Origin: a virus
IMG/VR virus record: IMGVR_UViG_3300025009_000102
Span: 1-63,571 of that record
Length of the DNA: 63,571 bases
Direction: 5' to 3' (one strand)
How positions within the stretch are numbered: the stretch's first letter is position 1; each line of letters opens with the position of its first letter. Below are positions 1 to 63,571 of the stretch, in pieces. The translations under genes and the position numbers were made by a program. The notes beneath the pieces are model-generated. The model ran no database searches. It was not told where the DNA came from and saw only the letters and a list, made by a program, of their open reading frames with translations.

Positions 1-215
1 GGCCGATTATGAGCTGAACTTCATGGTCAAGAGGTTTGGCAGCAATGCAACCGTCAAGCAGCTGCAGGGGTGCTGGGAAGGTAAGCAGGAGGTGTCCTAC
101 GCAATCATCCCCTTCCCCGGCCAGGAAAGAGTAGTTGGCGACATAGCCCGTGAGATCGCCGATGAGCATAAGCAGGATAGTATCCTGTGCCTCTCTCCGT
201 CGAACCGTAATAACG
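1..215. repeat. left copy of the contig-end overlap
   Basis: Bases 1-215 repeat 63357-63571 base for base, except that position 128 is A here and position 63484 is G. A coding frame runs unbroken through the joined ends, so this is best read as the overlap of a circular map. A genuine short terminal repeat is possible but would cut a gene. Confidence 0.95.
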
Positions 216-355
216 GACATCGGGTTGCCTGGCTGTTCTGGATGAAACAGCGACGGAGCCAGGTTGTCGGAGTGTGGCAGGCTGTACCTGCAGCTGAAGC
301 CGTCCAGGCCCAGGGATGGACCCGCGATGGCGGAACTTTCTATGTGGTGAAATAG
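1..355 (+). CDS. 3' part of a 149-aa hypothetical protein (5' part at 63262)
   Basis: This is the C-terminal part of a gene whose ATG is at 63262. Joining the ends gives one frame of 149 codons ending in TAG at 353-355. I do not recognise the family. The protein has a basic N-terminal half, a tryptophan-rich stretch around the window-encoded residues 70-90, and no membrane segment. It is the last gene of the early plus-strand cluster and is followed 15 bases later by a hairpin terminator. The base that differs between the two copies of the overlap (A128 against G63484) changes one codon from Arg (AGA) to Gly (GGA). Confidence 0.8.
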   Translation, partial: ADYELNFMVKRFGSNATVKQLQGCWEGKQEVSYAIIPFPGQERVVGDIAREIADEHKQDSILCLSPSNRNNGHRVAWLFWMKQRRSQVVGVWQAVPAAEAVQAQGWTRDGGTFYVVK

Positions 356-369
356 CCACTTCAATAAAA

Positions 370-397
370 AAGGGGTGTCAGTAATCTGGCACCCCTT
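370..397 (-). terminator. hairpin terminator between convergent operons
   Basis: The 12-base arms 370-381 and 386-397 pair with one G-T wobble around the loop TAAT; the core is GGGGTGTCAG with CTGGCACCCC. Read on the minus strand the hairpin is followed by a run of T (complement of the A-run at 366-371), a classic intrinsic terminator for the operon ending at 404/504. In the plus direction it follows the gene ending at 355 but has a poorer T tract, so it may work both ways. Confidence 0.85.
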
Positions 398-403
398 CCA
401 TTC

Positions 404-640
404 TCAACGTACCGATACCGGTATCGCCCCTATCTGTTTCCTGATCCTTCCCACAGGGCTGTCACACCAGGCATGACGACCACCCGGACATATTGACACC
501 ACTTTAGTTATTTCTGGTGACATCTGTTGTGCCCTCACCAATTTGAAATTCCTCCTGCGAGCATGGTAGCTGAACCACCGGTCCAGGCTCTTCTGATTTT
601 TCGCTCGATTCTCGCGATATTCTCTCTTGTTCTTGCTCAT
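404..640 (-). CDS. small basic hypothetical protein overlapping the Lar-like gene
   Basis: This 78-codon frame overlaps the Lar-like gene (504-842) by 137 bases in another frame and ends just before the terminator. The protein is strongly basic, beginning MSKNKREYRENRAK, with two Cys and a His in its C-terminal part. A GAGG stretch lies about 8 bases upstream of the ATG. The space between 404 and 504 would otherwise be empty, which argues mildly for a real gene. The long overlap argues against it, and a shorter start is possible. Confidence 0.4.
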   Translation of the reverse strand: MSKNKREYRENRAKNQKSLDRWFSYHARRRNFKLVRAQQMSPEITKVVSICPGGRHAWCDSPVGRIRKQIGAIPVSVR

Positions 641-842
641 ACAAATCCCTCATTTTCTTATTCCAAGCCTTTTTGGCAAGGTCTGTTGTTTCTCCCGGAA
701 CCTCTGGTCGGTGATCGCACCATTGATCTGAACACACCACGACCACCTGGAGCGGATACTTTTCGTGAACGTAAAAGATATCGGGTTTATGATGACAATG
801 GAAGCACGGCCTCAACCCACGCAGTTCGCTCATGTCAGTCAC
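504..842 (-). CDS. Lar-like zinc-ribbon protein (restriction alleviation family)
   Basis: This 112-aa protein has an N-terminal zinc-ribbon pattern: a CFHC knuckle near residues 13-16, a second Cys pair (CSDQWC) near 37-42, then an alpha segment with the AWN signature (KKAWNKKM) typical of Lar-family restriction alleviation proteins. Family members in Rac prophage and many phages modulate host type I restriction-modification. That role is inferred from the fold signature, as many Lar-like phage proteins are untested. The C-terminal 45 residues are acidic and probably disordered. The gene overlaps 835-1059 by 8 bases and sits at the end of the minus-strand replication operon. Confidence 0.65.
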   Translation of the reverse strand: MTDMSELRGLRPCFHCHHKPDIFYVHEKYPLQVVVVCSDQWCDHRPEVPGETTDLAKKAWNKKMRDLYEQEQERISRESSEKSEEPGPVVQLPCSQEEFQIGEGTTDVTRNN

Positions 843-1059
843 CGAAATCTAATGTTTGAACACCGCCTGCGTCGCCGAACTCGGCATGCGCTACCCACCC
901 CTCAAGGCACAGTGCGCACTTCGCCCAGTAGGCCGCAACAATCCTGCTGCTTTGCCGCTGAGGCGGAGGTCCATATGTTTCTTCCCACCAGTCCTGAAAT
1001 TCAGGAGTCAGAAGGTCGAAATGCTCTTTGGTAAATTTCCTGTTCGACGCCCAGTTCAT
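835..1059 (-). CDS. hypothetical protein, 74 aa
   Basis: Not recognised. It is a small tryptophan-rich protein with a CALC pair in the middle. The start has a GGTGAG ribosome-binding sequence 3-4 bases upstream of the ATG. It overlaps the Lar-like gene by 8 bases, and 4 bases separate it from the gene upstream, which fits a tightly packed operon. Confidence 0.6.
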   Translation of the reverse strand: MNWASNRKFTKEHFDLLTPEFQDWWEETYGPPPQRQSSRIVAAYWAKCALCLEGWVAHAEFGDAGGVQTLDFGD

Positions 1060-1063
1060 ATTC

Positions 1064-1339
1064 TCACCGCCACGGTTGTCTTCTCTTTATTAATGCCTCA
1101 TGGTCCCAGGCAGCTTGTAGCCACCTGTCCAGGACAGTTTTAGGGATGATGGTCTTAGCGCGATGTTTGATCAGGCTCTCCGGGGTAGCCTTCCTGACCG
1201 TCACACCGAGCAGTCCATGCAATCGCTTCATCTCAGATCTCCCGGCAGCTGAGTCCTCAAAGACGGTTATAATACTGCCGTCGACCTCAACCTCATACCA
1301 CTCTTTTTCACTAATGCTTTTGTGGTTCATCCTCTTCAC
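1064..1339 (-). CDS. hypothetical protein, 91 aa
   Basis: Not recognised. The protein has a beta-rich N-terminal half followed by a basic helical half ending in RRQPWR, and no membrane segment. The first ATG lies in the 29-base overlap with the upstream gene (1311-1544). The second Met (residue 4) is an alternative start. Confidence 0.6.
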   Translation of the reverse strand: MKRMNHKSISEKEWYEVEVDGSIITVFEDSAAGRSEMKRLHGLLGVTVRKATPESLIKHRAKTIIPKTVLDRWLQAAWDHEALIKRRQPWR

Positions 1340-1544
1340 CGGTCACGAAGCACGATATTCCACCGTCCACATCATTGCCGCCAGCACTTATGACAAACCT
1401 GATGGTCCGGATATTATCGATGCTTTTTTCGTAGTATGATTGACGCTCCTCGTTCCTGGCCGACGCAACCTGGATCGCCTGATAAAGCCCGAACGCCAGG
1501 TATGCGCCGATAACCACTGCAATTGAGGTTAGTAGCCTCGTCAT
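1311..1544 (-). CDS. small membrane-anchored hypothetical protein, 77 aa
   Basis: Residues 4-22 form a hydrophobic segment (LLTSIAVVIGAYLAFGLY) that would serve as a signal anchor. It is followed by a charged helix and a soluble tail with one Cys. No family is recognised. It overlaps the neighbour upstream by 4 bases (ATGA at 1541-1544), so the two are probably translationally coupled. Confidence 0.6.
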   Translation of the reverse strand: MTRLLTSIAVVIGAYLAFGLYQAIQVASARNEERQSYYEKSIDNIRTIRFVISAGGNDVDGGISCFVTGEEDEPQKH

Positions 1545-1810
1545 GCATTACCGCCTTCAGGCAGGATGATATGGGTGTTACGCATCGGCTTCATGCCGTA
1601 TTTATTACACAGCCACGCCTGCGCCATCGTCTCATAGATATCCTGCATGTTGATGGCACCGCTATCGACATCAGCCTGACTGATAGAAGCACCGATCCGC
1701 AACCCTTCGACAGACACCAGGATCATATCCTCGCCGTCGATCTCGACATGCTGTTCAATTATCTCAATCTTATCGACTTTCTCGCCAGATCCTTTGATAA
1801 TCTCGGTCAT
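1541..1810 (-). CDS. hypothetical protein, 89 aa
   Basis: Not recognised. It is acidic and beta-rich, with no membrane segment. It overlaps both neighbours by 4 bases (1541-1544 and 1807-1810), indicating translational coupling with the DUF5664-like gene upstream. Confidence 0.65.
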   Translation of the reverse strand: MTEIIKGSGEKVDKIEIIEQHVEIDGEDMILVSVEGLRIGASISQADVDSGAINMQDIYETMAQAWLCNKYGMKPMRNTHIILPEGGNA

Positions 1811-2199
1811 TCCCCGTCCTCCAATACCAAAAAAGGTCCAGTAAGAATAGAGGACAGTTCGAACATTGCCTCTGCATCAGCCCTATCCCTGAGAACTTCA
1901 TGGAGCATCCCCATACAATTGAAGATCTCGGCACAGAGCGATTCCTCGATGTCGCCTGGCTCGACGCCGCGATAAATCAACCAGGTCGTGAGGTGGTGAC
2001 GGGCCTTTGACTTCATGTATTCCCGCTTATCAATACCCTTCTGCCAGTTGTCAGACTCCCTGACCTTACCTTCAGCCTGGAAGCGATGCTTGTGCATGTA
2101 TTCACAGTATCGCTTGATCACCGCCGGAGACAAAAACCCTTCCGGATCGATCTTGTCGTGATCATCATCTCTGGTCGCCCCGCTCTTGAAAACCCTCAT
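1807..2199 (-). CDS. DUF5664 / dATP-dGTP diphosphohydrolase N-terminal-like protein
   Basis: This 130-aa protein opens with MRVFKSGATRDDDHDKIDPEGF and continues with conserved KRYCEYMHKHR and SDNWQKGI blocks and a helical MKSKARHH segment. Together these are the hallmark of the phage family annotated as DUF5664 or dATP/dGTP diphosphohydrolase N-terminal domain. Relatives are all-alpha proteins linked to nucleotide-pool sanitation, and one branch (MazZ) supports 2-aminoadenine genomes. No PurZ or DatZ partner is visible here, so a role in base replacement is not supported. It is preceded by its own promoter at 2242-2270 and a GGGAGGA ribosome-binding site. Confidence 0.75.
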   Translation of the reverse strand: MRVFKSGATRDDDHDKIDPEGFLSPAVIKRYCEYMHKHRFQAEGKVRESDNWQKGIDKREYMKSKARHHLTTWLIYRGVEPGDIEESLCAEIFNCMGMLHEVLRDRADAEAMFELSSILTGPFLVLEDGE

Positions 2200-2241
2200 A
2201 CGTCCTCCCGAATTAAGTTAAAGGTAAACTTCCATGATCTA

Positions 2242-2270
2242 TATATAGCATATTTATAAATCTTTTGCAA
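2242..2270 (-). promoter_or_regulatory. sigma-70-like promoter inside the end of the primase gene
   Basis: On the minus strand a TTGCAA -35 (2265-2270), a 17-base spacer and a TATATA -10 (2242-2247) precede the DUF5664 gene. The -35 overlaps the last codons of the primase gene. This would allow the small genes at 2199-404 to be expressed independently of the helicase/primase genes. Confidence 0.5.
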
Positions 2271-3195
2271 CTTTTTTATCGTTCAAAACATCGAGCCAGT
2301 CGTGGCCTGGCGTGTTTGGTATCATAACCAACACGTTCATCTTCCTGGGGCCGGTAACCATTTTGTGGGCAAGGGAGTATGCGGCTTTTTGCCCAGCGTA
2401 ATTGGTGTCGTTGTCACCATAAACCACCAGCAGCTTGACCCATGGCGGAGGCTCGAACGCCGACAGTAGCGCTGAACTAACGGTGGACCATACAGGGTTC
2501 CCGTGGATTATGTGCGCAGCAATAGCCGTCTCTATTCCCTCGGCAACCCCAAGGATTTCACCTGACGGCTCGAATAAGCGTATCGCACCGCCTGCCATTT
2601 TCCCTAGTGTCGGCATGATCCTTTTGGGGTCGGGTATAGTAGACAACTTACTACCATGTTCATCGAGATATGTCCTATGGATGGTCTTAGCCACATTGTC
2701 CGCCCCGGTGAATATTCCGAGCATTGCGTTATGGTATTGCTTGTCCTCTGGTAAATAGCATTTGGTGGTTGAACGAAGCGATGGCGGGAACACCGTAATA
2801 CCACGATTCTGCAGATACCAGCTCGCGATATCTCCGTGGTGCATCGGCTTTGAGTTGGTGAACATCAACCTCAGTGCCTGCGGAGAAACCACACTCTCCT
2901 GCGGTATCTTTTTCTCAACCGCACATATGCCTAATAGGTTCCTGACCTCGATAATCGCTTCCGGGAATGTCCAGTTGAACTTCATCATCAGGAGCCGCCA
3001 GCCATCGCCAGCGCCACAGTATGTGCAATACCACGTACCGTTACCATCTATGTTATCATACCTGAACGGCTTCTTCCTTCCCGGAGATCCACATATCGGG
3101 CAATCCTTATGACGACCATCGCCAACATCAACGCCGAGGAAATCAAAAATGGAATTCCACCTACCTTTGACCTCAGATTTAATATTGTCGTCCAT
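2254..3195 (-). CDS. DNA primase, zinc finger plus TOPRIM
   Basis: This 313-aa protein would synthesise primers at the phage replication fork. A CHC2-type zinc finger is seen as C32/C35 and C57/C60, followed by a linker and a TOPRIM-type catalytic core: GVAEGIETAIA (catalytic Glu, near residue 218), VVYGDNDTN (Asp-x-Asp, near 260) and a final DWLDVL. It resembles the primase half of P4-alpha-like proteins and lacks a fused helicase domain; the SF2 helicase gene directly upstream overlaps it by 17 bases and probably supplies the motor. No initiator or polymerase gene accompanies it. Confidence 0.85.
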   Translation of the reverse strand: MDDNIKSEVKGRWNSIFDFLGVDVGDGRHKDCPICGSPGRKKPFRYDNIDGNGTWYCTYCGAGDGWRLLMMKFNWTFPEAIIEVRNLLGICAVEKKIPQESVVSPQALRLMFTNSKPMHHGDIASWYLQNRGITVFPPSLRSTTKCYLPEDKQYHNAMLGIFTGADNVAKTIHRTYLDEHGSKLSTIPDPKRIMPTLGKMAGGAIRLFEPSGEILGVAEGIETAIAAHIIHGNPVWSTVSSALLSAFEPPPWVKLLVVYGDNDTNYAGQKAAYSLAHKMVTGPRKMNVLVMIPNTPGHDWLDVLNDKKVAKDL

Positions 3196-4699
3196 ACCTT
3201 GCAGCCCCCTTGGCCCTCTTTATATTCTGGTGTGTCATCCACCCCTTAAACGATTCGTCTGGCTCAATCGGAGAGACATCCTTCATCCCCCGTGGCCATA
3301 CCTTGAATTTCTCCTGGTACTGATGCGCTGTCCACCCTTCGGCATATCCCTTCTTTATCCTAATCGACTCGCACATACCGTAAAAGATTCGCTTATCCAC
3401 TTCAGTATACTTCTCTTTCTTACCAATTTCAACCAAATCCCCATCGACAGTCTTGACATCTTTCCCATACCTGACCATTGGAGATCCGCACACGGGGCAC
3501 CTCTCCATACCGGTCATCACCGCCCCGCATGCCGAACAAATCACCATACGCTCTTCTTTTTCGCGGGGAATGACATCCCTCCACGCCTGCCTTTTGCCGT
3601 CGAGGCTCCACTCCCTATCGAGTTCAAGAAACCCATGTTCATTGATACACCCTGCGTGATCAAGAATAATACAATCGTGTTTATCTGGTGGGTTTGTACG
3701 AGATCCGCGACCGCCCATCTGAATAAACCTACCCAGACTTTTCGACGGCCTGGCAAGGACGATACAGGACGCCACCGGGAGGTCGGTTCCTTCGCAAAGT
3801 ATACCATGGTTCACGAGAACCTGGAGGTCGCCGTACTGGTACGAGTGAAGGGCCGAATCACGTTCCTCCTTTGGAGTCTTATGGTCAAGATGCTTGACAT
3901 TAACTCCGAAGCTGGCAAATTCATTTGCAATAGCGATACTATGCGCTATGTTGGTGGCGAAGATTATCGTTTTGCGATTAGGACATATTTCCGACCAGTT
4001 CTTATATATATTTCCCACTAGATGCCTTCTATTCATAACATCCCCAAGGAATCCAAGTTCATAGTCATGCCGCTTAGGGTCGATAGGGGCGTCGGTAAGG
4101 TCCGGTGTATATGGTGCGAAATACCTGAACGGTACGAGATATTTCTTCTCAATCAGGTCACCTATGCTGACCGTCTTGACAATCTCGTCGTAATACTCAC
4201 CGAGGCCACGACCATCTGACCGACATGGAGTCGCGGTTAGGCCGATAGTGACGGCCTTGTCACCATAGGCATGCAGAATCTTCAGGTACGAAGGACTGAT
4301 ACTGGTATGACATTCGTCCACAAAGATCAGATCTGCGTCGTGCCACCATTGATTGAAACGTAGCTCATCGATATCCATCCTCCGGATATACGTTTGCATA
4401 CTGGCAATCTGGATATCTGCGGCGAGGTCATTCGGTTCATCAGCCATGATAATACCGCACTGCAGACCGAAATCCTGCAGCGTGTCCCGGATCTGGAAGA
4501 TCAACTCTCTGCGATGCGCAAGGTAAAGAACACGTTTCCCTTTACTGTTTGCAAGCTCTGTTATCATCGCCGCCATAACGGTCTTACCTGAGCCTGTTGG
4601 GGCCATTATTATGATGCGTTTTTTTCCAAGCCCAATATTATACCTTGCTTGGTTGATTGCGTCAAGTTGATATTGCCTTTCGTCGTATTTTTTTATCAT
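3179..4699 (-). CDS. SF2 DEAD/DEAH-box helicase
   Basis: This 506-aa superfamily 2 helicase has Walker A APTGSGKT at residues 33-40, a Q-motif-like YQLDAIN before it, DECH near 130, TATP motif III near 157, and motif VI QMGGRGSR near 325. A C-terminal zinc ribbon follows (CSACG, then CPVCG, residues about 385-405). It probably unwinds origin, fork or recombination intermediates together with the overlapping primase. The AGGAAA upstream of the ATG is a reasonable ribosome-binding site. Confidence 0.88.
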   Translation of the reverse strand: MIKKYDERQYQLDAINQARYNIGLGKKRIIIMAPTGSGKTVMAAMITELANSKGKRVLYLAHRRELIFQIRDTLQDFGLQCGIIMADEPNDLAADIQIASMQTYIRRMDIDELRFNQWWHDADLIFVDECHTSISPSYLKILHAYGDKAVTIGLTATPCRSDGRGLGEYYDEIVKTVSIGDLIEKKYLVPFRYFAPYTPDLTDAPIDPKRHDYELGFLGDVMNRRHLVGNIYKNWSEICPNRKTIIFATNIAHSIAIANEFASFGVNVKHLDHKTPKEERDSALHSYQYGDLQVLVNHGILCEGTDLPVASCIVLARPSKSLGRFIQMGGRGSRTNPPDKHDCIILDHAGCINEHGFLELDREWSLDGKRQAWRDVIPREKEERMVICSACGAVMTGMERCPVCGSPMVRYGKDVKTVDGDLVEIGKKEKYTEVDKRIFYGMCESIRIKKGYAEGWTAHQYQEKFKVWPRGMKDVSPIEPDESFKGWMTHQNIKRAKGAARYGRQY

Positions 4700-4748
4700 A
4701 TAGCGTTTCCTAACAATTTTTCTTCACTTCCTATGAGAATACAAATGG

Positions 4749-5006
4749 TTAGTTGAAATCTTCGTTTTTTTGATCAACGATATCAGATACGTACCAGTAC
4801 GTACTAATGTTGCACGACTTGACAAAATCGTGTATTTTTACTGCCAGACCTTTAGCTCCTCTGCCAGGGCCAGACAAGCCGTGAGGCTTACCGATCAACA
4901 GCCTGTGCGGCAAGTGACAACGATGACATTGAGTCTGTCTAAACCGCCTCGGCCTCGGCCAGGAAGAATGTGTGATTGACCTCCATGAGCTGACCATTCG
5001 ATTCAC
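4749..5006 (-). CDS. hypothetical protein, GTG start, 85 aa
   Basis: The frame begins with GTG at 5006 overlapping the stop of the HNH gene. A downstream ATG (codon 4) is also possible. The basic N-terminal half contains CHRCH. The second half has a plausible helical and aromatic segment (KIHDFVKSCNISTYWYV). No family is recognised. The arginine-rich beginning could be a read through non-coding sequence, so only the C-terminal 50 residues look convincingly protein-like. Confidence 0.4.
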   Translation of the reverse strand: MNRMVSSWRSITHSSWPRPRRFRQTQCHRCHLPHRLLIGKPHGLSGPGRGAKGLAVKIHDFVKSCNISTYWYVSDIVDQKNEDFN

Positions 5007-5533
5007 TCCTGGCCGACCTGGTAGGAACGATGATCAACAGATGAAGGATCGATTGATCGACCATCGCCAGACTGCAAGAACAATCGCTCTGCATCGCGCC
5101 TTGCCTTATGAGCATCCCTCTTCCGACCGAACGTACCGCAGTAGATAACCTTCTGCTGAACAGTGATCGAAGCCCGGTACTTCCCGGACGCCAGCTTGGC
5201 AACCCCCTTAATCCCTGACCGACTGTTCGAGAACAAGCCACGATTGAGAGAATTGTCGTGATGTGGGAGATCCCGGAGGTTCCGAAATGCATTGTTCCAG
5301 CGGACCCGGTCACGGTGATCCAACTCATAGGTAGGCCAGTTGCTGGTGACGTATAACCATGCGAGATTGTGCGCATAATACTGCTTGCCATTGATTCTGA
5401 TCCGCACGTATCCCTCGCTGTTGCGATGACCGGCTATGTCGCCCTTCAGCAGGCCACCACGGGAAACCTTCCATGTGAAGACGCCGGTTGCTCGACTGTA
5501 CTTGAGAATTTTCTTGAGATCTTTTTGAGTCAT
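5003..5533 (-). CDS. HNH endonuclease with AP2-type DNA-binding segment
   Basis: This 176-aa protein has an HNH core seen as AHNLAW, then YELDHRDRVRWNNAFRNLR and HDNSLNRG (residues about 58-100). An AP2/integrase-like DNA-binding segment follows (GVAKLASGKYRASITVQQKV, about 108-130). The layout is that of free-standing homing-type endonucleases in phages. The gene is first in the minus-strand replication operon, right behind the promoter at 5555-5582, with a strong GGGAGG ribosome-binding site. Whether it is a mobile homing gene or has a packaging or defence role is not shown. Confidence 0.85.
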   Translation of the reverse strand: MTQKDLKKILKYSRATGVFTWKVSRGGLLKGDIAGHRNSEGYVRIRINGKQYYAHNLAWLYVTSNWPTYELDHRDRVRWNNAFRNLRDLPHHDNSLNRGLFSNSRSGIKGVAKLASGKYRASITVQQKVIYCGTFGRKRDAHKARRDAERLFLQSGDGRSIDPSSVDHRSYQVGQE

Positions 5534-5554
5534 GGTCCACCTCCCTTTTCCTAC

Positions 5555-5582
5555 ATCATATCACGAAAAAAAAATGAGTCAA
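5555..5582 (-). promoter_or_regulatory. promoter for the minus-strand replication operon
   Basis: On the minus strand TTGACT (5577-5582), a 16-base spacer containing a long T run, and TATGAT (5555-5560) form a good sigma-70 promoter 22 bases upstream of the HNH start. It is back to back with the plus-strand promoter at 5594-5622, the two -35 boxes being mirror images 11 bases apart. Confidence 0.75.
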
Positions 5583-5593
5583 CGTTTTTTTTG

Positions 5594-5622
5594 TTGACGA
5601 TTGCCTCACGATCATGTATCTT
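5594..5622 (+). promoter_or_regulatory. promoter for the plus-strand recombination operon
   Basis: TTGACG (5594-5599), a 17-base spacer and TATCTT (5617-5622) sit 40 bases before the NinB-like gene. A T-rich stretch lies directly upstream, and a CACGAT motif occupies 5607-5612 just before the -10. The same hexamer recurs at two other phage promoters. Confidence 0.75.
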
Positions 5623-5662
5623 GAAAATGAACCTACATTTTATGTCTTCAGCGGAGGGGTAC

Positions 5663-6121
5663 ATGTCGAAAAATAGCATACAGATCAGCGGTGGGGTGAT
5701 GGACGGTAAGTTCCTTCCCCTCTCTACATATGACTGGAACACAGCGCTCAAGATCTATGAGGGCCAGGAAGTTACGGTAACCATTGGGGCACGCAAGAAG
5801 ATCAGGAGTATCCCCCAGAATAGATACTTGTTCGGCGGACCATACAAGGTCATTGCCGAGGCTACCGGCCAGGACGTTGAGTCTATCCATGCATTCTTTA
5901 AGGATAAGTTCCTCAAGGAATATGACAAGGGGCCTATCCCGACAATTCTGTCTACATCAAAACTTGACACCAAGAAATTTATCTGGTATTATAGGCAAAT
6001 AATCCAGTTCGCGGCAGAGTTTCTTGGGATCTTCATCGCCGAGCCGAACGAAAAGGAAATGTGGGGATCGCTGGTTGAACAAATTGAAAAGGAGAATCGT
6101 CGTGTTCGAACAACTAAGTAA
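5663..6121 (+). CDS. NinB-like recombination protein
   Basis: This 152-aa protein resembles lambda NinB/Orf-type recombination mediators: an N-terminal half with IGARKKIRSIPQNRYLFGG, then a helical DVESIHAFFKDKFL segment and a C-terminal FIWYYRQIIQFAAEFLGI block. In lambda, NinB helps load strand-exchange or annealing proteins and can replace RecFOR; a similar role beside the annealing protein and exonuclease downstream is inferred. I chose the ATG at 5663 because GGAGGGG lies 3-9 bases upstream. An ATG at 5642 is possible but has no ribosome-binding site. Confidence 0.7.
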   Translation: MSKNSIQISGGVMDGKFLPLSTYDWNTALKIYEGQEVTVTIGARKKIRSIPQNRYLFGGPYKVIAEATGQDVESIHAFFKDKFLKEYDKGPIPTILSTSKLDTKKFIWYYRQIIQFAAEFLGIFIAEPNEKEMWGSLVEQIEKENRRVRTTK

Positions 6122-6215
6122 AATAGGTATTTACAACTGGACTGACATTGCCCTGACCGTTGCTGTTTTCGTATCGGCAATGTTGATGGGTGCCCTGTCG
6201 GTGGTCCTGCGATGA
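6102..6215 (+). CDS. single-pass membrane peptide, 37 aa
   Basis: A GTG start at 6102 is preceded by GGAG with a 7-base gap, inside the end of the NinB-like gene (20-base overlap). The peptide is almost entirely one hydrophobic helix (residues 14-37, WTDIALTVAVFVSAMLMG). Its stop overlaps the next start as ATGA at 6212-6215. No family is recognised. Confidence 0.5.
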   Translation: MFEQLSKIGIYNWTDIALTVAVFVSAMLMGALSVVLR

Positions 6216-6538
6216 GCGTCGTCAGAAACAGTGCCAGGGGTAAGCAGTGTGAGGTCAGGATTCCTGGGGTCTGCAGCTTCGACCCATCCACGGTTGTCCT
6301 GGCGCACATGAATGGTGGTGGTGTAGGGTATAAGGTCATTGATATCCACGGAGCATACTGCTGTGCAAAGTGACACGATATTATAGACCGTCGTGCCCCC
6401 GTGCCGGGGCCGTACACATACGATGAGGTTATCATTATGTTTTATGAGGCGATCTTTCGCACTCAGCTGATAATGATAAGAGAGCAATTGATAACTTATA
6501 AGGGGATTGATCATGGCAGACAAAAAAGAAAATGGTAA
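6212..6538 (+). CDS. DUF1364 nuclease-like gene interrupted by an in-frame TGA
   Basis: The first 53 codons match the DUF1364 family (NinG-neighbour nuclease-like proteins of lambdoid phages): SVVRNSARGKQCEVRIPGVC, then VLAHMNGGG and HGAYCCAK. The expected next residues are the metal-binding C-H-D, but the codon for that Cys is TGA (6371-6373). The same frame then continues as HDIIDRRAPV and a typical family C-terminus (YDEVIIMFYEAIFRTQLIMI) to TAA at 6536-6538. So a single base turned a conserved Cys codon into a stop, or the TGA is read through or recoded. Without readthrough the product is a 53-residue stub. The gene overlaps both neighbours. Confidence 0.7.
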
Positions 6539-7388
6539 GTCGGTGCAGGAAATAATCTTGGAAGGCCTGGAAAAACTTAGAGCGCCGTTCTCCGAAGAAT
6601 GTGTCAACCTGAAGCCTAAGCCGACAAAGGCCCAGAGGGATTGCCCGCCGAAGGACAAGGTGTTCTGTGACAAATGCAAGCAATATCACCACCCTGCTGT
6701 TATTCATCTCTCGTATGTCGGTCACGCAGCACTGACCCAGCGCCTGCTCGAAGTCGACCCGATGTGGGATTGGGAACCGTTCGCAATCGGGTCCAACGGC
6801 CTGCCGCAGTACGATGAAAATGGCGGTTTATGGATACGCCTGAAAGTCCTCGGCATGGAGCGGATTGGTTATGGAGCGCCTGATTTCAACGAGTATAAGG
6901 TCCAGCCGGATATGGTCAAGGAGTCGATTGGCGACGCCCTTCGTAATGCTGCTATGAGGTTCGGCGCTGCCCTGGAGTTGTGGCACAAGGGAGAACTCCC
7001 CAGCACCACGGTCGGATCTGGCCAGCCACCAGCCGAAGAGCAGGAGGCACCGGCAACCATCACCAAAAAACAGATGGCTGAGTTGACCAAGGAATTCGTG
7101 GCCCGTGGCGTAAATGTCACGAAGTTTCTCAAGCTTGTTAATATCGCAAGTATCGAGGCGATTCCCCAGGCTCAGTTCGAGAGTGTTATCGCGAAGGCCA
7201 GGACCAAGCCACTGCTGAAAGATCATAAGAAGCCAGAGGAAAAACCGGCTGAACCTGAGAAGCCACCGGCAACGATCAACTGCCCGCAGGCCCCTGGTCT
7301 TGTCCTGAGCGGTGCAATGTGCGCAGAGGCCCCATGCTCGGCAACCTGTGAAGAGTATAAGAAATTCAAAGAGGCGCAGGGAATATGA
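6513..7388 (+). CDS. Rad52/Sak-like single-strand annealing protein
   Basis: This 291-aa protein has a core that matches phage Rad52/22-like annealing proteins: YVGHAALTQRLLEVDPMWDW, GGLWIRLKVLG and ESIGDALRNAAMRFGAALEL (residues about 68-165). It would anneal complementary single strands resected by the YqaJ exonuclease encoded next, with which it shares an ATGA overlap (7385-7388). A CDKC knuckle lies near residue 52. The C-terminal third is proline- and lysine-rich and ends in a Cys cluster (CPQAPG, CAEAPCSATC), resembling a short zinc-binding tail. The ATG at 6513 has AAGGGG 8-14 bases upstream; a TTG at 6507 is less likely. Confidence 0.75.
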   Translation: MADKKENGKSVQEIILEGLEKLRAPFSEECVNLKPKPTKAQRDCPPKDKVFCDKCKQYHHPAVIHLSYVGHAALTQRLLEVDPMWDWEPFAIGSNGLPQYDENGGLWIRLKVLGMERIGYGAPDFNEYKVQPDMVKESIGDALRNAAMRFGAALELWHKGELPSTTVGSGQPPAEEQEAPATITKKQMAELTKEFVARGVNVTKFLKLVNIASIEAIPQAQFESVIAKARTKPLLKDHKKPEEKPAEPEKPPATINCPQAPGLVLSGAMCAEAPCSATCEEYKKFKEAQGI

Positions 7389-7987
7389 TTATCCTTGAAT
7401 GTGAACAGCGGACCCCTGAATGGTATGCGGCCAGGGTTGGAAAACCAACGGCCAGCGGTTTCTCGAAAATCGTCACATCAACCGGCGAGCGGAGTAAGTC
7501 GAGGGAAGGGTACTTATACGAACTCGCCGGTGAGCGGTTGAGCGGTGTCATGGTTGAGAGTTATGTGTCAAGCTGTATGAGCTGGGGTATCAGGACCGAG
7601 GATAAGGCCGCTGAGATGTTGGAGTTTATGGAGGATATTGAAACATCCAAGGTCGGTATGTGCCTTACTGACGATATGTCTGCAGGTTGCTCCCCGGATC
7701 GCCTGGTGGTCGGTGTTGAAAAGGGTGTCGAAATAAAGTGCCCGAAGCTGAAAACGCACCATGAATACCTGGCCCTCAACCGACTCCCCCCTGAGTACGT
7801 TCAGCAGGTGCAGGGGTCGATGTGGGTAACCGGTTACCGGCAATGGTATTTCGTCTCGTATTTTCCTGGAACAAAGCCGTTGATCCTCACCATAGATCGT
7901 GACGAGAATTTTATCTCGAAACTGCACCGTGAGATGCTTATATTCTGTAGTGACCTTGAGCGTTTAATAAGGGAACTATCAGAGTGA
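7385..7987 (+). CDS. YqaJ / lambda-exonuclease-family recombination nuclease
   Basis: This 200-aa protein belongs to the YqaJ viral recombinase family. It starts with the QRTPEWYAARVGKPTAS block and contains MSWGIRTEDKAAEM, the active-site CSPDR (Asp) and VEIKCPKLKTH (E-x-K) segment, and the YVQQVQGSMWVTG motif. It degrades double-stranded ends 5' to 3' to make single strands for the annealing protein encoded immediately upstream, the same pairing as lambda Exo/Beta. Length is normal for the family. Confidence 0.9.
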   Translation: MIILECEQRTPEWYAARVGKPTASGFSKIVTSTGERSKSREGYLYELAGERLSGVMVESYVSSCMSWGIRTEDKAAEMLEFMEDIETSKVGMCLTDDMSAGCSPDRLVVGVEKGVEIKCPKLKTHHEYLALNRLPPEYVQQVQGSMWVTGYRQWYFVSYFPGTKPLILTIDRDENFISKLHREMLIFCSDLERLIRELSE

Positions 7988-7996
7988 GGTAATAAT

Positions 7997-8887
7997 ATGA
8001 ATAGAGCAACCTGGCAGTATGCTTTAGCCCTTGAGGGGGAATTTAAGCGGCGAGGAAAAGTTTTCTCCCGCAATATGATACAGGAATCAATGAAGTGCAG
8101 TGTTGCCCAGGCGAGACTTATTGACTGGGGTCTTAAGCACCGGGATATTATCAGGCTCAAAAAGGTTGACGACAACATTGAGGCTGGCAAGAAGGTGTTA
8201 ATACTGAACGATATCCATATACCATTTCAGGACCAGATTGCGCTCGATGCAGCGCTACAGTTCGGTGACTCATACAGACCTGATGTGGTGATTATTCTTG
8301 GTGATGCCATGGACTTTTACCAATGCTCACGTTTCACCAGGAAGGTTGGTAAGCCCAACATAAAGGAGGAGCTTAGGCGCGGTCGGGCGTTCCTGAGCGA
8401 TCTTCGCCAGAGGTTCCCCGATGCGAAGATCATCTACCTTGAGGGTAACCACGAGAGCCACCTTGAGCGGTATATCCTGGAGCATGCTGTCGAGATCGCC
8501 GACCTGGTTGACGACCTCCTGATTAACAAGCTTGGTTTACACGAGCTTAACATTGAATATCGGAAAAACTTCTTCCGTATCGGCAAGTTATGGTATCTCC
8601 ATGGTCACGAGAAACCTGGCGGTGGAAACGCCGAGTACGTTACCAACGTTATGTTCAAATACACAATTGACCATACCATCTTCGGGCATCACCATCGCAC
8701 CCAGGAAAAAATATTCAAGCGTGTTGACGAGTCAACTTTATGGGTCGGGGCAAACGGTTGTCTGTGCGGGAAGCTTGAGTATGCCCCGCTAAACAACTGG
8801 AATCATGGGTTTGCTACCATCGACTACGGTAATAACGGGACGTTCCGGGCACACCTCCATAAGATCCAGGACGGAACGATCTACTAA
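7997..8887 (+). CDS. calcineurin-like metallophosphoesterase with N-terminal HTH
   Basis: This 296-aa protein has a complete metallophosphoesterase set: D72-x-H74 (NDIH), GDAMD at 102-106, GNHE at 150-153, a HGHEKPG block, and GHHHRT near 225. About 55 residues in front look like a small helical DNA-binding domain (SRNMIQESMKCSVAQARLID). Phage members act on DNA ends, 2',3'-cyclic phosphates or nucleotide second messengers; the substrate here is unknown. Placement directly after the exonuclease suggests DNA repair or recombination. It is the last gene before the operator/promoter at 8894-8943. Confidence 0.85.
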   Translation: MNRATWQYALALEGEFKRRGKVFSRNMIQESMKCSVAQARLIDWGLKHRDIIRLKKVDDNIEAGKKVLILNDIHIPFQDQIALDAALQFGDSYRPDVVIILGDAMDFYQCSRFTRKVGKPNIKEELRRGRAFLSDLRQRFPDAKIIYLEGNHESHLERYILEHAVEIADLVDDLLINKLGLHELNIEYRKNFFRIGKLWYLHGHEKPGGGNAEYVTNVMFKYTIDHTIFGHHHRTQEKIFKRVDESTLWVGANGCLCGKLEYAPLNNWNHGFATIDYGNNGTFRAHLHKIQDGTIY

Positions 8888-8893
8888 TTTTCT

Positions 8894-8942
8894 TCATACA
8901 CGATACATTTTTCTCTTGACCACAGATCTGTATCGTGTATGA
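8894..8942. promoter_or_regulatory. 14-bp perfect palindromic operator
   Basis: TCATACACGATACA (8894-8907) and its exact inverted copy TGTATCGTGTATGA (8929-8942) are separated by 21 bases. The spacer holds the -35 box (8916-8921), and the right arm overlaps the -10 (8938-8943). Occupancy by a dimeric regulator would cover the whole promoter. As an RNA the arms would form a long-loop hairpin after the metallophosphoesterase gene, but no T-run follows, so a DNA operator is the better reading. Confidence 0.75.
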
Positions 8943-8943
8943 T
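8916..8943 (+). promoter_or_regulatory. operator-controlled promoter for the ssb/parB/ruvC operon
   Basis: TTGACC (8916-8921), a 16-base spacer and TATGAT (8938-8943) form a strong sigma-70 promoter 57 bases before the next start. The upstream T-rich sequence resembles the other early promoters of this phage. Confidence 0.8.
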
Positions 8944-8999
8944 GAAATTGTACCTGGTGTTCCACAGTGAATAGCAAATGAATAGAACGGAGGTGGATC

Positions 9000-9236
9000 A
9001 TGACGCGACACGAATTCTTGGTAGAGAAAATCGAAGCAGTTTCCCACGCAAAAACCAACGGCCTCGCCCCTGTTGAGAAAACCTTCTCTCATAGGGGTAT
9101 GTGCGCCACGTTCCGCTACAATCAGCTTGGCGCTCTGGATGTCGAGGTGTTTGTCGGTGAGTGCAGGCTTTTCCGCGCACCTGCCAACTTGGTCCTGACC
9201 GCTATGCAAAATGGTTACACAATCAAGGAGGGTTAA
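9000..9236 (+). CDS. hypothetical protein, 78 aa
   Basis: Not recognised. It is an alpha/beta protein with no membrane segment. It is the first gene after the operator-controlled promoter, with a strong GGAGGTGG ribosome-binding site, and the next gene starts directly at its stop. Being promoter-proximal, it could be a small regulator, but no HTH is evident. Confidence 0.7.
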   Translation: MTRHEFLVEKIEAVSHAKTNGLAPVEKTFSHRGMCATFRYNQLGALDVEVFVGECRLFRAPANLVLTAMQNGYTIKEG

Positions 9237-9989
9237 ATGGCAAAGAAAAAAGCGAGTCCGGAGCAACCGGTTGAGCAAGCGGTTGAGGAGCGAGCGTTAA
9301 TTCAGGCCGAAAGTATCAAGCCAGCTGTAATCTTTTCCGACAAGGGAGAGATGGATAAGCTTCTGCAGCTGATCAAAAAACAGGTGGACGGGTTTATCGC
9401 CGACACTAAAACTGCGGTTGGTCGCAAGAATATCGCATCAATCGCCTACAAGGTAGCTCAATCAAAGGTGGTGATCGATGCTAAGGGGAAGGATTTCGTG
9501 GCAGATCAGAAGAAAGCCCTTAAAGTGGTGGATGATCTTCGGAAACACGCAAGAGACTTCCTTGAAGATCTCCGCGAAGATGTCAGAAAACCTCTGTCGG
9601 ATTACGAGGCGGCGATTGAGCGTGAAAAACTCGCCAAAGCAGCTGCTGAAAAGTACGTGGCCGACTGGGCGGAGGCGCTGTATGACAATGAAATCTACGA
9701 CCGCGATGCGAAATTGCGTGCGGCTGAGATGAAACTGAAGGTTGCCGAAGAGGTGACCAAAACTATCGCTGCCTCCATACCGTCACTGGCCAATAGTATT
9801 GCCTCTGGCGGAGGACTTGGCACTACTGTCGAGAGAAAGAAAGAGGATGCGACCCAGGACCGCAAGAAGGAGGTCAATGTCGCCATCCGCGACTGGTTTG
9901 TTGGAAATGGTGTCGATATTGAGATTGCCAACAGGATGGTATTCGATATCGTTACCGGTAAGGTCAGATACCTGACCATTAATTATTGA
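9237..9989 (+). CDS. coiled-coil protein of the recombination/SSB cluster, 250 aa
   Basis: Residues about 40-185 are predominantly helical and heavily charged with heptad-like spacing (VVDDLRKHARDFLEDLREDVRKP), giving a long coiled coil. A short Gly/Ser-rich hinge follows (SIASGGG) and then a compact C-terminal domain (VAIRDWFVGNGVDIEIANRM). Phages often carry a coiled-coil gene of this size beside annealing proteins or SSB, but I cannot assign a function. No catalytic motif is visible. Confidence 0.75.
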   Translation: MAKKKASPEQPVEQAVEERALIQAESIKPAVIFSDKGEMDKLLQLIKKQVDGFIADTKTAVGRKNIASIAYKVAQSKVVIDAKGKDFVADQKKALKVVDDLRKHARDFLEDLREDVRKPLSDYEAAIEREKLAKAAAEKYVADWAEALYDNEIYDRDAKLRAAEMKLKVAEEVTKTIAASIPSLANSIASGGGLGTTVERKKEDATQDRKKEVNVAIRDWFVGNGVDIEIANRMVFDIVTGKVRYLTINY

Positions 9990-9997
9990 GGTAAAAC

Positions 9998-10420
9998 ATG
10001 AATCAAGTAATTTTGCATGGTGCGTTAGGGAGAGATCCGGAGGTCAGGTATACACAGAGCGGTACTGCTGTGTGTAATATGTCCATGGCAACGTCCGAGA
10101 AATACAAGGACAAGAATGGGGAAATGCAGGACAACACCACCTGGCATAACCTGGTACTCTGGGGAGTATCCGCCGACAATGCGGGGAAGATCCTGGGAAA
10201 GGGTGACGAGGTTCTCGTTCACGGGAAGCTGCAGAACCGGAAGTGGAAGGATAAAGACGGAAACGACAGGACTTCCGTGGAGGTTGTTGTCGACTTCTGG
10301 AGAGTAACCAAATCGAAAGATCCCCAGCAGTCCCGTAACAACGGCGGAAGTAGGAACAACGGTGGTGAAAGGGGTGGTTATGCCGGTGATAATGGAACCG
10401 GTGAAGATGTTCCCTTTTAA
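9998..10420 (+). CDS. ssb: single-stranded DNA-binding protein
   Basis: This is a 140-aa bacterial-type SSB. The OB fold begins MNQVILHGALGRDPEVRYTQ and continues with NMSMATSEKYKD, TTWHNLVLWG and GDEVLVHGKLQNRKW. A glycine/asparagine-rich linker leads to the acidic partner-binding tail DVPF, equivalent to DDIPF of host SSBs. It coats single-stranded DNA during replication and recruits host or phage partners through the tail. Length is slightly short because of a reduced linker. Confidence 0.95.
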   Translation: MNQVILHGALGRDPEVRYTQSGTAVCNMSMATSEKYKDKNGEMQDNTTWHNLVLWGVSADNAGKILGKGDEVLVHGKLQNRKWKDKDGNDRTSVEVVVDFWRVTKSKDPQQSRNNGGSRNNGGERGGYAGDNGTGEDVPF

Positions 10421-10447
10421 TAAAAACAAATAATTAGGAGCGTGAAA

Positions 10448-11302
10448 ATGGGAATTAAAGACTTGGCCAAACGTCGTGCGGACTTATTTTATATCGACCC
10501 TATGATTATCGTCGAGGATGACGGCTGGAACGTGAGGGAGGACACCCCTGAGCTCCTGGCCCACATCCATGAACTTCGCGACAGCATCAAGGCGGTCGGC
10601 GTTAAGGACGCCCTGACTGTCTATATGCGCGGCGACACCCCGGTCCTTACCGATGGCCATTGCCGGTTGGCTGCGGTGAAACTTGCTATTGCCGATGGCG
10701 CTTTAATCCATGCTGTGCCGACGAGGGTTGAGGATAAGACGGCGAACGAGGCCGACCGGGTCGCCACTATGCTGGTGCGTCGAGCTGGAAAGCCATTGAC
10801 CCCACAGGAGCAGTCTTCCGTGGTCAAGCGCCTCATGGCATATGGCTGGACGCAGAAAGAGATCGCGGAAAAAACGGGATATTCTCCGTCGAAGATCGCC
10901 GACCTCGTCGCCCTGAGCGGTGCAAGTATGGAGGTTGCTGGGTTGATCAAGGACGGTAAGGTGTCACCTACCACTGCAGCACGGACCATCCGGAAGCACG
11001 GCCAGGAGGAAGCCGAGAAGAAGCTGAAGGACGCTGTAGATGAGGCTGAGGAATCAGGAAAGGATAAGGTCACCCTCGCCGACATGGCAGGCAAGTCACA
11101 CACCGCCCATCCGCCCGAGATCTGGAATGACGGATTTCACGCCGGGATGATTCATGCCCTTTCTCTCCTGGTCGACAACACCGGCAACATGAAGCTGATC
11201 AAGGAATACCGAAGCATGCTGTTCGCCGATGACAAGATCAGGTTGTCCGTCGCTACCCCGTCCGACCGGCAGATCCTCGAAAGCGTATTCCAGGATCTGT
11301 GA
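10448..11302 (+). CDS. ParB/Srx-like protein with HTH
   Basis: This 284-aa protein has a ParB-type N-terminal domain: LRDSIKAVGVKDALTVYMRG, then the nucleotide-binding TDGHCRLAAVKLA. A KorB/ParB-like HTH follows (YGWTQKEIAEKTGYSPSKIA, residues about 138-158) and then an acidic helical C-terminus. Such phage proteins act in DNA segregation, transcription control or DNA nicking; no ParA partner is seen, so regulation or replication is more likely than plasmid partition. I chose the ATG at 10448 (AGGAG 8-12 bases upstream) over the GTG at 10442. Confidence 0.8.
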   Translation: MGIKDLAKRRADLFYIDPMIIVEDDGWNVREDTPELLAHIHELRDSIKAVGVKDALTVYMRGDTPVLTDGHCRLAAVKLAIADGALIHAVPTRVEDKTANEADRVATMLVRRAGKPLTPQEQSSVVKRLMAYGWTQKEIAEKTGYSPSKIADLVALSGASMEVAGLIKDGKVSPTTAARTIRKHGQEEAEKKLKDAVDEAEESGKDKVTLADMAGKSHTAHPPEIWNDGFHAGMIHALSLLVDNTGNMKLIKEYRSMLFADDKIRLSVATPSDRQILESVFQDL

Positions 11303-11814
11303 TAAGACTCGCCGTAGATCCATCCTTGGAGCATACAGGGTTCGCCGTTGTCGATGACGGCGAACCTGGTGGGTCGGTTATATCGTGCGGTGTTATTGTC
11401 CCTGGGAAACATAAAGGTTTGATCACTATCGAGCGGGCGATGAGGTTGCATGAGATCGCCCTGAATCTCGATAATGTTCTGTATCACTTCTCTATCGAGG
11501 AGATCTTCGCGGAGGTTGCGGTCGGGGCAATTGACCAGGCCTCTGCCTTTTCACTGTTCAGTGTAGGTGGGATGCTGATAGGTCTGTCAACAGGCAGGGG
11601 AATACCGCTCACACTGATCACCCCCAGGGAGATTAAGACCAGGGTGTTCGGTAGAAGTGATGCCAAGAAGAAGGAGATTATGGCCTGGGCGCGTCGAACG
11701 TGGCCCAATGCACCCTTCCCTACACGTGTGGGTGATTTTGAGCATATAGCGGACGCTATGGCCATCTATGAGGCTGGTCTGAAAAAGGGTAACTCAAGGA
11801 GTGTTCAGTTATGA
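11299..11814 (+). CDS. RuvC-like Holliday junction resolvase
   Basis: This 171-aa RNase H-fold nuclease of the RuvC type has its first catalytic Asp in LAVDPSLEHTG (D7), a Glu in EEIFAEVAVG (E72), and a terminal FEHIADAMAI (H149, D152). It would resolve branched DNA before packaging, as replication here looks recombination-driven. The gene starts with GTG overlapping the ParB-like stop by 4 bases. It is shorter than a typical host RuvC but normal for phage versions. Confidence 0.85.
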   Translation: MIRLAVDPSLEHTGFAVVDDGEPGGSVISCGVIVPGKHKGLITIERAMRLHEIALNLDNVLYHFSIEEIFAEVAVGAIDQASAFSLFSVGGMLIGLSTGRGIPLTLITPREIKTRVFGRSDAKKKEIMAWARRTWPNAPFPTRVGDFEHIADAMAIYEAGLKKGNSRSVQL

Positions 11815-12104
11815 GATTTGAAACTATTTTTTATACATCTGCTGGGACACAGGTTGCTGGGAGGGAAAATTTGGTTAAACTGGAGAAGATACAGCGGATC
11901 AAGGCCGTCCTCGACAGTAAACTTAAAACCAGTAATTTGATATCAACTGACCATGCCGCCAGGCTTATTGTGCAGGATGCCGAAAGTGGCGGTGAGCAAT
12001 TTCGGGATATTCAACTCACTATAGACCGAGAGTTTGCATACCTTGAAAGGTTTCTGGATGGCCGGGTGATGAGCGCTGACAGTTCCGGGATGGAGGGGAA
12101 ATGA
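11811..12104 (+). CDS. hypothetical protein, 97 aa
   Basis: Not recognised. It is a helical soluble protein with a central basic stretch (LEKIQRIKAVLDSKLK). It overlaps the resolvase gene and the next gene by 4 bases each (ATGA), so it belongs to the same coupled operon. Confidence 0.65.
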   Translation: MRFETIFYTSAGTQVAGRENLVKLEKIQRIKAVLDSKLKTSNLISTDHAARLIVQDAESGGEQFRDIQLTIDREFAYLERFLDGRVMSADSSGMEGK

Positions 12105-12313
12105 AAACGCTTGACCACCAAACGTGCTACGATATCGTCTCTAAAATTGCCGAAACTATCGGTGTCACCCTGCCGGGAATCGACCAGGAGGTTGATGAAC
12201 ACTTCGTCAGGTTTATTAAACACACGATATGCGGGAGCGTCGGGCGTGCTTTCCGTAACAGCAATGAGTATATACGGCTGGCGTCAATTATCAACGGGAT
12301 GCCGAAGTCGTGA
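12101..12313 (+). CDS. hypothetical protein, 70 aa
   Basis: Not recognised. It is a small helical protein and the last gene of the plus-strand operon. Its final 30 bases overlap tail-to-tail with the minus-strand gene 12284-12577, and no hairpin terminator is visible at the convergence. Confidence 0.6.
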   Translation: MKTLDHQTCYDIVSKIAETIGVTLPGIDQEVDEHFVRFIKHTICGSVGRAFRNSNEYIRLASIINGMPKS

Positions 12314-12577
12314 CATGATATCCCGGTGATTATTCTCCACGATCTCTTTAAGGTGGTGAACATCTGACGCCAAATTTTCGAGTCTGAGCTTATCGCTCGT
12401 TCGCTCAGACTCGATAAATATTTCAAACTCTGCCTTTCTAATTGACGGATCGATCTTTTCTTTGCGCTCAATCTCGCCGACCTTGTACTCAAGCCTGGCA
12501 ATCCACACCGATGCACCGAACAGGGCCATAAATATGGCTGCGAATATTCCGTACCACTCTTTGATAAGATCGAACAT
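12284..12577 (-). CDS. membrane-anchored coiled-coil protein, lysis-cassette candidate
   Basis: This 97-aa protein has one N-terminal membrane segment (residues 9-27, YGIFAAIFMALFGASVWIA) and a long charged coiled coil (EYKVGEIERKEKIDP onward). The architecture is that of an inner-membrane spanin (Rz-like) or a holin accessory. It is the last gene of the late operon, directly after the holin candidate. No Rz1 is nested in it, and the only phage lipoprotein recognised lies beside the endolysin at 59985-60560. Confidence 0.55.
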   Translation of the reverse strand: MFDLIKEWYGIFAAIFMALFGASVWIARLEYKVGEIERKEKIDPSIRKAEFEIFIESERTSDKLRLENLASDVHHLKEIVENNHRDIMSRLRHPVDN

Positions 12578-12587
12578 GGTAGAATCC

Positions 12588-12818
12588 TTATTTTTTGACA
12601 GCTCCGTTTTTCATTACAATCCACTTCGTGGCGAACCTGTAAAGCACGTATCCGCCCACGAAAAGCATTGTATTAGTATCGCCGGAAGTTTTGTCAATAG
12701 CCTCCACTGCCACCTCGGATTGACTGATAATTTGGCCGAGGTCGATGTTGAAATTTTTAGAAAGAATGTAGCTGAGAACTAGCCAGAATTCAGATGTTTT
12801 AAAACCCGGTCGCAACAT
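12588..12818 (-). CDS. holin-like protein
   Basis: This 76-aa protein begins with GFKTSEFWLVLSYIL, the opening signature shared by a widespread group of small phage holin-like proteins. A second hydrophobic segment (MLFVGGYVLYRFATKW) lies near the C-terminus, followed by a basic tail. Two membrane segments fit a class II type holin that would permeabilise the inner membrane late in infection. The endolysin gene is about 48 kb away, so lysis genes are split between two operons. Confidence 0.6.
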   Translation of the reverse strand: MLRPGFKTSEFWLVLSYILSKNFNIDLGQIISQSEVAVEAIDKTSGDTNTMLFVGGYVLYRFATKWIVMKNGAVKK

Positions 12819-12828
12819 GGTAATTCCT

Positions 12829-14616
12829 TTATTGAATTGTTAATGAACCAGCACCATCGGTCGATGCAGCACCTGTGCCGTCCAGCGAAACGCTTCTGTT
12901 TGACAGCGCTTGGTATAGCGCTCTTATCGTTGTCCAATTGCTTTCTACCTGAGATGACGTATACACAGCGCCTAGAGCTGTACCGTCAACCAAGAGAAAT
13001 CTCCCCTGCTTGGTGTATGGTGATGTTGGTGTAGTTATGCAAGCTGAAGTTGTAACAGTTGGATTAACTGGCCCCCACGTAACACCATAGTAGGTACAGC
13101 CTGTATTTCTATAGGGATCACAAGTGGTAAAATTCTCTCGACTATCGGGAGTGACGCACGGATCTGGAGCAGCCAAAACGCCATGATCCTGCACCCTGAA
13201 TACATATTCAAACAGCATCTCATAGTTAACTATTGCCCTAGTCTCTGGCATAAGTATCATAGTTGCCGCCATAGACCTTTGACCGCCAAGAGATGAACCT
13301 ATATAAGACGTTCCTGGTTTATTTGGTGGTCCATCTATATAGCCATGTGGGTCATACATGTTTTTTGATCCTATTGATGGGGTGCAAGTGTCTGGATGCC
13401 CATCCCAACATCTAGATGCCATGAGATTTCCCCAGTAAGAGCCAAGGAAATTGACTCCACCTAATGCAGGAACGTCACCCCATACAGGACCATTAGATCC
13501 GTAATGCAACTGAGCTAGTTCCGAGGGGCCAGAGTATATATTGTCATGCACCGTAGCCGCAACCCCGGTGAGTTCCGTTGCGATGGTTGTGTCCGTCAGT
13601 AATGCTCCAAGTAGAACTGTTGGCATGAATCTTCCTGGATGTTGAGTGGCCCCAGTACCCCACTCCCTGACGTATCCCTCCGGTACTTCAAACATCGTTT
13701 TGTATAGGTCCAGGCCAAAAGATAGCATGGCCGCAAGAGCAGGTGTTTTCTCCGCTATAGTGTGGTCATCAGAGAACAATCTCATTAGGTCATTGTACCA
13801 CGTAGCGGCCATTCCCGCCCCGTAGTCATCTATTATCGTGGCAGATCGATACGCCCTACCCCCTTCAGAGCAGTATCCAATTTCTGTTCCAACGTCATTA
13901 TGGACAGCAAAAATCTCTATGCTGTGTGACCATCTTGTTCTAATAGCCTCAAGCCCCGCAGCATCTGTCCCTACCAAAAATGACTTCGAAGGCACTCTGG
14001 ATAAAGTAAGGTCCGACAAGCTTATAAGGCTCTTTGTGGTGCCTGTTACATTCGGCCTCAATACTGTTGATCCGGCATTTTCGGGGACTGAAGAGAGAAC
14101 AGTAACAACGTGGTAGGAATCTATACATTGCCCCTCTATGCCGCTTGTTCCGCATAAGTCCTCCACCGCTTCATTACGCTGTATTGCTGCAACAATAGAG
14201 TTAATGCCACTATATGACAGAGGAAGATTAGGTATTATATTTTCAGCCGCAACATAGTTGCCATAATTCAGTGGACCAGTAAGCAGCCCCATTGATTCGG
14301 TTGTTGGGTCGGCATCTGCTTTTATGAATGAAGCATGGCTACTACTCGTTATCGCTGTTATTGTTACGGTACTCTGTCCTGAAGCCGGTGCAACCCAATA
14401 ATCACCATTAGCAAACTGACCACAACGAGCGTCCCCGCCACCAGAGTTGAACGCCCACGAATATACATTATCTATTGTTGGGGATACTGTAGCATCAACC
14501 GTTACTGAAATAGATTGACCAGTACAAGGACTCGCTGAATTTGTTGATCCACAATTACAAGCCGCATATGTCAATGACGGCAGGAGTATAAGAGTTAATA
14601 ATATTCTACATATCAT
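12829..14616 (-). CDS. secreted-type 595-aa protein of the fibre locus, possible polysaccharide-active enzyme
   Basis: The first 18-19 residues form a Sec signal peptide (ICRILLTLILLPSLTYA, cleavage before ACNCG). The mature part is Cys-rich and beta-rich at the N-terminus. The middle is helical, with aromatic and His motifs (YVREWGTGATQHPGRFMPTV) reminiscent of alpha/alpha-toroid polysaccharide lyases; this is only a resemblance. The C-terminus is beta-rich. It overlaps the upstream gene by 4 bases, and all three genes here carry signal peptides, which is odd for tail components. It could be a depolymerase or an exported receptor-modifying protein. Confidence 0.6.
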   Translation of the reverse strand: MICRILLTLILLPSLTYAACNCGSTNSASPCTGQSISVTVDATVSPTIDNVYSWAFNSGGGDARCGQFANGDYWVAPASGQSTVTITAITSSSHASFIKADADPTTESMGLLTGPLNYGNYVAAENIIPNLPLSYSGINSIVAAIQRNEAVEDLCGTSGIEGQCIDSYHVVTVLSSVPENAGSTVLRPNVTGTTKSLISLSDLTLSRVPSKSFLVGTDAAGLEAIRTRWSHSIEIFAVHNDVGTEIGYCSEGGRAYRSATIIDDYGAGMAATWYNDLMRLFSDDHTIAEKTPALAAMLSFGLDLYKTMFEVPEGYVREWGTGATQHPGRFMPTVLLGALLTDTTIATELTGVAATVHDNIYSGPSELAQLHYGSNGPVWGDVPALGGVNFLGSYWGNLMASRCWDGHPDTCTPSIGSKNMYDPHGYIDGPPNKPGTSYIGSSLGGQRSMAATMILMPETRAIVNYEMLFEYVFRVQDHGVLAAPDPCVTPDSRENFTTCDPYRNTGCTYYGVTWGPVNPTVTTSACITTPTSPYTKQGRFLLVDGTALGAVYTSSQVESNWTTIRALYQALSNRSVSLDGTGAASTDGAGSLTIQ

Positions 14617-15266
14617 AAGTCTTCTCCGGTCCAGTTGTCCAGCTTTGGCTCTTGAGTGGATTTTCTTGCTATAATTCCAGGTTGACCCGTTGTTATGGGG
14701 GATGAAGAGTCATCATAGGTTTGCGCCGTTCCACCATTGACAGTTGCAGATAGAGTTGTTGTGCTGCTACCTGTAGCAGACAGACAAATAACATCATTTA
14801 GCACTGGCGTTTCTGTTAGTGTTAATAAGCTTGTGTCGGTGCCCGCAACCGTCTTTATTAGCGAGTATGTACCGTTTATCTGTAGCAATGTATAGTTCGT
14901 TTTGGTACTTGCTGCTGTACTGTGCCTTACTGTAACACCAGCGTAGCCGCTGGTAGTGCTTAATGTCCCGCGAATCTCCGCGCAAGATTTATGATTTGCG
15001 GTAAATGTATCAGCCGACCAGTATGCGTATCCTGTCCTATTGCTTGGAGTAGTAGCCTCATTGATCCATATAAGAAAATTACCCCAAAAACCGTCAGGCG
15101 CAGAGTTATGTGTCCAGTTCCCGGAAAGCGCAGCCCCATTCGCCCCGGTGAACGAGTCGGAAACATAGACCCCTGTTCCCTCTCCAAACCCAACTAGCAC
15201 CGCCGAGTTCAACGGTGCTACCATAAACAGCAGTATCAATACCAGTAAAGATAGAATTTTCATCAA
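14613..15266 (-). CDS. secreted-type LamG/concanavalin-like carbohydrate-binding protein
   Basis: This 217-aa protein has a signal peptide (residues 3-21, ILSLLVLILLFMVAPLNSA). The mature domain has the pattern of concanavalin/LamG-like sugar-binding jelly rolls: DSFTGANGAALSGNWT near the start, YAGVTVRHSTA in the middle and a terminal KLDNWTGEDL. It is probably a host-surface or fibre-associated lectin-like protein. ATGA overlaps couple it to the genes on both sides. Confidence 0.65.
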   Translation of the reverse strand: MMKILSLLVLILLFMVAPLNSAVLVGFGEGTGVYVSDSFTGANGAALSGNWTHNSAPDGFWGNFLIWINEATTPSNRTGYAYWSADTFTANHKSCAEIRGTLSTTSGYAGVTVRHSTAASTKTNYTLLQINGTYSLIKTVAGTDTSLLTLTETPVLNDVICLSATGSSTTTLSATVNGGTAQTYDDSSSPITTGQPGIIARKSTQEPKLDNWTGEDL

Positions 15267-16681
15267 TTCCTTGTCTCCCTGTAGTAGATAGAACCAGACA
15301 GAAAGTTCACTGTTCCGGTCGGCGCTCCAAGGACGACCATCACCCAGTCATCAACATCGATACTTGGGTTCGACAGCGTTCCGTCATCAGTAGCACCATC
15401 GGAGTCAGCGGTTATTGCAGCGTCGACAGTGGCACATGTCGTGCCGGTAGATGAGCATTCCTGGATGTCAACCGATATAGACGTTCCTCCTATGGTGATC
15501 ACGTGGATATCGGTGATTGTCATGCCAACCTGAGCCTTGAATAAGAAAAAGTCGTCAGCATCGACAGGGGTTTTGACCACGAAGTCGATCTGTTTTAGCG
15601 GTGATATCGCATATTCAGCGCTGGTATAGAGTACGAGCTGACCACTGGATGTATCAACAGCAACCTCTCCAGCTGCGTTAACTGTCGGTGCAGTACCTTG
15701 AGGGAGTGCGAGTGACCCAGTGAACACCGGGTCGGCCAGTGGGGCCTTGAGGGCCAATTGGTCAAAAACCTTATCAGCTGACCAGATGTAGGTAGTATCG
15801 CCATTTCCCTTCGTGTCGTCAATGATACCTTCCAGGGTTGATGTCCAGGCGAATGTCCCGACGCCAGTCGCCTGCATGATTTGATTGTCTGCGGTGGGCA
15901 GAGCGACACTGGTATCCCAGGCACTGCCGGTTGAGATCGGTATACCAACACCAGGGTAGACCATACCGCCCGACCCTGCCTCGTCCCTTACCTCCTGAAT
16001 CGCCAATTGCACATTGGTTGCGGCAATTGTTCCGTTCGGTGTAAAGGTAACGCCAGACGCAACCTGATCACCAGTGTTCGTCCCTGAGGTGTTTCCGATT
16101 ACCGCTTTCTCGGCATCGGTCACATAGTTGTCGTCAGCGCCAAGCGCTGCGGCGAATGTTGCTGGATCAGTCCACCCCCCAGTTCCATCCGCATCGAAGT
16201 TAAATAAGTAATTGTTTCCCCCAGCAGGGGCGGGAGGGAACCTCAGCGATACTATTGCAGATGGGGTTGCAGCCGGTAACCATCCTGCTGTATAAATAGG
16301 ATCAGTGTTCGTATAAAGCACCAAAGCGCCCTGGGTCGTGTTCGCCACACCGGCGGAAATGGTTCCACCAGATGCTGTCACGTTTCCAAAGGTCACATTA
16401 TCAGTCGCTTCAAGATCGCCAATCCTTGACTTCTCGGCATCGGTCACATAGTTGTCGTCAGCACCAAGTACTGCGGCGAAGTACGTTTCGAGCCAGGTCT
16501 TAATAGTCGAAAGGGCGAGCCAGTTGTTCGCGGTGGCTGCTCCATTCTCGGTGTACAGGATCTCAGTGCCATCAATCGATGCGTCCTCCGTAACACCGGT
16601 CACCGGGTCTTTCCAGCCAGCGCCAAAAACAGGAGACGATAAATACAGGCACATAGCCATTATCAATAATATTTTTTTCAT
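15263..16681 (-). CDS. fibre-like repeat protein with signal peptide, 472 aa
   Basis: The first 20 residues are a signal peptide (KKILLIMAMCLYLSSPVFG). The mature part has phage fibre features: two copies of LGADDNYVTDAEK(S/A)xIG about 90 residues apart, SGTNTGDQ, repeated short beta segments and a LALKAPLADPVFTGS fibre motif near residue 310. The C-terminal 110 residues form a compact domain that may be the receptor-binding tip. It is likely a side fibre or a fibre-derived exported adhesin. It overlaps the 49-codon gene upstream by 4 bases. Confidence 0.65.
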   Translation of the reverse strand: MKKILLIMAMCLYLSSPVFGAGWKDPVTGVTEDASIDGTEILYTENGAATANNWLALSTIKTWLETYFAAVLGADDNYVTDAEKSRIGDLEATDNVTFGNVTASGGTISAGVANTTQGALVLYTNTDPIYTAGWLPAATPSAIVSLRFPPAPAGGNNYLFNFDADGTGGWTDPATFAAALGADDNYVTDAEKAVIGNTSGTNTGDQVASGVTFTPNGTIAATNVQLAIQEVRDEAGSGGMVYPGVGIPISTGSAWDTSVALPTADNQIMQATGVGTFAWTSTLEGIIDDTKGNGDTTYIWSADKVFDQLALKAPLADPVFTGSLALPQGTAPTVNAAGEVAVDTSSGQLVLYTSAEYAISPLKQIDFVVKTPVDADDFFLFKAQVGMTITDIHVITIGGTSISVDIQECSSTGTTCATVDAAITADSDGATDDGTLSNPSIDVDDWVMVVLGAPTGTVNFLSGSIYYRETRN

Positions 16682-16827
16682 GTTGCAATTACCTCTATTG
16701 GATCACCGTTAACATCGAGAATATTATCCCCATCCAAGTCTGGCCAGTACTGAGGTTCTGGTGGGTCTGGAGGGGGTCCGCCAAGGCCGATGACTGACCT
16801 GGTGATAGACTTCGTAGATCTCAGCAT
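16678..16827 (-). CDS. 49-aa protein with calcium-loop-like motif
   Basis: This short ORF fills the gap between two tail genes: ATG at 16827, TGA overlapping the next ATG (16678-16681). After a basic N-terminus and a proline stretch (GGPPPDPPEP), the sequence DLDGDNILDVNGD has the Asp/Asn/Gly spacing of thrombospondin-type-3 or dockerin calcium loops. It could be a detached linker of the neighbouring fibre. Confidence 0.5.
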   Translation of the reverse strand: MLRSTKSITRSVIGLGGPPPDPPEPQYWPDLDGDNILDVNGDPIEVIAT

Positions 16828-16828
16828 A

Positions 16829-17086
16829 TTATCTCACAAAGTGAAATGTTGCAGCACCGACCGCCTCAACCTCCCCGCCAGAGGGGATTGCATAGACTTC
16901 ACCAGCTACCATCGTTATTGTTTCGATCACACCGTCAGGAAATGTAAGGGTGAAATCTCCGCCGACAGCACAGCAGAACATCGTGCAAAATTTAGCACCA
17001 TCTGCAGCCGCTATATTCACCTGGCCGGAATGCAGGGGGAATGCCGGGAATAATTGACCATTTGGAAATAAAAATTTTGTACTCAT
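16829..17086 (-). CDS. small fibre-locus protein, 85 aa
   Basis: A beta-rich protein with a CTMFCCAVGG cluster and a repeated hydrophobic/Gly pattern, no signal peptide. No family is assigned. Its position between the giant protein and the fibre genes suggests a minor virion or fibre-attachment protein. Confidence 0.55.
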   Translation of the reverse strand: MSTKFLFPNGQLFPAFPLHSGQVNIAAADGAKFCTMFCCAVGGDFTLTFPDGVIETITMVAGEVYAIPSGGEVEAVGAATFHFVR

Positions 17087-17141
17087 TTAATTGCTCCTTG
17101 TGTGTATTACATAGAAAAGATACGTATTCCGGGCAGTGTAA

Positions 17142-20100
17142 TCAATCCCGACCTGTAATTTGGTTGTACCGCTTATTAAACTCCACCTGAATCGCATTGA
17201 TTCTCTCGTCGATTTTCCCGGCATCCTTGCCGTTGGCTTCGATCTGCTTCTTCATTTTATGCAGTTCATCCAAGCGCTTCTCTGTATCCTGGAATTTTCC
17301 GACCAGTTTATATACCGGTTCCCTAACAAGCGAAGGACGCTCCTCCCTGGTGGCGTTCTTGAGTTCGAGGACGAAGGTTTTCATCTCATCCCTGTTCTCT
17401 GAATAAACTCTTCGGTCAATACTCTCTGGCATAACTCCTGCAAACCTCCTAATGATCGGTACGTTCTTGATTGATACATCACCCTCGGCGATTGCGAACG
17501 GCAGGTTGAGGGTATCTTTTACCACCCGACCAGCACCACCGGCAATAGTCTCAAGGACCATTTCTATCGATTCCGGGGAGACGGATATCATCCCCTCCCT
17601 GAACTTACTCCCGCCGGTCATCTCGTTCAGCCACTTCGTGACCTCCCTGGACACCGGGTTGACATCCTTATAGTATCGCTCACTGTCAGGTTGATTCATC
17701 CATGGGTTGAGCGGTGGCATGAGGTTTCCGCCGTGCCACGCCTTGTTCTCGATGATCTGCGCCATCGGGTCAAGCACGGTTGGCATTACCGTCTGGAGTA
17801 ACGTTCCAGCTGCAAGCGGATTGAGGTTGTTCATCACCGTCGTACCCCACCTTAATCCAGCCTCGACCGGGTTTCCGCCGCGAAGTATCGTGGCTATCTC
17901 GTCACCGAATTTAAAGAAGATGTTATACCCGTATGCCATTGGGAACCTGACATGCAATCCATCCCCACCAGGAACAAAGAAGATCATATTACGCTCAAAG
18001 AGTCCGGGGTTTGTCCTCTTCAGCTTGTCGTATCGGCTCTCACCGTCTTCATCGTCGCCACCAGCTGCAGCGCCAAGCAGATTGACCGCTATGCCAAGAC
18101 CAACGATGCCGGTAACAATCTTCTGGACCTTAGCGGATGACGAAACAGCCTGCATCATCCTGATGTTGCCCTGTATTCCTGCGTTCGCGAACATCCATGC
18201 GGCGTTGATTGTCGGGCCTGCCGTTCCGTGTTTTGTGAAGTCGATGGTGAGGTTTGAGGCTATCCTGCCAGCCTGCAGCTTGTCTGTGCCACGATCTACC
18301 AGGGCCTTGTAGGTAGCAACCCTGACACCGTTTTCTACAGACAGATTGACGCTTTCGATGAAATTACCAAGCCTCTTGAAGTTTTCCCGGACCTTGTGTC
18401 CGCCCTCCTTGGTCGCGATATCGTATTCAATCTGTTCGGCCAGTTGCTTCACATCCTCATACGACTGCGCCCACCCCATGACAACACCATGAGCTGCGGC
18501 GTCCTTATAGATTGCACCCCATTGGCCAGACGGCTTGCCACGCTCTTCCCGGTATATCCCAGCGATAGCATGGCGAATGTTGCCAAAAACCTTCATCTGT
18601 AATCCAGACGCCTCAGTTCCTGACATATTCACGAATGCGGTCTGGAGATCTCTCGTGAAGTTTGGCAATGCAAACTCCGGGGTGAGACTGGTGTTGAGCC
18701 TGGCGAGTATCCTGGTGATTACCCTGGACGCCTTGAGTACCGGGCCTGGATCGGTAGTTTGGCGGTTAAGCGCCTCCATAAATCTTACCGCCTGTGGATT
18801 ATCTTTAGCAACTTCAATGATATGCTTAACGCCATCGACCTTGACGTATGTCTGGTATCTGAGGTCGATCTGTTGGTCAGGATAAAACCTGATATTCCCC
18901 TCGTGGTCATGGTACGGTGCCTTGGCCATTTGCGCGATAGACCACAGCTCCTCGTTAGGGTTGGCCGTCACCATGTCATAAAGCGCTCTTTCTGCTTCGA
19001 GTTTCAGCCGCCTCGATAGGGACGCCTGGTATCTGTCGACAATATGGGCGAGGATATTCACGACGGCCTTGGTTGAGCCAGCGGCTACCTGGGCCTGCGG
19101 GGGCTTGCCAAGTGGACCCCTGCCCGACCTTCCGGTTGGTGCCTTGCCCTCGTCGACCTCCTCCCGGAACAACGGGACATGGTACTTGTACCGACTGGAA
19201 ATATTGGTGTACTCTTCGTCGGTAAGGTCGCCAGAAGAATAGGCTATTCTCAGGGCCTCTTCGTTGATCGCCCTGATCTTCCGTGCTGCCTCGTTCATGG
19301 CGGTATGGCCAGCCCACTGTTTAACAACCTTCTTCGCTTCGGCATCGGTCATACCGGACAACTTGCCCTTCCTGGAATCCCATTCATTGACGATAGACTC
19401 GCGCTTGCCGAGACGGTAGTACATATTATCGAGTCGCTTCTGCCAGTAAACGTCGGTGCCCTTGGCTATCTCCGCCGGGGTCCACTGCCTCGCCTGGAGA
19501 TCCGCCGCTATCTGGTCGATCTGTGCCCGCTGACCGGCGATCACTCCGCCCATCCTTTCGAGCATACTTACCAAATTATCGCGCTTCTCATCCAGCGCCC
19601 TGCTGTTCATGACAAAGTCATCTTGGATGTCGCCAAGTTCGCCCTGCCACTGTTCCCTCTCTTTGTCAGTCATCTGGGCCATCAGCGCATCGATGTAGCC
19701 ACGGGCGTTTGCCCTGCGCATCTGCAGGTTTCTCTCTGGGGCATGCTCTGCGTGCAGGAATTCCTGGACATCCTCAAGCTTGAGTTTGGAGTCGACGATA
19801 AATTGGATAAGCGGCTGGTAAACGTCGATGTCAAATCTCTTCACCTCTGCGGCTAGACGCTTACCAACGAGTCCACGGATAGTGGAGTAGTCCCTCGATG
19901 TAGGTTGCGGTCCTATGCCCTGCTGGACCCTCTCAATTGCCTTGTCCTGATTGTAGAGCCAGGTAGCGAACTCGTCAAACCACCCCTGGAAATCAAACTG
20001 TCCCTTTATCCTATCCAGGAAAGAGATCGATTGAGGCTGCGATGGTGCGTGAATAATACTCCCAGGTATCGATGGGTCGTATTTCGTGAGAAGAACGTCC

Positions 20101-23100
20101 TGTGGATCTTCGCCGAATTTAAGCAATCCCTCACCTCTGAGCATAGCCTCCATATGCTGCCACGGCGGGATGCTGCGACGCTCGGCCTGAGACAGTTTTT
20201 GCCTTGCCTGTACCAACCTGGCCGATACCTCCCCAGTGAGCAATCGGTAATCTCGAAACCCAGCGCCCACCGGATCGTCGGTTAGCTGGATATGCTCAAC
20301 AGCCAGCCTATCGCGAATCTGTCTCAGTGAAGAATACGTTGCCCTTTCTTCCTGTGACAGTTGCCCGAATTTTGACTTATTGGCTATCTCGGTCAGTGCG
20401 CCGTTTATCAGGACGATTCTCCTGATCAGCATCTCTGCCTTAATTTGGATCTTACCGTATTGCGTTTCGAAAGAACCGCCCCTCGCGAAGTTTTCTATAT
20501 CCTGAATGATATGCTGAACTTCGTGGATAACTGTTGACTGTATCTCGTCAGGTGACAGGGATTGATTGAGGAGAAGTATTCTCTTCTCGAAATCCCACGC
20601 CCCAAGCTGCCCAGGTTTCGCCTTTATCGGAGTCACCTTGACGGTTTTCAGTTGCGGATAGAGAGAGTAGATGGTTGGGTGCTTGTAGAGCTTCGAGATA
20701 CTGATCGCCTCGCCAGGTTCAAGCTTACCGTATTGATTGACATCAACCTTGCCCTCGGAGTCGTCTATCTCATACTGCCATTCGCCTGGGATCATCTCCC
20801 ACCAACCTGTTTTCCGCCATATCTCTGAGCGATCAATACCATCTTCCTTCATGGCCTTGGCCTCGACGAGGGTGCTTATGCGTTCGTTTTTTGGCACAAA
20901 ACCATTTTTAACTGCCACTATAAACTGGCCAGTCCTGCCAACGAATTCGTATTTCCCTGGATACTTCTCAGTTAAATATGCAATCCCTGCGTCTATATCC
21001 TCTTTCGTAGTAGAGGCGAGAGCGCTCTGACTACCAGCCATCTGGAACTTAACCAGATCATCTTCGCTGAAAAACGTCTCGGTGTTACCCCTGGCTTCCC
21101 TGCGAATAGCCAGGTCGGCGAGGGCCTTGAAATCCTGTTCGTTGAAGATCTTGTACGAAACACCGAACCTGGTAATGAAGTTCTTGATCATGGCGATGAT
21201 ACGGCGAACCAGGCCGATATCCTCGGAGGTGCTTACCATGTAGGCCAGTACTTCCTCAGAATAATTCTCTGGGGTGGTGTCTTCCGGGACTTGCGCCATT
21301 GCTCGACGGATAGCTTCGCCGGTCCTTGACTGCTCATCGGCTCTTCGCATGATGGTCTTTTTGATCATCTGGAATTCGGCGTTACCCTGCATCATCCTGC
21401 CGATATGAGTGCCGATGGCGTGACGGAGGGAACCCCATAACTCGCCATCGGGAATATTCTCTGGAACGAGGATGGTTTTTCCCGGAACCTCTATACCGAT
21501 AGGACGGTTACCCTCACCCATCTCGGCCAGGGAATAGCCCATTCCTTCAAGTTCTTTCATAGCCTCGTCGTTACTCATAAGCACCACCTTGCCACTGCTT
21601 ACCAGGCGTTTTGCTACACCGGCCTGGTCGCCATTGAGCGATCCGAGTAACCTACCGAAAGCCTCGGTTGGCGTCTGTGACACACCGCCGCGCTTAGTCT
21701 GTTGTAGTTTTATGCCGGGTTGTGCCTGTTCTGTCGCGACTCCCGCTTTAAGTGGCGCGAATACTGCAGCGATCACCTGGTTGTTCCTGGTACTCCAATA
21801 TCCAGTATATCCTGAATCCCTGATCAGCCTTTCATAGATGTTCATCTTATCGGCGAAAGGATTACCAGCCCTTTCCTGCGCGGCCTGCGCCATCAGTCCG
21901 TCCGGGTCAGCTTGAAAGTCGTAGAGATTTTCAGCCTTAACCGTAACGTCGTACCGGTACTGACCGAGGCCAACCTCCTTCACGTATCCGCCACCGACAA
22001 CCCCATAGTATGACCTGTCTACCCAGTTTTCCGGATCTCCAGCCTTCCTTCGCGCCTCAGCCCCAGCTATCCCTGTGCTATACTTGGCGGGGTCTATGGT
22101 CTTCAGCCCAGAAATCTTCGACCAGTGCGCGAGCGTAACGTTGCCGTTTTGGTCAACCGGCAGTGTCAATTGCGCCATCTGGAATTTTGGCTCACCTCTT
22201 GACACGATATCGCTAACTTCATCTGCGGACAGGAGGCGATTTACCTTCATCGCACCGCCTATAATCCAGGCACCACCCTGCATCTTATTAGTTTTGAATC
22301 GATAGAATCCACCAGATGGTATCCTCTCTCGAATATCGCGTGTAGAACTGGCGTCAGCTTCCCCCTGGTAGTTGCGATCAGCCGATATTTCCACCTCTGC
22401 CCATACCCTGTCGGCCTGCATCGTCCCATCTTTTTTCATTAAATGTGGCGCGGTCGGGAGAACCCCAGCATGCCAGCCTGGTCTGGTCGCATACCCTTTT
22501 GTCGGGATAAATTCAGCCTGTATCCACCTCCCTATCGGAGTGGGGGTATTCTTCCCGATAAATAAGGGGAATATCTGGCCTGGCGATTTACTGCTGGTCC
22601 TGAATAGTTTGTATGCAGTGATAGATTTTTTCGGTGTTGGTGCCGGTGAGAAGGACTCCTCGCTCGTCACTACGCCACCGCCAAATCCAATTGCATTATC
22701 GCTGTCGAGAGGAACCCTGCTGCCAATATCCTCGCCGGTAAATTTGGCTATGGCTTCGGCTTCTCGCTCTCGCTGGGTAAGCTGTTTTCCGGAATATCGT
22801 TCGAGGACTTTCTCAAAATCTGCCCGCCGATCACGAATCCACGATTGTAGATCGGGTTGTCCTGCGAGGCTTCTGTGATTAATAACCGCCTGCCCTTCCG
22901 GGTCTTCGTTCCAGTTGTGGTCGTATCCATATTCCCCCTGTGCCCAAATAGAATTGGCATCCTTTATTGCAAGTGAATCTAAGTTGTTATCTATAAACGA
23001 TTGGACATTACCCAAGAAGATCGAGTCTTCTATATAGGGAATTCTCGTTTCGTCGTTTCGGAAATTGATAATTGTTATCTCGTTTTCGCCGGTCCTGGTA

Positions 23101-26100
23101 TACCCAGCTCCATCACCAACGAACATACTAAGCCTTTGGAGGATCTTCTCATTATCAGCCGGGGTGATCGGCTTATCGAATGCAACCACAACTCCACGTG
23201 CGTTAGGTCCGCCGCGCACTACCGTACCGGGGTTTTTCGCTGAATGCTCCATGGCGTCGTTCAGGTTCTCAAACTTACCATTCTTGATAACCTTGCCTGA
23301 CGACTCATTCACAACCCGGAACATCTGCTCTTCAACTGCAGCCTTCGACGACATGGCGAATTGGTTCGCCCTGAACCACGGCACCGCATCTTGTTTGAAG
23401 ATATACTGGACAGCTCTTGCGTACATCGACACGTTACTAACCGGGATTTCCCTATTCACCCTGGCCGGGATCAGGTGGCTAATGTTGTTAGGGTTAACAC
23501 CACCGGCATACGCCCCCTCCCCTGGGGTAACGTATGCGATATGGACACCAACCTTATGGGCGAGGGTGTCGGCGTCGTCCTGAACGATAATCCTCCTTGC
23601 CTCGTCGGTGAACATGCGCTTGACCATCGGCGATGCACCAAGGATCTCATGAGAAAGTTTCGTGCTTGGTACTGCCTCCCAGGTAATAACCTGGATATTC
23701 TTTTGAATAAAGTGACTGAAGTCTGCAGCTGACTTGTTGGCGTTCTCTGTCGCTTTCTCGCTCGAAAGATTAAGGGCGTTCTTTCTCCAGATATCCCTAT
23801 GCTTGGCCAGACCTTCTTTCTCAGTTGGGAGAACAAACCTACCCTTATCGTCAACCGATGCAAGCCCAGCGCCTATCGACTCCGCCCACGTATCCGCCTT
23901 CACCTGTGGGTCTTCATACCGGGCCTTCATGGCGCTCCATATTGCCGCCTGCACCTGGAACGGGGTCCAGTCAGTTCCATCCTTTTCATTCATCCTGTCG
24001 GCGAGCCTGACTATTTCTTTTTCTGAAAAAGAATATTTTCCAGTTCCTTTATCGTTCGATGCGACATTCAGATCATACCCGAATGCCCGGAGCATCCATA
24101 GGTCAATGGTTGCCTTCCTACCCATCTCTCGAAGGATGTTGCGGTCCAGTGTCATCTTTGCCACGGAGCCAGGTTTCGACACAATTATTTCGTGTAGCAA
24201 GTTGAGGTAGAACGAGTTGGTCTTCCTCCCCTCGTAAGGGAACGGCTTGTTGTCGTACAGGGCACCAATAGCTTTTTTATCCTGCTCTGCGGTCTTGACC
24301 TTGAAGTCCTCCCTGGGAGTGCCAGAGGTGTACTGAATCCAGGCGCTTATTGCAAACGTCGTATTGGTGTCAACCCTTGCCTGCGGTGAGTATATGGCGA
24401 TCAGCTGAATGAACTTCTCGGCCTTGGCTACGTCTCCCTGCATCAGCTCCATAATTGCGTCTGCAGACTTCTCGTACCAGTACCGACCAACCTTTCCCTC
24501 ATCGACCAGGGAAGCAACGGTATCGCGCATCTTAACCAGATCTTCCGGGGTTTTCACCCAGCTCGGGGCACCCTTGTATTGCCCACCGGCAGTCGTTTCC
24601 GGCTCCCAGTCTTTGTAGTTATCGAGTGTGTCGTCGGCGAAAAGCGGATGTTTCGTGAGGATATCGTAGCCCTCCTTGAGGAGTGGCCTGACCTTCTCAC
24701 CAAACTCCTTGACCATCTCGACGGACCATGTGGCGATATCGCGAACACCCCGCTCAAAGTACGCCCCACCGACAACGATCAGGTCGGACAGTGCTTCTGG
24801 GTCAACACCGGAGTTCAATTGGCCACGTTTCCCTTTCATCCTGGCGCGGGCCTTGTCAACCTTGGCTTTGGTGAATATCTTGTTCCCGCTGAATTCTTCC
24901 TCGTTATTGTTGTTGACTTTCTCTTCTCGGTTTATTAAAGTACTTACTGAAAGAGAACCCTTTTCAGAGGAGGTTGATATGGAAGTGTTTTTAGAATCCG
25001 GTAATGATACGTTTGTTCTGGATACGAAATCAAAGAGAGTTTTTTTGGTGGACGGTGACAGTCGATCTGAGGTCACAGATCCGGCAACTAAGCTTAAAAT
25101 CTTGGCAGAGTCGTTCGCAAGGTCGGAAAGTCCAGACCGGAAGTCGTCGACCGACTGATCACTTTTTCCCCTCGCCAACGAGGCGGCGGCAGCATAGCCA
25201 CGGTCCATGAGATTATTCAGCATGTCGAGCGTGGCTGTCTTTGTTTCTTCGTCAAAATTGTCGTGAGTCAAATGGCCAATGACTTTGTAGAGGCTATGGA
25301 GTTTCTTCTTAGCCTCAATCATTGGTTCGGTATTGAGCTGAAGCTCATAGATATGCCCGTTTTCTGCCCTCATAGTGAGCTGCATATCCTGGTAACCGCC
25401 GATACTTTCCTGGTCATACCTGTTGTTCCATGACAGGACATCGTCCTGCTTCTGGATCTTACTGAAAGCCTCCTTCATGGACTTGTAATCCGGGTACACC
25501 ACGGTTGTAGCAACGATATCGTCGACCATGGAAACATTTCCGCCGTATTTGTTCTTCAGCTTTAACTCGGCGGTTTCCCTCTTTTTCAATCCGTCGGCAA
25601 AAGGACGAAGCTTCACCTTGCCATTGGTTTCATTGGCGAGTTGAGTCACCCTTTCATTAATTCCACCGACCGCCTCCCGCGCATTCTGATACAGGGTATC
25701 CATGTTTTTACTGACAGACTTACTCTGGCGGATCTTCGAAACCGCCTCCACCTCTGCGTGTTTTGCCCCACGGGATGATAATTCTCTGAGGGTGGTATTT
25801 CCATCAATAACCTTCATGGTTCCGTCGTCCCTGACAACAACTTTAAGCGGGCTTCTCTTTGGACCAGCACCCTCTTTCGCCGCATCCATGCGGGTTTGAG
25901 CTGAACTTAGTTTCTCCTGACTTATCTCTTTGTTGATAGGGATAAGCTTCGAAATCTCTACGGTTTGACTATTGGGGTTTTTCTCAAAGTAGTCACTGGA
26001 GGAGCTATCCTCCCGACTCTTCAGTTTAACCTCAGTATCGTTCTCTGGCATTTGCTCCAGTATCGACGCAGACTCCTGGGCGGATCTCCATGGTCGTGAG

Positions 26101-27695
26101 TCAGTTAATAGCGAGGCGAGGTTGTCGCCTATATGCCGAACCGGTTCGTTATTCTCTGGGGTAGACTCATCGACTGGCCTAGGGGCATCCTGGGAGAATG
26201 CGAATTCGAGGTCTTCCTGGCGAGTCTTCCTGGCTATTTCCGCCTGGTTGCTCGCCTCGATATCCCTCTCGATATCAGTGAGTCCCGCTTCCTGGAACAC
26301 CTTGGCGGAGTCGTATGCTGTCCCGCCAGGCGGATCTCCCCCAGGGCCTTCTGGGGTGGCATCGGGCTTACGCACTGCTGACTTGAATTTGGCGATAGCG
26401 TCGTCCAGGCTCTCTGATTCGAGTATTCCTGCGGACGGAGGGGCCGATTCCCCCGGCGGAGGGGTAGGAGGTTGAACCACTTGCGCACCAGGCTGTACCT
26501 GGATTGGAGTCTTGAACGCCTGCGCTGCAGCTGGCAGTTCCGTGACCAGACCACCGGCACCACCAAGAGTTTCCATAGCAACTTCACCGAGTTGAAAGTC
26601 ACCCTTGGCAACCTGTCCAGCCGCTTCAGATGCTGGCTCTTCCAACAATTGCGTTCCGGCGCTCGCGGCGACAGCGCCAAGCTTACTCGGTATTGACCGG
26701 GCCTTGAGCATTTGTTTTGCAAGATCCCGCACTGCTTCTTTGGTTGCACCGGCACCAAGCTGTTGAGTCGCTTCTGAGATCGCCTTGTTGTACGGCTTGG
26801 CAAGAAGTCGTCCTGCAGCAAGGTTCATCGCCGTCGAAACTGCTGCTGTGGCAGTGGCTTTACTCCTCGCTTTCGATATGGTTTCTTCAATGAATTCATC
26901 ATCGGCCAGGAGAGAGATGACGTTATCCTCCGTAGGCTCAAGCTGTCGCTTATTCAACTCTGCAGCGATCATCCCTTTGAATTCAGATCCAGCCTCAATA
27001 CCCCACTGTCCGAGGAAGCTACCAACTGCAGCACCAGCCTTCTTACCAGCACCACCGAGTCCAAATGGCGTTCCGGCAACAGCGCCAACTGCGCTACCAG
27101 CGACCGTACCGGCCACACCAGGAATCATGTTTGCGGCCTGCTCTGCAGTAAGGTATGCAACACCCTTCGGGTTACCAAATGTTTGACCGGCAACAAACTT
27201 CACTGTATCCCACAGCGCTTTGCTCTTACCGGTAAGACCTTCGGCTTTCTCCCAGCTCTTGGTCAGCTCGCCCGCCTCAACCTGTGCTTCCTCAAGTTCC
27301 GGCGGGGTGTAGTCCTTCGACTCCTCCCTGATCCCCTTGGCGAGAATGGCGGCAGTGTTTGCGTCGATCTCCCCAGTGGCAACGTCGTCCATAAGCCTTT
27401 CGGCATCGGCGAGGTTGCGGCCACCCTTCTTGACCAGCTCCCACATATTCTCAAGAAAACCACGGCTCTCCCCCTCGATCTGGGTTTCAATCATCTCGCG
27501 GGTGCTTTGGCCGAACATGCTGTCAAAGTTCTGCTGCAGGGAGAGTTTTTCTTCCTCCTCAGCCTGGGAGTAGGAAGGGTCGCGGACTACCTCTCTCCAG
27601 AAATCGTTGGCGTACTCGGCGAGAACCAGGTTGCGCTGTTCCTCGTTTGCGGACTGGAATTCGGGGAGGGCGATTACATCTTGAAGTGGTATCAT
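17142..27695 (-). CDS. giant multidomain polyvalent protein, 3,517 aa
   Basis: Segments in order: acidic helical N-terminus; Gly/Ala-rich stretch (about 180-250); low-complexity proline linker (about 400-430); ParB/Srx-like domain with VIDGNTTLREL (D631-G-N); RelA/SpoT-like domain (about 690-800: DDIVATTVVYPDYKSM, then GGYQDMQLTM and YELQLN with E784); helical AYFERGVRDIATWSVEMV (about 985); a GWHAG domain (about 1700-1830, H1742); an ADP-ribosyltransferase-like domain (about 1850-2000, LAHWS with H1857); a degenerate metallopeptidase helix HAIGTH (2092-2097); an intact HEVQH (2391-2395); and a long helical C-terminus with PEFALPNFTRDLQ (about 3008) and a hydrophobic stretch near 3200. This is the layout of large polyvalent proteins, which are thought to enter the host with phage DNA. 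It is coded among the ejection-protein genes. Confidence 0.85.
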   Translation of the reverse strand: MIPLQDVIALPEFQSANEEQRNLVLAEYANDFWREVVRDPSYSQAEEEEKLSLQQNFDSMFGQSTREMIETQIEGESRGFLENMWELVKKGGRNLADAERLMDDVATGEIDANTAAILAKGIREESKDYTPPELEEAQVEAGELTKSWEKAEGLTGKSKALWDTVKFVAGQTFGNPKGVAYLTAEQAANMIPGVAGTVAGSAVGAVAGTPFGLGGAGKKAGAAVGSFLGQWGIEAGSEFKGMIAAELNKRQLEPTEDNVISLLADDEFIEETISKARSKATATAAVSTAMNLAAGRLLAKPYNKAISEATQQLGAGATKEAVRDLAKQMLKARSIPSKLGAVAASAGTQLLEEPASEAAGQVAKGDFQLGEVAMETLGGAGGLVTELPAAAQAFKTPIQVQPGAQVVQPPTPPPGESAPPSAGILESESLDDAIAKFKSAVRKPDATPEGPGGDPPGGTAYDSAKVFQEAGLTDIERDIEASNQAEIARKTRQEDLEFAFSQDAPRPVDESTPENNEPVRHIGDNLASLLTDSRPWRSAQESASILEQMPENDTEVKLKSREDSSSSDYFEKNPNSQTVEISKLIPINKEISQEKLSSAQTRMDAAKEGAGPKRSPLKVVVRDDGTMKVIDGNTTLRELSSRGAKHAEVEAVSKIRQSKSVSKNMDTLYQNAREAVGGINERVTQLANETNGKVKLRPFADGLKKRETAELKLKNKYGGNVSMVDDIVATTVVYPDYKSMKEAFSKIQKQDDVLSWNNRYDQESIGGYQDMQLTMRAENGHIYELQLNTEPMIEAKKKLHSLYKVIGHLTHDNFDEETKTATLDMLNNLMDRGYAAAASLARGKSDQSVDDFRSGLSDLANDSAKILSLVAGSVTSDRLSPSTKKTLFDFVSRTNVSLPDSKNTSISTSSEKGSLSVSTLINREEKVNNNNEEEFSGNKIFTKAKVDKARARMKGKRGQLNSGVDPEALSDLIVVGGAYFERGVRDIATWSVEMVKEFGEKVRPLLKEGYDILTKHPLFADDTLDNYKDWEPETTAGGQYKGAPSWVKTPEDLVKMRDTVASLVDEGKVGRYWYEKSADAIMELMQGDVAKAEKFIQLIAIYSPQARVDTNTTFAISAWIQYTSGTPREDFKVKTAEQDKKAIGALYDNKPFPYEGRKTNSFYLNLLHEIIVSKPGSVAKMTLDRNILREMGRKATIDLWMLRAFGYDLNVASNDKGTGKYSFSEKEIVRLADRMNEKDGTDWTPFQVQAAIWSAMKARYEDPQVKADTWAESIGAGLASVDDKGRFVLPTEKEGLAKHRDIWRKNALNLSSEKATENANKSAADFSHFIQKNIQVITWEAVPSTKLSHEILGASPMVKRMFTDEARRIIVQDDADTLAHKVGVHIAYVTPGEGAYAGGVNPNNISHLIPARVNREIPVSNVSMYARAVQYIFKQDAVPWFRANQFAMSSKAAVEEQMFRVVNESSGKVIKNGKFENLNDAMEHSAKNPGTVVRGGPNARGVVVAFDKPITPADNEKILQRLSMFVGDGAGYTRTGENEITIINFRNDETRIPYIEDSIFLGNVQSFIDNNLDSLAIKDANSIWAQGEYGYDHNWNEDPEGQAVINHRSLAGQPDLQSWIRDRRADFEKVLERYSGKQLTQREREAEAIAKFTGEDIGSRVPLDSDNAIGFGGGVVTSEESFSPAPTPKKSITAYKLFRTSSKSPGQIFPLFIGKNTPTPIGRWIQAEFIPTKGYATRPGWHAGVLPTAPHLMKKDGTMQADRVWAEVEISADRNYQGEADASSTRDIRERIPSGGFYRFKTNKMQGGAWIIGGAMKVNRLLSADEVSDIVSRGEPKFQMAQLTLPVDQNGNVTLAHWSKISGLKTIDPAKYSTGIAGAEARRKAGDPENWVDRSYYGVVGGGYVKEVGLGQYRYDVTVKAENLYDFQADPDGLMAQAAQERAGNPFADKMNIYERLIRDSGYTGYWSTRNNQVIAAVFAPLKAGVATEQAQPGIKLQQTKRGGVSQTPTEAFGRLLGSLNGDQAGVAKRLVSSGKVVLMSNDEAMKELEGMGYSLAEMGEGNRPIGIEVPGKTILVPENIPDGELWGSLRHAIGTHIGRMMQGNAEFQMIKKTIMRRADEQSRTGEAIRRAMAQVPEDTTPENYSEEVLAYMVSTSEDIGLVRRIIAMIKNFITRFGVSYKIFNEQDFKALADLAIRREARGNTETFFSEDDLVKFQMAGSQSALASTTKEDIDAGIAYLTEKYPGKYEFVGRTGQFIVAVKNGFVPKNERISTLVEAKAMKEDGIDRSEIWRKTGWWEMIPGEWQYEIDDSEGKVDVNQYGKLEPGEAISISKLYKHPTIYSLYPQLKTVKVTPIKAKPGQLGAWDFEKRILLLNQSLSPDEIQSTVIHEVQHIIQDIENFARGGSFETQYGKIQIKAEMLIRRIVLINGALTEIANKSKFGQLSQEERATYSSLRQIRDRLAVEHIQLTDDPVGAGFRDYRLLTGEVSARLVQARQKLSQAERRSIPPWQHMEAMLRGEGLLKFGEDPQDVLLTKYDPSIPGSIIHAPSQPQSISFLDRIKGQFDFQGWFDEFATWLYNQDKAIERVQQGIGPQPTSRDYSTIRGLVGKRLAAEVKRFDIDVYQPLIQFIVDSKLKLEDVQEFLHAEHAPERNLQMRRANARGYIDALMAQMTDKEREQWQGELGDIQDDFVMNSRALDEKRDNLVSMLERMGGVIAGQRAQIDQIAADLQARQWTPAEIAKGTDVYWQKRLDNMYYRLGKRESIVNEWDSRKGKLSGMTDAEAKKVVKQWAGHTAMNEAARKIRAINEEALRIAYSSGDLTDEEYTNISSRYKYHVPLFREEVDEGKAPTGRSGRGPLGKPPQAQVAAGSTKAVVNILAHIVDRYQASLSRRLKLEAERALYDMVTANPNEELWSIAQMAKAPYHDHEGNIRFYPDQQIDLRYQTYVKVDGVKHIIEVAKDNPQAVRFMEALNRQTTDPGPVLKASRVITRILARLNTSLTPEFALPNFTRDLQTAFVNMSGTEASGLQMKVFGNIRHAIAGIYREERGKPSGQWGAIYKDAAAHGVVMGWAQSYEDVKQLAEQIEYDIATKEGGHKVRENFKRLGNFIESVNLSVENGVRVATYKALVDRGTDKLQAGRIASNLTIDFTKHGTAGPTINAAWMFANAGIQGNIRMMQAVSSSAKVQKIVTGIVGLGIAVNLLGAAAGGDDEDGESRYDKLKRTNPGLFERNMIFFVPGGDGLHVRFPMAYGYNIFFKFGDEIATILRGGNPVEAGLRWGTTVMNNLNPLAAGTLLQTVMPTVLDPMAQIIENKAWHGGNLMPPLNPWMNQPDSERYYKDVNPVSREVTKWLNEMTGGSKFREGMISVSPESIEMVLETIAGGAGRVVKDTLNLPFAIAEGDVSIKNVPIIRRFAGVMPESIDRRVYSENRDEMKTFVLELKNATREERPSLVREPVYKLVGKFQDTEKRLDELHKMKKQIEANGKDAGKIDERINAIQVEFNKRYNQITGRD

Positions 27696-28771
27696 TTGAC
27701 CAGTTGACCTTTCTGTGCTATAAGTTGGTTGACATACTGGATAATCTTCTGACCTTCCGGGGTTTGAGCTTCATCGGAGTTCATGAACCCTTGCCTGAAT
27801 GCTTGAAGCTGCGGCATAGTCATTTTGTCGAGTTCCGCCATTTGCTCCGGAGGTAATCCGCCTGGACCAGATTGTTGGCCACCGACCAGGCCAGCCTGTG
27901 GGGCCACGCTTGTGGGGGCTATACCGCCCTGCTGTTGCGCCGGTTGAGCTGCGCCACCAAGTAGGCCAGCCGCCGGTTGCGGTTCTCCCTGCGCCGGTTG
28001 ATCGGTAGGGGCTATCCCTATAGATCCGTCTTGGCCAGCGACCTTGAGCATTGATGCGTATTTCGAAAGGCCTGGCTTTTGTTCGCCGACCATATCGCCT
28101 TCGCCTTCAACGAATTCGTATTCCTCTGGAGTGTCCCTCCCAAGGAACCCCTTCTTCGCTGGTGTCTTGAGTTTCTTGGAGAGCTTCGGGTAGCCGAGTT
28201 GATCTCTCAATCTATTAACCTGATTGATATTCGTTTCGTCTATCCCAGCGTCTTCAAGTTTCGCCAGCTGGTCCTCAAGCTTTGCCTGCTGGTATTCGGA
28301 GAGCGACGACGCCTTACTGGTAACACCGCGCACTGCAGCCTTCTGCGCCTTTTTCTCTGCAGGGGTGAGATCAGGATCTTTCTCGATATCCTCAATAAGC
28401 TTTTGCTTATCGGTCGGGAGTTTATTCTTTGCGGTTTCCAACTGGAGGAGGCCCTGCCGGTCATACGCTGACTTGCGCTTATCTGCAGCTTCCTTACGCT
28501 TTTCTTCTTTCTGCTTGTACTCGTCGTCAACCGCCCGCTTCGATGCATCCCGCACGGCATCACGCCCTTCCTTCTCGACAGCGAATTCCTGTTCCTTATT
28601 CATCCGCCACTCTGCGAGCGCTTTCTCCCTGGCGAAACGAGCATCTTCCCGCCTCTGCTCCTGGGCGGCAAGCACCTTCTTGTCCTCAAGATCCTGCTGA
28701 CGCTTGATGTAGGTGTTTCCGATATTTGCCGCTTCGCCCAAAAGACCGGCCCATGCAAGCTTACTGGCCAT
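27692..28771 (-). CDS. charged coiled-coil virion/ejection protein candidate, 359 aa
   Basis: I chose the ATG at 28771 (GGGGGG upstream). The longer frame to 28852 adds a basic, unlikely N-terminus that overlaps the upstream gene. Residues 20-130 are an extremely charged coiled coil (EEKRKEAADKRK-type). The C-terminal third is Gly/Pro/Gln-rich (AQPAQQQGG), then a short helical end. This composition and the position directly before the giant gene (4-base overlap) fit an internal head or ejection protein, but no family is recognised. Confidence 0.65.
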   Translation of the reverse strand: MASKLAWAGLLGEAANIGNTYIKRQQDLEDKKVLAAQEQRREDARFAREKALAEWRMNKEQEFAVEKEGRDAVRDASKRAVDDEYKQKEEKRKEAADKRKSAYDRQGLLQLETAKNKLPTDKQKLIEDIEKDPDLTPAEKKAQKAAVRGVTSKASSLSEYQQAKLEDQLAKLEDAGIDETNINQVNRLRDQLGYPKLSKKLKTPAKKGFLGRDTPEEYEFVEGEGDMVGEQKPGLSKYASMLKVAGQDGSIGIAPTDQPAQGEPQPAAGLLGGAAQPAQQQGGIAPTSVAPQAGLVGGQQSGPGGLPPEQMAELDKMTMPQLQAFRQGFMNSDEAQTPEGQKIIQYVNQLIAQKGQLVK

Positions 28772-28772
28772 A

Positions 28773-29423
28773 TTATCTGCCCCCCTGCGCCACCAAACCT
28801 GGAGGCGGTGCCTGACCACCAGAAGGTGGTGCTGGTTGCGGTGCCTGACCACCGGTTACGAGTCCACCTTGCGGAGCCTCACTGAGCGACCTTCCACCGA
28901 TTGCACCGGATGGCGGCGGGGTCTTCGACACTCCACTGCTGTTAACCATACTGAGTCCGTATTGACGCTGTTCCGGGGTAAGTAGTGGTTCAATCTCTTT
29001 CTGCAATGCTACCGGATCGATAGTGCCGTTCTTCAGCCCTTCCTCGAAATATAGCTGGATGGTGTATTGTAGGGCGTCCATCCTTTCGGCATTGCTCATC
29101 TCGAATAGGCCAGCCGTTTCCCCAAGGTTGATCAGCTCACTGACAACGTGAGTCCCACCGAGGAATATCGTCTGGTCGGTCATCTGTTCACCGGTCTTGG
29201 CCAGGCCGTCGGCGAGTAGCCTATGGACATGGTTTGCGGTCAATGCCACACTTTCTATCGGGTGAGATCCGGATTGCAGTTCCTGGAGGATCGACTCCTG
29301 GGTCTTCTCGCCATAGATGATCAGGGTCGCATTGTCGGTATATGCATCGAGCTGCGCCAGCTGCTCCGGGGAAAGTTGACCCTCTGGTACATTCATAACA
29401 GGTTTGTCTTTTTCTTTTTTCAT
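28773..29423 (-). CDS. hypothetical virion-region protein, 216 aa
   Basis: The N-terminal 150 residues are helical (LSPEQLAQLDAYTDNA). The rest is Gly/Pro/Gln-rich low complexity ending in APPPGLVAQGGR. No family is assigned. It lies between two ejection-type genes with 1-2 base spacing and shares their low-complexity tails, so an internal virion role is likely. Confidence 0.6.
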   Translation of the reverse strand: MKKEKDKPVMNVPEGQLSPEQLAQLDAYTDNATLIIYGEKTQESILQELQSGSHPIESVALTANHVHRLLADGLAKTGEQMTDQTIFLGGTHVVSELINLGETAGLFEMSNAERMDALQYTIQLYFEEGLKNGTIDPVALQKEIEPLLTPEQRQYGLSMVNSSGVSKTPPPSGAIGGRSLSEAPQGGLVTGGQAPQPAPPSGGQAPPPGLVAQGGR

Positions 29424-29424
29424 A

Positions 29425-30336
29425 TTATACCTTTAACTTATTGATGATACCTGGGGTCTTGGTTGTCAATGCGCTCTGTCCATTTCCGGCCTGGGCCTGG
29501 AGAACACCAGACTTGATAACTTCACGTATCCCGGATGCATTGCTCTCAGCCCCGGCACGTTGCGCATTCCTAACGCTAGTCAGTTCGTTTGCCCAATCTC
29601 TCCCGAGCTGATAATATCTCTGTAATCCCTGCATAAATTCGTTCGCAAAGCCTTTTAGGGCGATATTGCGCTGGTTTGCAATCTCAGCCGCCAGTGTTTT
29701 TCGCTGGATCTCTGCGACCCTTGCTGCTGCGGCTCTCGCCTGGGATATGGAGCGGTCACGGCTCGCGGCGATGGCCTGGCCCTGCGCCTGGGCGTCACGA
29801 AGGGCGTCATGTAACTCCTGGCCGACTATTGCCCCGCCCTTCGCCCGAACGTCCACATTGAATCCTTCCGGGGTTTGCGCGGTGTATATTCCTTTTTCTT
29901 TCGCCAATGCATCAGCTACCGACTGCGGAACATTGTAGGAGGCCTCAACATTGTTTCCGCTGGTCACCCTGACCGTGGTCATCTGCATACCTGGAGCTGA
30001 AACCTTACCTGGCTTGATAGAGGCAAGAGCCTGCGCTGATCTTGCATCGGCCTCGGCCAGGGAAGAAAAGAAACCTTGACGATATTTCTGGAGAGCTGAA
30101 CTAGCCGATTTATCGTTCGCCTTGTAGGCCTTCTGGGTTGCCTCAACCCTAGCGAAATCTTCCGGCAGAAGGGATAGCCCGTATTCCTTGTAGTAGGTCG
30201 GAACACGCTTCGAGGCATCGACTGACAGCCTGTCATAGTCACCCTGGGCGGTGTCCATCTTGAGCGGGTCAGCCAACACAGAGTCAGTCTCTACCGAGAC
30301 TAAACCAGCCGGGGTGTCTCCGTACTTGTCAGCCAT
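29425..30336 (-). CDS. helical ejection-type protein, 303 aa
   Basis: An alanine-rich helical protein (IAASRDRSISQARAAAARVA) with a folded-looking middle (residues about 115-170) and no signal peptide. Size, composition and place match internal virion proteins that form the DNA ejection conduit of podoviruses. Only the general type is supported. Confidence 0.6.
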   Translation of the reverse strand: MADKYGDTPAGLVSVETDSVLADPLKMDTAQGDYDRLSVDASKRVPTYYKEYGLSLLPEDFARVEATQKAYKANDKSASSALQKYRQGFFSSLAEADARSAQALASIKPGKVSAPGMQMTTVRVTSGNNVEASYNVPQSVADALAKEKGIYTAQTPEGFNVDVRAKGGAIVGQELHDALRDAQAQGQAIAASRDRSISQARAAAARVAEIQRKTLAAEIANQRNIALKGFANEFMQGLQRYYQLGRDWANELTSVRNAQRAGAESNASGIREVIKSGVLQAQAGNGQSALTTKTPGIINKLKV

Positions 30337-31263
30337 TTACGCAACTCCAACAAGACCAGGATTTACTGTCGGGGTAGGTGGGGCCTGCTGCACGGGTGCG
30401 GGGGTTGGGGCCTGCGCCACCTGCTGCTGCGGTTGCTGCTGCTGTTGCTGCTGCGGTGCGTCTACCATCCAGGATGGCTTGGTGAGTAGCGCCCTTCTCC
30501 TATTAGCCTCCACGGGGGAGATCGTCGATGTGCTACCTGCGACATAACTTGCAGCCTCGGTTACCCCTACCATCTGGTCCTGCTTGGCTTTTTCCCTCTC
30601 TTCCCTATCCGCCCGGTCGCGATACACACTCTCTCCAAACTCTTTGGCAAATTTAGATTTTGAGAAATCAAGTTCGGCGTCAGCAACCTCTCTGTCCGAC
30701 CTCATCTTGTCCCTGGCGACCTGGGCCTGCAGCTCTGCTGCGGCAAGTTGCGCCTCGACCGATTGACCGGCAAGCTTCTCTCGACTCTCCAGCTCTGCGT
30801 AGAATTGTTCCCTCTGTTGTGCGAGGGTTTTGTCCATATTACTTGAATCGGCGTCACCCTTCATAAAGGCACTACCGAGGCTTGCTGCAGCTGTGACATA
30901 TTGCGCCGTACTGGATGCAGTGAATAGGCCTCCAGCGCCAGCGCCCTCTGCAGCGCCAAAAGAAGACCCCATGGTGGTTGTTCCACCACCAACAGTATTG
31001 CCGACAGTCATGGTTCCACCAGCTCCAGCGCTACCGCCGAACATCGCACCGCCAATGCCAACAACAGCTACCGCTCCGACCGCCCCGTAGAGCGCCCCCT
31101 TGAGGATATTCCCCCCGGTAAAAGCGCTATACAATGCGCCGACTGCAGCGCCGACAACTGCAGTGGCAACCACACCAGTAATTACTGCTGCCACTGAGGT
31201 AGCCACCAGGGTTGTCCCTACGGCTCCAGCCACTGCCACACCTATTGCTCCAAACCAAGGCAT
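30337..31263 (-). CDS. internal virion protein with membrane-active N-terminus and poly-Q tail
   Basis: This 308-aa protein has about 80 N-terminal residues made of Gly/Ala/Val hydrophobic segments (VAGAVGTTLVATSVAAVITG), able to insert into membranes. A glycine-rich linker, a charged coiled coil (about 155-235) and a tail containing QQQQQQQ follow. Such amphipathic proteins are typical of the ejection set that builds a trans-envelope channel in podoviruses. Family not identified. Confidence 0.6.
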   Translation of the reverse strand: MPWFGAIGVAVAGAVGTTLVATSVAAVITGVVATAVVGAAVGALYSAFTGGNILKGALYGAVGAVAVVGIGGAMFGGSAGAGGTMTVGNTVGGGTTTMGSSFGAAEGAGAGGLFTASSTAQYVTAAASLGSAFMKGDADSSNMDKTLAQQREQFYAELESREKLAGQSVEAQLAAAELQAQVARDKMRSDREVADAELDFSKSKFAKEFGESVYRDRADREEREKAKQDQMVGVTEAASYVAGSTSTISPVEANRRRALLTKPSWMVDAPQQQQQQQPQQQVAQAPTPAPVQQAPPTPTVNPGLVGVA

Positions 31264-31272
31264 ATATCCCCC

Positions 31273-31788
31273 TTAAACTTCACCGTATATGTCACGGTAT
31301 TTATTGTTATAATCGTCAACCGTGCATTGGAATATGATCTCGTCAACCATCTCGCCGTTGAAACACATTGTCTTGTCAGTCCGACCGATCTTTTTCATGC
31401 CGACATATGTAGCGAGCATTGCCGCTTCCCGGTTATTTGCACGGATAAAACCGATAAGCGAGCGGCACGGTGAATTCTCAAACACGTACTTTGCCGACTG
31501 GACCAGGTGCTTGATCGCATCCTTACCACGATGGTCAGGGTTGACACAAAAATGTACATCAAAACATGTCGTGGAATGACCCGGAACGAACACAAAAGCC
31601 TCGTACCTTGGGTCGATTCCCATGATGAATACCTGCTCACATCTCAGCTGGTTTTCGATAAAATACCCAAGCTTACGGATATCTGAGAAGTCGTCTCCGC
31701 ACGCCTTGAATATCTCCGGGTTACGAAAAAGCCTGGTGAGAGGGCCAGCATCCAAGAGCGAATAACGCCTAACGTGTCTATGTATCAT
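31273..31788 (-). CDS. GNAT-like acetyltransferase of the virion operon
   Basis: This 171-aa protein has a GNAT-type core: HFCVNPDHRGKDAIKHLVQ (motif A, with the acyl-CoA loop RGKDA), then CRSLIGFIRANNREAAMLA and YVGMKKIGRTD (motif B). Podoviruses often carry an acyltransferase-like gene among their internal virion genes; the substrate is unknown. It overlaps the upstream 1,017-codon frame by 4 bases. Confidence 0.75.
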   Translation of the reverse strand: MIHRHVRRYSLLDAGPLTRLFRNPEIFKACGDDFSDIRKLGYFIENQLRCEQVFIMGIDPRYEAFVFVPGHSTTCFDVHFCVNPDHRGKDAIKHLVQSAKYVFENSPCRSLIGFIRANNREAAMLATYVGMKKIGRTDKTMCFNGEMVDEIIFQCTVDDYNNKYRDIYGEV

Positions 31789-32513
31789 GTCCAGCTCAGT
31801 GTGATGCCAGCGACTGCGGCGACGGTGTTGAGTTGTGATTTATACCTGGTCATCAGGGCGGAGATCGCATCGGCCTTATTTAAGACATTGGTATCACGGA
31901 GAAGCCTCTCGATACTGCCGGTAAGCTCCTGCCCCATAACTCCTGCGGACTGCATAAGGGCCTGGGTTTCAGCGCTGTCAAGATTTGCGCCCTGCAAGTA
32001 GTCCTTCCACTCGTTTTCGAGTTGGATCTGCTGCATCTTGGCGCTGTCGGAGATCTTCTGTAGCGCCTGCTGACCCTGTTGTGACTGGTATTCGAGAGAT
32101 CCGGTAATGAGAGCGTTGTTCTCGAATTTCCTTCTTTCGATTTCGGCCAGTTGGTTATTGGTTGATTGATCCAAGGAGGTCTTCTGCTTCTGCTGCGCCA
32201 GGTTGCCGTAAAGCTGGGCATCGGGGGTGGCAATATTCCTGGCCTCTTGAATGGTTGCCGCTGTTCCCGCCTGCAATGCTCCTGAAGAATTGAGCATGCC
32301 CTTTGCCTGGTGTCCCATCTCGGCTGTGGCCCTGGCTGCTTGAAGGAGCGGGTTATCCTCTTTTATGAGATTGGTAACCCTGCCTTCTATAGTAGCAAGT
32401 CCAGGTTTGATAAACGTTTCGTCAGCTGCGACGTTGGTTCCCTGCGCCTGGGTCAACTGCCCCTTTGGAAGGGTGTAGCCTGGAACTTGATTAAAATAAT
32501 TTGTGTCTGCCAT
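31785..32513 (-). CDS. embedded 242-aa protein with its own start inside the 1,017-codon ORF
   Basis: An in-frame ATG at 32513 is preceded by AAGGGGAG with a 5-base gap, and 44 bases upstream of that start is a TTGACT-17-TATAAT promoter. The product begins MADTNYFNQVPGYTLP. It is helical and Gln-rich (SLEYQSQQGQQALQKISDSA), like ejection proteins. It would be made independently of the longer fusion. The in-frame codons between the promoter and the ATG encode an atypical sequence, as expected for a former intergenic region without a stop. Confidence 0.65.
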   Translation of the reverse strand: MADTNYFNQVPGYTLPKGQLTQAQGTNVAADETFIKPGLATIEGRVTNLIKEDNPLLQAARATAEMGHQAKGMLNSSGALQAGTAATIQEARNIATPDAQLYGNLAQQKQKTSLDQSTNNQLAEIERRKFENNALITGSLEYQSQQGQQALQKISDSAKMQQIQLENEWKDYLQGANLDSAETQALMQSAGVMGQELTGSIERLLRDTNVLNKADAISALMTRYKSQLNTVAAVAGITLSWT

Positions 32514-34838
32514 GCTGACTCCCCTTATATGGAAATTCTTTACTCTTCGATTATAAATTATATTCCCTGATTCATAGAAAGTCAACGAATCACCAGGCGT
32601 TTGCTCTTCCTCTGCAGGGGTTATTGACGATGGTTCCAATTGCTGCTCATCCTCCACTGGAGGCGTTGGTGACAGTTCCAGCTGTGTCTCCTCCTGTACT
32701 GGTACGGACGGATGGGTTCTTGCGTACAAATCAGCCTCGCGGTCAAGGAGTGCCTGCTTGGTGGCGTCCGCCTTTTCCTCCCACCATAGTTTCGATCCAG
32801 GTGCCCCGGATGCATCGAATGACTCTTGTGTCTCACCTGGTAGGGCGTCCCTCTGCTGGTATCCAGTGGCGTCCTGGTATATGATCTTCACTACTCCTGA
32901 TGAAACGGGTTCGGCTGGAGGCTCTGTCGGTGGTGGGTTAATTACTGAGGGAATAGGAACCTCATATCCAGTTTCTTCCTGTGGCAAATCTGGTGCGGCT
33001 TCGTCAGGAATAACCGGCGGGCCAGTAGGATCTTCTACCGCTGGAATAATCTCGTCTGGCGTGATCTCTACAGGCTCTATCGGTGGTACATCTGGTGCGG
33101 CTTCGTCTGGAGAAACTGGTGGACCAGTCGGTTCTTCTACTGGAGGCTCCTCAGCTGGGGTAACCACTTCCGGGACATCCTCAATCGGTGTTGCTGGCGT
33201 CACATCCCCAGGAACGTTAGGCTCTGGTGTTGGTGTGATATCAGGCGTAACCGGGTCTGGGGCGTCGGTTGGCCCTTGCGGAGTGACTGGGTCTGGTATA
33301 TCGCCGGTATTCGTTGTTGGTGTCGGATCAGTGGTGTCTACAGGCGTTGGCGCTTCAGTCGGCGGCGGAGTCTCTACCGGTGGGGGTGTTTCTTCTGGTG
33401 TTGGGGCCTCGACTGGTGGTGGGGGTTCTTCTGGCGGAGGAGGTTCTTCGACGGGTGGTGGCTCCTCTGGTATTTGAGCCGGGGGATCTTCCTGGACCGG
33501 TGTATTTGCTGGTGGTATTTCTACTGGTACGACAAACTCGGCCAATTCCCCTTCATAGAAACCTCTCTTTCCATCCCATGGCGCGAACCAATCGAAGCCG
33601 CCGGTCATAAAGAGAGATGCCTTGGCCTCGGTGATTGCGTCTAAACGTCTGCGATATTCAGCCTGCCTCCATGTCTCATCATGAGCCTGCCTCATCACAT
33701 TGTAATTCCACCGACTAAGAGCTGATGCTGCCGCCGCTAGATACTTCTTGGTATTGTACTCTCGCTGAAATTTTTCTGACGAAGTCTCGTAATCTATTTT
33801 TACTGAACCTGGCGCAGTTGGAAGAACGCGATATCTTAGGATGGCGTTGTCGCGCCTCAGTGTAAGTTCTCTTTTTTGCTTGTATAATCTATCGGATATG
33901 GAGGTGAGGAATTTATATTCAGCGCTTTGCCACACCTTCTTTGAGGCCTCATATCTGGCGTTTGCCATTTCCGTTGTACTGCCAACGAATTGAGCTGTAG
34001 CCGCATCAACCATCCGCTTCTTCTCGGCTGATAACATAGCGATAGGGTCGTTAATCGACTGCATGCTTGCTGCAGTTTCGTCAATAAACCTCGGCGTAGG
34101 GTCGTCATTGGGGATTACCGATGATGACACGGTCATCGCAGCAATAGTGGCCTTTATCGCACTAATATTCTCCCCCGCCCTAACAAAGGCCAGCCTGGCG
34201 GCATCACGTTCCGCCTTCAGCCTGGCCGATTCCTGGTAGTAGTATTGCGTTGCTGCTGCCCACTCAGGGCTTATAGTGGTGAAGCTGCGAAGGTACGTAG
34301 ACTGCTGGAGATTGAAAGCGTACAGGGCGTCCATGGCCGATCTCGCCTTAGCTCCTGCATCGCTCAGTGCCTGTTGTGCTGCTGGTAATTGCGTCATATA
34401 CGCATCGGCCCTGGCCTTCTCAAGCTCTGCGGTTTGGGTCGCATTCATTGCCACAGTCGAACTACCTGGATCGAAGGTATGGGCATATACCTGCTCCATA
34501 GCCAACGTTTTCTCAGCGTTTAATCCCCTTAATTCCTGAGTAAGGTTTGAATTTATTACATGATATGGCTGGATAAGCTCTTCTCTTCGCCTATCAATAG
34601 GAGCTGTTAGGTGGGCGTATTCAACACTGGTGATGGAACGGCTGAGGTACTGCTGAAAATATACTGCCTTTTGGGCGGTGATTGCCCTGTATTCATCGGA
34701 CCCATATGAGAGCGCATAGGCTGCGGCCTCCCTGGCCCTATTGGCGGCAATCTGCTCCTCTATCTGCGATAACCTGGTTTGGTATGGCGCAAGCGATGCG
34801 TACCAATCCTGGAACGTCCAAGCGCCGGTATAGGCCAT
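31785..34838 (-). CDS. 1,017-codon virion ORF: helical head, proline-rich stalk, helical tail
   Basis: Residues 1-410 are Ala-rich helices (QIAANRAREAAAYALSYG). About 430-640 is a Pro/Glu/Thr stalk (PPPPEEPPPP, VETPPPTEAPTPVD). The last 242 residues are a separate helical protein beginning MADTNYFNQVPG. Between the parts (about residues 750-775) lies AT-rich DNA that holds a sigma-70 promoter and a Shine-Dalgarno site, so this frame seems to join two genes. The N-terminal product is probably an internal virion or neck-fibre protein. It could be made as a long fusion, with the C-terminal part also made separately. Confidence 0.7.
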   Translation of the reverse strand: MAYTGAWTFQDWYASLAPYQTRLSQIEEQIAANRAREAAAYALSYGSDEYRAITAQKAVYFQQYLSRSITSVEYAHLTAPIDRRREELIQPYHVINSNLTQELRGLNAEKTLAMEQVYAHTFDPGSSTVAMNATQTAELEKARADAYMTQLPAAQQALSDAGAKARSAMDALYAFNLQQSTYLRSFTTISPEWAAATQYYYQESARLKAERDAARLAFVRAGENISAIKATIAAMTVSSSVIPNDDPTPRFIDETAASMQSINDPIAMLSAEKKRMVDAATAQFVGSTTEMANARYEASKKVWQSAEYKFLTSISDRLYKQKRELTLRRDNAILRYRVLPTAPGSVKIDYETSSEKFQREYNTKKYLAAAASALSRWNYNVMRQAHDETWRQAEYRRRLDAITEAKASLFMTGGFDWFAPWDGKRGFYEGELAEFVVPVEIPPANTPVQEDPPAQIPEEPPPVEEPPPPEEPPPPVEAPTPEETPPPVETPPPTEAPTPVDTTDPTPTTNTGDIPDPVTPQGPTDAPDPVTPDITPTPEPNVPGDVTPATPIEDVPEVVTPAEEPPVEEPTGPPVSPDEAAPDVPPIEPVEITPDEIIPAVEDPTGPPVIPDEAAPDLPQEETGYEVPIPSVINPPPTEPPAEPVSSGVVKIIYQDATGYQQRDALPGETQESFDASGAPGSKLWWEEKADATKQALLDREADLYARTHPSVPVQEETQLELSPTPPVEDEQQLEPSSITPAEEEQTPGDSLTFYESGNIIYNRRVKNFHIRGVSMADTNYFNQVPGYTLPKGQLTQAQGTNVAADETFIKPGLATIEGRVTNLIKEDNPLLQAARATAEMGHQAKGMLNSSGALQAGTAATIQEARNIATPDAQLYGNLAQQKQKTSLDQSTNNQLAEIERRKFENNALITGSLEYQSQQGQQALQKISDSAKMQQIQLENEWKDYLQGANLDSAETQALMQSAGVMGQELTGSIERLLRDTNVLNKADAISALMTRYKSQLNTVAAVAGITLSWT
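32557..32585 (-). promoter_or_regulatory. promoter inside the 1,017-codon ORF
   Basis: On the minus strand TTGACT (32580-32585), exactly 17 bases, then a perfect TATAAT (32557-32562). Its surroundings are markedly AT-rich compared with the flanking coding DNA. It points at the embedded start at 32513 and would also boost the ejection genes and giant protein downstream. Confidence 0.7.
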
Positions 34839-34840
34839 TA

Positions 34841-35317
34841 TTAGACCCCGATATCTTTCTTGATGTATTTATCCTCTATCTTCTGTTCTTCCTTGGATAT
34901 CAGATCCTCTACGCCCAGATCCCTATCGATAATCCTTGCAAGGATATTCGCGATCAGTGCCGGGGTTGCAGTGACCTTCCCAGCCCCACCGTTGTATCTC
35001 AGTTCGTAGAATGGCATCATCCCGATAGCGGACAGGGACAGGAGGGAAGAATACAATACTCGATCAAATAGGCCAGCTCTGTACGAGTTACTGTCCACAA
35101 CGATATCGGCCAGAGATGAACCAGTAAGGTCATTGCGCACAGCTGCCTTCTCCGTTTTAATGATAGCATCAATATCCTTCTCGAACGGCTTTGTCACTCC
35201 GCCGTTCTTGACCCATGCAACATAATCGCTCCACTTCCCGAGAGCAGGGTGGATACCGGTTTCTCCTGTTTCGAGGTTCTTTACAACCCTTCCACTTTCG
35301 TCTTCAAATTGATACAT
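34841..35317 (-). CDS. tail-fibre assembly / DUF4376-like protein
   Basis: This 158-aa protein has the N-terminal pattern of fibre-associated proteins (GIHPALGKWSDYVAWVKNGG) and a C-terminal helical half (RAGLFDRVLYSSLLSLSAIG). Proteins of this build follow fibre genes as chaperones or hinges. It sits directly downstream of two fibre genes, which supports that role. Confidence 0.55.
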   Translation of the reverse strand: MYQFEDESGRVVKNLETGETGIHPALGKWSDYVAWVKNGGVTKPFEKDIDAIIKTEKAAVRNDLTGSSLADIVVDSNSYRAGLFDRVLYSSLLSLSAIGMMPFYELRYNGGAGKVTATPALIANILARIIDRDLGVEDLISKEEQKIEDKYIKKDIGV

Positions 35318-36670
35318 TTATAGCTCCTTCTGACAATATACCCGGTGCCTGAAGTATCCGGTTCCGGTTGAGTTGCATGTTCTCTTTACAGTGACACCAT
35401 ACATTCTCATTGTAGTGAACGAAACAACGGCGGTGGTGGGAAATTTGAGTTGTGAAAGTGATGTACCTGACAGCCACTCATTATCCCCGTAATTAGTATT
35501 TGTACCCCTCATCCTAACAGGGAAGCGCAAGTAGCCCCTATACTCCATGGTGTTTGTGACATCCCCGTAGAACCTCACACGGCCATCGAAGTAATACCTT
35601 TGGCACAGCCGAAGTTCCTCAGATATTGACCTAACGGCAAAGTCTGTTGCCACCACACCATACTCAAGCTGGACCCTGGCAAGGTCGAGGTGCATACCCT
35701 GTAATCCAAGGGCGTTCGTCCTGTCGTCGAGTCCGGAATGTGCGCCCATCCAGAATATTACCTCAAGGTAAGTATCGTCATAGTCGCCGAGGGTTTTCCC
35801 GTCTATGCTCGGAAGAGCTACCTTTAGCTCGAACTTCTGCCAGCTCGTGGTAAGGTTGAAGGTGGTCACCCCAATCCCGGTAACATCGGGAGAAGGAACA
35901 GTTGAAAACCCAGTGTAGCTTCCGAAGTGTTGTACAAATTCAACGGCTATATCATGTGCGGCGTCTGATTTTGCGTAAAAAGTCAGTACCACCTGCTGGC
36001 CATTGAACCGCCTGACATCTTCTATCCTCTGGCTCCTGTAAGCGTAAGAGTCGGCGAACCACCCGCTCCCTATATCCATCTCGTTATGACAGTAATACCT
36101 TGGGTTTCCTGGAACATCTGTCTGACCAAGGGTGAATTCTTCTTGCCAGTTACCCCAGTCATCAACCCACATATCAAGAAACCAGCGATCACCACATAGA
36201 TAATCTGGTGAGTTTGTTGCTGAAGTTCCTCTCTGCCAGATATCAAAGTTGCCGTTAATGATCAGGTTTCTTCGGCCACCCTTGGCTACCGTCTCCATGA
36301 GCTGCACTATTCCACTCTGGTCAGGGAAGGTGTATGTTCTGGCCGAAGCGTTACTGTTGGAGAAGAACGATGTGATCGTTCCAAGGGCGTTCTTGAAATT
36401 GATCTTCTGCAGGGTTTTACCGACAAATCCGTCTATGGCATCCTTTGCCGCCGATAAAATCGTTCCGATGGTTGAGACGTATGTGGCGGGGGTGACCGAG
36501 ATAAGTCCATCTGCGTCGCTGTTGACCATCACCCCACGGTTGTTATTGCCAGCTACGCCCGGTAATTTATCACAACCGTTCTCTATCGCGTCGAACTCAG
36601 AGCGCATGGGCGAACTTACTGCCCTGGCGTTGTCAGCCGGTACTCCAGTGGCTTGATAAAATTCATTCAT
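35318..36670 (-). CDS. tail fibre / receptor-binding protein B, paralogue of 36673-37986
   Basis: This 450-aa protein has three parts: an N-terminal attachment segment (MRSEFDAIENGCDKLPG), a short stem (KINFKNALGTITSFF, RTYTFPDQSGIVQLM), and a jelly-roll-like carbohydrate-binding region (NLIINGNFDIWQRG, DRWFLD, QRIEDV, VVLTFYAKSD, RVQLEYGVVATDF) followed by a distinct C-terminus. It shares order and motifs with the adjacent upstream gene, so the pair arose by tandem duplication. It is expected to bind the host surface. Confidence 0.75.
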   Translation of the reverse strand: MNEFYQATGVPADNARAVSSPMRSEFDAIENGCDKLPGVAGNNNRGVMVNSDADGLISVTPATYVSTIGTILSAAKDAIDGFVGKTLQKINFKNALGTITSFFSNSNASARTYTFPDQSGIVQLMETVAKGGRRNLIINGNFDIWQRGTSATNSPDYLCGDRWFLDMWVDDWGNWQEEFTLGQTDVPGNPRYYCHNEMDIGSGWFADSYAYRSQRIEDVRRFNGQQVVLTFYAKSDAAHDIAVEFVQHFGSYTGFSTVPSPDVTGIGVTTFNLTTSWQKFELKVALPSIDGKTLGDYDDTYLEVIFWMGAHSGLDDRTNALGLQGMHLDLARVQLEYGVVATDFAVRSISEELRLCQRYYFDGRVRFYGDVTNTMEYRGYLRFPVRMRGTNTNYGDNEWLSGTSLSQLKFPTTAVVSFTTMRMYGVTVKRTCNSTGTGYFRHRVYCQKEL

Positions 36671-36672
36671 AA

Positions 36673-37986
36673 TTAAAGCTCTGCGTCAAGTTCAACCATA
36701 GAGGAGAAGTGCCCCATACCAGTACCATCAGCCGTCCTGCTCTCCTCCAGGTAATGAATCGTGGTGGTTGCCGTACCAGATGCAGCCGGGAAGTTATTGT
36801 CGATGGTGTTGGTTAATGTTGCGGACGGCGCGGCACGCATCGTCGTTGCAAAGTCTATGTGACCGACATACGCTTGCCCCGATGTAACATCGCCTGAATA
36901 GCTCATGGTATAGAGCTGGTTCGTGTAATACCTTGCGCAACGTTCGTCCTCTTCGGCGTCTGTTCTCACCTGGAATACCGATGTCACCGAACCGCTCTCC
37001 AGCTGAATGTGCGACAACTCGAACGTCCCGGACTGCTGGCCGAGAGTGTCGGTTCTGGCGTCAAAGCCAGTACCGGCGTCGAACCAGAAAACGAGGGCCA
37101 GGTAGTCGTTGTCGTCGGTGCCAAGGGTCTTCCCGGCAATACTGGGGATTGCAAGGGTTACCTCGTATTTCGCCCATGAGGCCGTGACCGCTATTTTCTG
37201 TGCCTCTATCCCGGTTATTTCCGCCGAAGGGGTTCCTGTGGTTCCAAAATTCTGCACCAGCTCTATCGCGATATTCTTGGGGGCGTCTGCCTTGCAGTAG
37301 AAAGATAGCCGTGCGTTGCCTCCAGAGAGCGTCAACACCGACTCGATCCGCTGTTCCTTGTTACAGAAGTTTGCAGCACCAGCCGAGGTTGTGATAACGG
37401 TCCTACTGTAATATCTGGGGTTATCAGGAACGTCAGTCTGCCCAAGGGTAAAGCTTTGCTTACTATGGACGAAGGTGGAGCCTGTCGCGTTCAACTTCCA
37501 CCTGTCGTCGGACCCGTATCCGGATGTTGAATGGGTGTCCGCCCTCTCCCACATCTGGAAGTCACCATTGATGATGCAGTTGTACCCACCCGGTGGCGGC
37601 ATATCGCCAGTCAAAGCCACTGTTCCGTCTGCGTCAGGGAAGGTATATGTCCTCGACACGGTGTTCGAGTTTGTAAAAAACGAGGTGAGAGTACCGAGTG
37701 CGTTCTTAAAATTGATCTTAAACAGCGTAAGGCCAGTATAGCCTCCAGATGCATCCTTATTTGCTGATGCCTCTGCGCCTATCCTGGACCTCGCCGTCGC
37801 TGCAGATACCGGCTCCTGCGCCGTTCCACCAGCGTTGACAAACACCGCCTCGTTACCGTGCCCTGATAGAGCAGGGAGCTTATCGAAACCAGCCTCAACA
37901 GCATCGAATTCGGCCCTGATAATACTTGGGTTGCCGAATGACCCTTGAGCTGGGGAGCCGGTTGAATCGTAGTACTCGTTAGCCAT
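36673..37986 (-). CDS. tail fibre / receptor-binding protein A, paralogue of 35318-36670
   Basis: This 437-aa protein has the same plan as the downstream gene: IIRAEFDAVEAGFDKLP attachment segment, KINFKNALGTLTSFFTNSN stem, RTYTFPDADGTVAL, then CIINGDFQMWERADTHS, DDRWKLN, QRIESV, ARLSFYCKAD and HIQLESGSVTSVF. The C-terminal 80 residues differ from the paralogue, consistent with different receptor specificities. Expression from one operon suggests both are on the virion. Confidence 0.75.
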   Translation of the reverse strand: MANEYYDSTGSPAQGSFGNPSIIRAEFDAVEAGFDKLPALSGHGNEAVFVNAGGTAQEPVSAATARSRIGAEASANKDASGGYTGLTLFKINFKNALGTLTSFFTNSNTVSRTYTFPDADGTVALTGDMPPPGGYNCIINGDFQMWERADTHSTSGYGSDDRWKLNATGSTFVHSKQSFTLGQTDVPDNPRYYSRTVITTSAGAANFCNKEQRIESVLTLSGGNARLSFYCKADAPKNIAIELVQNFGTTGTPSAEITGIEAQKIAVTASWAKYEVTLAIPSIAGKTLGTDDNDYLALVFWFDAGTGFDARTDTLGQQSGTFELSHIQLESGSVTSVFQVRTDAEEDERCARYYTNQLYTMSYSGDVTSGQAYVGHIDFATTMRAAPSATLTNTIDNNFPAASGTATTTIHYLEESRTADGTGMGHFSSMVELDAEL

Positions 37987-37988
37987 AA

Positions 37989-40985
37989 TTACCTCGTGCT
38001 TCGTGTCATGTAATACTGTAAGAGTACGCCATGAAAAGTCAATTCAGCATCGTACTCACTACTACCAGCCAACTTGTATCCAATATTACTCGATAGCCCC
38101 ATGGTTGGGAACTTCTCAGGTGAAAGGCTCTGGCCATCCCAGTAAAAATTTCCCCAGTAGAAATCTCCCCAAAAGACTTCATCCAGGGTAATTTCCCTGG
38201 TGACAAGAGACGGTTGGGGCGTATTCCTGGACTCAAACTCAAGGGAGAACCCAAGCTGGAACGAGGCATACCCATCGGCCTTAGCATCCAACTGGCTGAT
38301 CATGAATCTCTTGAGATATGTCGGGCTTCCAAGGTGATCGTGAGCTGTATAGAAAAACCACGATTTCGGATCTCCATCGAAGCTTGTGCCGCTGAATAAC
38401 TCGTAGACATAGCCGTCATCAGTGCCGAACATGATCGCCTCGCCTCCGTTACTGTACTCCCCGGAACAGATACACGTAACCCTATGGTTCAGCTCCTGCT
38501 CCATCGCCGCACGCAATTTTCCGCCAACCATGGTGCAGAACATCGCTGTTTTGTCGTTAAAGAAGAGCATGTAAAGGTTTTTCTCCCTGCTGACGGCGCT
38601 GGCGACGATCTGTGTCTTTTTCGAATCGATGTACGAATCGAATAAGATTGACATCGTGGAGTCTGCAAAGTTACCGAACGCCTGGGACGCAGAAAGTTTT
38701 GTGATTCCACGATGATCGACGAACACAGTTTCGCCTATACGTTGCGGCGTCCATTCGATAGCACCGAGTTTCTGGTTGAAAGGAACCAGGTTCCAGTCGG
38801 TGATATTGGAACCATATAGAATCGACACCTCCCTGGCGGAGAAAATCGCCATTGCCGCATTGCCCTCACTACCAACCTGCGGAATAAATCCGGTAATAAC
38901 ATCGCCGAGGCCTATTTCCCCTGACCCCAAAACCAAGGTCCATTCATATGGCAGACCAGGCTGGGAGTGTTGGGCAGACCCGAGGAATGAGAAGAACAGT
39001 TGCTGTTTATGGATCTCTACGTGCGTCGGGTAAGCCGTGGTGATCCCCGTTTCTATTGGAACGTAATTGATCCCGTCAAACTCAAACCCATCATTCCTAC
39101 CGTCACACCCATACATTTTCTCGGTGTCGGCAGATCCGGTAAAGTTGCCGTTGACAAATTCGTATCTACCGCCAACGTTGGGGATGGTGATCGCCGATGA
39201 ATCGCCAGTTATTGTGGCGGCGTTCAGATTAGAGCCAACCCTGATTGTTTCCGCCTGGAATGATCCAGTTTGGGCCTGGAATACAAGGAAGCCTGCTGCA
39301 GTTCCGCCTACCCATGACCCGGTGTTTTTGACAACCCTACCGACCACCGCCGTTGCCCCGGAGATCTCACCAACAACGATATCACCATCTTGGATCTGAT
39401 ACGTCCCGCCAGAGGTAAAATTCAGACGGCTACCAAGTGGAACCTGCGTCCATCCGCCGGTTAGTGACTTGTACATCCGCACCCCGCTTTCGCCGGATGT
39501 CATTGCCCTATTCCCCACCCCGGTACTAGCGACGGCACATAGGACTCCAGCCCCGCTGGTTACACCAAACCAACCGTTGTCTGCTGCTGACGCCTGCGTT
39601 GTCCAGGTGATTCCATCGGGTGATGTCATTACTCGATTACCAGTACCATTGCTCGATACGGCGCAGAATAGGTTCAATTCAGACGACCAGCATACACCAT
39701 ACCACCAGTTGTCTACTGCTGACGCCTGCGTTGTCCAGGTGATTCCATCTGGGGATGTCATGACTCGATCACCAGTACCACTTGGACCAACCGCACAAAA
39801 TAACCCAAGCTCTGGCGACCAGCAAACGGCAACCCAGAAATTATCTGCTGCTGATGTCCTGGTGGTCCAGTTGATTCCATCGGAGGAGGTCATTACACGA
39901 GTACCGGTGCCGCTCGCCGCTACGGCGCAAAACAGCCCGAGACTGGAGGACCATGTCACGGAATACCACTGGTTGTAGATAGATGGAGTCCTACCGGTCC
40001 AGGTGACACCATCTGGAGAGGTTGCCACGGTATTTCCAGTTGAATCCCTGGCAACAGCGCAGAATAACCCAAGTTCAGGTGACCAACAAACTGATTGCCA
40101 TAACTTATCCTCGGTAGTCCTTGCGGTCCAGACAATACCATCAGGTGAGGTCATCGCCCTATTCAGCGTTCCACTACTGGCAAAAGCGCAGAACAACCCA
40201 AGTTCAGGCGACCAACACACTGATCGCCATTGGTTACCAGCCGCTGACTCCCTAATCGTCCAGGTAATACCATCGGGCGATGTCATTACCCGATCATCAA
40301 CCCCACCGCTACTCGACACAGCACAGAATAAACCGAGTTCTGGCGACCAACATACTGCAGACCATGAGTTGTCCACTGGAGTTGTTCTGATAGACCATAT
40401 ACTTCCACCGTCAGTAGAGAAGACATCGCGAAAGCTGTACCAGTCATCCTTGTACAGCCATATTCCGAGGACAGCCCCAGACCCAACGGGTGGCGCTATA
40501 TCACCACGATACTCGTTCGCGGCAAGGTGCTTATACTGTGCGTCAAGTAGCCTGGTCAGCGCCGACAGCGGCGATGGGATGGCGGTCATCGTGGCCTGCT
40601 GAACACCGGCAACCATAACCTCACCGCCATGGACATTCCAGGTTCCGGTTAATTTTGTCAGCACCAGGTATGTGGTCATGTTCGCTATAACAACGGCAGA
40701 ACCGCTTGCGTCAAGATCTGTGACCGTGTCGCCGACTGCTATAGCACCTGTGAGAGTGATATTTAGGGTATAGTAAACCGCACTGCTCGGCTTTGGTTTT
40801 CCGCTAAATCGTTCGTATCCGCCAATAACCCGGTAACCGCCATTAATCCGCTGATAAACGTTTTTTGATTCCCGGACAGTACCGGAGGCCACTTCATATT
40901 TACCGGTTTCAGTATCAAGGCCACCCTCGAACTTGATGTACTTGGTATCAACCCTTGGCGAGCCGCCACCTTTTGCCCTAGCCAT
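37989..40985 (-). CDS. tail tube/DNA-stabilisation-like protein with inserted seven-repeat propeller
   Basis: This 998-aa protein opens with the podoviral tail pattern KFEGGLDTETGKYE, NVYQRINGGYRVIGGYERF. Residues about 198-505 are seven repeats of about 44 aa built on WSPELGLFCAV and RVMTSPDGITWT, preceded by half a repeat (STDGGSIWSIRTT) that could close a seven-bladed propeller. The remainder (QVGSEGNAAMAIFSAREVSI, WTPQRIGETVFVDHRG) is the conserved tail-protein body. I chose the ATG at 40985 (TAATG overlap with the upstream stop) over 41006. It probably forms the tail tube or hub, with the propeller as a displayed binding module. Confidence 0.75.
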   Translation of the reverse strand: MARAKGGGSPRVDTKYIKFEGGLDTETGKYEVASGTVRESKNVYQRINGGYRVIGGYERFSGKPKPSSAVYYTLNITLTGAIAVGDTVTDLDASGSAVVIANMTTYLVLTKLTGTWNVHGGEVMVAGVQQATMTAIPSPLSALTRLLDAQYKHLAANEYRGDIAPPVGSGAVLGIWLYKDDWYSFRDVFSTDGGSIWSIRTTPVDNSWSAVCWSPELGLFCAVSSSGGVDDRVMTSPDGITWTIRESAAGNQWRSVCWSPELGLFCAFASSGTLNRAMTSPDGIVWTARTTEDKLWQSVCWSPELGLFCAVARDSTGNTVATSPDGVTWTGRTPSIYNQWYSVTWSSSLGLFCAVAASGTGTRVMTSSDGINWTTRTSAADNFWVAVCWSPELGLFCAVGPSGTGDRVMTSPDGITWTTQASAVDNWWYGVCWSSELNLFCAVSSNGTGNRVMTSPDGITWTTQASAADNGWFGVTSGAGVLCAVASTGVGNRAMTSGESGVRMYKSLTGGWTQVPLGSRLNFTSGGTYQIQDGDIVVGEISGATAVVGRVVKNTGSWVGGTAAGFLVFQAQTGSFQAETIRVGSNLNAATITGDSSAITIPNVGGRYEFVNGNFTGSADTEKMYGCDGRNDGFEFDGINYVPIETGITTAYPTHVEIHKQQLFFSFLGSAQHSQPGLPYEWTLVLGSGEIGLGDVITGFIPQVGSEGNAAMAIFSAREVSILYGSNITDWNLVPFNQKLGAIEWTPQRIGETVFVDHRGITKLSASQAFGNFADSTMSILFDSYIDSKKTQIVASAVSREKNLYMLFFNDKTAMFCTMVGGKLRAAMEQELNHRVTCICSGEYSNGGEAIMFGTDDGYVYELFSGTSFDGDPKSWFFYTAHDHLGSPTYLKRFMISQLDAKADGYASFQLGFSLEFESRNTPQPSLVTREITLDEVFWGDFYWGNFYWDGQSLSPEKFPTMGLSSNIGYKLAGSSEYDAELTFHGVLLQYYMTRSTR
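39470..40435 (-). repeat. seven tandem coding repeats (about 44 codons each)
   Basis: Successive units share coding DNA as well as protein: the segment with GACGCCTGCGTTGTCCAGGT occurs twice almost unchanged near 39587 and 39720 (plus-strand reading). Unit length is about 125-135 bases. The high identity of the units nearest the low-coordinate end points to recent slippage or duplication. Confidence 0.85.
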
Positions 40986-41659
40986 TATGCGAGAGGATTG
41001 CCCCACTTCATCCGGGGCAGATATTTCTTTTCGAGTTTTCTGAGATAGCCACGGAATTCACGCATACCGAGCGCCAGCTTATCACCCTCGGCATACTCCA
41101 CCCCATAGTACTGCAGTGCCTTCCAGAGGACGGCCAGGTGAAGATCTTCATGCCATACAGGTTCATGGGCATCGTCGGTCATCTCGTAGTTCTTTGCCCA
41201 GTATTCGCCCTTCACTGTGTAGATCTGATCCGGGATCGGGTAGAACACCACCGTATCATCTGGCTTTGTCGAGAAGACAAAGGGCCTGCCGGTCTGGGTA
41301 AGGTGCGTTCCAAGCTGATAGTTCAGCCTGAAGTCGTCCCATTCCATGTAATCGAGAATGCCTTCGTCTGCAGCGTTCAGGTAGATCCGCCAGTCCTTCA
41401 CATTCCATTCACCGAACAGCGTACTGACACCGAGGTCATTAGCGCTATATGAAGGATCGCCAACGGTGAGCGCCTTGCTGAACTCCTGGTGTAAGAACTG
41501 CCATGTCCTGTGGAGGCTCTGGATATAGCTGTAGGCTTCATCAATCCACTCGACCAGCTGCAAGAACATTCCCGTCTGGCCGATGGTCGTGGTCGGACCA
41601 GCAAAATCCATGCCAGTTTTACGGGAAAGTTTCTGGCACAACTCAAGTCGAGTGGTCAT
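40985..41659 (-). CDS. head-tail connector / adaptor protein
   Basis: This 224-aa protein has the all-helical beginning typical of podoviral adaptor proteins (MTTRLELCQKLSRKTGMDF, LVEWIDEAYSYIQSLH) and a WYPIPD-like beta segment (DDTVVFYPIPDQIYTVKGEY). By position between the head genes and the tail protein it would seal the portal and receive the tail. Its stop overlaps the next start by one base. Confidence 0.65.
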   Translation of the reverse strand: MTTRLELCQKLSRKTGMDFAGPTTTIGQTGMFLQLVEWIDEAYSYIQSLHRTWQFLHQEFSKALTVGDPSYSANDLGVSTLFGEWNVKDWRIYLNAADEGILDYMEWDDFRLNYQLGTHLTQTGRPFVFSTKPDDTVVFYPIPDQIYTVKGEYWAKNYEMTDDAHEPVWHEDLHLAVLWKALQYYGVEYAEGDKLALGMREFRGYLRKLEKKYLPRMKWGNPLA

Positions 41660-41662
41660 GAT

Positions 41663-42112
41663 TTACGCCTTCTGCTGAAGGATACCTTCGAGCCATGCCG
41701 CGCCGTTCGGGTTCGGGTCATGGATTACCGTGAACGGATACGACTGCCTGGTGGTTGGCACCATTACCAGCGAGGACGGATCAAACGGATCTTCCTTGCG
41801 CTGATCAAATGAGGTGAACACCGAGCGGGCCAGGGCCTCGACATACTTGCGCCTAACCTTCTGTTTGGCACCGCGAAGGATAGGCTGTCGTTTCTGGTTA
41901 ACGGTCGGCGAAATAATTCTGAGGGCACCATCGCGGTTGTCTTCGAACACCATGATAACCAGGATCTCGTTCATGAACTTTTCCAGCTCAACCGCATCCT
42001 TGATTTCAAAGCCACGTTCGATCTCGACAACTTCGCCGCCAGTTCCTAACTCCGGAATACTGATCGGCCTACCTTGCTCGTGCCGCATTACATCGATCTC
42101 TTTCCTTGCCAT
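41663..42112 (-). CDS. hypothetical head-region protein, 149 aa
   Basis: Not recognised. The N-terminal half is acidic, the middle basic (KRQPILRGAKQKVRRKYVE), and the end is a compact domain (YPFTVIHDPNPNGAAWLEGI). It follows the structured intergenic element at 42126-42228 and has AGGAGA upstream of the ATG. A head-completion or internal role is inferred from place only. Confidence 0.65.
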   Translation of the reverse strand: MARKEIDVMRHEQGRPISIPELGTGGEVVEIERGFEIKDAVELEKFMNEILVIMVFEDNRDGALRIISPTVNQKRQPILRGAKQKVRRKYVEALARSVFTSFDQRKEDPFDPSSLVMVPTTRQSYPFTVIHDPNPNGAAWLEGILQQKA

Positions 42113-42125
42113 TTCTGTCTCCTAA

Positions 42126-42228
42126 ATGACTTTCCCGGTGGTGCGCCCGCAGGAACCTTTACTCGCCGTGGTGTCCCACAGTTTTCCCCGGCGAAACCCA
42201 CATTTCGTTAGGCGTCCGGGAAAGTCAT
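42126..42228 (-). ncRNA. structured intergenic RNA element with 13-bp closing stem
   Basis: ATGACTTTCCCGG (42126-42138) and its exact inverted copy CCGGGAAAGTCAT (42216-42228) enclose 77 bases. Inside are further pairings: CGCC 44-47 with GGCG 211-214 (offsets from 42100/42000), CGCCG 42164-42168 with CGGCG 42189-42193, and CGAAA 42192-42196 with TTTCG 42203-42207 as an alternative. The whole folds as a branched RNA between two head genes. No T-run follows on either strand, so a simple terminator is unlikely. It may set relative expression, be a processing site, or be a packaging or assembly RNA. Confidence 0.55.
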
Positions 42229-42247
42229 ACTATAGTTATGATTCCGA

Positions 42248-42730
42248 TTACGAAGTCAAACCCTCGATGGGCACACCGAGGCAGATATTGTAATAGGTTT
42301 CAGTGATACCGGCTGCGTCGAGGGCAGTGGTTCCAGCGGTGAACGTGGTGGCTGCAGCGGTTTCGATCTTCACTGCACCAATCGGGCACTGAGTATCGTC
42401 ACTCGGCATCGGCCATTCAAGCACATCGTTACCTGCGGTCAGATCTGCGGTAAGAACCTCGCGCCCTTTTACGGACGATACGGTTCCAGCGGCATTGATC
42501 TGGATGAGGTACAGGCACTTAGTGAGAGCTGCCTGCGCATCTGCGGCGGTAAGCGGCAGTACGGTTGCTGCGTCGGCCTTGTGATAGGCGAGTCCCTTAA
42601 TGCAGTAATCGATACCTGCGCCGTTCGGTGCAACGATTGCGGGTCCGGTTTTTGCACCGTCACCAATTGCGAGTCCAGCCCTTGAGAGGCATGCAGTCCC
42701 ATTGCGGGGATCGTCAGATAAGTTGTTCAT
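42248..42730 (-). CDS. small head decoration-like protein A, 160 aa
   Basis: A beta-rich Ala/Thr protein sharing motifs with the next gene upstream: LSRAGLAIGDGAKTGPA against ITSAGLAIAGGAKLTAQA, and FTAGTTALDAAGITETYY against FVGGTTALDAATATDVYF. The pair is therefore a duplication. Placement right after the major capsid gene suggests a capsid decoration or cement protein; no family name is assigned. Confidence 0.65.
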   Translation of the reverse strand: MNNLSDDPRNGTACLSRAGLAIGDGAKTGPAIVAPNGAGIDYCIKGLAYHKADAATVLPLTAADAQAALTKCLYLIQINAAGTVSSVKGREVLTADLTAGNDVLEWPMPSDDTQCPIGAVKIETAAATTFTAGTTALDAAGITETYYNICLGVPIEGLTS

Positions 42731-42756
42731 TTGATTCTTCTCCTGAATCTAAAGGA

Positions 42757-43329
42757 TTACGCCTCCAGGGTTGCGCTGGCCGTAGCGGCCTTGTCTTCCC
42801 CGGTGAGACTGAAATACACATCGGTTGCAGTGGCTGCGTCGAGTGCGGTGGTTCCGCCGACGAAAGCAGCACCAGCGGTCGACACGATCAGGTAGCCGAT
42901 AACAGCTTTCCCGGTCGGTCTGGCGATGGCAACCAGGTCAGCTGCAGCCAAAGCCACACTTGCCCGGTCGGTCGTCTTGGCGCTGGTCGTAATAGTACCG
43001 GCGCTGTCGATATAGAACGCCCACCCTGCGGTGGAGCCATCGGCGATAGTACCGACAAGAGCCGACATATCGCCAGCCGCCTTATATCCCACGGTTCCGC
43101 CAGCGATATAGAAGAAAGCATTGACAGCCTGCGCGGTCAGCTTCGCTCCACCGGCAATCGCAAGTCCAGCGCTGGTGATCAGGTGGTTATTCTGCAGCGT
43201 TGCTACAGAGGTGGAGTCGGTGAGCAGAGCGCTGATATCGGTGTAAAGCGCTTCAAAGAGTTTCCGAAGCGCAAAACCATCCGTATGGTTGCTCAGGCCC
43301 GACAGCCATTTCTTAATACTTTGAGACAT
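42757..43329 (-). CDS. small head decoration-like protein B, 190 aa
   Basis: The paralogue of 42248-42730, with about 30 extra N-terminal residues (SIKKWLSGLSNHTDGFALRK) that could be a capsid-anchoring helix. The shared core is VGYKAAGDMSALVG, YIDSAGTITT and GTTALDAATATDVYF. A strong GGGAGTT lies upstream of the start. Likely a decoration or spike protein. Confidence 0.65.
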   Translation of the reverse strand: MSQSIKKWLSGLSNHTDGFALRKLFEALYTDISALLTDSTSVATLQNNHLITSAGLAIAGGAKLTAQAVNAFFYIAGGTVGYKAAGDMSALVGTIADGSTAGWAFYIDSAGTITTSAKTTDRASVALAAADLVAIARPTGKAVIGYLIVSTAGAAFVGGTTALDAATATDVYFSLTGEDKAATASATLEA

Positions 43330-43403
43330 TTTCTTAACTCCCTGTTATAATCTCAAGTTTGGGCGACCCCCGGAGGAGCCGCCCGCCACTCACCTGTTAA
43401 TTA

Positions 43404-44444
43404 TCAGGGAGTAAGGTCAGTTGCGCCACACTCGAAGCGGACGAACCAGTTCTCGTTGGCCCGGAACGGGGCATACCAGAAGTCAGCGCCGACATATCCG
43501 AAAGTACCGGACGGGTTGGCGTGAGACTTTTGGGAAGGCGGCAGGTAGGTCGGCGAGATCGAAGTCTTGCCATGACCCTTGAGGGATACGTGCCCCCATG
43601 CCTCCTCCGCGATGATCAGCATCGTGTAAACATCTACAGCTGCAGATCCAGCGGACTCCATGCCATTGAGCGTTGCAGAGCCAGCGGCCAGGAGAGGAGT
43701 GAGCAGGGACGAAGATACGAACCTGAATTCCTCACATGCGCCAAACTCACGCTCGTGAACCGGGGTGATCGCGGTTCCGTAATTGATCCGGTCGACGAAA
43801 TGCGGGAGATCCCGGATGTCGCTGGAGCAATCGGTATGCGCGAAGACGATGAAGCAGGGAGCTACACCTGCGGTTCCGAAGTCGGGTCCAGGCTTAATGG
43901 ACGAGGTGACCTTTTTGCCACGGTTGGTTTCCAGGGTCCGAACGCACTGACGAAGTTTCGGCAGGGTGACGGCGGTATTGATACCGGCCCTGGTGGAGCC
44001 GTTCGCATAGACGACGGTGGTTCCGGCGCGGAATTCGCCGAAGTCGATCATCTCGCAGACCTCGCCAAGGGTTTCCCCAGTCAGCTTCTTCATGTCGCCG
44101 GGGATGTCATCCTCGTACATGAGAGCGGCCTTGCTGGTCAGCTTGAAGAGTACGGCGTACTGCTTCAGGGTAACCGATACGTCGGTGTAGCTGATCGTCT
44201 GGGCAGGCGGAACAGCACCCTCTGCGAGCAGGAAGCTCGAAGCGGTGATGGTGGCGATGCCGTTGGAAGCCATGTTGTAAGGGTCAACCCGACGGAAGAC
44301 GATGGTATCGGTCTTGTTGAGGGGTTGTTCTTTCTGCATCCCGAAAGATCCGAGGATCATGTAGGGTTCTGCATGCTTGAGCATTTCGAGTTCGGCTCGA
44401 ATCAGGTTCCTGGAGGGAACAAGTGAATAGGTTTGAGAAGCCAT
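43404..44444 (-). CDS. major capsid protein, N4-gp56-like
   Basis: This 346-aa protein has N4-gp56-family traits: KTDTIVFRRVDPYN, LLAEGAVPPAQTISYTDVSV, VTLKQYAVLFKLTSKAALM and LGEVCEMIDF. It would form the HK97-fold shell. It is preceded by the scaffold gene and followed by two decoration-like genes, the usual head order. Length is short compared with N4 gp56 (about 400 aa) but normal for relatives. Confidence 0.8.
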   Translation of the reverse strand: MASQTYSLVPSRNLIRAELEMLKHAEPYMILGSFGMQKEQPLNKTDTIVFRRVDPYNMASNGIATITASSFLLAEGAVPPAQTISYTDVSVTLKQYAVLFKLTSKAALMYEDDIPGDMKKLTGETLGEVCEMIDFGEFRAGTTVVYANGSTRAGINTAVTLPKLRQCVRTLETNRGKKVTSSIKPGPDFGTAGVAPCFIVFAHTDCSSDIRDLPHFVDRINYGTAITPVHEREFGACEEFRFVSSSLLTPLLAAGSATLNGMESAGSAAVDVYTMLIIAEEAWGHVSLKGHGKTSISPTYLPPSQKSHANPSGTFGYVGADFWYAPFRANENWFVRFECGATDLTP

Positions 44445-44446
44445 TT

Positions 44447-45340
44447 TTATTTACCCCAAATTTGTTTCGCGTAGTGCTTGCGGAGTTCGTTCTCGTTCAT
44501 ATCCGCTTCGCTTTTCGCTTTTAATGTTTTTGCACCGCCCTTGTGGTCGGACGCCGACACTCTCAGCCGTTCCTGTCTTTCTGCGATAATATCCTGCGCG
44601 GTGTCCTCTTCGGTTACAGCGGGCTTCTTACTATCCAGATAAGAATCGATCAGGCTGATACTGTCCATAGCATCCCATGACCCGTACTTCTCTTGGGTTT
44701 CCGGTGTTTGCGTCTTGAGCCAGGGCATAAACTCCGGTTCGTTGACAATTTGCACATGGTTCGGGTGCTTGAATCTGAGCAGCTTCAATTCAAATCCGAG
44801 CTGCTGACGAGTGAGTTTCTCGTCGAAGTCGGTCTGAAGCTCACCCCGTACCTTCTCCACCATGTCCGCCGGTATACCGGCACCCGTCGAAAGACGAGCG
44901 GCGATGTGGGCGTCGATGGCTTCGGCGTGATTCGGGAAGTCTTCCTTGAATGCCAGCCAGTTCTTGTCACTCTCCAGTGCCTTGTCAATTTCCTCTTTAG
45001 TTGGTGCGGGCTTGGCCGTAACCTTATTCAGGTCACGCAGCCTATTGTCGATCCCTCCAACTCGGTTTTCCGCCTGCTTGAGGCGCTGATCGATCCGGTC
45101 GAGGTTCCCCAGGCGACCACTGATTCCGTCGAGCGCTTCGCGGATTACCGTTGGTACTCCTTCCCACGGGTCGACTTTCTCTGCTGCCTTTTCGTCCTTC
45201 GCCTCTTCCTTGGTTATCGTTGGCTCACCGGCGGACGCATCCACGTGCGGCGGTTCTCCACCTTCCCAGATCTCATTTTGAAGCTCCTGACGAATACTTG
45301 CCTCTTCCTTCTCTGCTGCTGCCATCTCTTCAGGCGTCAT
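44447..45340 (-). CDS. scaffolding protein
   Basis: This 297-aa protein is very acidic and lysine/glutamate-rich. It has a disordered N-terminus (EEMAAAEKEEASIRQELQ), a central coiled coil (RLGNLDRIDQRLKQAENRVG) and a basic helical C-terminus (ENELRKHYAKQIWGK) that would contact the capsid protein. Position directly before the capsid gene (2-base gap) supports the assignment. Confidence 0.75.
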   Translation of the reverse strand: MTPEEMAAAEKEEASIRQELQNEIWEGGEPPHVDASAGEPTITKEEAKDEKAAEKVDPWEGVPTVIREALDGISGRLGNLDRIDQRLKQAENRVGGIDNRLRDLNKVTAKPAPTKEEIDKALESDKNWLAFKEDFPNHAEAIDAHIAARLSTGAGIPADMVEKVRGELQTDFDEKLTRQQLGFELKLLRFKHPNHVQIVNEPEFMPWLKTQTPETQEKYGSWDAMDSISLIDSYLDSKKPAVTEEDTAQDIIAERQERLRVSASDHKGGAKTLKAKSEADMNENELRKHYAKQIWGK

Positions 45341-45342
45341 AA

Positions 45343-45609
45343 TTAATACTCCAGCCCCAGCGTGTCATGGTGGGTCTTCTGCGGGCGCGGTTTCGCGGCC
45401 TTGTTCATAATTTCGGGCATTGTAAGTGCCCTCTTGATCAATCTGATCTCACCCCTTATGGCGGCGGTTTCATCGGCGCTCAGGTTGGTGTTATCGTTAC
45501 GCTTCCTTGCATCGATCAGGGCGGCAAGAAGCCACTCCCTGACGGCGACCCAAGTTTGCGACTCTTCCCGGAAGTGCGGGGCAATACTGCCAATGATGTC
45601 CATTTTCAT
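45343..45609 (-). CDS. hypothetical head-region protein, 88 aa
   Basis: Not recognised. It is a helical protein with AVREWLLAALIDARKRND and IKRALTMPEIMNKAAKP. It overlaps the portal gene by 4 bases (45606-45609) and is coupled to it. It may be an assembly factor. Confidence 0.6.
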   Translation of the reverse strand: MKMDIIGSIAPHFREESQTWVAVREWLLAALIDARKRNDNTNLSADETAAIRGEIRLIKRALTMPEIMNKAAKPRPQKTHHDTLGLEY

Positions 45610-47993
45610 CTCGGATAACTCTCCCCGACAGGCGCTCTACCGGCAGGCTCGACTGCAGGCTTAGATACTTCGGGCACTGCCGTCTTGGTGTCTTCCCGGA
45701 TCTCGTTGTGCTTCTGCATGGCCCATTGCATATTCATCGACTCTGCGCTCATAGCCAGCTGCGCTTTCAGCTTCGAGATCTCGATATCTTTCTTCTCTGA
45801 GTACTCCATCATCTTGATCTGGAAGTCGTATTCTTTCATCTTGGCCTGATGCTCACGGTCCAGCTGGGCCTGCTCGGCCTTGAACTGCTGCTCTTGCCGT
45901 GAGGCCTCTTGACGCATCATCTCTTTCTGCATCTCGCCATCGATCTTGACCTTGGCCACTTCCATCTCGGCTGAAGCCTTCTGTTGCTCGGCGTTCGGCG
46001 GCTGGCCTTCTTGTCCTTCCTGGCCGGGTTGCTTCGGCTCTTCGTCCTTCAGGATGTCCAGGTGACTCGATGAGTAGAACAGCTCGATAGCCTTGTCCCA
46101 GTCGGTCTTGCGCTGGATATCCGGATCAGTCGGTTTGAGAGCGAAGATCTGCAGGAGCTGTGCCCGCATCTGGTCCTTCTCGTACAGTACGCTTGCGCCC
46201 CTTGGGTCAACATCCAGATCCTCTTTGATCGAGTCGTCCAGGTGATACTGCATCTCATAATCATACCAGCGGCGAAGGTGCGGGGTGGTGATCGTGTCAT
46301 CCCACCTCTTCAGCTTGCTGCGAAACGTGACATTCGAGGAGTCGACAACTATGTTCGTTGCACCCAGAGTGTCCGGGGTTTCCTTCATCTCGCCCTGAAA
46401 AATCGTTGGAGTTGCGGTCATCAGGTCAATGAACTTCAGGGTCAGTTCGAGGATCGCCTGCAGTGGGGCCTGGTTGTTCTCCAGCTGGACCTGAGTAATA
46501 GCCTTACGGATATCATCGATCTGCGTCTCGCCATCCCACTTCCACAGCTTCTTGCCGGTAACCTCCCAGATATCGTCTTCAGGCTCCAGTCCCATGATCG
46601 CCAGGTTACCACCAGAGCTATCACCGGCGTTGTCCATCATCTGACGCCAGACAGCATTGATTATCCGCTGTGCCCACATGATCTTGATAGGCTCGCCTGC
46701 TCCCCACGGGATGTCGGCAATGCTCGACCAGGTAAAGAAGTCATATGGGTGATCGCCAGTATCAAGCAGGTTCAGCGTGACCTTAACCGGTCTGTCGTTT
46801 ATGAAGACGACTCTTGCCGAAACAGGCTTATCGTTCGGGCAGTCGCACCCCAAGATCCTCATGTACTCAGGCTTGACCTCTCCGTTGTACTCCCACAGCT
46901 CATAGACCTCGCCCATACTGGCGTTATCTATGTTAATTCTCATCAGGTTGCCACGCTCGTCAACAGCCACATTGAGGCGTTTCGGCTCTTCCTGCAGCAC
47001 CATTTCCAGCTGTTCGCTCTTATAGCCGGGAAGGCCTATCAGCCTCTGCACATCCCTCGGCCTGATCGTATCCTTCTCCCAGATCCCTGACGCCTTCGCG
47101 ACATCCTGGCCACAGTCGGCTGTCGGGTACACGTTCCACGGAGACACGGATACACTGATCGGCTTCTGGTCCTCCTGGAAGTGCAGCACTCGTACTGGTA
47201 CGGTTTTGCCTGGCTTAGTCGGATCTTTTGAGACAGACTTCTTCCAGACCTTTTTCAGCTTCCTGCTATTGCACGGCCCCTTGAGGATGCCGGTGCCAAG
47301 CTGGACGGCGTTCTCAATAACCTTCCGCTCTTCACTATTGAAGTTGCATTCACACAGGGCATCGTGAACAACCCGCTCCATACCAGCCATAGCCTTCTCG
47401 GCCTTGGCCCGGAGGTGTCGGCCTACCTGGTCCATGGTTGCCGGTTCTTCTTTACCGGGTAGCATCACGGGCTTACCATTCGGACCCATCGCGGTCCTGG
47501 TGTCGCCCTCCATCTTCAGGATGTCGACATTCGGGGTGATCTTGAATGCCCAGTTTTTTGATCTGACGGGCAGGAGAATATCCTCAAACCGCCCGACAGA
47601 CACTTCACACCGGCCACGTATCAGATTCATCACGACACGTGACCGCTTAACCTTGCTGTTATCAACTATCGGCGCATTACCCGACGCACGGTCGATCATC
47701 GACGGAGCCAATTCGAGATCCGACGAATAATCCAACGACTCTTCACATAACCGCCACCATTTTTCGATTCCACTCTGTGCCCGGAACTGAACGGCCTCGG
47801 TTCTGCTCTTGAGGATAGATTCGGCAACTAGAAGGAGGTCCGCCCTGATCGCCTCCATCTCTTCTTCCGACGGACTTTCGTCATCAAGTTCGATCATCGA
47901 ATCGTCAACCGGTACATCCTCGCTCACGGCGAGAAGTCCATCTGCAGGTTCGATTGCGGAAAAGTCTTGTTCTTCCTCGTATTTATTGGCCAT
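45606..47993 (-). CDS. portal protein, 795 aa
   Basis: This large podoviral portal has a wing region with SVGRFEDILLPVRSKNW, a stem/clip region with YDFFTWSSIADIPWGAGEPI and FIDLMTATPTIFQGEMKETP, and a coiled-coil barrel (residues about 640-745, QKEMMRQEASRQEQQFKAEQ) before a proline-rich end. It forms the 12-subunit vertex through which DNA is packaged and ejected. It is the first gene of the late operon, 50 bases downstream of a strong promoter. Confidence 0.85.
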   Translation of the reverse strand: MANKYEEEQDFSAIEPADGLLAVSEDVPVDDSMIELDDESPSEEEMEAIRADLLLVAESILKSRTEAVQFRAQSGIEKWWRLCEESLDYSSDLELAPSMIDRASGNAPIVDNSKVKRSRVVMNLIRGRCEVSVGRFEDILLPVRSKNWAFKITPNVDILKMEGDTRTAMGPNGKPVMLPGKEEPATMDQVGRHLRAKAEKAMAGMERVVHDALCECNFNSEERKVIENAVQLGTGILKGPCNSRKLKKVWKKSVSKDPTKPGKTVPVRVLHFQEDQKPISVSVSPWNVYPTADCGQDVAKASGIWEKDTIRPRDVQRLIGLPGYKSEQLEMVLQEEPKRLNVAVDERGNLMRINIDNASMGEVYELWEYNGEVKPEYMRILGCDCPNDKPVSARVVFINDRPVKVTLNLLDTGDHPYDFFTWSSIADIPWGAGEPIKIMWAQRIINAVWRQMMDNAGDSSGGNLAIMGLEPEDDIWEVTGKKLWKWDGETQIDDIRKAITQVQLENNQAPLQAILELTLKFIDLMTATPTIFQGEMKETPDTLGATNIVVDSSNVTFRSKLKRWDDTITTPHLRRWYDYEMQYHLDDSIKEDLDVDPRGASVLYEKDQMRAQLLQIFALKPTDPDIQRKTDWDKAIELFYSSSHLDILKDEEPKQPGQEGQEGQPPNAEQQKASAEMEVAKVKIDGEMQKEMMRQEASRQEQQFKAEQAQLDREHQAKMKEYDFQIKMMEYSEKKDIEISKLKAQLAMSAESMNMQWAMQKHNEIREDTKTAVPEVSKPAVEPAGRAPVGESYPR

Positions 47994-48045
47994 ATTATCC
48001 CGGTACGATTATTGCTATTGCACACTCCGTGCCATTGTAACAAAA

Positions 48046-48074
48046 ATTATAAACACCATACCGAAACACCGCAA
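48046..48074 (-). promoter_or_regulatory. promoter of the late virion operon
   Basis: On the minus strand TTGCGG (48069-48074), 17 bases, then a perfect TATAAT (48046-48051). A second possible -35, TTGACA, lies at 48077-48082 with a TATGGT 16 bases later. It drives the portal gene and probably the whole 36-kb late operon. It is divergent from the promoter at 48096-48124. Confidence 0.75.
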
Positions 48075-48095
48075 GATGTCAAGCTAAAATATGCG

Positions 48096-48124
48096 TTGAT
48101 TTTATTTTACGATAGTGGTATATT
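48096..48124 (+). promoter_or_regulatory. promoter of the reverse two-gene cassette
   Basis: TTGATT (48096-48101), 17 bases, TATATT (48119-48124), followed 42 bases later by the first ATG with a GGGAGG ribosome-binding site. It lies just behind the late promoter, pointing the other way. Confidence 0.7.
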
Positions 48125-48165
48125 AAGCCCAGGAGCCGGGGAGTCCATTCAACAGGGAGGAAACC

Positions 48166-48363
48166 ATGGACAAGCATCAACTACTGGATATGATGAAGAG
48201 GAATAACGTGAGGGATGGCCTGCTGTACGATCAGATCGACCGGGAGGCCTGGAGTGAGGCGGCGAAGACGGCGCAAGCTGCTATTGTCAGGAAGCGGAGG
48301 TCGATTGAGATTCTATCGAACATCTGCACTCAGCTTTACTACCTGTCGCTCGAAAAGAAATAA
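48166..48363 (+). CDS. hypothetical protein of the reverse cassette, 65 aa
   Basis: A helical, basic protein (AAKTAQAAIVRKRRSIEILS) with no recognised family. It and the next gene are the only plus-strand genes between 12.3 and 61.4 kb and have their own promoter and terminator. This is typical of a moron-like or regulatory insertion. Confidence 0.65.
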   Translation: MDKHQLLDMMKRNNVRDGLLYDQIDREAWSEAAKTAQAAIVRKRRSIEILSNICTQLYYLSLEKK

Positions 48364-48373
48364 GGTGGTGGTG

Positions 48374-48547
48374 ATGGATGATAAGGAATTCCTGCTGACA
48401 CTCAAAGAATACATCGAGAAATGGGAATACGAGAACGAGCAAGAGTGGGGCGCTGGTAGAGAGTTGGATGCAATAATTCTTGGTGGCCGTATGCCGGTCA
48501 TCTACAGCGAGGTGTTACGCAGGCTGCGGGTAATCACTAATGACTGA
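48374..48547 (+). CDS. hypothetical acidic protein of the reverse cassette, 57 aa
   Basis: The ATG at 48374 follows GGTGGTG. The product is acidic and helical (YIEKWEYENEQEWGAGRELD) and ends RVITND. Its acidity next to a basic partner gene recalls small antitoxin or anti-regulator pairs, but that is only a suggestion. Seven bases after the stop begins a strong hairpin terminator. Confidence 0.6.
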   Translation: MDDKEFLLTLKEYIEKWEYENEQEWGAGRELDAIILGGRMPVIYSEVLRRLRVITND

Positions 48548-48554
48548 CGCCAGC

Positions 48555-48583
48555 AACCGCCTGCGCGAATTGTGTAGGCGGTT
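48555..48583 (+). terminator. terminator of the reverse cassette
   Basis: AACCGCCTGCGC (48555-48566) pairs with GTGTAGGCGGTT (48572-48583) over 12 positions, two of them G-T, around the loop GAATT. The 3' side runs into TTTCTTCT. A good intrinsic terminator in the plus direction, which protects the terminase gene side from antisense transcription. Confidence 0.8.
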
Positions 48584-48632
48584 TCTTCTGCAGTATGAAC
48601 AACACCCGCTATTGAGGCATTGCCTGGACGGC

Positions 48633-48833
48633 TTACGGTTTCTCGCTTGCCTGTCCTGGTGCTTTTTCGGGGCCGACCTTCGACCAGGGGGAAATATCCG
48701 ATACGTTCTCGCCATTGATGCTCCTCCATTCAGTCTGACCAGGCACTTCCGTGATCATGCCGCAATCCACGCACTTAAATAGACTGCCCCCAGGGCCGCG
48801 CCTAACAACACTCACCTTATTGTGAATACACAT
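48633..48833 (-). CDS. small zinc-knuckle protein after terminase, 66 aa
   Basis: The start overlaps the terminase stop by one base (TGATG). A Cys/His set (MCIHNKVS, FKCVDCGM) would bind one zinc ion. The C-terminal 25 residues are proline/lysine-rich. No family is recognised. Confidence 0.6.
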   Translation of the reverse strand: MCIHNKVSVVRRGPGGSLFKCVDCGMITEVPGQTEWRSINGENVSDISPWSKVGPEKAPGQASEKP

Positions 48834-50164
48834 CAGTAACCTACCCCGCTGTCCAATGGCCGTGAATATGCGGCCCCTCTGTTCGGCGCTCGGTACTTCA
48901 TGCGCCCCCTTTCCTCATTACTGAACTGCTCGACATTCAGGGACAAATACCTGAACATGTCAGCGCCGTTCGAAAACTCGTCATGGATAGGACCGGTTTC
49001 TGCCCCAGTCTGCTTGCTCACGTGCCTCCTGTAGCGCTTTAAGCACTCGACCAGCCTGGTACACCCCTTGTCGATATAAACGCGAGGGAAGGTCATCCTG
49101 GCGATCCTGATGCCCTCTTCTATGGATGCCTCTACTATCTCATCCCTGGTCGGTACATCCCAGCCGAGGGCGTGTAGGATATCGGCGCTGGACTTACCAT
49201 GGCTCTTCATGTCACCGGCAAAGCCGTCATGCGGCAACCATAGCCGCCCCCAATTATAGTGCTTCTCCTTCATCTCGACACTGTACGAGTCCCATGTCCT
49301 GCGGTTATCCTCGATATAATCGATAACACGGATCTCCGATGCCCTGCGCTGTACGAAGCCGATGGCCTGCGTGTCGTTGTAGCCGATGTCGACCACCAGG
49401 TGGACCTTGAGGAACGGGTCATACGGAACGTTGCATATCCTGCCCTGGCGCTCCATCTCGGCTACCTGTTTGTAGTAGATGGCCCCGGCAACTGCAGGCC
49501 GACATAGGCCTAACCATATGTTGTCGTAGTCGTCCGGGCGCTTGAGCAGGCACTCGATCCGGGATCTCTCGGATGTAGCCGTCAGGAACGGGTTGTCCCG
49601 GTAGTCAACATGAACCACCTCGTATTCTTCCGGGTCCGCCTCGGTGACGAACCGCTTGTATGTCTCGTCAGTCTCAAGTTCAGGGTTGAACGACACCCAG
49701 ATCTCAGAACCTTCTTTCCGGATAGTCGGTATCAGTACATCCCAGGAGCGCTTACTGACGGCATGCGCCTCCTCAACCCAGACGATGTCGAAACCCTCGT
49801 ATGATTTCAGGGAGTGGATTGTGTGCTGCGCCAGGCCCTCGAAGACGAACAGCGTGCCGTTCTGCCCGATGATCCTGTCCCGCTGGATAGTGTAGAACCA
49901 TGACAGATCAAGAGCTGCTATCTGGTCCTTCAGAAGCTGGTATACCGATTCGTCGATGGAGTCTTGGACTTCACGGGTGCATAGGATACGTTTCGGCGAG
50001 GCATACCCGGTAACGACCAGGGCGCGAGCGAATGACCAGGACTTACCACTGGACCGTCCGCCCTTGGCTACCTTGTAGCGTTTTGGCTTGAAGAGGAAAT
50101 GAAACTTCTCAGGAATATCGAGAGAGAGTCTTGAGTCATATTGCTTGCCCATAGCAGAAAACAT
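48833..50164 (-). CDS. terL: terminase large subunit
   Basis: This 443-aa packaging motor of the Terminase_3 type has Walker A GGRSSGKS (residues 35-42), adenine motif LCTREVQDS, Walker B FDIVWVEEAH, and a C-terminal RNase H-like nuclease with VVDIGYND, HDGFAGDMKSHG and DEFSNGADMFRY. It translocates DNA into the procapsid and cuts it. The frame can start as far up as 50188, but that ATG lies in the stem of a 13-bp hairpin (50170-50202). I prefer 50164; 50152 is also possible. No good Shine-Dalgarno precedes any of these. Confidence 0.92.
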   Translation of the reverse strand: MFSAMGKQYDSRLSLDIPEKFHFLFKPKRYKVAKGGRSSGKSWSFARALVVTGYASPKRILCTREVQDSIDESVYQLLKDQIAALDLSWFYTIQRDRIIGQNGTLFVFEGLAQHTIHSLKSYEGFDIVWVEEAHAVSKRSWDVLIPTIRKEGSEIWVSFNPELETDETYKRFVTEADPEEYEVVHVDYRDNPFLTATSERSRIECLLKRPDDYDNIWLGLCRPAVAGAIYYKQVAEMERQGRICNVPYDPFLKVHLVVDIGYNDTQAIGFVQRRASEIRVIDYIEDNRRTWDSYSVEMKEKHYNWGRLWLPHDGFAGDMKSHGKSSADILHALGWDVPTRDEIVEASIEEGIRIARMTFPRVYIDKGCTRLVECLKRYRRHVSKQTGAETGPIHDEFSNGADMFRYLSLNVEQFSNEERGRMKYRAPNRGAAYSRPLDSGVGY

Positions 50165-50169
50165 AATTA

Positions 50170-50202
50170 TTGCACGGTAACAGGGCAAGTGTTACCGTGC
50201 AA
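50170..50202 (-). promoter_or_regulatory. 13-bp perfect inverted repeat in front of the terminase gene
   Basis: TTGCACGGTAACA (50170-50182) and TGTTACCGTGCAA (50190-50202) enclose a 7-base loop. No T-run follows on the minus strand, so it is not a standard terminator. It ends 6 bases before the terminase start, where an RNA hairpin or a bound dimeric protein could control terminase expression. Confidence 0.65.
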
Positions 50203-50219
50203 GAAACCTGTGGTGATTC

Positions 50220-50648
50220 TTATTTAATGGTGTACCCGAGGGCAGACGCCGGGAAGTAATCCCTGGTAAGCTTGCCGTTGTGAAACATCGGTGAAATTAC
50301 AGAGACGCATGGCTCAAGTGAGCAATGATCTATATACCACCTGACTACCGTGTAATTTTGCGTTTGCATTGGAATGGAGCAACCCTCCGGATAAGTTTGC
50401 CGAAGTTTTTGGAGAAGATCCTCAGCCTTCCTGCGCCTGGCTTTCAGGTCTTCCATGTTCTTTATTCGTTCGGCCCTCTCGTCGGCCTTGTCCTTTTCAA
50501 GTTGCTCATCCATCCAGTTCTCTTCCATTCTCTCGTCTACCTGCCGGTGGATCTTTGCCTGCAGTTTGAAGTAGAACCATGATACGATGCCAAACAACAT
50601 GACGGAAAACAGTACCGCCAATCCTACCCATTCCTCAATACTCATCAC
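50220..50648 (-). CDS. membrane-anchored coiled-coil protein, 142 aa
   Basis: A membrane segment at residues 8-27 (VGLAVLFSVMLFGIVSWFYF) is followed by a long charged coiled coil (KIHRQVDERMEENWMDEQLE onward) and a small soluble end. The layout resembles inner-membrane spanins, though it is far from the endolysin. It overlaps the upstream gene by 4 bases. The first two codons are both ATG. Confidence 0.6.
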   Translation of the reverse strand: MMSIEEWVGLAVLFSVMLFGIVSWFYFKLQAKIHRQVDERMEENWMDEQLEKDKADERAERIKNMEDLKARRRKAEDLLQKLRQTYPEGCSIPMQTQNYTVVRWYIDHCSLEPCVSVISPMFHNGKLTRDYFPASALGYTIK

Positions 50649-50935
50649 CCACCCCCGTAGAGTTCTTTTCTGACCATGAGCATTGCGGCCAGGTTTATTA
50701 CATCAATCCAATCGCCAGTCCCAACATTATCGCGCAACCTCCGATACAGCGCGGGGTCAATTGCCGGATCTTGCCGTAGCCAACCCCCCTCGCCCTCCTC
50801 ACGCTTCTCATTGAGACGCATCGTCATCTGCTTATACACGACCCTGCGTAACATATCCGAAGCGCTCTCGTCCGAGATCTCTCTGGTTATCATGTCGATC
50901 AGGTCACTGTGTACAACTTTCATCCGCTCAGGCAC
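50645..50935 (-). CDS. hypothetical protein, 96 aa
   Basis: A soluble helical protein ending in a WIDVINLAAMLMVRKEL block that is common in small phage proteins of unknown function. It overlaps the downstream gene by 4 bases. Confidence 0.65.
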   Translation of the reverse strand: MPERMKVVHSDLIDMITREISDESASDMLRRVVYKQMTMRLNEKREEGEGGWLRQDPAIDPALYRRLRDNVGTGDWIDVINLAAMLMVRKELYGGG

Positions 50936-50936
50936 G

Positions 50937-51164
50937 CTATCTCTCCTTTTTGTGTAGTTGAATGACTACGCTGAACATCAGGCGCGGGAATACCCGAACG
51001 CACGAGTATGAATACCCAAACATCCTGGCTATGTCGCCCTTGTTCCTTCGCCTCTTCTCCACCCTGGACTTGATCATGTCACTCCGTCGCCGCGCATACA
51101 TGATCGAATCGTAGGCTATCCTTGCCACCTGTCTTGCTGTGCGTACATCGTCTTCGTTTACCAT
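50937..51164 (-). CDS. small basic protein with HTH-like segment, 75 aa
   Basis: A strongly basic protein (YARRRSDMIKSRVEKRRRNK) followed by GDIARMFGYSYSCVR, which has the spacing of a DNA-binding helix-turn-helix. Possibly a small DNA-binding regulator. Overlaps the upstream gene by 7 bases. Confidence 0.55.
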   Translation of the reverse strand: MVNEDDVRTARQVARIAYDSIMYARRRSDMIKSRVEKRRRNKGDIARMFGYSYSCVRVFPRLMFSVVIQLHKKER

Positions 51165-51448
51165 TTGCCAGACTCCGCCCAGATCAATTCAAGCATATGC
51201 CACTGCCTGGGTGTCAATGGACAATATGCGTGATCGATGATAATGTTTTTCACTGCTATGCCACACCACCGGAATTCCTCTATCCATGCGGGTGACACGA
51301 TGTTGAGATCACTCCTACCGATGTTTTCAGCCAGGTGTTTAGGGTAATCAAGTTGTCCATTGGCCCAAACATAATAAGCACCGATAGGAGCCGCGAGCAT
51401 CTGGTGAGTAGTGTTGCCCACCTGACGGCCATTAATCATCCTTGTCAT
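51158..51448 (-). CDS. hypothetical protein, 96 aa
   Basis: Not recognised. I start it at the ATG at 51448, inside the end of the preceding membrane peptide. The C-terminus holds YCPLTPRQWHMLELIWAESG, a helix pair like those of small winged or sigma-type regulators, but without clear evidence. Confidence 0.55.
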   Translation of the reverse strand: MTRMINGRQVGNTTHQMLAAPIGAYYVWANGQLDYPKHLAENIGRSDLNIVSPAWIEEFRWCGIAVKNIIIDHAYCPLTPRQWHMLELIWAESGKW

Positions 51449-51542
51449 GCCACCAACCACCGTTATAAAAACAGGTCAAATAAATAATAACTGCAACCAT
51501 GGCGATGTTCGCCAGGGCAATGACGACTAAGGCTCCAATCAT
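51432..51542 (-). CDS. single-pass membrane peptide, 36 aa
   Basis: ATG at 51542 with GGAGG 7-11 bases upstream. The peptide is one hydrophobic helix (IGALVVIALANIAMVAVIIY) and a short polar tail (NGGWWHDKDD). Overlaps the neighbours on both sides, as in the rest of this operon. No family recognised. Confidence 0.55.
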   Translation of the reverse strand: MIGALVVIALANIAMVAVIIYLTCFYNGGWWHDKDD

Positions 51543-51757
51543 CTAACTACCTCCTCAATTTTCATAAAGACTGTCAGATCTGCCCATACACCATTGACTA
51601 ATTGGAACTGGTCGTGATCGAATCGACGGCCATCGATGGTCATCCCGCCAGGGAATATTTCGATGGTCTTGCAGTCAACACACACAATCGTCCCGTTTGG
51701 AGCTGTGAAGCAATATCTCATGCCAGTGATACCCTTCATTCTATTTCCCTCCAGCAC
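51539..51757 (-). CDS. hypothetical protein, 72 aa
   Basis: A beta-rich protein with TIVCVDCKTIEIFPGGMTI. The true start may be the second Met (residue 7). It overlaps the downstream membrane peptide by 4 bases. No family recognised. Confidence 0.55.
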   Translation of the reverse strand: MLEGNRMKGITGMRYCFTAPNGTIVCVDCKTIEIFPGGMTIDGRRFDHDQFQLVNGVWADLTVFMKIEEVVR

Positions 51758-52008
51758 TTATTACATGCCAACTTGTTATCCATGCAGGCCCCACATGGCG
51801 GAGATCTGAAGCACGTACACCCTTGGACAGGAGGCAACTCGATAATGCCGTCACAGCCATCCAGGCCGCACACATCGCCCTCTTCTTTACCGAGTGGATC
51901 GTCAAGGATCACCGCCAGGCTCACCCTGACATATCCTTCTGGCACCGCCTTGTTCTCCTCAAGCACCCGTGCCGCCCGCCTCAATGATTCGATAGTCAGT
52001 CCTGTCAT
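51736..52008 (-). CDS. cysteine-rich protein, 90 aa
   Basis: The C-terminal half carries eight Cys in close spacing (CGLDGC, CTCF, CGAC, CNKC), enough for two zinc sites. The N-terminus is helical with a LSLAVILDDPLG strand. Overlaps 52005 by 4 bases. Confidence 0.6.
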   Translation of the reverse strand: MTGLTIESLRRAARVLEENKAVPEGYVRVSLAVILDDPLGKEEGDVCGLDGCDGIIELPPVQGCTCFRSPPCGACMDNKLACNKCWREIE

Positions 52009-52490
52009 TCATTCATCTCCTTGAGCGCACGCATAGCGATTTCTTCCTGGACCTCGGCGAGCCACCGATCAGTGGCCCTCAGCTGAACGTGGTCCGAGAT
52101 GGGGAAACTATCATGCCGGTGTTCCCATGCATAATGAAGGGCGTCGTCAATACCGGTCTGCCTCATAATACCAGTACCATATATCATCGCCGAACGCATG
52201 GCATGGTGCATGGCATCTCTGACATCGTCCCGCTCATCCTCGACGACTGGTCCATACTTACCCAACCTGCGAAAGGCGATTGTGTCTGACGCTTTACGGT
52301 CGCCGAGGTTACTCATGATGAGTGACGGTTCAGCACGCCTGAGCATCTTCCTGGCCGACTCTTCAGCTACGGCTGCATACGGATTTTCCAGGTGATTAAT
52401 ACGGCGCTGTAGGGCGAGGAGTTCAACCTGCATCCTCGATAGGCTGCCGCTCAATTGCCTGACACGTTTCTTCCACTTGTTGTAATTCAT
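52005..52490 (-). CDS. hypothetical helical protein, 161 aa
   Basis: I start it at 52490, where ATGA couples it to the stop of the upstream gene and AAGGGA precedes it; a longer frame to 52607 overlaps that gene heavily. It begins with a coiled coil (LSRMQVELLALQRRINHLEN). The rest is soluble and helical (DDVRDAMHHAMRSAMIYG). No family recognised. Confidence 0.6.
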   Translation of the reverse strand: MNYNKWKKRVRQLSGSLSRMQVELLALQRRINHLENPYAAVAEESARKMLRRAEPSLIMSNLGDRKASDTIAFRRLGKYGPVVEDERDDVRDAMHHAMRSAMIYGTGIMRQTGIDDALHYAWEHRHDSFPISDHVQLRATDRWLAEVQEEIAMRALKEMNE

Positions 52491-52687
52491 CGATTCATGT
52501 CCCTTAACATGTAATGAAGGGAGAGTGTCGGGAAGATGAAGTTGCCACCGCCCTCCACCCAGGATAGGATCTCCAGCTCTTCTGCTGTCCATGGGTTGGT
52601 AAGCCATAGCATTTTGATCTTCTTGACGATGACATTATGAATTCTGCTCTCCCAGTAGTGCTGCTCTGTCATGCCATTATATTTCAT
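52487..52687 (-). CDS. hypothetical protein, 66 aa
   Basis: The ATG has AGGA 9-12 bases upstream. A compact aromatic protein with MLWLTNPWTAEELEILSWVE. No family recognised. Between it and the next upstream gene a small hairpin (52721-52737) overlaps that gene's stop codon. Confidence 0.55.
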   Translation of the reverse strand: MKYNGMTEQHYWESRIHNVIVKKIKMLWLTNPWTAEELEILSWVEGGGNFIFPTLSLHYMLRDMNR

Positions 52688-52733
52688 TTGGAAAATCCTG
52701 CACAGAAAAGTGATCGGAAGGTAACGGAAAGCG

Positions 52734-53105
52734 TTACTTTATGGATATGTCGTCATCAATATAGCCGTGTTTGCCAGTACCGCCTTTGCGCACCACAACT
52801 ATCGGGTATATTGATTTGTCGGTAGTGTCGGCAACTAATACGGTGCAATCTTCATGGTGGTATTCCCTGAGTCCTATCCAGTCGTTGCGGCTGTTTAGTA
52901 CCATGACCATCTTGCCGTCCCAGGTCATGTTCTCAAAGAATACACGAGATCCGCACTTGTGGCAGATGGTGTATTGATCGCTCTCCTCGGCAGGCATGCC
53001 GCTCGGCATTACCAGGTTCTTATAATTCATATCCGAGCTGTAGTTCGGCCTATTGCGCCACCAGCCAGCCAGGCCTCCGCAGTGTGCATGGGATATTCTG
53101 ATCAT
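52734..53105 (-). CDS. hypothetical protein with zinc knuckle, 123 aa
   Basis: A CHKCGSRV knuckle near residue 48 with a later HHEDC could form one zinc site. The remainder is beta-rich (WDGKMVMVLN, SIYPIVVVRK). The family is unknown. Overlaps the upstream gene by 4 bases. Confidence 0.6.
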   Translation of the reverse strand: MIRISHAHCGGLAGWWRNRPNYSSDMNYKNLVMPSGMPAEESDQYTICHKCGSRVFFENMTWDGKMVMVLNSRNDWIGLREYHHEDCTVLVADTTDKSIYPIVVVRKGGTGKHGYIDDDISIK

Positions 53106-53449
53106 TTATTCCTATCCAGTGGGTTGAAGTGGAATTTGGGGTGAGTCTTGAGTTGACCCTCAACAGCAACGAAGTTAAAAAGATCCACCAGTAGCTCAAA
53201 GTTACCGGTTTCCCTATAGGCGTCAAACTTACCCTGCATGTAGTCCATAAGGCTCTCGTGATCCCAGTTGCTTCCGTGGCGAATACCTCCCATGATCAGC
53301 CTGGGCCTTGCCAGCGATACGATCTCTTCCAGCTTACTGGTCATTGCGCGGATCTCAGCGCCCATAACCACGGGATCTCGCTTCTTGACTGAGCATATAC
53401 CCATTCTACTGTACATCCTGTCACGGATTATATCGTGGTCACTCTTCAT
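53102..53449 (-). CDS. hypothetical protein, 115 aa
   Basis: Contains GGIRHGSNWDHESLMDYMQG and NFELLVDLFNFVAVEGQLK, a strongly conserved-looking arrangement seen in phage proteins of unknown role. Overlaps both neighbours by 4 bases. Confidence 0.65.
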   Translation of the reverse strand: MKSDHDIIRDRMYSRMGICSVKKRDPVVMGAEIRAMTSKLEEIVSLARPRLIMGGIRHGSNWDHESLMDYMQGKFDAYRETGNFELLVDLFNFVAVEGQLKTHPKFHFNPLDRNK

Positions 53450-53655
53450 TCAACGATCTCCAGGTTTTCAAGTGGCTCTACGCCATAGACCGCAGGCCTG
53501 CCGTTGCGCAGCTCATGGTTATTACACCTGTCCGCTGCATCAGCACACCTTACCCTGTTTCGATGGCACTCGATAATGGTTTTACTGGCTACGTTCAAGA
53601 CAGCAAAGCGATGGTAACTCTCGATTCTTACCCAGTCGCACTTGGCTACTTTCAT
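53446..53655 (-). CDS. hypothetical protein, 69 aa
   Basis: A small protein with four Cys scattered through it and a VASKTIIECHRNRVRCADA segment. The ribosome-binding site CTGGAGG is close to the hairpin at 53677-53709. No family recognised. Confidence 0.55.
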   Translation of the reverse strand: MKVAKCDWVRIESYHRFAVLNVASKTIIECHRNRVRCADAADRCNNHELRNGRPAVYGVEPLENLEIVE

Positions 53656-53676
53656 GATTACCTCCAGGGAATTGTC

Positions 53677-53709
53677 GCCGCCCGGCGAAGTATTGATCTG
53701 CCGGGCGGC
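53677..53709 (-). promoter_or_regulatory. GC-rich hairpin upstream of a small gene
   Basis: GCCGCCCGGC (53677-53686) and GCCGGGCGGC (53700-53709) pair perfectly around 13 bases. It ends 22 bases before the ATG at 53655 and just before its GGAGG. It may be an attenuator, a processing site after the tRNA leader, or a transcription pause. No T-run follows in either direction. Confidence 0.5.
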
Positions 53710-53978
53710 TCTTAATGACCGTTGCTGCTCTTTGTCGCGTGGTCGTTTCGTTAACTTTGGGAGACGGGCGGTTTGCCGCTTCCTGCAGGCTGATCAGGCC
53801 AAAGATTCGGTTCGCATTCTCCTCCAGGGGCGCTGCAGTGTACCGTCTGGGGTGTTTTAGCTTAAACTACCGTCTCACAAAGATAACGATTGCCGGTCTT
53901 TCCCGGCTGTCAGGCCTTGCCACATGAGGTTTACTTTTTTACGTGTTGTGTCCCTCCAACATCAGTCACGGGTCCAGG
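53710..53978. other. intergenic stretch with no convincing gene
   Basis: I see no supported ORF here on either strand. The minus-strand sequence contains two copies of AGACGGTA about 30 bases apart and GGAGGAG before an ATG that opens only an 8-codon frame. It lies between the tRNA and the hairpin at 53677-53709 and is probably transcribed as part of the tRNA transcript. Confidence 0.5.
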
Positions 53979-54053
53979 TGGTTGCGGGGGCGGTAATCGA
54001 ACCCGCCATGTCAAGCTTATGAGACTTGTGCCTTGCCGCTCGGCCTCCCCGCA
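53979..54053 (-). tRNA. tRNA with anticodon CAT (Met or lysidine-type Ile)
   Basis: A 75-base cloverleaf on the minus strand with encoded CCA: acceptor TGCGGGG/CCCCGCA, 3-bp D stem GCC/GGC, anticodon stem CAAGT/GCTTG with loop CTCATAA (anticodon 54019-54021), variable loop ACATG, and T arm GCGGG-TTCGATT-ACCGC. The usually invariant G53-C61 pair is G-A here. A U1-A72 pair rather than C1-A72 argues against an initiator. It may supply Met or, if lysidinylated, Ile(AUA). Confidence 0.8.
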
Positions 54054-54076
54054 TTCAGAATTACACAATAACACAT

Positions 54077-54280
54077 TCAAGGGATCTTTACACAGGAATT
54101 ATCCACCTTATGGATACGATTCCTCTCGATTGCCAACTGGCTACCATTCGGCAGGACCAGGCAGGCACACTCGCCACGTTTGCCGTCGAAGAACCAGCCA
54201 CGGAAGTTCGCCTCATAAAGAACCTCCGGGTCGTAGAGATCTTCGAACGATACGGTATCGCCAACCGATAGCCAGTCCAT
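54077..54280 (-). CDS. hypothetical protein, 67 aa
   Basis: Starts at the ATG at 54280 with GAGGTG upstream. It begins MDWLSVGDTVSFEDLYD and looks like a small all-beta SH3-type fold (CLVLPNGSQLAIERNRI). It ends 23 bases before the tRNA. No family recognised. Confidence 0.55.
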   Translation of the reverse strand: MDWLSVGDTVSFEDLYDPEVLYEANFRGWFFDGKRGECACLVLPNGSQLAIERNRIHKVDNSCVKIP

Positions 54281-54288
54281 CACACACC

Positions 54289-54498
54289 TCACTTGATAGA
54301 AACCAAGAAACCGCCCCTCAACATACCCTCTGCATACCAGCGATGTGGTTTAGGATAGTGCGGACCTTCGAGGTACACCTTACCATCAACCATCGGTCCA
54401 CCGAATGGGCCAGGCTGAAACACCGAGATTTTCTCGCCGTGAGCGATGGCATCTTTGACTTCTTTCTTTGTTTTAAAATTGACTGATGTGTATGCCAT
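54289..54498 (-). CDS. hypothetical protein, 69 aa
   Basis: A strong GGAGG lies 7 bases before the ATG. It contains KTKKEVKDAIAHGEKISVF and a PGPFGGPMVDGKVYLEGPHY segment. First gene behind the promoter at 54542-54570. A compact alpha/beta protein, family unknown. Confidence 0.65.
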   Translation of the reverse strand: MAYTSVNFKTKKEVKDAIAHGEKISVFQPGPFGGPMVDGKVYLEGPHYPKPHRWYAEGMLRGGFLVSIK

Positions 54499-54541
54499 GA
54501 TGTCCTCCAGGTTGGGTTGATCTGACTTACCTTACAAATCA

Positions 54542-54570
54542 ACCTTACACCCTGGCTGGATTGATGTCAA
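54542..54570 (-). promoter_or_regulatory. promoter with TGTAAGGT -10 region
   Basis: On the minus strand TTGACA (54565-54570), 17 bases, TAAGGT (54542-54547), with GCCAGGGTG directly before the -10. The same -35/spacer/GGGTGTAAGGT combination occurs at 61340-61368 on the plus strand. It serves the genes 54498-54077 and the tRNA. Confidence 0.65.
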
Positions 54571-54573
54571 GAA

Positions 54574-54858
54574 TTATTTTTTGTATGGTTTTGGGACATA
54601 TACCAGCTCCTTCTTCAAGCCGCAAGCTGGGCAACTACGCTCATATACCCGGAATGGACCTATATCGTCTACCCAGTCACGGATTTCTGCCAGGTTAAGA
54701 TCCTCATGCCTTCCAGTCCAGCCACACGCCGTGCAATGCTCAATGCGATCTGGCTGTATGACCCACTGTTCCGGTCGCTTCATGGCCCCACAGTCGACAC
54801 ATACCGCAGTGAAACCATGGAACGATATCGCGCATGTCCTCTCGTGTTTACAGCTCAT
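54574..54858 (-). CDS. double zinc-ribbon protein, 94 aa
   Basis: Four Cys pairs or knuckles: CKHERTC, CVDCG, CTACGW and CPACGL, enough for two zinc ribbons (residues 3-25 and 42-80). Such small ribbon proteins often act as transcription or translation modulators, but the role is unknown. Overlaps the upstream gene by 4 bases. Confidence 0.65.
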   Translation of the reverse strand: MSCKHERTCAISFHGFTAVCVDCGAMKRPEQWVIQPDRIEHCTACGWTGRHEDLNLAEIRDWVDDIGPFRVYERSCPACGLKKELVYVPKPYKK

Positions 54859-55046
54859 GGCCCACAGTCCTCCCAGATCTCGATTACCGACAACTCAGCC
54901 AGGCCGTCACTGTTCTGCATCACCCGGAAGCCATTACCCTCGTGCGTGTCGTCGCAGTCCGCACAGATATACTCGCACGCTATTTCGAGGTCACCGAATT
55001 TCTCGATTGCCTTGTCAATTTCCTTTCTCAGTTTTGACAGTCTCAC
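54855..55046 (-). CDS. hypothetical protein, 63 aa
   Basis: An acidic protein with EYICADCDDTHEGNGFRV and a C-terminal EIWEDCGP. Overlaps the upstream gene by 32 bases in another frame and the downstream one by 4. No family recognised. Confidence 0.55.
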   Translation of the reverse strand: MRLSKLRKEIDKAIEKFGDLEIACEYICADCDDTHEGNGFRVMQNSDGLAELSVIEIWEDCGP

Positions 55047-55272
55047 TGATATTCTCCTTGCGTTTTTCGCTTTCCAGCTTCATTGCCTCGACCGCCTGTT
55101 TCCTGGTTGTAAAATATACCTTCCCGTTTAGCCCAAATGGGAACATGCGCTTTCTCGTTCTCTTGAGATAGGCAATCCAGAAAGTAAGAAGATCATCTGA
55201 CATTGCGTGAATAAGCGACTCCACCACGCTCTTACCGTCGCTTCGTATCGGTCGCTCAATTACATCCTTCAT
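55015..55272 (-). CDS. hypothetical protein, 85 aa
   Basis: A basic protein with WIAYLKRTRKRMFPFGLNGK and a charged C-terminal helix. It overlaps the terminase-small-like gene by 4 bases upstream. No family recognised. Confidence 0.55.
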   Translation of the reverse strand: MKDVIERPIRSDGKSVVESLIHAMSDDLLTFWIAYLKRTRKRMFPFGLNGKVYFTTRKQAVEAMKLESEKRKENISETVKTEKGN

Positions 55273-55964
55273 TCATCGTCCTCCACAAGCATGGTCGTTG
55301 ACCGCCCGTCGTCGTCCTTATTTCGATTCGACGGCACCAGGTTGATGTCGATCACACTGTGCCGCTGTTTACCGTCGCCGTCCTTATCGGTGATTCCATA
55401 GACCGCCCGCTCCTTGTCGATCAGCCGTGCCTGCGTCTCGACGAGCTTCTTAATCATATCAACCTGCCCCCCTAAAGATATCACCTGCCGATAGAGATCA
55501 TTCAGCTTGTCATAATTAACATCCGGGTCCTTCATCATCTCGCCCAGCGCTACTAACTCGTCGCTGTTGTCATATACCAAAGCCAGGCGGTCCATAAGCT
55601 TCTCGCACAAACCCCTCGACCGTCTAATATCCCGCCTATTACCAGAGATGATATCTGCGGCACAGAGAGCTGATGCGTCAAACACGGCCTTATCGCGCTG
55701 GTTCTTGGTCATAGTTACAAGCGCTCGCTCCGCAACTGTCACTATCGCCTCACGCTCTGTTACTATCGCTTCAGCCTTTGCGATGATCCTTGCCCTCATA
55801 TCCCGCTTGACCCCGCGCTTATTCATCTCCTTAATAAGTGCGGGGCGAGAGCATTTAACACCGGTTCGCTCGGTATATGCTCTCACAATTTGATCTGGCG
55901 ATAGTATACCTGCGACCCATTCAGCCTCCATGCTATCATAGTCAATTCTGCGCTTAGGAGCCAT
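55269..55964 (-). CDS. putative terminase small subunit
   Basis: This 231-aa protein begins with an HTH-like block typical of small terminase proteins (DYDSMEAEWVAGILSPDQIV, then SRPALIKEMNKRGVKRD). Its centre is helical and alanine-rich (RIIAKAEAIVTEREAIVTVA) and it has an acidic C-terminus. It would recognise phage DNA for packaging. The large subunit gene lies 5 kb downstream in the same direction. The start at 55964 overlaps the preceding stop (TAATG). Confidence 0.6.
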   Translation of the reverse strand: MAPKRRIDYDSMEAEWVAGILSPDQIVRAYTERTGVKCSRPALIKEMNKRGVKRDMRARIIAKAEAIVTEREAIVTVAERALVTMTKNQRDKAVFDASALCAADIISGNRRDIRRSRGLCEKLMDRLALVYDNSDELVALGEMMKDPDVNYDKLNDLYRQVISLGGQVDMIKKLVETQARLIDKERAVYGITDKDGDGKQRHSVIDINLVPSNRNKDDDGRSTTMLVEDDE

Positions 55965-56548
55965 TACAACCACCCGTGGTGCTGATATTTACAAAACACG
56001 TCGAGGACCAGCGAAAGACGATTAATTTCGTCAAGTGGAGGTATAGACAGAGGAATAACCCCAGCCTCTAAACACGCATTCTCTACCAACAGATCTTGCT
56101 GCTCATTTCCAATGGAGTTAAAGAGTAGACAGCGACGGACAACCATTCCATTGGCGTTAATCTGTGATGCATACATACCAACCTGGCCTATACCGGCAAC
56201 GACAGACCTCACATCATTGGCGTCCTTGGCCTCTATAACAGAGATCGAGCCGTCAATATGGAAGATCACGATATCTGCCCTCCCATAGATCAGCTTATAT
56301 TCCACTATAACCTTATCGTCAGGGTGGCACGGTATGCGCGTCTCTCCGCCGTCACGCCGAATAAGATTCAGAAAAACTTTAACTAAAAATGATTCGCTAT
56401 GGACGAAAGACTCACTGGCGGCGTGGACCCTAGACAATTCTCTCATTAGCATGAGAAAACATGCCACCTCACTATCAGACGGATTGCTCGGGTCCATCTT
56501 GGAGAAATCTACCTTCTCCCAGTCAACATCCTTTCGCCTCGCTGCCAT
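55964..56548 (-). CDS. PD-(D/E)XK-family nuclease
   Basis: This 194-aa protein has the nuclease signature YGRADIVIFHIDG with D92, followed by SVIEAKDAN with E106-x-K108, and a later helix with GQVGMYASQI. It is a restriction-endonuclease-like fold used for DNA degradation or repair. Target unknown; possibilities include host DNA breakdown or packaging support, given the terminase-small-like gene directly downstream. Confidence 0.8.
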   Translation of the reverse strand: MAARRKDVDWEKVDFSKMDPSNPSDSEVACFLMLMRELSRVHAASESFVHSESFLVKVFLNLIRRDGGETRIPCHPDDKVIVEYKLIYGRADIVIFHIDGSISVIEAKDANDVRSVVAGIGQVGMYASQINANGMVVRRCLLFNSIGNEQQDLLVENACLEAGVIPLSIPPLDEINRLSLVLDVFCKYQHHGWL

Positions 56549-56549
56549 A

Positions 56550-56759
56550 TCATCCCCTCGGTACGTTGGTATTCTTCCAGGCGTCCTTCAGGCCCGCCCA
56601 GATCTCACGGCAACCGAAGATAATGTCCTGGACACCGTCGATGATTACTATACTTATCTGACAGAAGATAAACACTGTCATGCAGGCAACCGCGAGAAAT
56701 GGCATTACCGCCCTTCTGAGCCACATTGGTTTGATATCATATACTGTATATTGCTTCAT
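56550..56759 (-). CDS. small membrane protein, 69 aa
   Basis: A hydrophobic segment at residues 18-40 (VMPFLAVACMTVFIFCQISI) is flanked by basic residues, followed by an aromatic amphipathic helix (REIWAGLKDAWKN). One membrane span; could be a lysis or superinfection-exclusion peptide. Family unknown. Confidence 0.55.
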   Translation of the reverse strand: MKQYTVYDIKPMWLRRAVMPFLAVACMTVFIFCQISIVIIDGVQDIIFGCREIWAGLKDAWKNTNVPRG

Positions 56760-56790
56760 TGTCTACCTTCCCCTTCCAGGATTGAATTAA

Positions 56791-56967
56791 TCAAAATACT
56801 GCGATGTCCTCAAGCGAGCGGATCAGCTCCTGGATCTTCTTCATCCTGGGATGCGCATTCCAGTATTCCTCGCACGCCACCATGATCATATCCAGTTCCT
56901 TGCTATCGAGAATAATAATCGCCCGCTTCAACTCCTTCCGCTTCTCACTCAGAGCGCCGTATATCAT
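56791..56967 (-). CDS. hypothetical protein, 58 aa
   Basis: The ATG at 56967 has GGAGGGG upstream. The longer frame to 57111 overlaps the neighbour and looks artificial. A charged helical protein with AIIILDSKELDMIMVACEEY. No family recognised. Confidence 0.6.
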   Translation of the reverse strand: MIYGALSEKRKELKRAIIILDSKELDMIMVACEEYWNAHPRMKKIQELIRSLEDIAVF

Positions 56968-56968
56968 T

Positions 56969-57247
56969 TCACCCCTCCACCAGGTTACAGCAAAGATCAT
57001 CATAGATCTCTTGCCACGATGCAAAGCTGCAGCCATTAGCCAGCTGAACGACTTTATCCTTATGGAATTCACCGCTATCCAGCATATCCAGGGCATTGAT
57101 CCCAACATCATGGACCATCACGACCAGGTCTGCCAAGTCCCTTGAAAACATGCTCGACAGCTTGATATATTTCCCGAGGGAAACAGTAGTCCAGTTCGGC
57201 CTCATGTCGACCACGATCTTGAAACGCATATTATTCAGATAGAACAT
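56969..57247 (-). CDS. hypothetical protein, 92 aa
   Basis: A soluble alpha/beta protein with IVVDMRPNWTTVSLGKYIKL and a C-terminal CSFASWQEIYDDLC. No family recognised. Confidence 0.6.
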   Translation of the reverse strand: MFYLNNMRFKIVVDMRPNWTTVSLGKYIKLSSMFSRDLADLVVMVHDVGINALDMLDSGEFHKDKVVQLANGCSFASWQEIYDDLCCNLVEG

Positions 57248-57274
57248 ATTTTCACCTTATTCCTATATGGAATA

Positions 57275-57505
57275 TTACTTCCAAAAGTACCGTACCAGTA
57301 CGATTACCTTTGCGCCCCATATGCCACCCGCCAGCAATGATGGATTCTCAACCATTCTGATCAGGGCACCGATCTCATCTTTCTCTGAAACCATGTCCCT
57401 ACCATATTCCTCGCAAGACACGAACTCCGGATCACCACGGAGACAGATCTCGTCGTCGACGGAGTGTATGATCTTCCTGGGGCAATTCTCGAAAGATTCG
57501 CTCAT
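57275..57505 (-). CDS. hypothetical protein, 76 aa
   Basis: The ATG at 57505 is preceded by GGAGG. Acidic, with CPRKIIHSVDDEICLRGD and a hydrophobic end (GIWGAKVIVLVRYFW) that could touch the membrane. No family recognised. Confidence 0.6.
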   Translation of the reverse strand: MSESFENCPRKIIHSVDDEICLRGDPEFVSCEEYGRDMVSEKDEIGALIRMVENPSLLAGGIWGAKVIVLVRYFWK

Positions 57506-57506
57506 C

Positions 57507-57902
57507 TCAATCCTCCAGCACCTTCCTGGTGTATCTCTTGGCACCCTTACCTGCCATATACCACGTTATTGCTACCAGGATTGTTTTGGCGAGCCACGCT
57601 GGCATATTCTTACCTACGGCTATGTTGTAGTATTCCTTATCAACCATAGGCTGCATAGAAGATGGTAGCCAACCCATATTGATATAGTCACACAAGACAT
57701 CATGGACGCAGGAGGCCTTCATGGCATTCTTGGTAGTCAGGCCTATGCCGCTATTACCATCCCACGGATACCACATCAAGATAGTGAGCTGGCCATCTTT
57801 GCGCAGATGCGTCAGCTTGTCCCAGACGGTATAGCCTTTGATGTCGGTCTGCACAGTGAACGACTCGGCGACAACATAGTTGTACCCGCGATAATATTTC
57901 AT
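57507..57902 (-). CDS. DUF1353-like protein, 131 aa
   Basis: The middle and C-terminus match the DUF1353 pattern: MKASCVHDVLCDYINMGWLP (the conserved HD) and VDKEYYNIAVGKNMPAWLAK with a following hydrophobic segment (ILVAITWYM). This family is common near lysis or tail genes of phages. Its function is unknown, although the HD pair suggests a metal site. Confidence 0.65.
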   Translation of the reverse strand: MKYYRGYNYVVAESFTVQTDIKGYTVWDKLTHLRKDGQLTILMWYPWDGNSGIGLTTKNAMKASCVHDVLCDYINMGWLPSSMQPMVDKEYYNIAVGKNMPAWLAKTILVAITWYMAGKGAKRYTRKVLED

Positions 57903-58117
57903 GATGCCCAGGCCCCGTTGTCTTCGGTGAAGAATTCACGGAGTACCGCCTGCGCCTTATGATATCTCGCCATTCTCCCGGACAGGCGCGATAGCTCGGT
58001 GATCCTGTTGAATCGATATTCACCCTTCATTCTGGGATCTCTCTTGGATACAGCCGCGCAAAACCAGGGGAACCAGTCGTGCGTGCTTGCGTTACAAAGA
58101 TGGTCATACGTTCTCAT
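57899..58117 (-). CDS. hypothetical protein, 72 aa
   Basis: A basic helical protein with WFPWFCAAVSKRDPRM and RITELSRLSGRMARYHKAQ. Overlaps both neighbours slightly. No family recognised. Confidence 0.55.
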   Translation of the reverse strand: MRTYDHLCNASTHDWFPWFCAAVSKRDPRMKGEYRFNRITELSRLSGRMARYHKAQAVLREFFTEDNGAWAS

Positions 58118-58280
58118 TCGTGTCCTCCGGATAGTGGTTTTTCATGTACTTCCTTTCCAGCGTGCCCATAGGTGGAAGGTCGAACAGCTTTCGCTTTGAT
58201 CGCGTCTTCGACAGCGCATGATATGCAGCGTTCCCTTCCTTGTCCTTTGTCGTCCGCCCTCTCTTACGTTCTTCACTCAT
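58104..58280 (-). CDS. small basic protein, 58 aa
   Basis: I start it at 58280 with GAGGTGCGGG upstream. Very basic (EERKRGRTTKDKEGN, KTRSKRKLFDL). Could bind nucleic acid. No family recognised. Confidence 0.5.
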   Translation of the reverse strand: MSEERKRGRTTKDKEGNAAYHALSKTRSKRKLFDLPPMGTLERKYMKNHYPEDTNENV

Positions 58281-58288
58281 CCCGCACC

Positions 58289-58465
58289 TCACAGGCTGTT
58301 GAGCCACTCTAAGCCACGGTAATAAACTTCATCGTACACCGGCCTGGGTGGTCGCACCATGCGGACCCGGCCCTTGGCGTCAAGGCGTCTGGTGGCTCGA
58401 TCTTTATTGAGCATAACACGCCTGAAGATGGAAATCAATCTTTTTCTCTCCTGGTCGATCAGCAC
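58289..58465 (-). CDS. hypothetical protein, GTG start, 58 aa
   Basis: An ORF from GTG at 58465 to TGA at 58289 fills the gap between two genes, with the GTG 4 bases after the preceding stop. The product is basic with LIDQERKRLISIFRRVMLNK and ends YYRGLEWLNSL. No family recognised. Confidence 0.55.
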   Translation of the reverse strand: MLIDQERKRLISIFRRVMLNKDRATRRLDAKGRVRMVRPPRPVYDEVYYRGLEWLNSL

Positions 58466-58468
58466 TGG

Positions 58469-58819
58469 TCAGTCCTCATTGATCCTGCATGGAGAGGGAT
58501 TCTCGTCGAACCTCACCGCCCAGATCGTCTTCTGGCCGTTCATCATAGCCTTCATTACCCGATGCCTGCCGTCCAGGATCTCCCCATCCTCATCCAGGAT
58601 AATAGGGAAGGTTGTGTCTGCAGCGAGTACGGCGTTCATGTGCATCACCAGCTGGCGCAACGACAAGTCCTTATATGAGTACCAGAGATTCAGGCCATCG
58701 AGCGGCACCTCAAATGGCGTCAACTCCTTGGCGAGTTCGATCAACCGGTTGACCGCCCACTCGTGACGACCGCACCTGGCCACCTGGTCTTCAATTTTTG
58801 GAAACTGTGGAACCTTCAT
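58469..58819 (-). CDS. small ParB/Srx-like protein, 116 aa
   Basis: Contains the ParB-type nucleotide-binding signature FPIILDEDGEILDGRHRVMK (residues about 71-90) but lacks an HTH, so it is the stand-alone ParB/sulfiredoxin fold frequent in phages. Function unknown; some relatives are nucleases or kinases. It is one of three ParB-like folds in this genome. Confidence 0.75.
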   Translation of the reverse strand: MKVPQFPKIEDQVARCGRHEWAVNRLIELAKELTPFEVPLDGLNLWYSYKDLSLRQLVMHMNAVLAADTTFPIILDEDGEILDGRHRVMKAMMNGQKTIWAVRFDENPSPCRINED

Positions 58820-58836
58820 AGCGCCCTCGTGTCGAC

Positions 58837-59112
58837 TCAGAAATCGATGATTTTAATACTACGGAGTGACCTGATCTCCCCGACAATACGCTTCGCTTCT
58901 TCGAGCGTTGTTTGACATCTGCAGAACCATTCGCTTTCACATTTCCACCAGCAGAATTTGCCAACCGTAGTTTTCGTGTCGGCATGCCAGGTAACCTTTC
59001 CCGTATTATACGCCTCGATACACAGGAAACGGTGTTCACGCTTCCTGGCCTGGTCCATCTTGGCGACACCGAATTTTCCGTCTGAAAATTGTACGAGTTC
59101 AATTGAATACAT
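58837..59112 (-). CDS. hypothetical protein, 91 aa
   Basis: The start at 59112 fits the end of the neighbouring gene. A Cys/Trp-rich middle (CWWKCESEWFCRCQ) suggests a metal site. No family recognised. Confidence 0.55.
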   Translation of the reverse strand: MYSIELVQFSDGKFGVAKMDQARKREHRFLCIEAYNTGKVTWHADTKTTVGKFCWWKCESEWFCRCQTTLEEAKRIVGEIRSLRSIKIIDF

Positions 59113-59113
59113 G

Positions 59114-59614
59114 TTATATTTTTGACCTCTGGAGATAGAATTGATGAGTCTCTTGGTATGTGCCTGATTCAATATTCTTGCGCACAGCTTCCCGGAATGT
59201 GTCGACAGCATCACCCCGGCTGTCAAATCCGTTGCGGAGCTGCGGCTCTACGAATGTGTTGGTCAATAACCACCACCTGGGGGCCAGGAGCCAGGAGTAC
59301 TTGTCCGCCTTATACATCCTGCTCCTCGGAACCCCGCTATGGACGCAATGACCGGCACAAAGAAGGAAACCCTTGAGGCCGAACAGGTACGATGCGATCT
59401 TTGCACCGCCAACCCAGTGGATCTTCTTCTGTTCGTAATTATCGAGATAGTTCAGACCGAAGTGGCCAATGTCGTGAAGGAATATACAGACGATCTGCCA
59501 GGCTTTCGGCCAGGAGCCATATAGACGACGCCATGCCATAACGACCAGCAAACTATGGACTACGGAATGGCAACCAAACAGGATACTCTTCGTGCCTTGA
59601 GTCATATTCACCAC
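59114..59614 (-). CDS. HD-domain-like phosphohydrolase
   Basis: This 166-aa protein has an HD-type metal-site arrangement: HSVVHSLLVV at the start, FLHDIGHFGLNYLDN (the HD pair near residues 47-48), IHWVGGAKIA and HCVHSGVPRSRM. HD phosphohydrolases of phages act on nucleotides or second messengers; the substrate here is not evident. N-terminal hydrophobic helices could place it at the membrane. Confidence 0.6.
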   Translation of the reverse strand: MVNMTQGTKSILFGCHSVVHSLLVVMAWRRLYGSWPKAWQIVCIFLHDIGHFGLNYLDNYEQKKIHWVGGAKIASYLFGLKGFLLCAGHCVHSGVPRSRMYKADKYSWLLAPRWWLLTNTFVEPQLRNGFDSRGDAVDTFREAVRKNIESGTYQETHQFYLQRSKI

Positions 59615-59628
59615 CCTCGGTGACGATA

Positions 59629-59883
59629 TTACTTATGAGTCTCGATTAACAGCTGAACTGCAGCGATAGACGGCCATATGACACTCTCGTTCGACGGGTT
59701 TCGCATACCGCGAAGGAAGTCAATGATGGCGGTGAATTCTTCGATGGAGTCTTCACACCCAACCATATCCAGTATCACCTTTCGATAATCCTGGCACCGG
59801 CACACCGGCTTACAACACTGACACGGCTTGCCTGAAGATTGGCAGATTTTTTCGGGGAGAAGTTTAGTCTCGGGGTCACTCAT
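59629..59883 (-). CDS. cysteine-rich N-terminus protein, 84 aa
   Basis: A CQSSGKPCQCCKPVCRCQ cluster (residues 14-31) is followed by a helical C-terminal half. The Cys pattern could hold two metal ions. No family recognised. Confidence 0.55.
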   Translation of the reverse strand: MSDPETKLLPEKICQSSGKPCQCCKPVCRCQDYRKVILDMVGCEDSIEEFTAIIDFLRGMRNPSNESVIWPSIAAVQLLIETHK

Positions 59884-59886
59884 TTG

Positions 59887-59985
59887 TTACCTCATGAAAT
59901 TGATGATTATTTGATCGAGGATGACATAACATACACACCCGTACATTATGCCACCCCATATTATTTCGATAAAATCCTTGAACAT
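59887..59985 (-). CDS. single-pass membrane peptide, 32 aa
   Basis: The ATG at 59985 overlaps the lipoprotein stop (TAATG). The product is mostly hydrophobic (IIWGGIMYGCVCYVILDQII). It lies directly after the lipoprotein and endolysin genes, so it may belong to the lysis set. Small and unconfirmed. Confidence 0.45.
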   Translation of the reverse strand: MFKDFIEIIWGGIMYGCVCYVILDQIIINFMR

Positions 59986-60560
59986 TACTCTACAGGCTCT
60001 TCAGCCACCTCTTCCCCCGGTACTTCCGGGGCACCTTCATTGTGACTGTCGATAGTACCGTTTCCCTGGGCATAGCCATCCTGCACCCACGTTCTCTGTT
60101 CTTTGTAAGGCTGAGAGCTGGTGCTGAGATCCTGGGTGAGCGTACCAGTACCGCGATGCTCTGCGGAGTTTCCGACGTTCACGACGTTCTGGTCACCCCT
60201 CAAGACAAGACTACCGGTTGCCCCACCGTTGCCATCGCCATTTTGCGTATAGCGTAAGAGTGTATCGAGCGGCTGATTAAGCGCCCGGACCCAATCCAGG
60301 ACGGAATCAGGTCTATAAAAGTTCTGTTGCCCCATGCCACCGGCGAACGCCATTGCCAACCCGACCTTACATGCGGCGTCATCACCGCACCCAACCATGC
60401 CCTGCGCGAAAGCGGTAAATCTGCTGTTGTTTGATTGTGCTATCTGTTTATTAGTTTCCGAAACGTTGCCGACCAGCTCGATACACCCTGAAAGGCCAAC
60501 AACAACCGCAAAGAGAAAAGCCAACAGCATAGCACCACGCCAACGACCAACACCTTCCAT
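59985..60560 (-). CDS. lipoprotein next to the endolysin
   Basis: This 191-aa protein has a signal peptide with a lipobox LSGC (lipidated Cys26). The mature part has an Asn/Gly-rich stretch (GDQNVVNVGN) and an acidic proline tail. It is anchored to the inner or outer membrane; a spanin-like or envelope-protection role is suggested by its place directly downstream of the endolysin. It is much longer than typical outer spanins. Confidence 0.65.
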   Translation of the reverse strand: MEGVGRWRGAMLLAFLFAVVVGLSGCIELVGNVSETNKQIAQSNNSRFTAFAQGMVGCGDDAACKVGLAMAFAGGMGQQNFYRPDSVLDWVRALNQPLDTLLRYTQNGDGNGGATGSLVLRGDQNVVNVGNSAEHRGTGTLTQDLSTSSQPYKEQRTWVQDGYAQGNGTIDSHNEGAPEVPGEEVAEEPVE

Positions 60561-60572
60561 AGCAACTTCCCC

Positions 60573-61061
60573 TTATTTTGAATCAATCACACCGTATCGC
60601 AAGTTTTTTGCCATACGCCTCATCCAGCCACTGCAATTTTCTTTTACATTCTTACAACCAGCCATCCAGTTCAATCTGGCGGCGATAATCAACATGATCA
60701 TTTCGTATTCAAGCTTGCCAGCCAGGGCACCCTGGGTTTGAGGGCCTATGACCCCGTCAACGAACACCCCAAGCTCCCTCTGGAGGTGGCGGATAGCTGT
60801 ACCCATTCCGGAGTTTACCCCGAAATCAAGCAGTTGGTACGCTATGCCATCTTCCATTTCACCTAACTTACTTATGAAGTCACAGATATAGATCGCCGAA
60901 GCGTCCTCTATTGTGAGTGAAGCGATATCGAGTTTAGGGTACGACCGCTGACTGATCCCCCACTTTGTGGGACCGCCAACCGGGTCATCCCAGTATCCGC
61001 CCTCGTGACCGAGAATTCTCTTCAAAAACAACTGAACCTGTAGCTGCGTCAGCTTTCCCAT
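60573..61061 (-). CDS. endolysin, GH108 family
   Basis: This 162-aa muralytic enzyme has a catalytic Glu in HEGGYWDDPVGGPTKWGISQ (E20) and the C-terminal peptidoglycan-binding part (LLDFGVNSGMGTAIRHLQRE, DGVIGPQTQGAL). It cleaves peptidoglycan glycan strands at the end of infection. No signal peptide is present, so release requires a holin, the candidate for which lies at 12588-12818. Confidence 0.9.
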   Translation of the reverse strand: MGKLTQLQVQLFLKRILGHEGGYWDDPVGGPTKWGISQRSYPKLDIASLTIEDASAIYICDFISKLGEMEDGIAYQLLDFGVNSGMGTAIRHLQRELGVFVDGVIGPQTQGALAGKLEYEMIMLIIAARLNWMAGCKNVKENCSGWMRRMAKNLRYGVIDSK

Positions 61062-61171
61062 ATCTTATTCCACACCTGGGCCAGCTTGCAACACAGCATA
61101 GCCGTCCACTTGTAACGGTGTTCGTGATGCCACGTGCATGACCAGCAAAATGTAAGTTTCTGTTTTACCAT
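61049..61171 (-). CDS. small Cys/Trp/His-rich protein, 40 aa
   Basis: A short ORF overlapping the endolysin start by 13 bases. It contains FCWSCTWHHEHRYKW and CCKLAQVW, a plausible zinc-binding peptide. The ribosome-binding site is poor. Confidence 0.4.
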   Translation of the reverse strand: MVKQKLTFCWSCTWHHEHRYKWTAMLCCKLAQVWNKIWES

Positions 61172-61234
61172 TGTTTTACCAAGTTGGGCCGCGCCTTCTT
61201 TACGACGCGACCCGAGTCAGGTAGCGAATCCGAC

Positions 61235-61263
61235 TACACAAAGCCTCGGCGGCGTTATGTCAA
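61235..61263 (-). promoter_or_regulatory. possible promoter for the minus accessory/lysis operon
   Basis: TTGACA (61258-61263) matches a -35 perfectly, but the hexamer 17 bases away (TGTGTA, 61235-61240) is a weak -10. It is placed correctly for the genes from 61171 down to 48633. Confidence 0.35.
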
Positions 61264-61339
61264 TCTCATTTAGAAACAATATAACATACTGAAAGGAAAA
61301 GCACACAGAAAAAAAGTTTGCACGATGTTATTTTTTTTC

Positions 61340-61368
61340 TTGACCTGGCCGGACGCCGGGTGTAAGGT
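61340..61368 (+). promoter_or_regulatory. early plus-strand promoter
   Basis: TTGACC (61340-61345), 17 bases, TAAGGT (61363-61368), with GCCGGGTG directly before the -10 and a T-run directly before the -35. It shares its -10 region with the promoter at 54542-54570 and its upstream CACGAT plus T-run with the operator-controlled promoter at 8916-8943. Confidence 0.65.
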
Positions 61369-61422
61369 GAAGGTGAGAGTAGAGATGGACCCGGAGAGAG
61401 GCCGGAAGACGAAAAGGAGCCA

Positions 61423-61587
61423 ATGCCACCAGGTAAGCCCGGAAGAGAGGACCGATCAGGCAGGTCGGGTGGTACGGGTCAACATCCCCCTCACGAAAAT
61501 ACTGCCACTTTGGTGTCTTCGGTCAGTGCCGTGTCACGTACACGAAGTGTATCAGTCATTCTGCTGGCCCTAACGGCTGGTACATAA
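61423..61587 (+). CDS. hypothetical protein, 54 aa
   Basis: The ATG at 61423 has AGGAG 4-8 bases upstream. The first 30 residues are Gly/Pro/Arg-rich and disordered (PPGKPGREDRSGRSGGTG). The end is hydrophobic (SVSVILLALTAGT). It would be the first gene after the early promoter. Composition is unusual, so it could also be a leader region. Confidence 0.4.
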   Translation: MPPGKPGREDRSGRSGGTGQHPPHENTATLVSSVSAVSRTRSVSVILLALTAGT

Positions 61588-61677
61588 GGTCAGCCAGCAT
61601 GGGGGTTGCGCACCCCTGTCCAAGTGTGGCGCACACGGCATTGATCGAAGCTACTAAAACACGCTGGAGGAATCGCC

Positions 61678-61860
61678 ATGACATATGAAGAGAGGATCAA
61701 CAAAATCATCGCAGCTTACGAAAAACTTGGACTCACTGAAGCAGACTTCTTTTCGGCATACGAAAACGCCATGTGGCATCAACCGAAAGAGTACGACGGG
61801 ACGGAAGAATTTTTTAAGGTTTATGAAGCGTCTTGCGACTCTGCGCTGGAGAGCAAATAA
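61678..61860 (+). CDS. small acidic helical protein, 60 aa
   Basis: A clear GGAGGA lies 6-10 bases upstream of the ATG. Helical with NKIIAAYEKLGLTEADFFSA and an acidic C-terminus. Typical early phage protein, family unknown. Confidence 0.65.
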   Translation: MTYEERINKIIAAYEKLGLTEADFFSAYENAMWHQPKEYDGTEEFFKVYEASCDSALESK

Positions 61861-61874
61861 CACTTGGAGGATCT

Positions 61875-62219
61875 ATGCTACACTACTACAAATATAGGGC
61901 AGTAAGCAATAGGATGGAGGTCGCGGTTGATTTCGGACTGCTCGACAGCCGGGGGCGAAAAATAGGCGCTATTATTTCACGGTACGAGGTCGATGTAATA
62001 GAGATGCCGCCAGGGTCGACGGGCGGAATGCGCTTCAGAAGCCCCAGGATCGGTGTCGGTGTCTGGCCGGTTGGCGCGGTACAGATGACCAGGGATGGTA
62101 AAAGCTACGGTGCCAGTTTTCATAGCGAAGTATTCAGCACCAGCGAAGAACGGGAAGCGCATATCGAGCGCAGGCTGGCCGATATGAAAAAGAGAATGAT
62201 AAAAAAATTTGGAGTGTGA
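61875..62219 (+). CDS. hypothetical protein, 114 aa
   Basis: The ATG at 61875 has GGAGG close upstream; the longer frame to 61833 overlaps the previous gene. A beta-rich protein (KIGAIISRYEVDVIEMPPGS) ending in a basic helix. No family recognised. Confidence 0.65.
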   Translation: MLHYYKYRAVSNRMEVAVDFGLLDSRGRKIGAIISRYEVDVIEMPPGSTGGMRFRSPRIGVGVWPVGAVQMTRDGKSYGASFHSEVFSTSEEREAHIERRLADMKKRMIKKFGV

Positions 62220-62222
62220 ACC

Positions 62223-62390
62223 ATGAGCTACATTGACAAAATCATCGCCTTTGAAAGTGGCGAAATGGACGACGATGAAATAATTGAGTTTTTCCAGGAG
62301 ATCATCGACGACGGAACCGTGTGGCACCTTCAAGGCTCGTATGGACGGTTGGCCAGTGATCTGATCAGTACCGGTGATTGCACACCATGA
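62223..62390 (+). CDS. conserved small phage protein (DUF7417-like), 55 aa
   Basis: Begins MSYIDKIIAFESGEMDDDEI and continues EFFQEIIDDGTVWHLQGSYG, a pattern I recognise from a widespread family of small phage proteins of unknown function. It ends in ATGA overlapping the next possible start. Confidence 0.7.
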   Translation: MSYIDKIIAFESGEMDDDEIIEFFQEIIDDGTVWHLQGSYGRLASDLISTGDCTP

Positions 62391-62455
62391 CAATCTCTGA
62401 ACCAAGGCGGGGGCGAAAGTCCCTGCCGGTAGTTGAGCGATTGATATTAATTTAA
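62387..62455 (+). CDS. possible 22-aa peptide
   Basis: A short frame coupled to the previous gene by ATGA (62387-62390), basic N-terminal half (SEPRRGRKSL) then hydrophobic end (ERLILI). Fills an otherwise empty gap. No supporting homology. Confidence 0.3.
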   Translation: MTISEPRRGRKSLPVVERLILI

Positions 62456-62468
62456 CAAGGTGGTGGCT

Positions 62469-62651
62469 ATGAAGTATAAAGCGATGGTTATTATTGTAAG
62501 AGACAACAGGAGAATCTGGGTAGAGATCCAGCCTTTCGGCGGGACGATCAGGTTCTCTACCGTCAGTGATGCCGACGCCTTCTGTAGGGACTACCGGAAA
62601 CGGTACGGCATACCGGCGAGGGAAATCAAAGTAGAGGAGATCGGGCCATGA
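62469..62651 (+). CDS. hypothetical protein, 60 aa
   Basis: AAGGTGG precedes the ATG at 62469. A small alpha/beta protein (VIIVRDNRRIWVEIQPFGG). It overlaps the next gene by 4 bases. No family recognised. Confidence 0.65.
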   Translation: MKYKAMVIIVRDNRRIWVEIQPFGGTIRFSTVSDADAFCRDYRKRYGIPAREIKVEEIGP

Positions 62652-62860
62652 GGTACTACGAAGCAGAGCGCAAAAGCTATAAAAACTGGGCGGTTGTCCT
62701 TCGCGACTCCAAGAAGGGAGAGGTCGTTCAAGAACTCGCCAACGGTTTCAGGGTCCGCATGGATGCAGTCCGCTGGGGTCGAGAGCGGGGTATTGCTTTC
62801 ACATCCCATTCAAACTTTGCCGAGGAGACAGAAAGCCATGGCGCAAACAGTTGTGGGTAG
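62648..62860 (+). CDS. hypothetical protein, 70 aa
   Basis: Basic, with NWAVVLRDSKKGEVVQELAN and RMDAVRWGRERGI. The next gene starts inside its end. No family recognised. Confidence 0.6.
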   Translation: MRYYEAERKSYKNWAVVLRDSKKGEVVQELANGFRVRMDAVRWGRERGIAFTSHSNFAEETESHGANSCG

Positions 62861-63047
62861 AATGTTGAGTGGTGATGAGGTCCAGGAGTTAATCTTTCTC
62901 AAGAGAGCGAACCCTGGTAAGGTTGTCTGGGGATGTATCAACCCGGATAATGATAATTTCAAGGCGCACGTTGACCTGGATAATTCGTTAATGTGGCTGG
63001 CCGCAACGATAGGCTTTCAGGTCTACAACGTGCAGGAGGAGTTATGA
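62838..63047 (+). CDS. hypothetical protein, 69 aa
   Basis: GAGGAG 10-15 bases upstream of the ATG at 62838 supports this start rather than the longer frame from 62694. Contains LIFLKRANPGKVVWGCINPD and WLAATIGFQVYNV. No family recognised. Confidence 0.6.
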   Translation: MAQTVVGRMLSGDEVQELIFLKRANPGKVVWGCINPDNDNFKAHVDLDNSLMWLAATIGFQVYNVQEEL

Positions 63048-63265
63048 GTCAGTTTTGGATGCCAACAATTACCCAGCGGATTAGGACACACCAGTCGATG
63101 CTGGCGTACTACAGAGGACAGATCGTCGACCTGCAGGTTGAGGCGTGCCAGTCCCTCGATGTTAACGAGGTGCGTATGCTCGCTGGCACTATCGAGTGTT
63201 ACCGAGAGCTGGCGGACGAAGAGATCGAGAGGCACGAAGAATTTATGAGCGGAGGTTCGATATGA
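63044..63265 (+). CDS. hypothetical helical protein, 73 aa
   Basis: Starts within an ATGA overlap (63044-63047), preceded by GGAGGAG. Mostly helical (ITQRIRTHQSMLAYYRGQI, ECYRELADEEIERHEEF). Its stop overlaps the junction-spanning gene. No family recognised. Confidence 0.65.
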   Translation: MSQFWMPTITQRIRTHQSMLAYYRGQIVDLQVEACQSLDVNEVRMLAGTIECYRELADEEIERHEEFMSGGSI

Positions 63266-63571
63266 GAACGAGTGTGCAGGTTTTTAAGGACCGGCTGAAT
63301 GGTAGCGAGTCGCACGACTGCGGCGTGATCGTCATGGCGGTAAATACCACGGCGAGGGCCGATTATGAGCTGAACTTCATGGTCAAGAGGTTTGGCAGCA
63401 ATGCAACCGTCAAGCAGCTGCAGGGGTGCTGGGAAGGTAAGCAGGAGGTGTCCTACGCAATCATCCCCTTCCCCGGCCAGGAAGGAGTAGTTGGCGACAT
63501 AGCCCGTGAGATCGCCGATGAGCATAAGCAGGATAGTATCCTGTGCCTCTCTCCGTCGAACCGTAATAACG
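63262..63571 (+). CDS. 5' part of the 149-aa junction-spanning protein
   Basis: ATG at 63262 overlaps the previous stop (ATGA), with GGAGG upstream. The frame runs to the right end of the window and continues without interruption at position 216 of the left end, finishing at 355. It encodes residues 1-103, beginning MRTSVQVFKDRLNGSESHDC. Function unknown. Confidence 0.8.
   Translation, partial: MRTSVQVFKDRLNGSESHDCGVIVMAVNTTARADYELNFMVKRFGSNATVKQLQGCWEGKQEVSYAIIPFPGQEGVVGDIAREIADEHKQDSILCLSPSNRNN
63357..63571. repeat. right copy of the contig-end overlap
   Basis: Matches 1-215 except for G63484 against A128. See the left copy for interpretation. Confidence 0.95.

What the first reader, a model, noticed from the sequence alone, without database searches (positions are those of the whole stretch)
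6212..6538. Conserved cysteine codon of a DUF1364 nuclease-like gene is TGA, with intact reading frame after it
Codons before and after TGA 6371-6373 both match one family (HGAYCCAK, stop, HDIIDRR), and the lost residue is the Cys of the metal-binding C-H-D. The downstream 54 codons are not degraded, as would be expected of an old pseudogene. Twenty-one bases after the TGA is a short GC hairpin (GCCCC 6395-6399 with GGGGC 6406-6410, loop CGTGCC), within the distance range known for bacterial selenocysteine insertion elements. Options are selenocysteine at a metal-binding Cys, stop-codon readthrough giving short and long products, a recent nonsense mutation, or an assembly error. A Sec-containing phage nuclease would be new.
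Basis: partly seen in the sequence, partly recalled or inferred. Interest (0 to 1): 0.78.

Follow-up and report, generated by a model that had tools for sequence, protein, structure and literature searches.

The report
Lone stop codon in phage nuclease
A small zinc-binding nuclease gene of an uncultured phage is interrupted by a single stop codon where every relative has cysteine; it most likely is a recent loss-of-function mutation or a sequence error, and nothing found points specifically to the rare amino acid selenocysteine.

Summary
TGA 6371-6373 lies in frame in an otherwise complete YbcO/DUF1364 gene (6212-6538), exactly at an invariant Cys, and the frame after it is undegraded. The selenocysteine reading gains little. 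All 87 distinct relatives readable at this codon have TGC or TGT, including the orthologs at the same place in two related phages. A motif scan of 2.9 million viral contigs found 104 stretches with TGC/TGT and one TGA match, which is a chance match in another gene. The GC hairpin satisfies the published bacterial SECIS model, but so do 20% of random positions in this window, and the downstream RNA folds no better than shuffled sequence. In about 42 kb alignable to relatives this is the only stop inside a gene body, and 12 of 30 matched genes end in TGA, so the phage uses the standard code. About 13% of single-base nonsense changes in this gene would hit a Cys codon by chance. Best reading: one isolated, recent nonsense allele (or a consensus error) that removes a zinc ligand and inactivates the nuclease. 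Selenocysteine is not excluded, because the host is unknown and neither reads nor very close relatives were available; I put it at about 5%.

The parts
6212..6538 (+). YbcO/DUF1364 (PF07102) HNH-type, treble-clef zinc-finger nuclease-like gene, interrupted at codon 54
6371..6373 (+). in-frame TGA at the codon of the invariant second Cys of the CxxC-H-D motif
   Evidence: TGC/TGT in all 87 distinct relatives readable there
6362..6364 (+). codon 51 (TGT), the other invariant Cys of the CxxC pair; retained
6395..6410 (+). GC hairpin GCCCC-CGTGCC-GGGGC; meets the relaxed bacterial SECIS model but not beyond chance
   Evidence: no Rfam match
6513..7388 (+). next gene, single-strand annealing protein; its start overlaps the YbcO 3' end by 26 nt
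5663..6121 (+). upstream gene, conserved near YbcO in the related phages G001 and G003

Best explanation
The gene is an ordinary phage YbcO-type HNH nuclease that carries one isolated stop codon in this consensus sequence. The simplest history is a single-base change of a Cys codon (TGC or TGT) to TGA, too recent for the rest of the gene to have decayed: either a true nonsense allele in the phage population (about 62%) or an error in the metagenome consensus (about 25%). If real, translation ends after 53 residues; the product keeps the catalytic-type His32 but loses one zinc ligand and the helix that follows, so it should be inactive, while the adjacent annealing protein would still be made from its own start. 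Shown: position, frame, family, invariance of the Cys, uniqueness of the stop. Inferred: recency, inactivity, and the split between allele and error.
For: All 87 distinct readable relatives carry TGC or TGT and none of the 89 sequences has an internal stop before residue 92; the orthologs in two related phages (L122, L123) have the Cys, TGT in L123. A degenerate-motif scan found 104 stretches with TGY and one with TGA, the latter a chance match outside any YbcO gene. The TGA is the only stop inside a gene body in about 42 kb aligned to relatives; 12 of 30 matched ORFs end in TGA. The downstream part is undecayed, as a very recent event predicts. TGA is one base from TGC/TGT, and 5 of 39 nonsense routes in this gene fall on Cys codons.
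Against: A random nonsense change would hit a Cys codon only about 13% of the time, and a hairpin fitting the bacterial SECIS model follows. Reads could not be examined, and records very near the window may be left out of the collections, so the isolation of this stop is known only among relatives of about 57% identity or less.
Confidence: 0.87

Rival explanations
1. Selenocysteine: the host decodes UGA 6371 as Sec with the hairpin 6395-6410 as SECIS, giving a full-length 108-residue selenoprotein in which Sec replaces a structural zinc ligand.
For: TGA exactly at an invariant Cys; frame intact; hairpin with 26-nt spacing, 6-nt loop with G in position 2 and energy -13.2 kcal/mol satisfies the model of PMC13188914; it lies in a length-variable stretch where a hairpin could be accommodated.
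Against: No second TGA case among 87 distinct relatives or in the motif scan; about 20% of random positions satisfy the model and 2.5% fold as low; 5 of 37 Cys-encoding relatives also satisfy it; the 63-nt fold has z = -0.16 against shuffles; no Rfam match; no tRNA-Sec in the record. Known Cys-to-Sec conversions are mostly at redox cysteines (PMC1794560), whereas this is a treble-clef zinc finger.
Confidence: 0.05
2. Leaky UGA readthrough by a near-cognate tRNA gives mainly a 53-residue product and a little full-length protein, possibly as regulation.
For: The frame stays open and undecayed for 54 codons after the TGA.
Against: No relative keeps a stop there; a Trp at this position would break the zinc site (inference); the short product lacks the helix and a zinc ligand, so it has no obvious function.
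Confidence: 0.06
3. The phage reads TGA as an amino acid throughout (alternative code).
For: One in-frame TGA in a conserved gene.
Against: Only this one internal stop in about 42 kb of aligned genes; 12 of 30 matched ORFs end in TGA; no suppressor tRNA, only tRNA-Met.
Confidence: 0.01

Closest known systems
YbcO / DUF1364 (PF07102), PDB 3G27, phrog_131
   Same: Whole-length match, four-Cys pattern and His32, in a phage recombination-gene neighbourhood
   Different: Codon 54, invariant Cys elsewhere, is TGA
Bacterial selenoproteins with Cys/Sec pairs and bSECIS
   Same: TGA aligned with a family Cys and a hairpin at permitted spacing
   Different: Singleton, no redox role at the site, hairpin not beyond chance, host Sec machinery unknown

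Membership tests
YbcO/DUF1364 nuclease-like family | Match above the Pfam gathering score | tested here: met
   83.8 bits against cut-off 29.9 when read through with Cys at the TGA
YbcO/DUF1364 nuclease-like family | Treble-clef Cys set and conserved His | tested here: inconclusive
   C13, C21, C51 and H32 are present; the fourth Cys codon is TGA
Bacterial selenoprotein gene | In-frame UGA aligned with a Cys of homologs | tested here: met
Bacterial selenoprotein gene | bSECIS model: 3-9 nt loop, stem of at least 4 bp, G in the first two loop positions, 16-37 nt spacing, energy at most -7.5 kcal/mol (PMC13188914) | tested here: met
   but about 20% of random positions also meet it, so weakly informative
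Bacterial selenoprotein gene | At least one more Sec(UGA)-containing homolog (criterion for candidates in PMC2398784) | tested here: not met
   0 of 87 distinct relatives; motif scan 104 TGY, one spurious TGA
Bacterial selenoprotein gene | Host has selA, selB, selC, selD | not testable with these tools
   Host unknown; genome scans with YbcO found no relative; no tRNA-Sec in the phage record
UGA-recoded phage | TGA in frame in many genes and absent as terminator | tested here: not met

The most novel reading that the evidence does not exclude
A phage-encoded selenoprotein: a YbcO nuclease with Sec as a treble-clef zinc ligand, made with the host's Sec machinery.
Probability: 0.05. Interest if true: 0.75.

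Novelty: already known. Interest (0 to 1): 0.14.

Why it matters
As it stands, it is a single disrupted gene in one metagenome-derived phage and matters little. If Sec were shown, it would be an unusual case of a phage protein depending on its host's selenium machinery and of Sec as a structural zinc ligand in a nuclease. The controls also give a useful number: in this DNA of about 51% GC the relaxed bSECIS model is met after about one position in five, so a hairpin after a TGA is weak evidence alone.

Tried and rejected
Near-identical contigs by exact pattern across the codon: none. The annealing protein found no usable relative. The one TGA motif hit, L147, looked at first like a second case; it lies off-frame in an unrelated gene, has further stops, and has no significant YbcO similarity. 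Alternative genetic code: rejected. Old pseudogene: rejected. Rfam search of the region: nothing. Literature: no phage selenoprotein surfaced in the searches made, and the 2026 review of the prokaryotic selenoproteome has no occurrence of the words phage or virus in its main text; no paper held all the zinc-ligand Sec terms. The raw stop list is mostly antisense noise and was replaced.

Full report
What is there. The window is a viral record of 63,571 bases. The + strand at 6212-6538 is one frame of 108 codons broken once, by TGA at codon 54. Read through, it is a full-length YbcO/DUF1364 protein: PF07102 at 8.4e-24 (83.8 bits, cut-off 29.9), phrog_131 HNH endonuclease at 2.1e-26, PDB 3G27 at 1.1e-15. 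DUF1364 is a treble-clef zinc-finger fold with a conserved His that superposes on the catalytic His of His-Me finger nucleases (PMC4999995, read). In an alignment of 18 members, C13, C21, C51, C54, H32 and H55 are invariant. The TGA therefore sits on what is, from the fold, most likely one of four zinc ligands (inference; no metal site was modelled here).

Relatives. One search gave 61 loci in viral contigs; at codon 54 all have TGC or TGT. The two long contigs whose terminase is 77% identical to the window's carry YbcO in the same gene neighbourhood with Cys at this codon. Over all loci gathered there are 89 distinct YbcO sequences; 87 can be read at this codon (52 TGC, 35 TGT), and none has an internal stop before residue 92. 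A scan of 2.9 million viral contigs for the motif HGAYCCxx-[codon]-H found 104 stretches with TGY and one with TGA. The TGA one, L147, is not a YbcO gene: the frame there has further stops and the locus has no significant similarity to YbcO. So the TGA is a singleton.

Is the contig itself poor, or its code altered? Comparing the window with its related phages over about 42 kb, the only stop inside a gene body is this one; the others lie before start codons or near the end of an alignment. The reverse comparison finds no isolated internal stop in the relatives' well-matched genes. Of 30 matched ORFs, 18 end in TAA and 12 in TGA. The phage uses the standard code, and the aligned part of the contig is otherwise intact.

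Is the downstream half decayed? Residues 55-91 are 29-54% identical between the window and seven relatives, and 24-49% among those relatives, with the usual excess of third-position differences. An old pseudogene is excluded. A recent stop, a sequence error, readthrough and selenocysteine all predict this, so it does not separate them. The last 26 nt also overlap the start of the next gene, which would preserve them regardless.

Is the hairpin a SECIS? I applied the published bacterial model (PMC13188914: loop 3-9 nt, stem of 4-16 bp, G in the first two loop positions, spacing 16-37 nt, energy at most -7.5 kcal/mol). The window passes: spacing 26 nt, loop CGUGCC, stem 5 bp, -13.2 kcal/mol. But 457 of 2308 TGA triplets in the window (19.8%) and 307 of 1500 random positions (20.5%) pass too, and 2.5% of random positions fold as low. 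Five of 37 distinct Cys-encoding relatives pass after their Cys codon. The 63-nt fold has z = -0.16 against shuffles, and Rfam has no match. The hairpin is a weak argument, and the GC-rich codons of RAPVPGP suffice to explain it.

Weighing. With a Cys codon at position 54, 5 of the 39 single-base nonsense routes in the gene (13%) fall on Cys codons. Against this stand the absence of a second UGA member, which a published survey asked for because single cases may be sequencing errors (PMC2398784), the structural rather than redox nature of the residue (PMC1794560), the lack of any tRNA-Sec in the phage, and an unknown host. I judge Sec about 5%, other readthrough about 6%, a real recent nonsense allele about 62%, a consensus error about 25%. 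These are judgements, not computed probabilities.

Mechanism if real. Translation of the gene probably couples to the upstream small ORF (ATGA overlap at 6212) and stops after residue 53. The product lacks one zinc ligand and the helix that follows, so loss of nuclease function is expected. The next gene, an annealing protein, has its own start at 6513. All of this paragraph is inference from sequence.

Noticed in passing
35318-36670 and 36673-37986 (-): Two adjacent ORFs both match the same proteins of the related phage G003 (42-60% identity), so they look like tandem paralogs in the structural region.
   Followed up: no
2-352 and 63262-63555: One ORF of the related phage matches stretches at both ends of the window, suggesting repeated or paralogous genes at the record ends, or a permuted genome.
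   Followed up: no
17142-27695 (-): A single ORF of 3517 codons, conserved in the related phage at about 45-55% identity; role not determined.
   Followed up: no
6741-7007: Part of the annealing-protein gene is about 67% identical at DNA level to that gene in mycobacteriophages such as Galactic, the only phage DNA matches for 6000-12500.
   Followed up: no
L122, L123: The orthologs in the related phages keep the Cys but have lost the usual D..(I/L)D(R/G)R after CH (CHNVLHHGHP, CHYVLHHGHP), so the motif itself drifts in this phage group.
   Followed up: no
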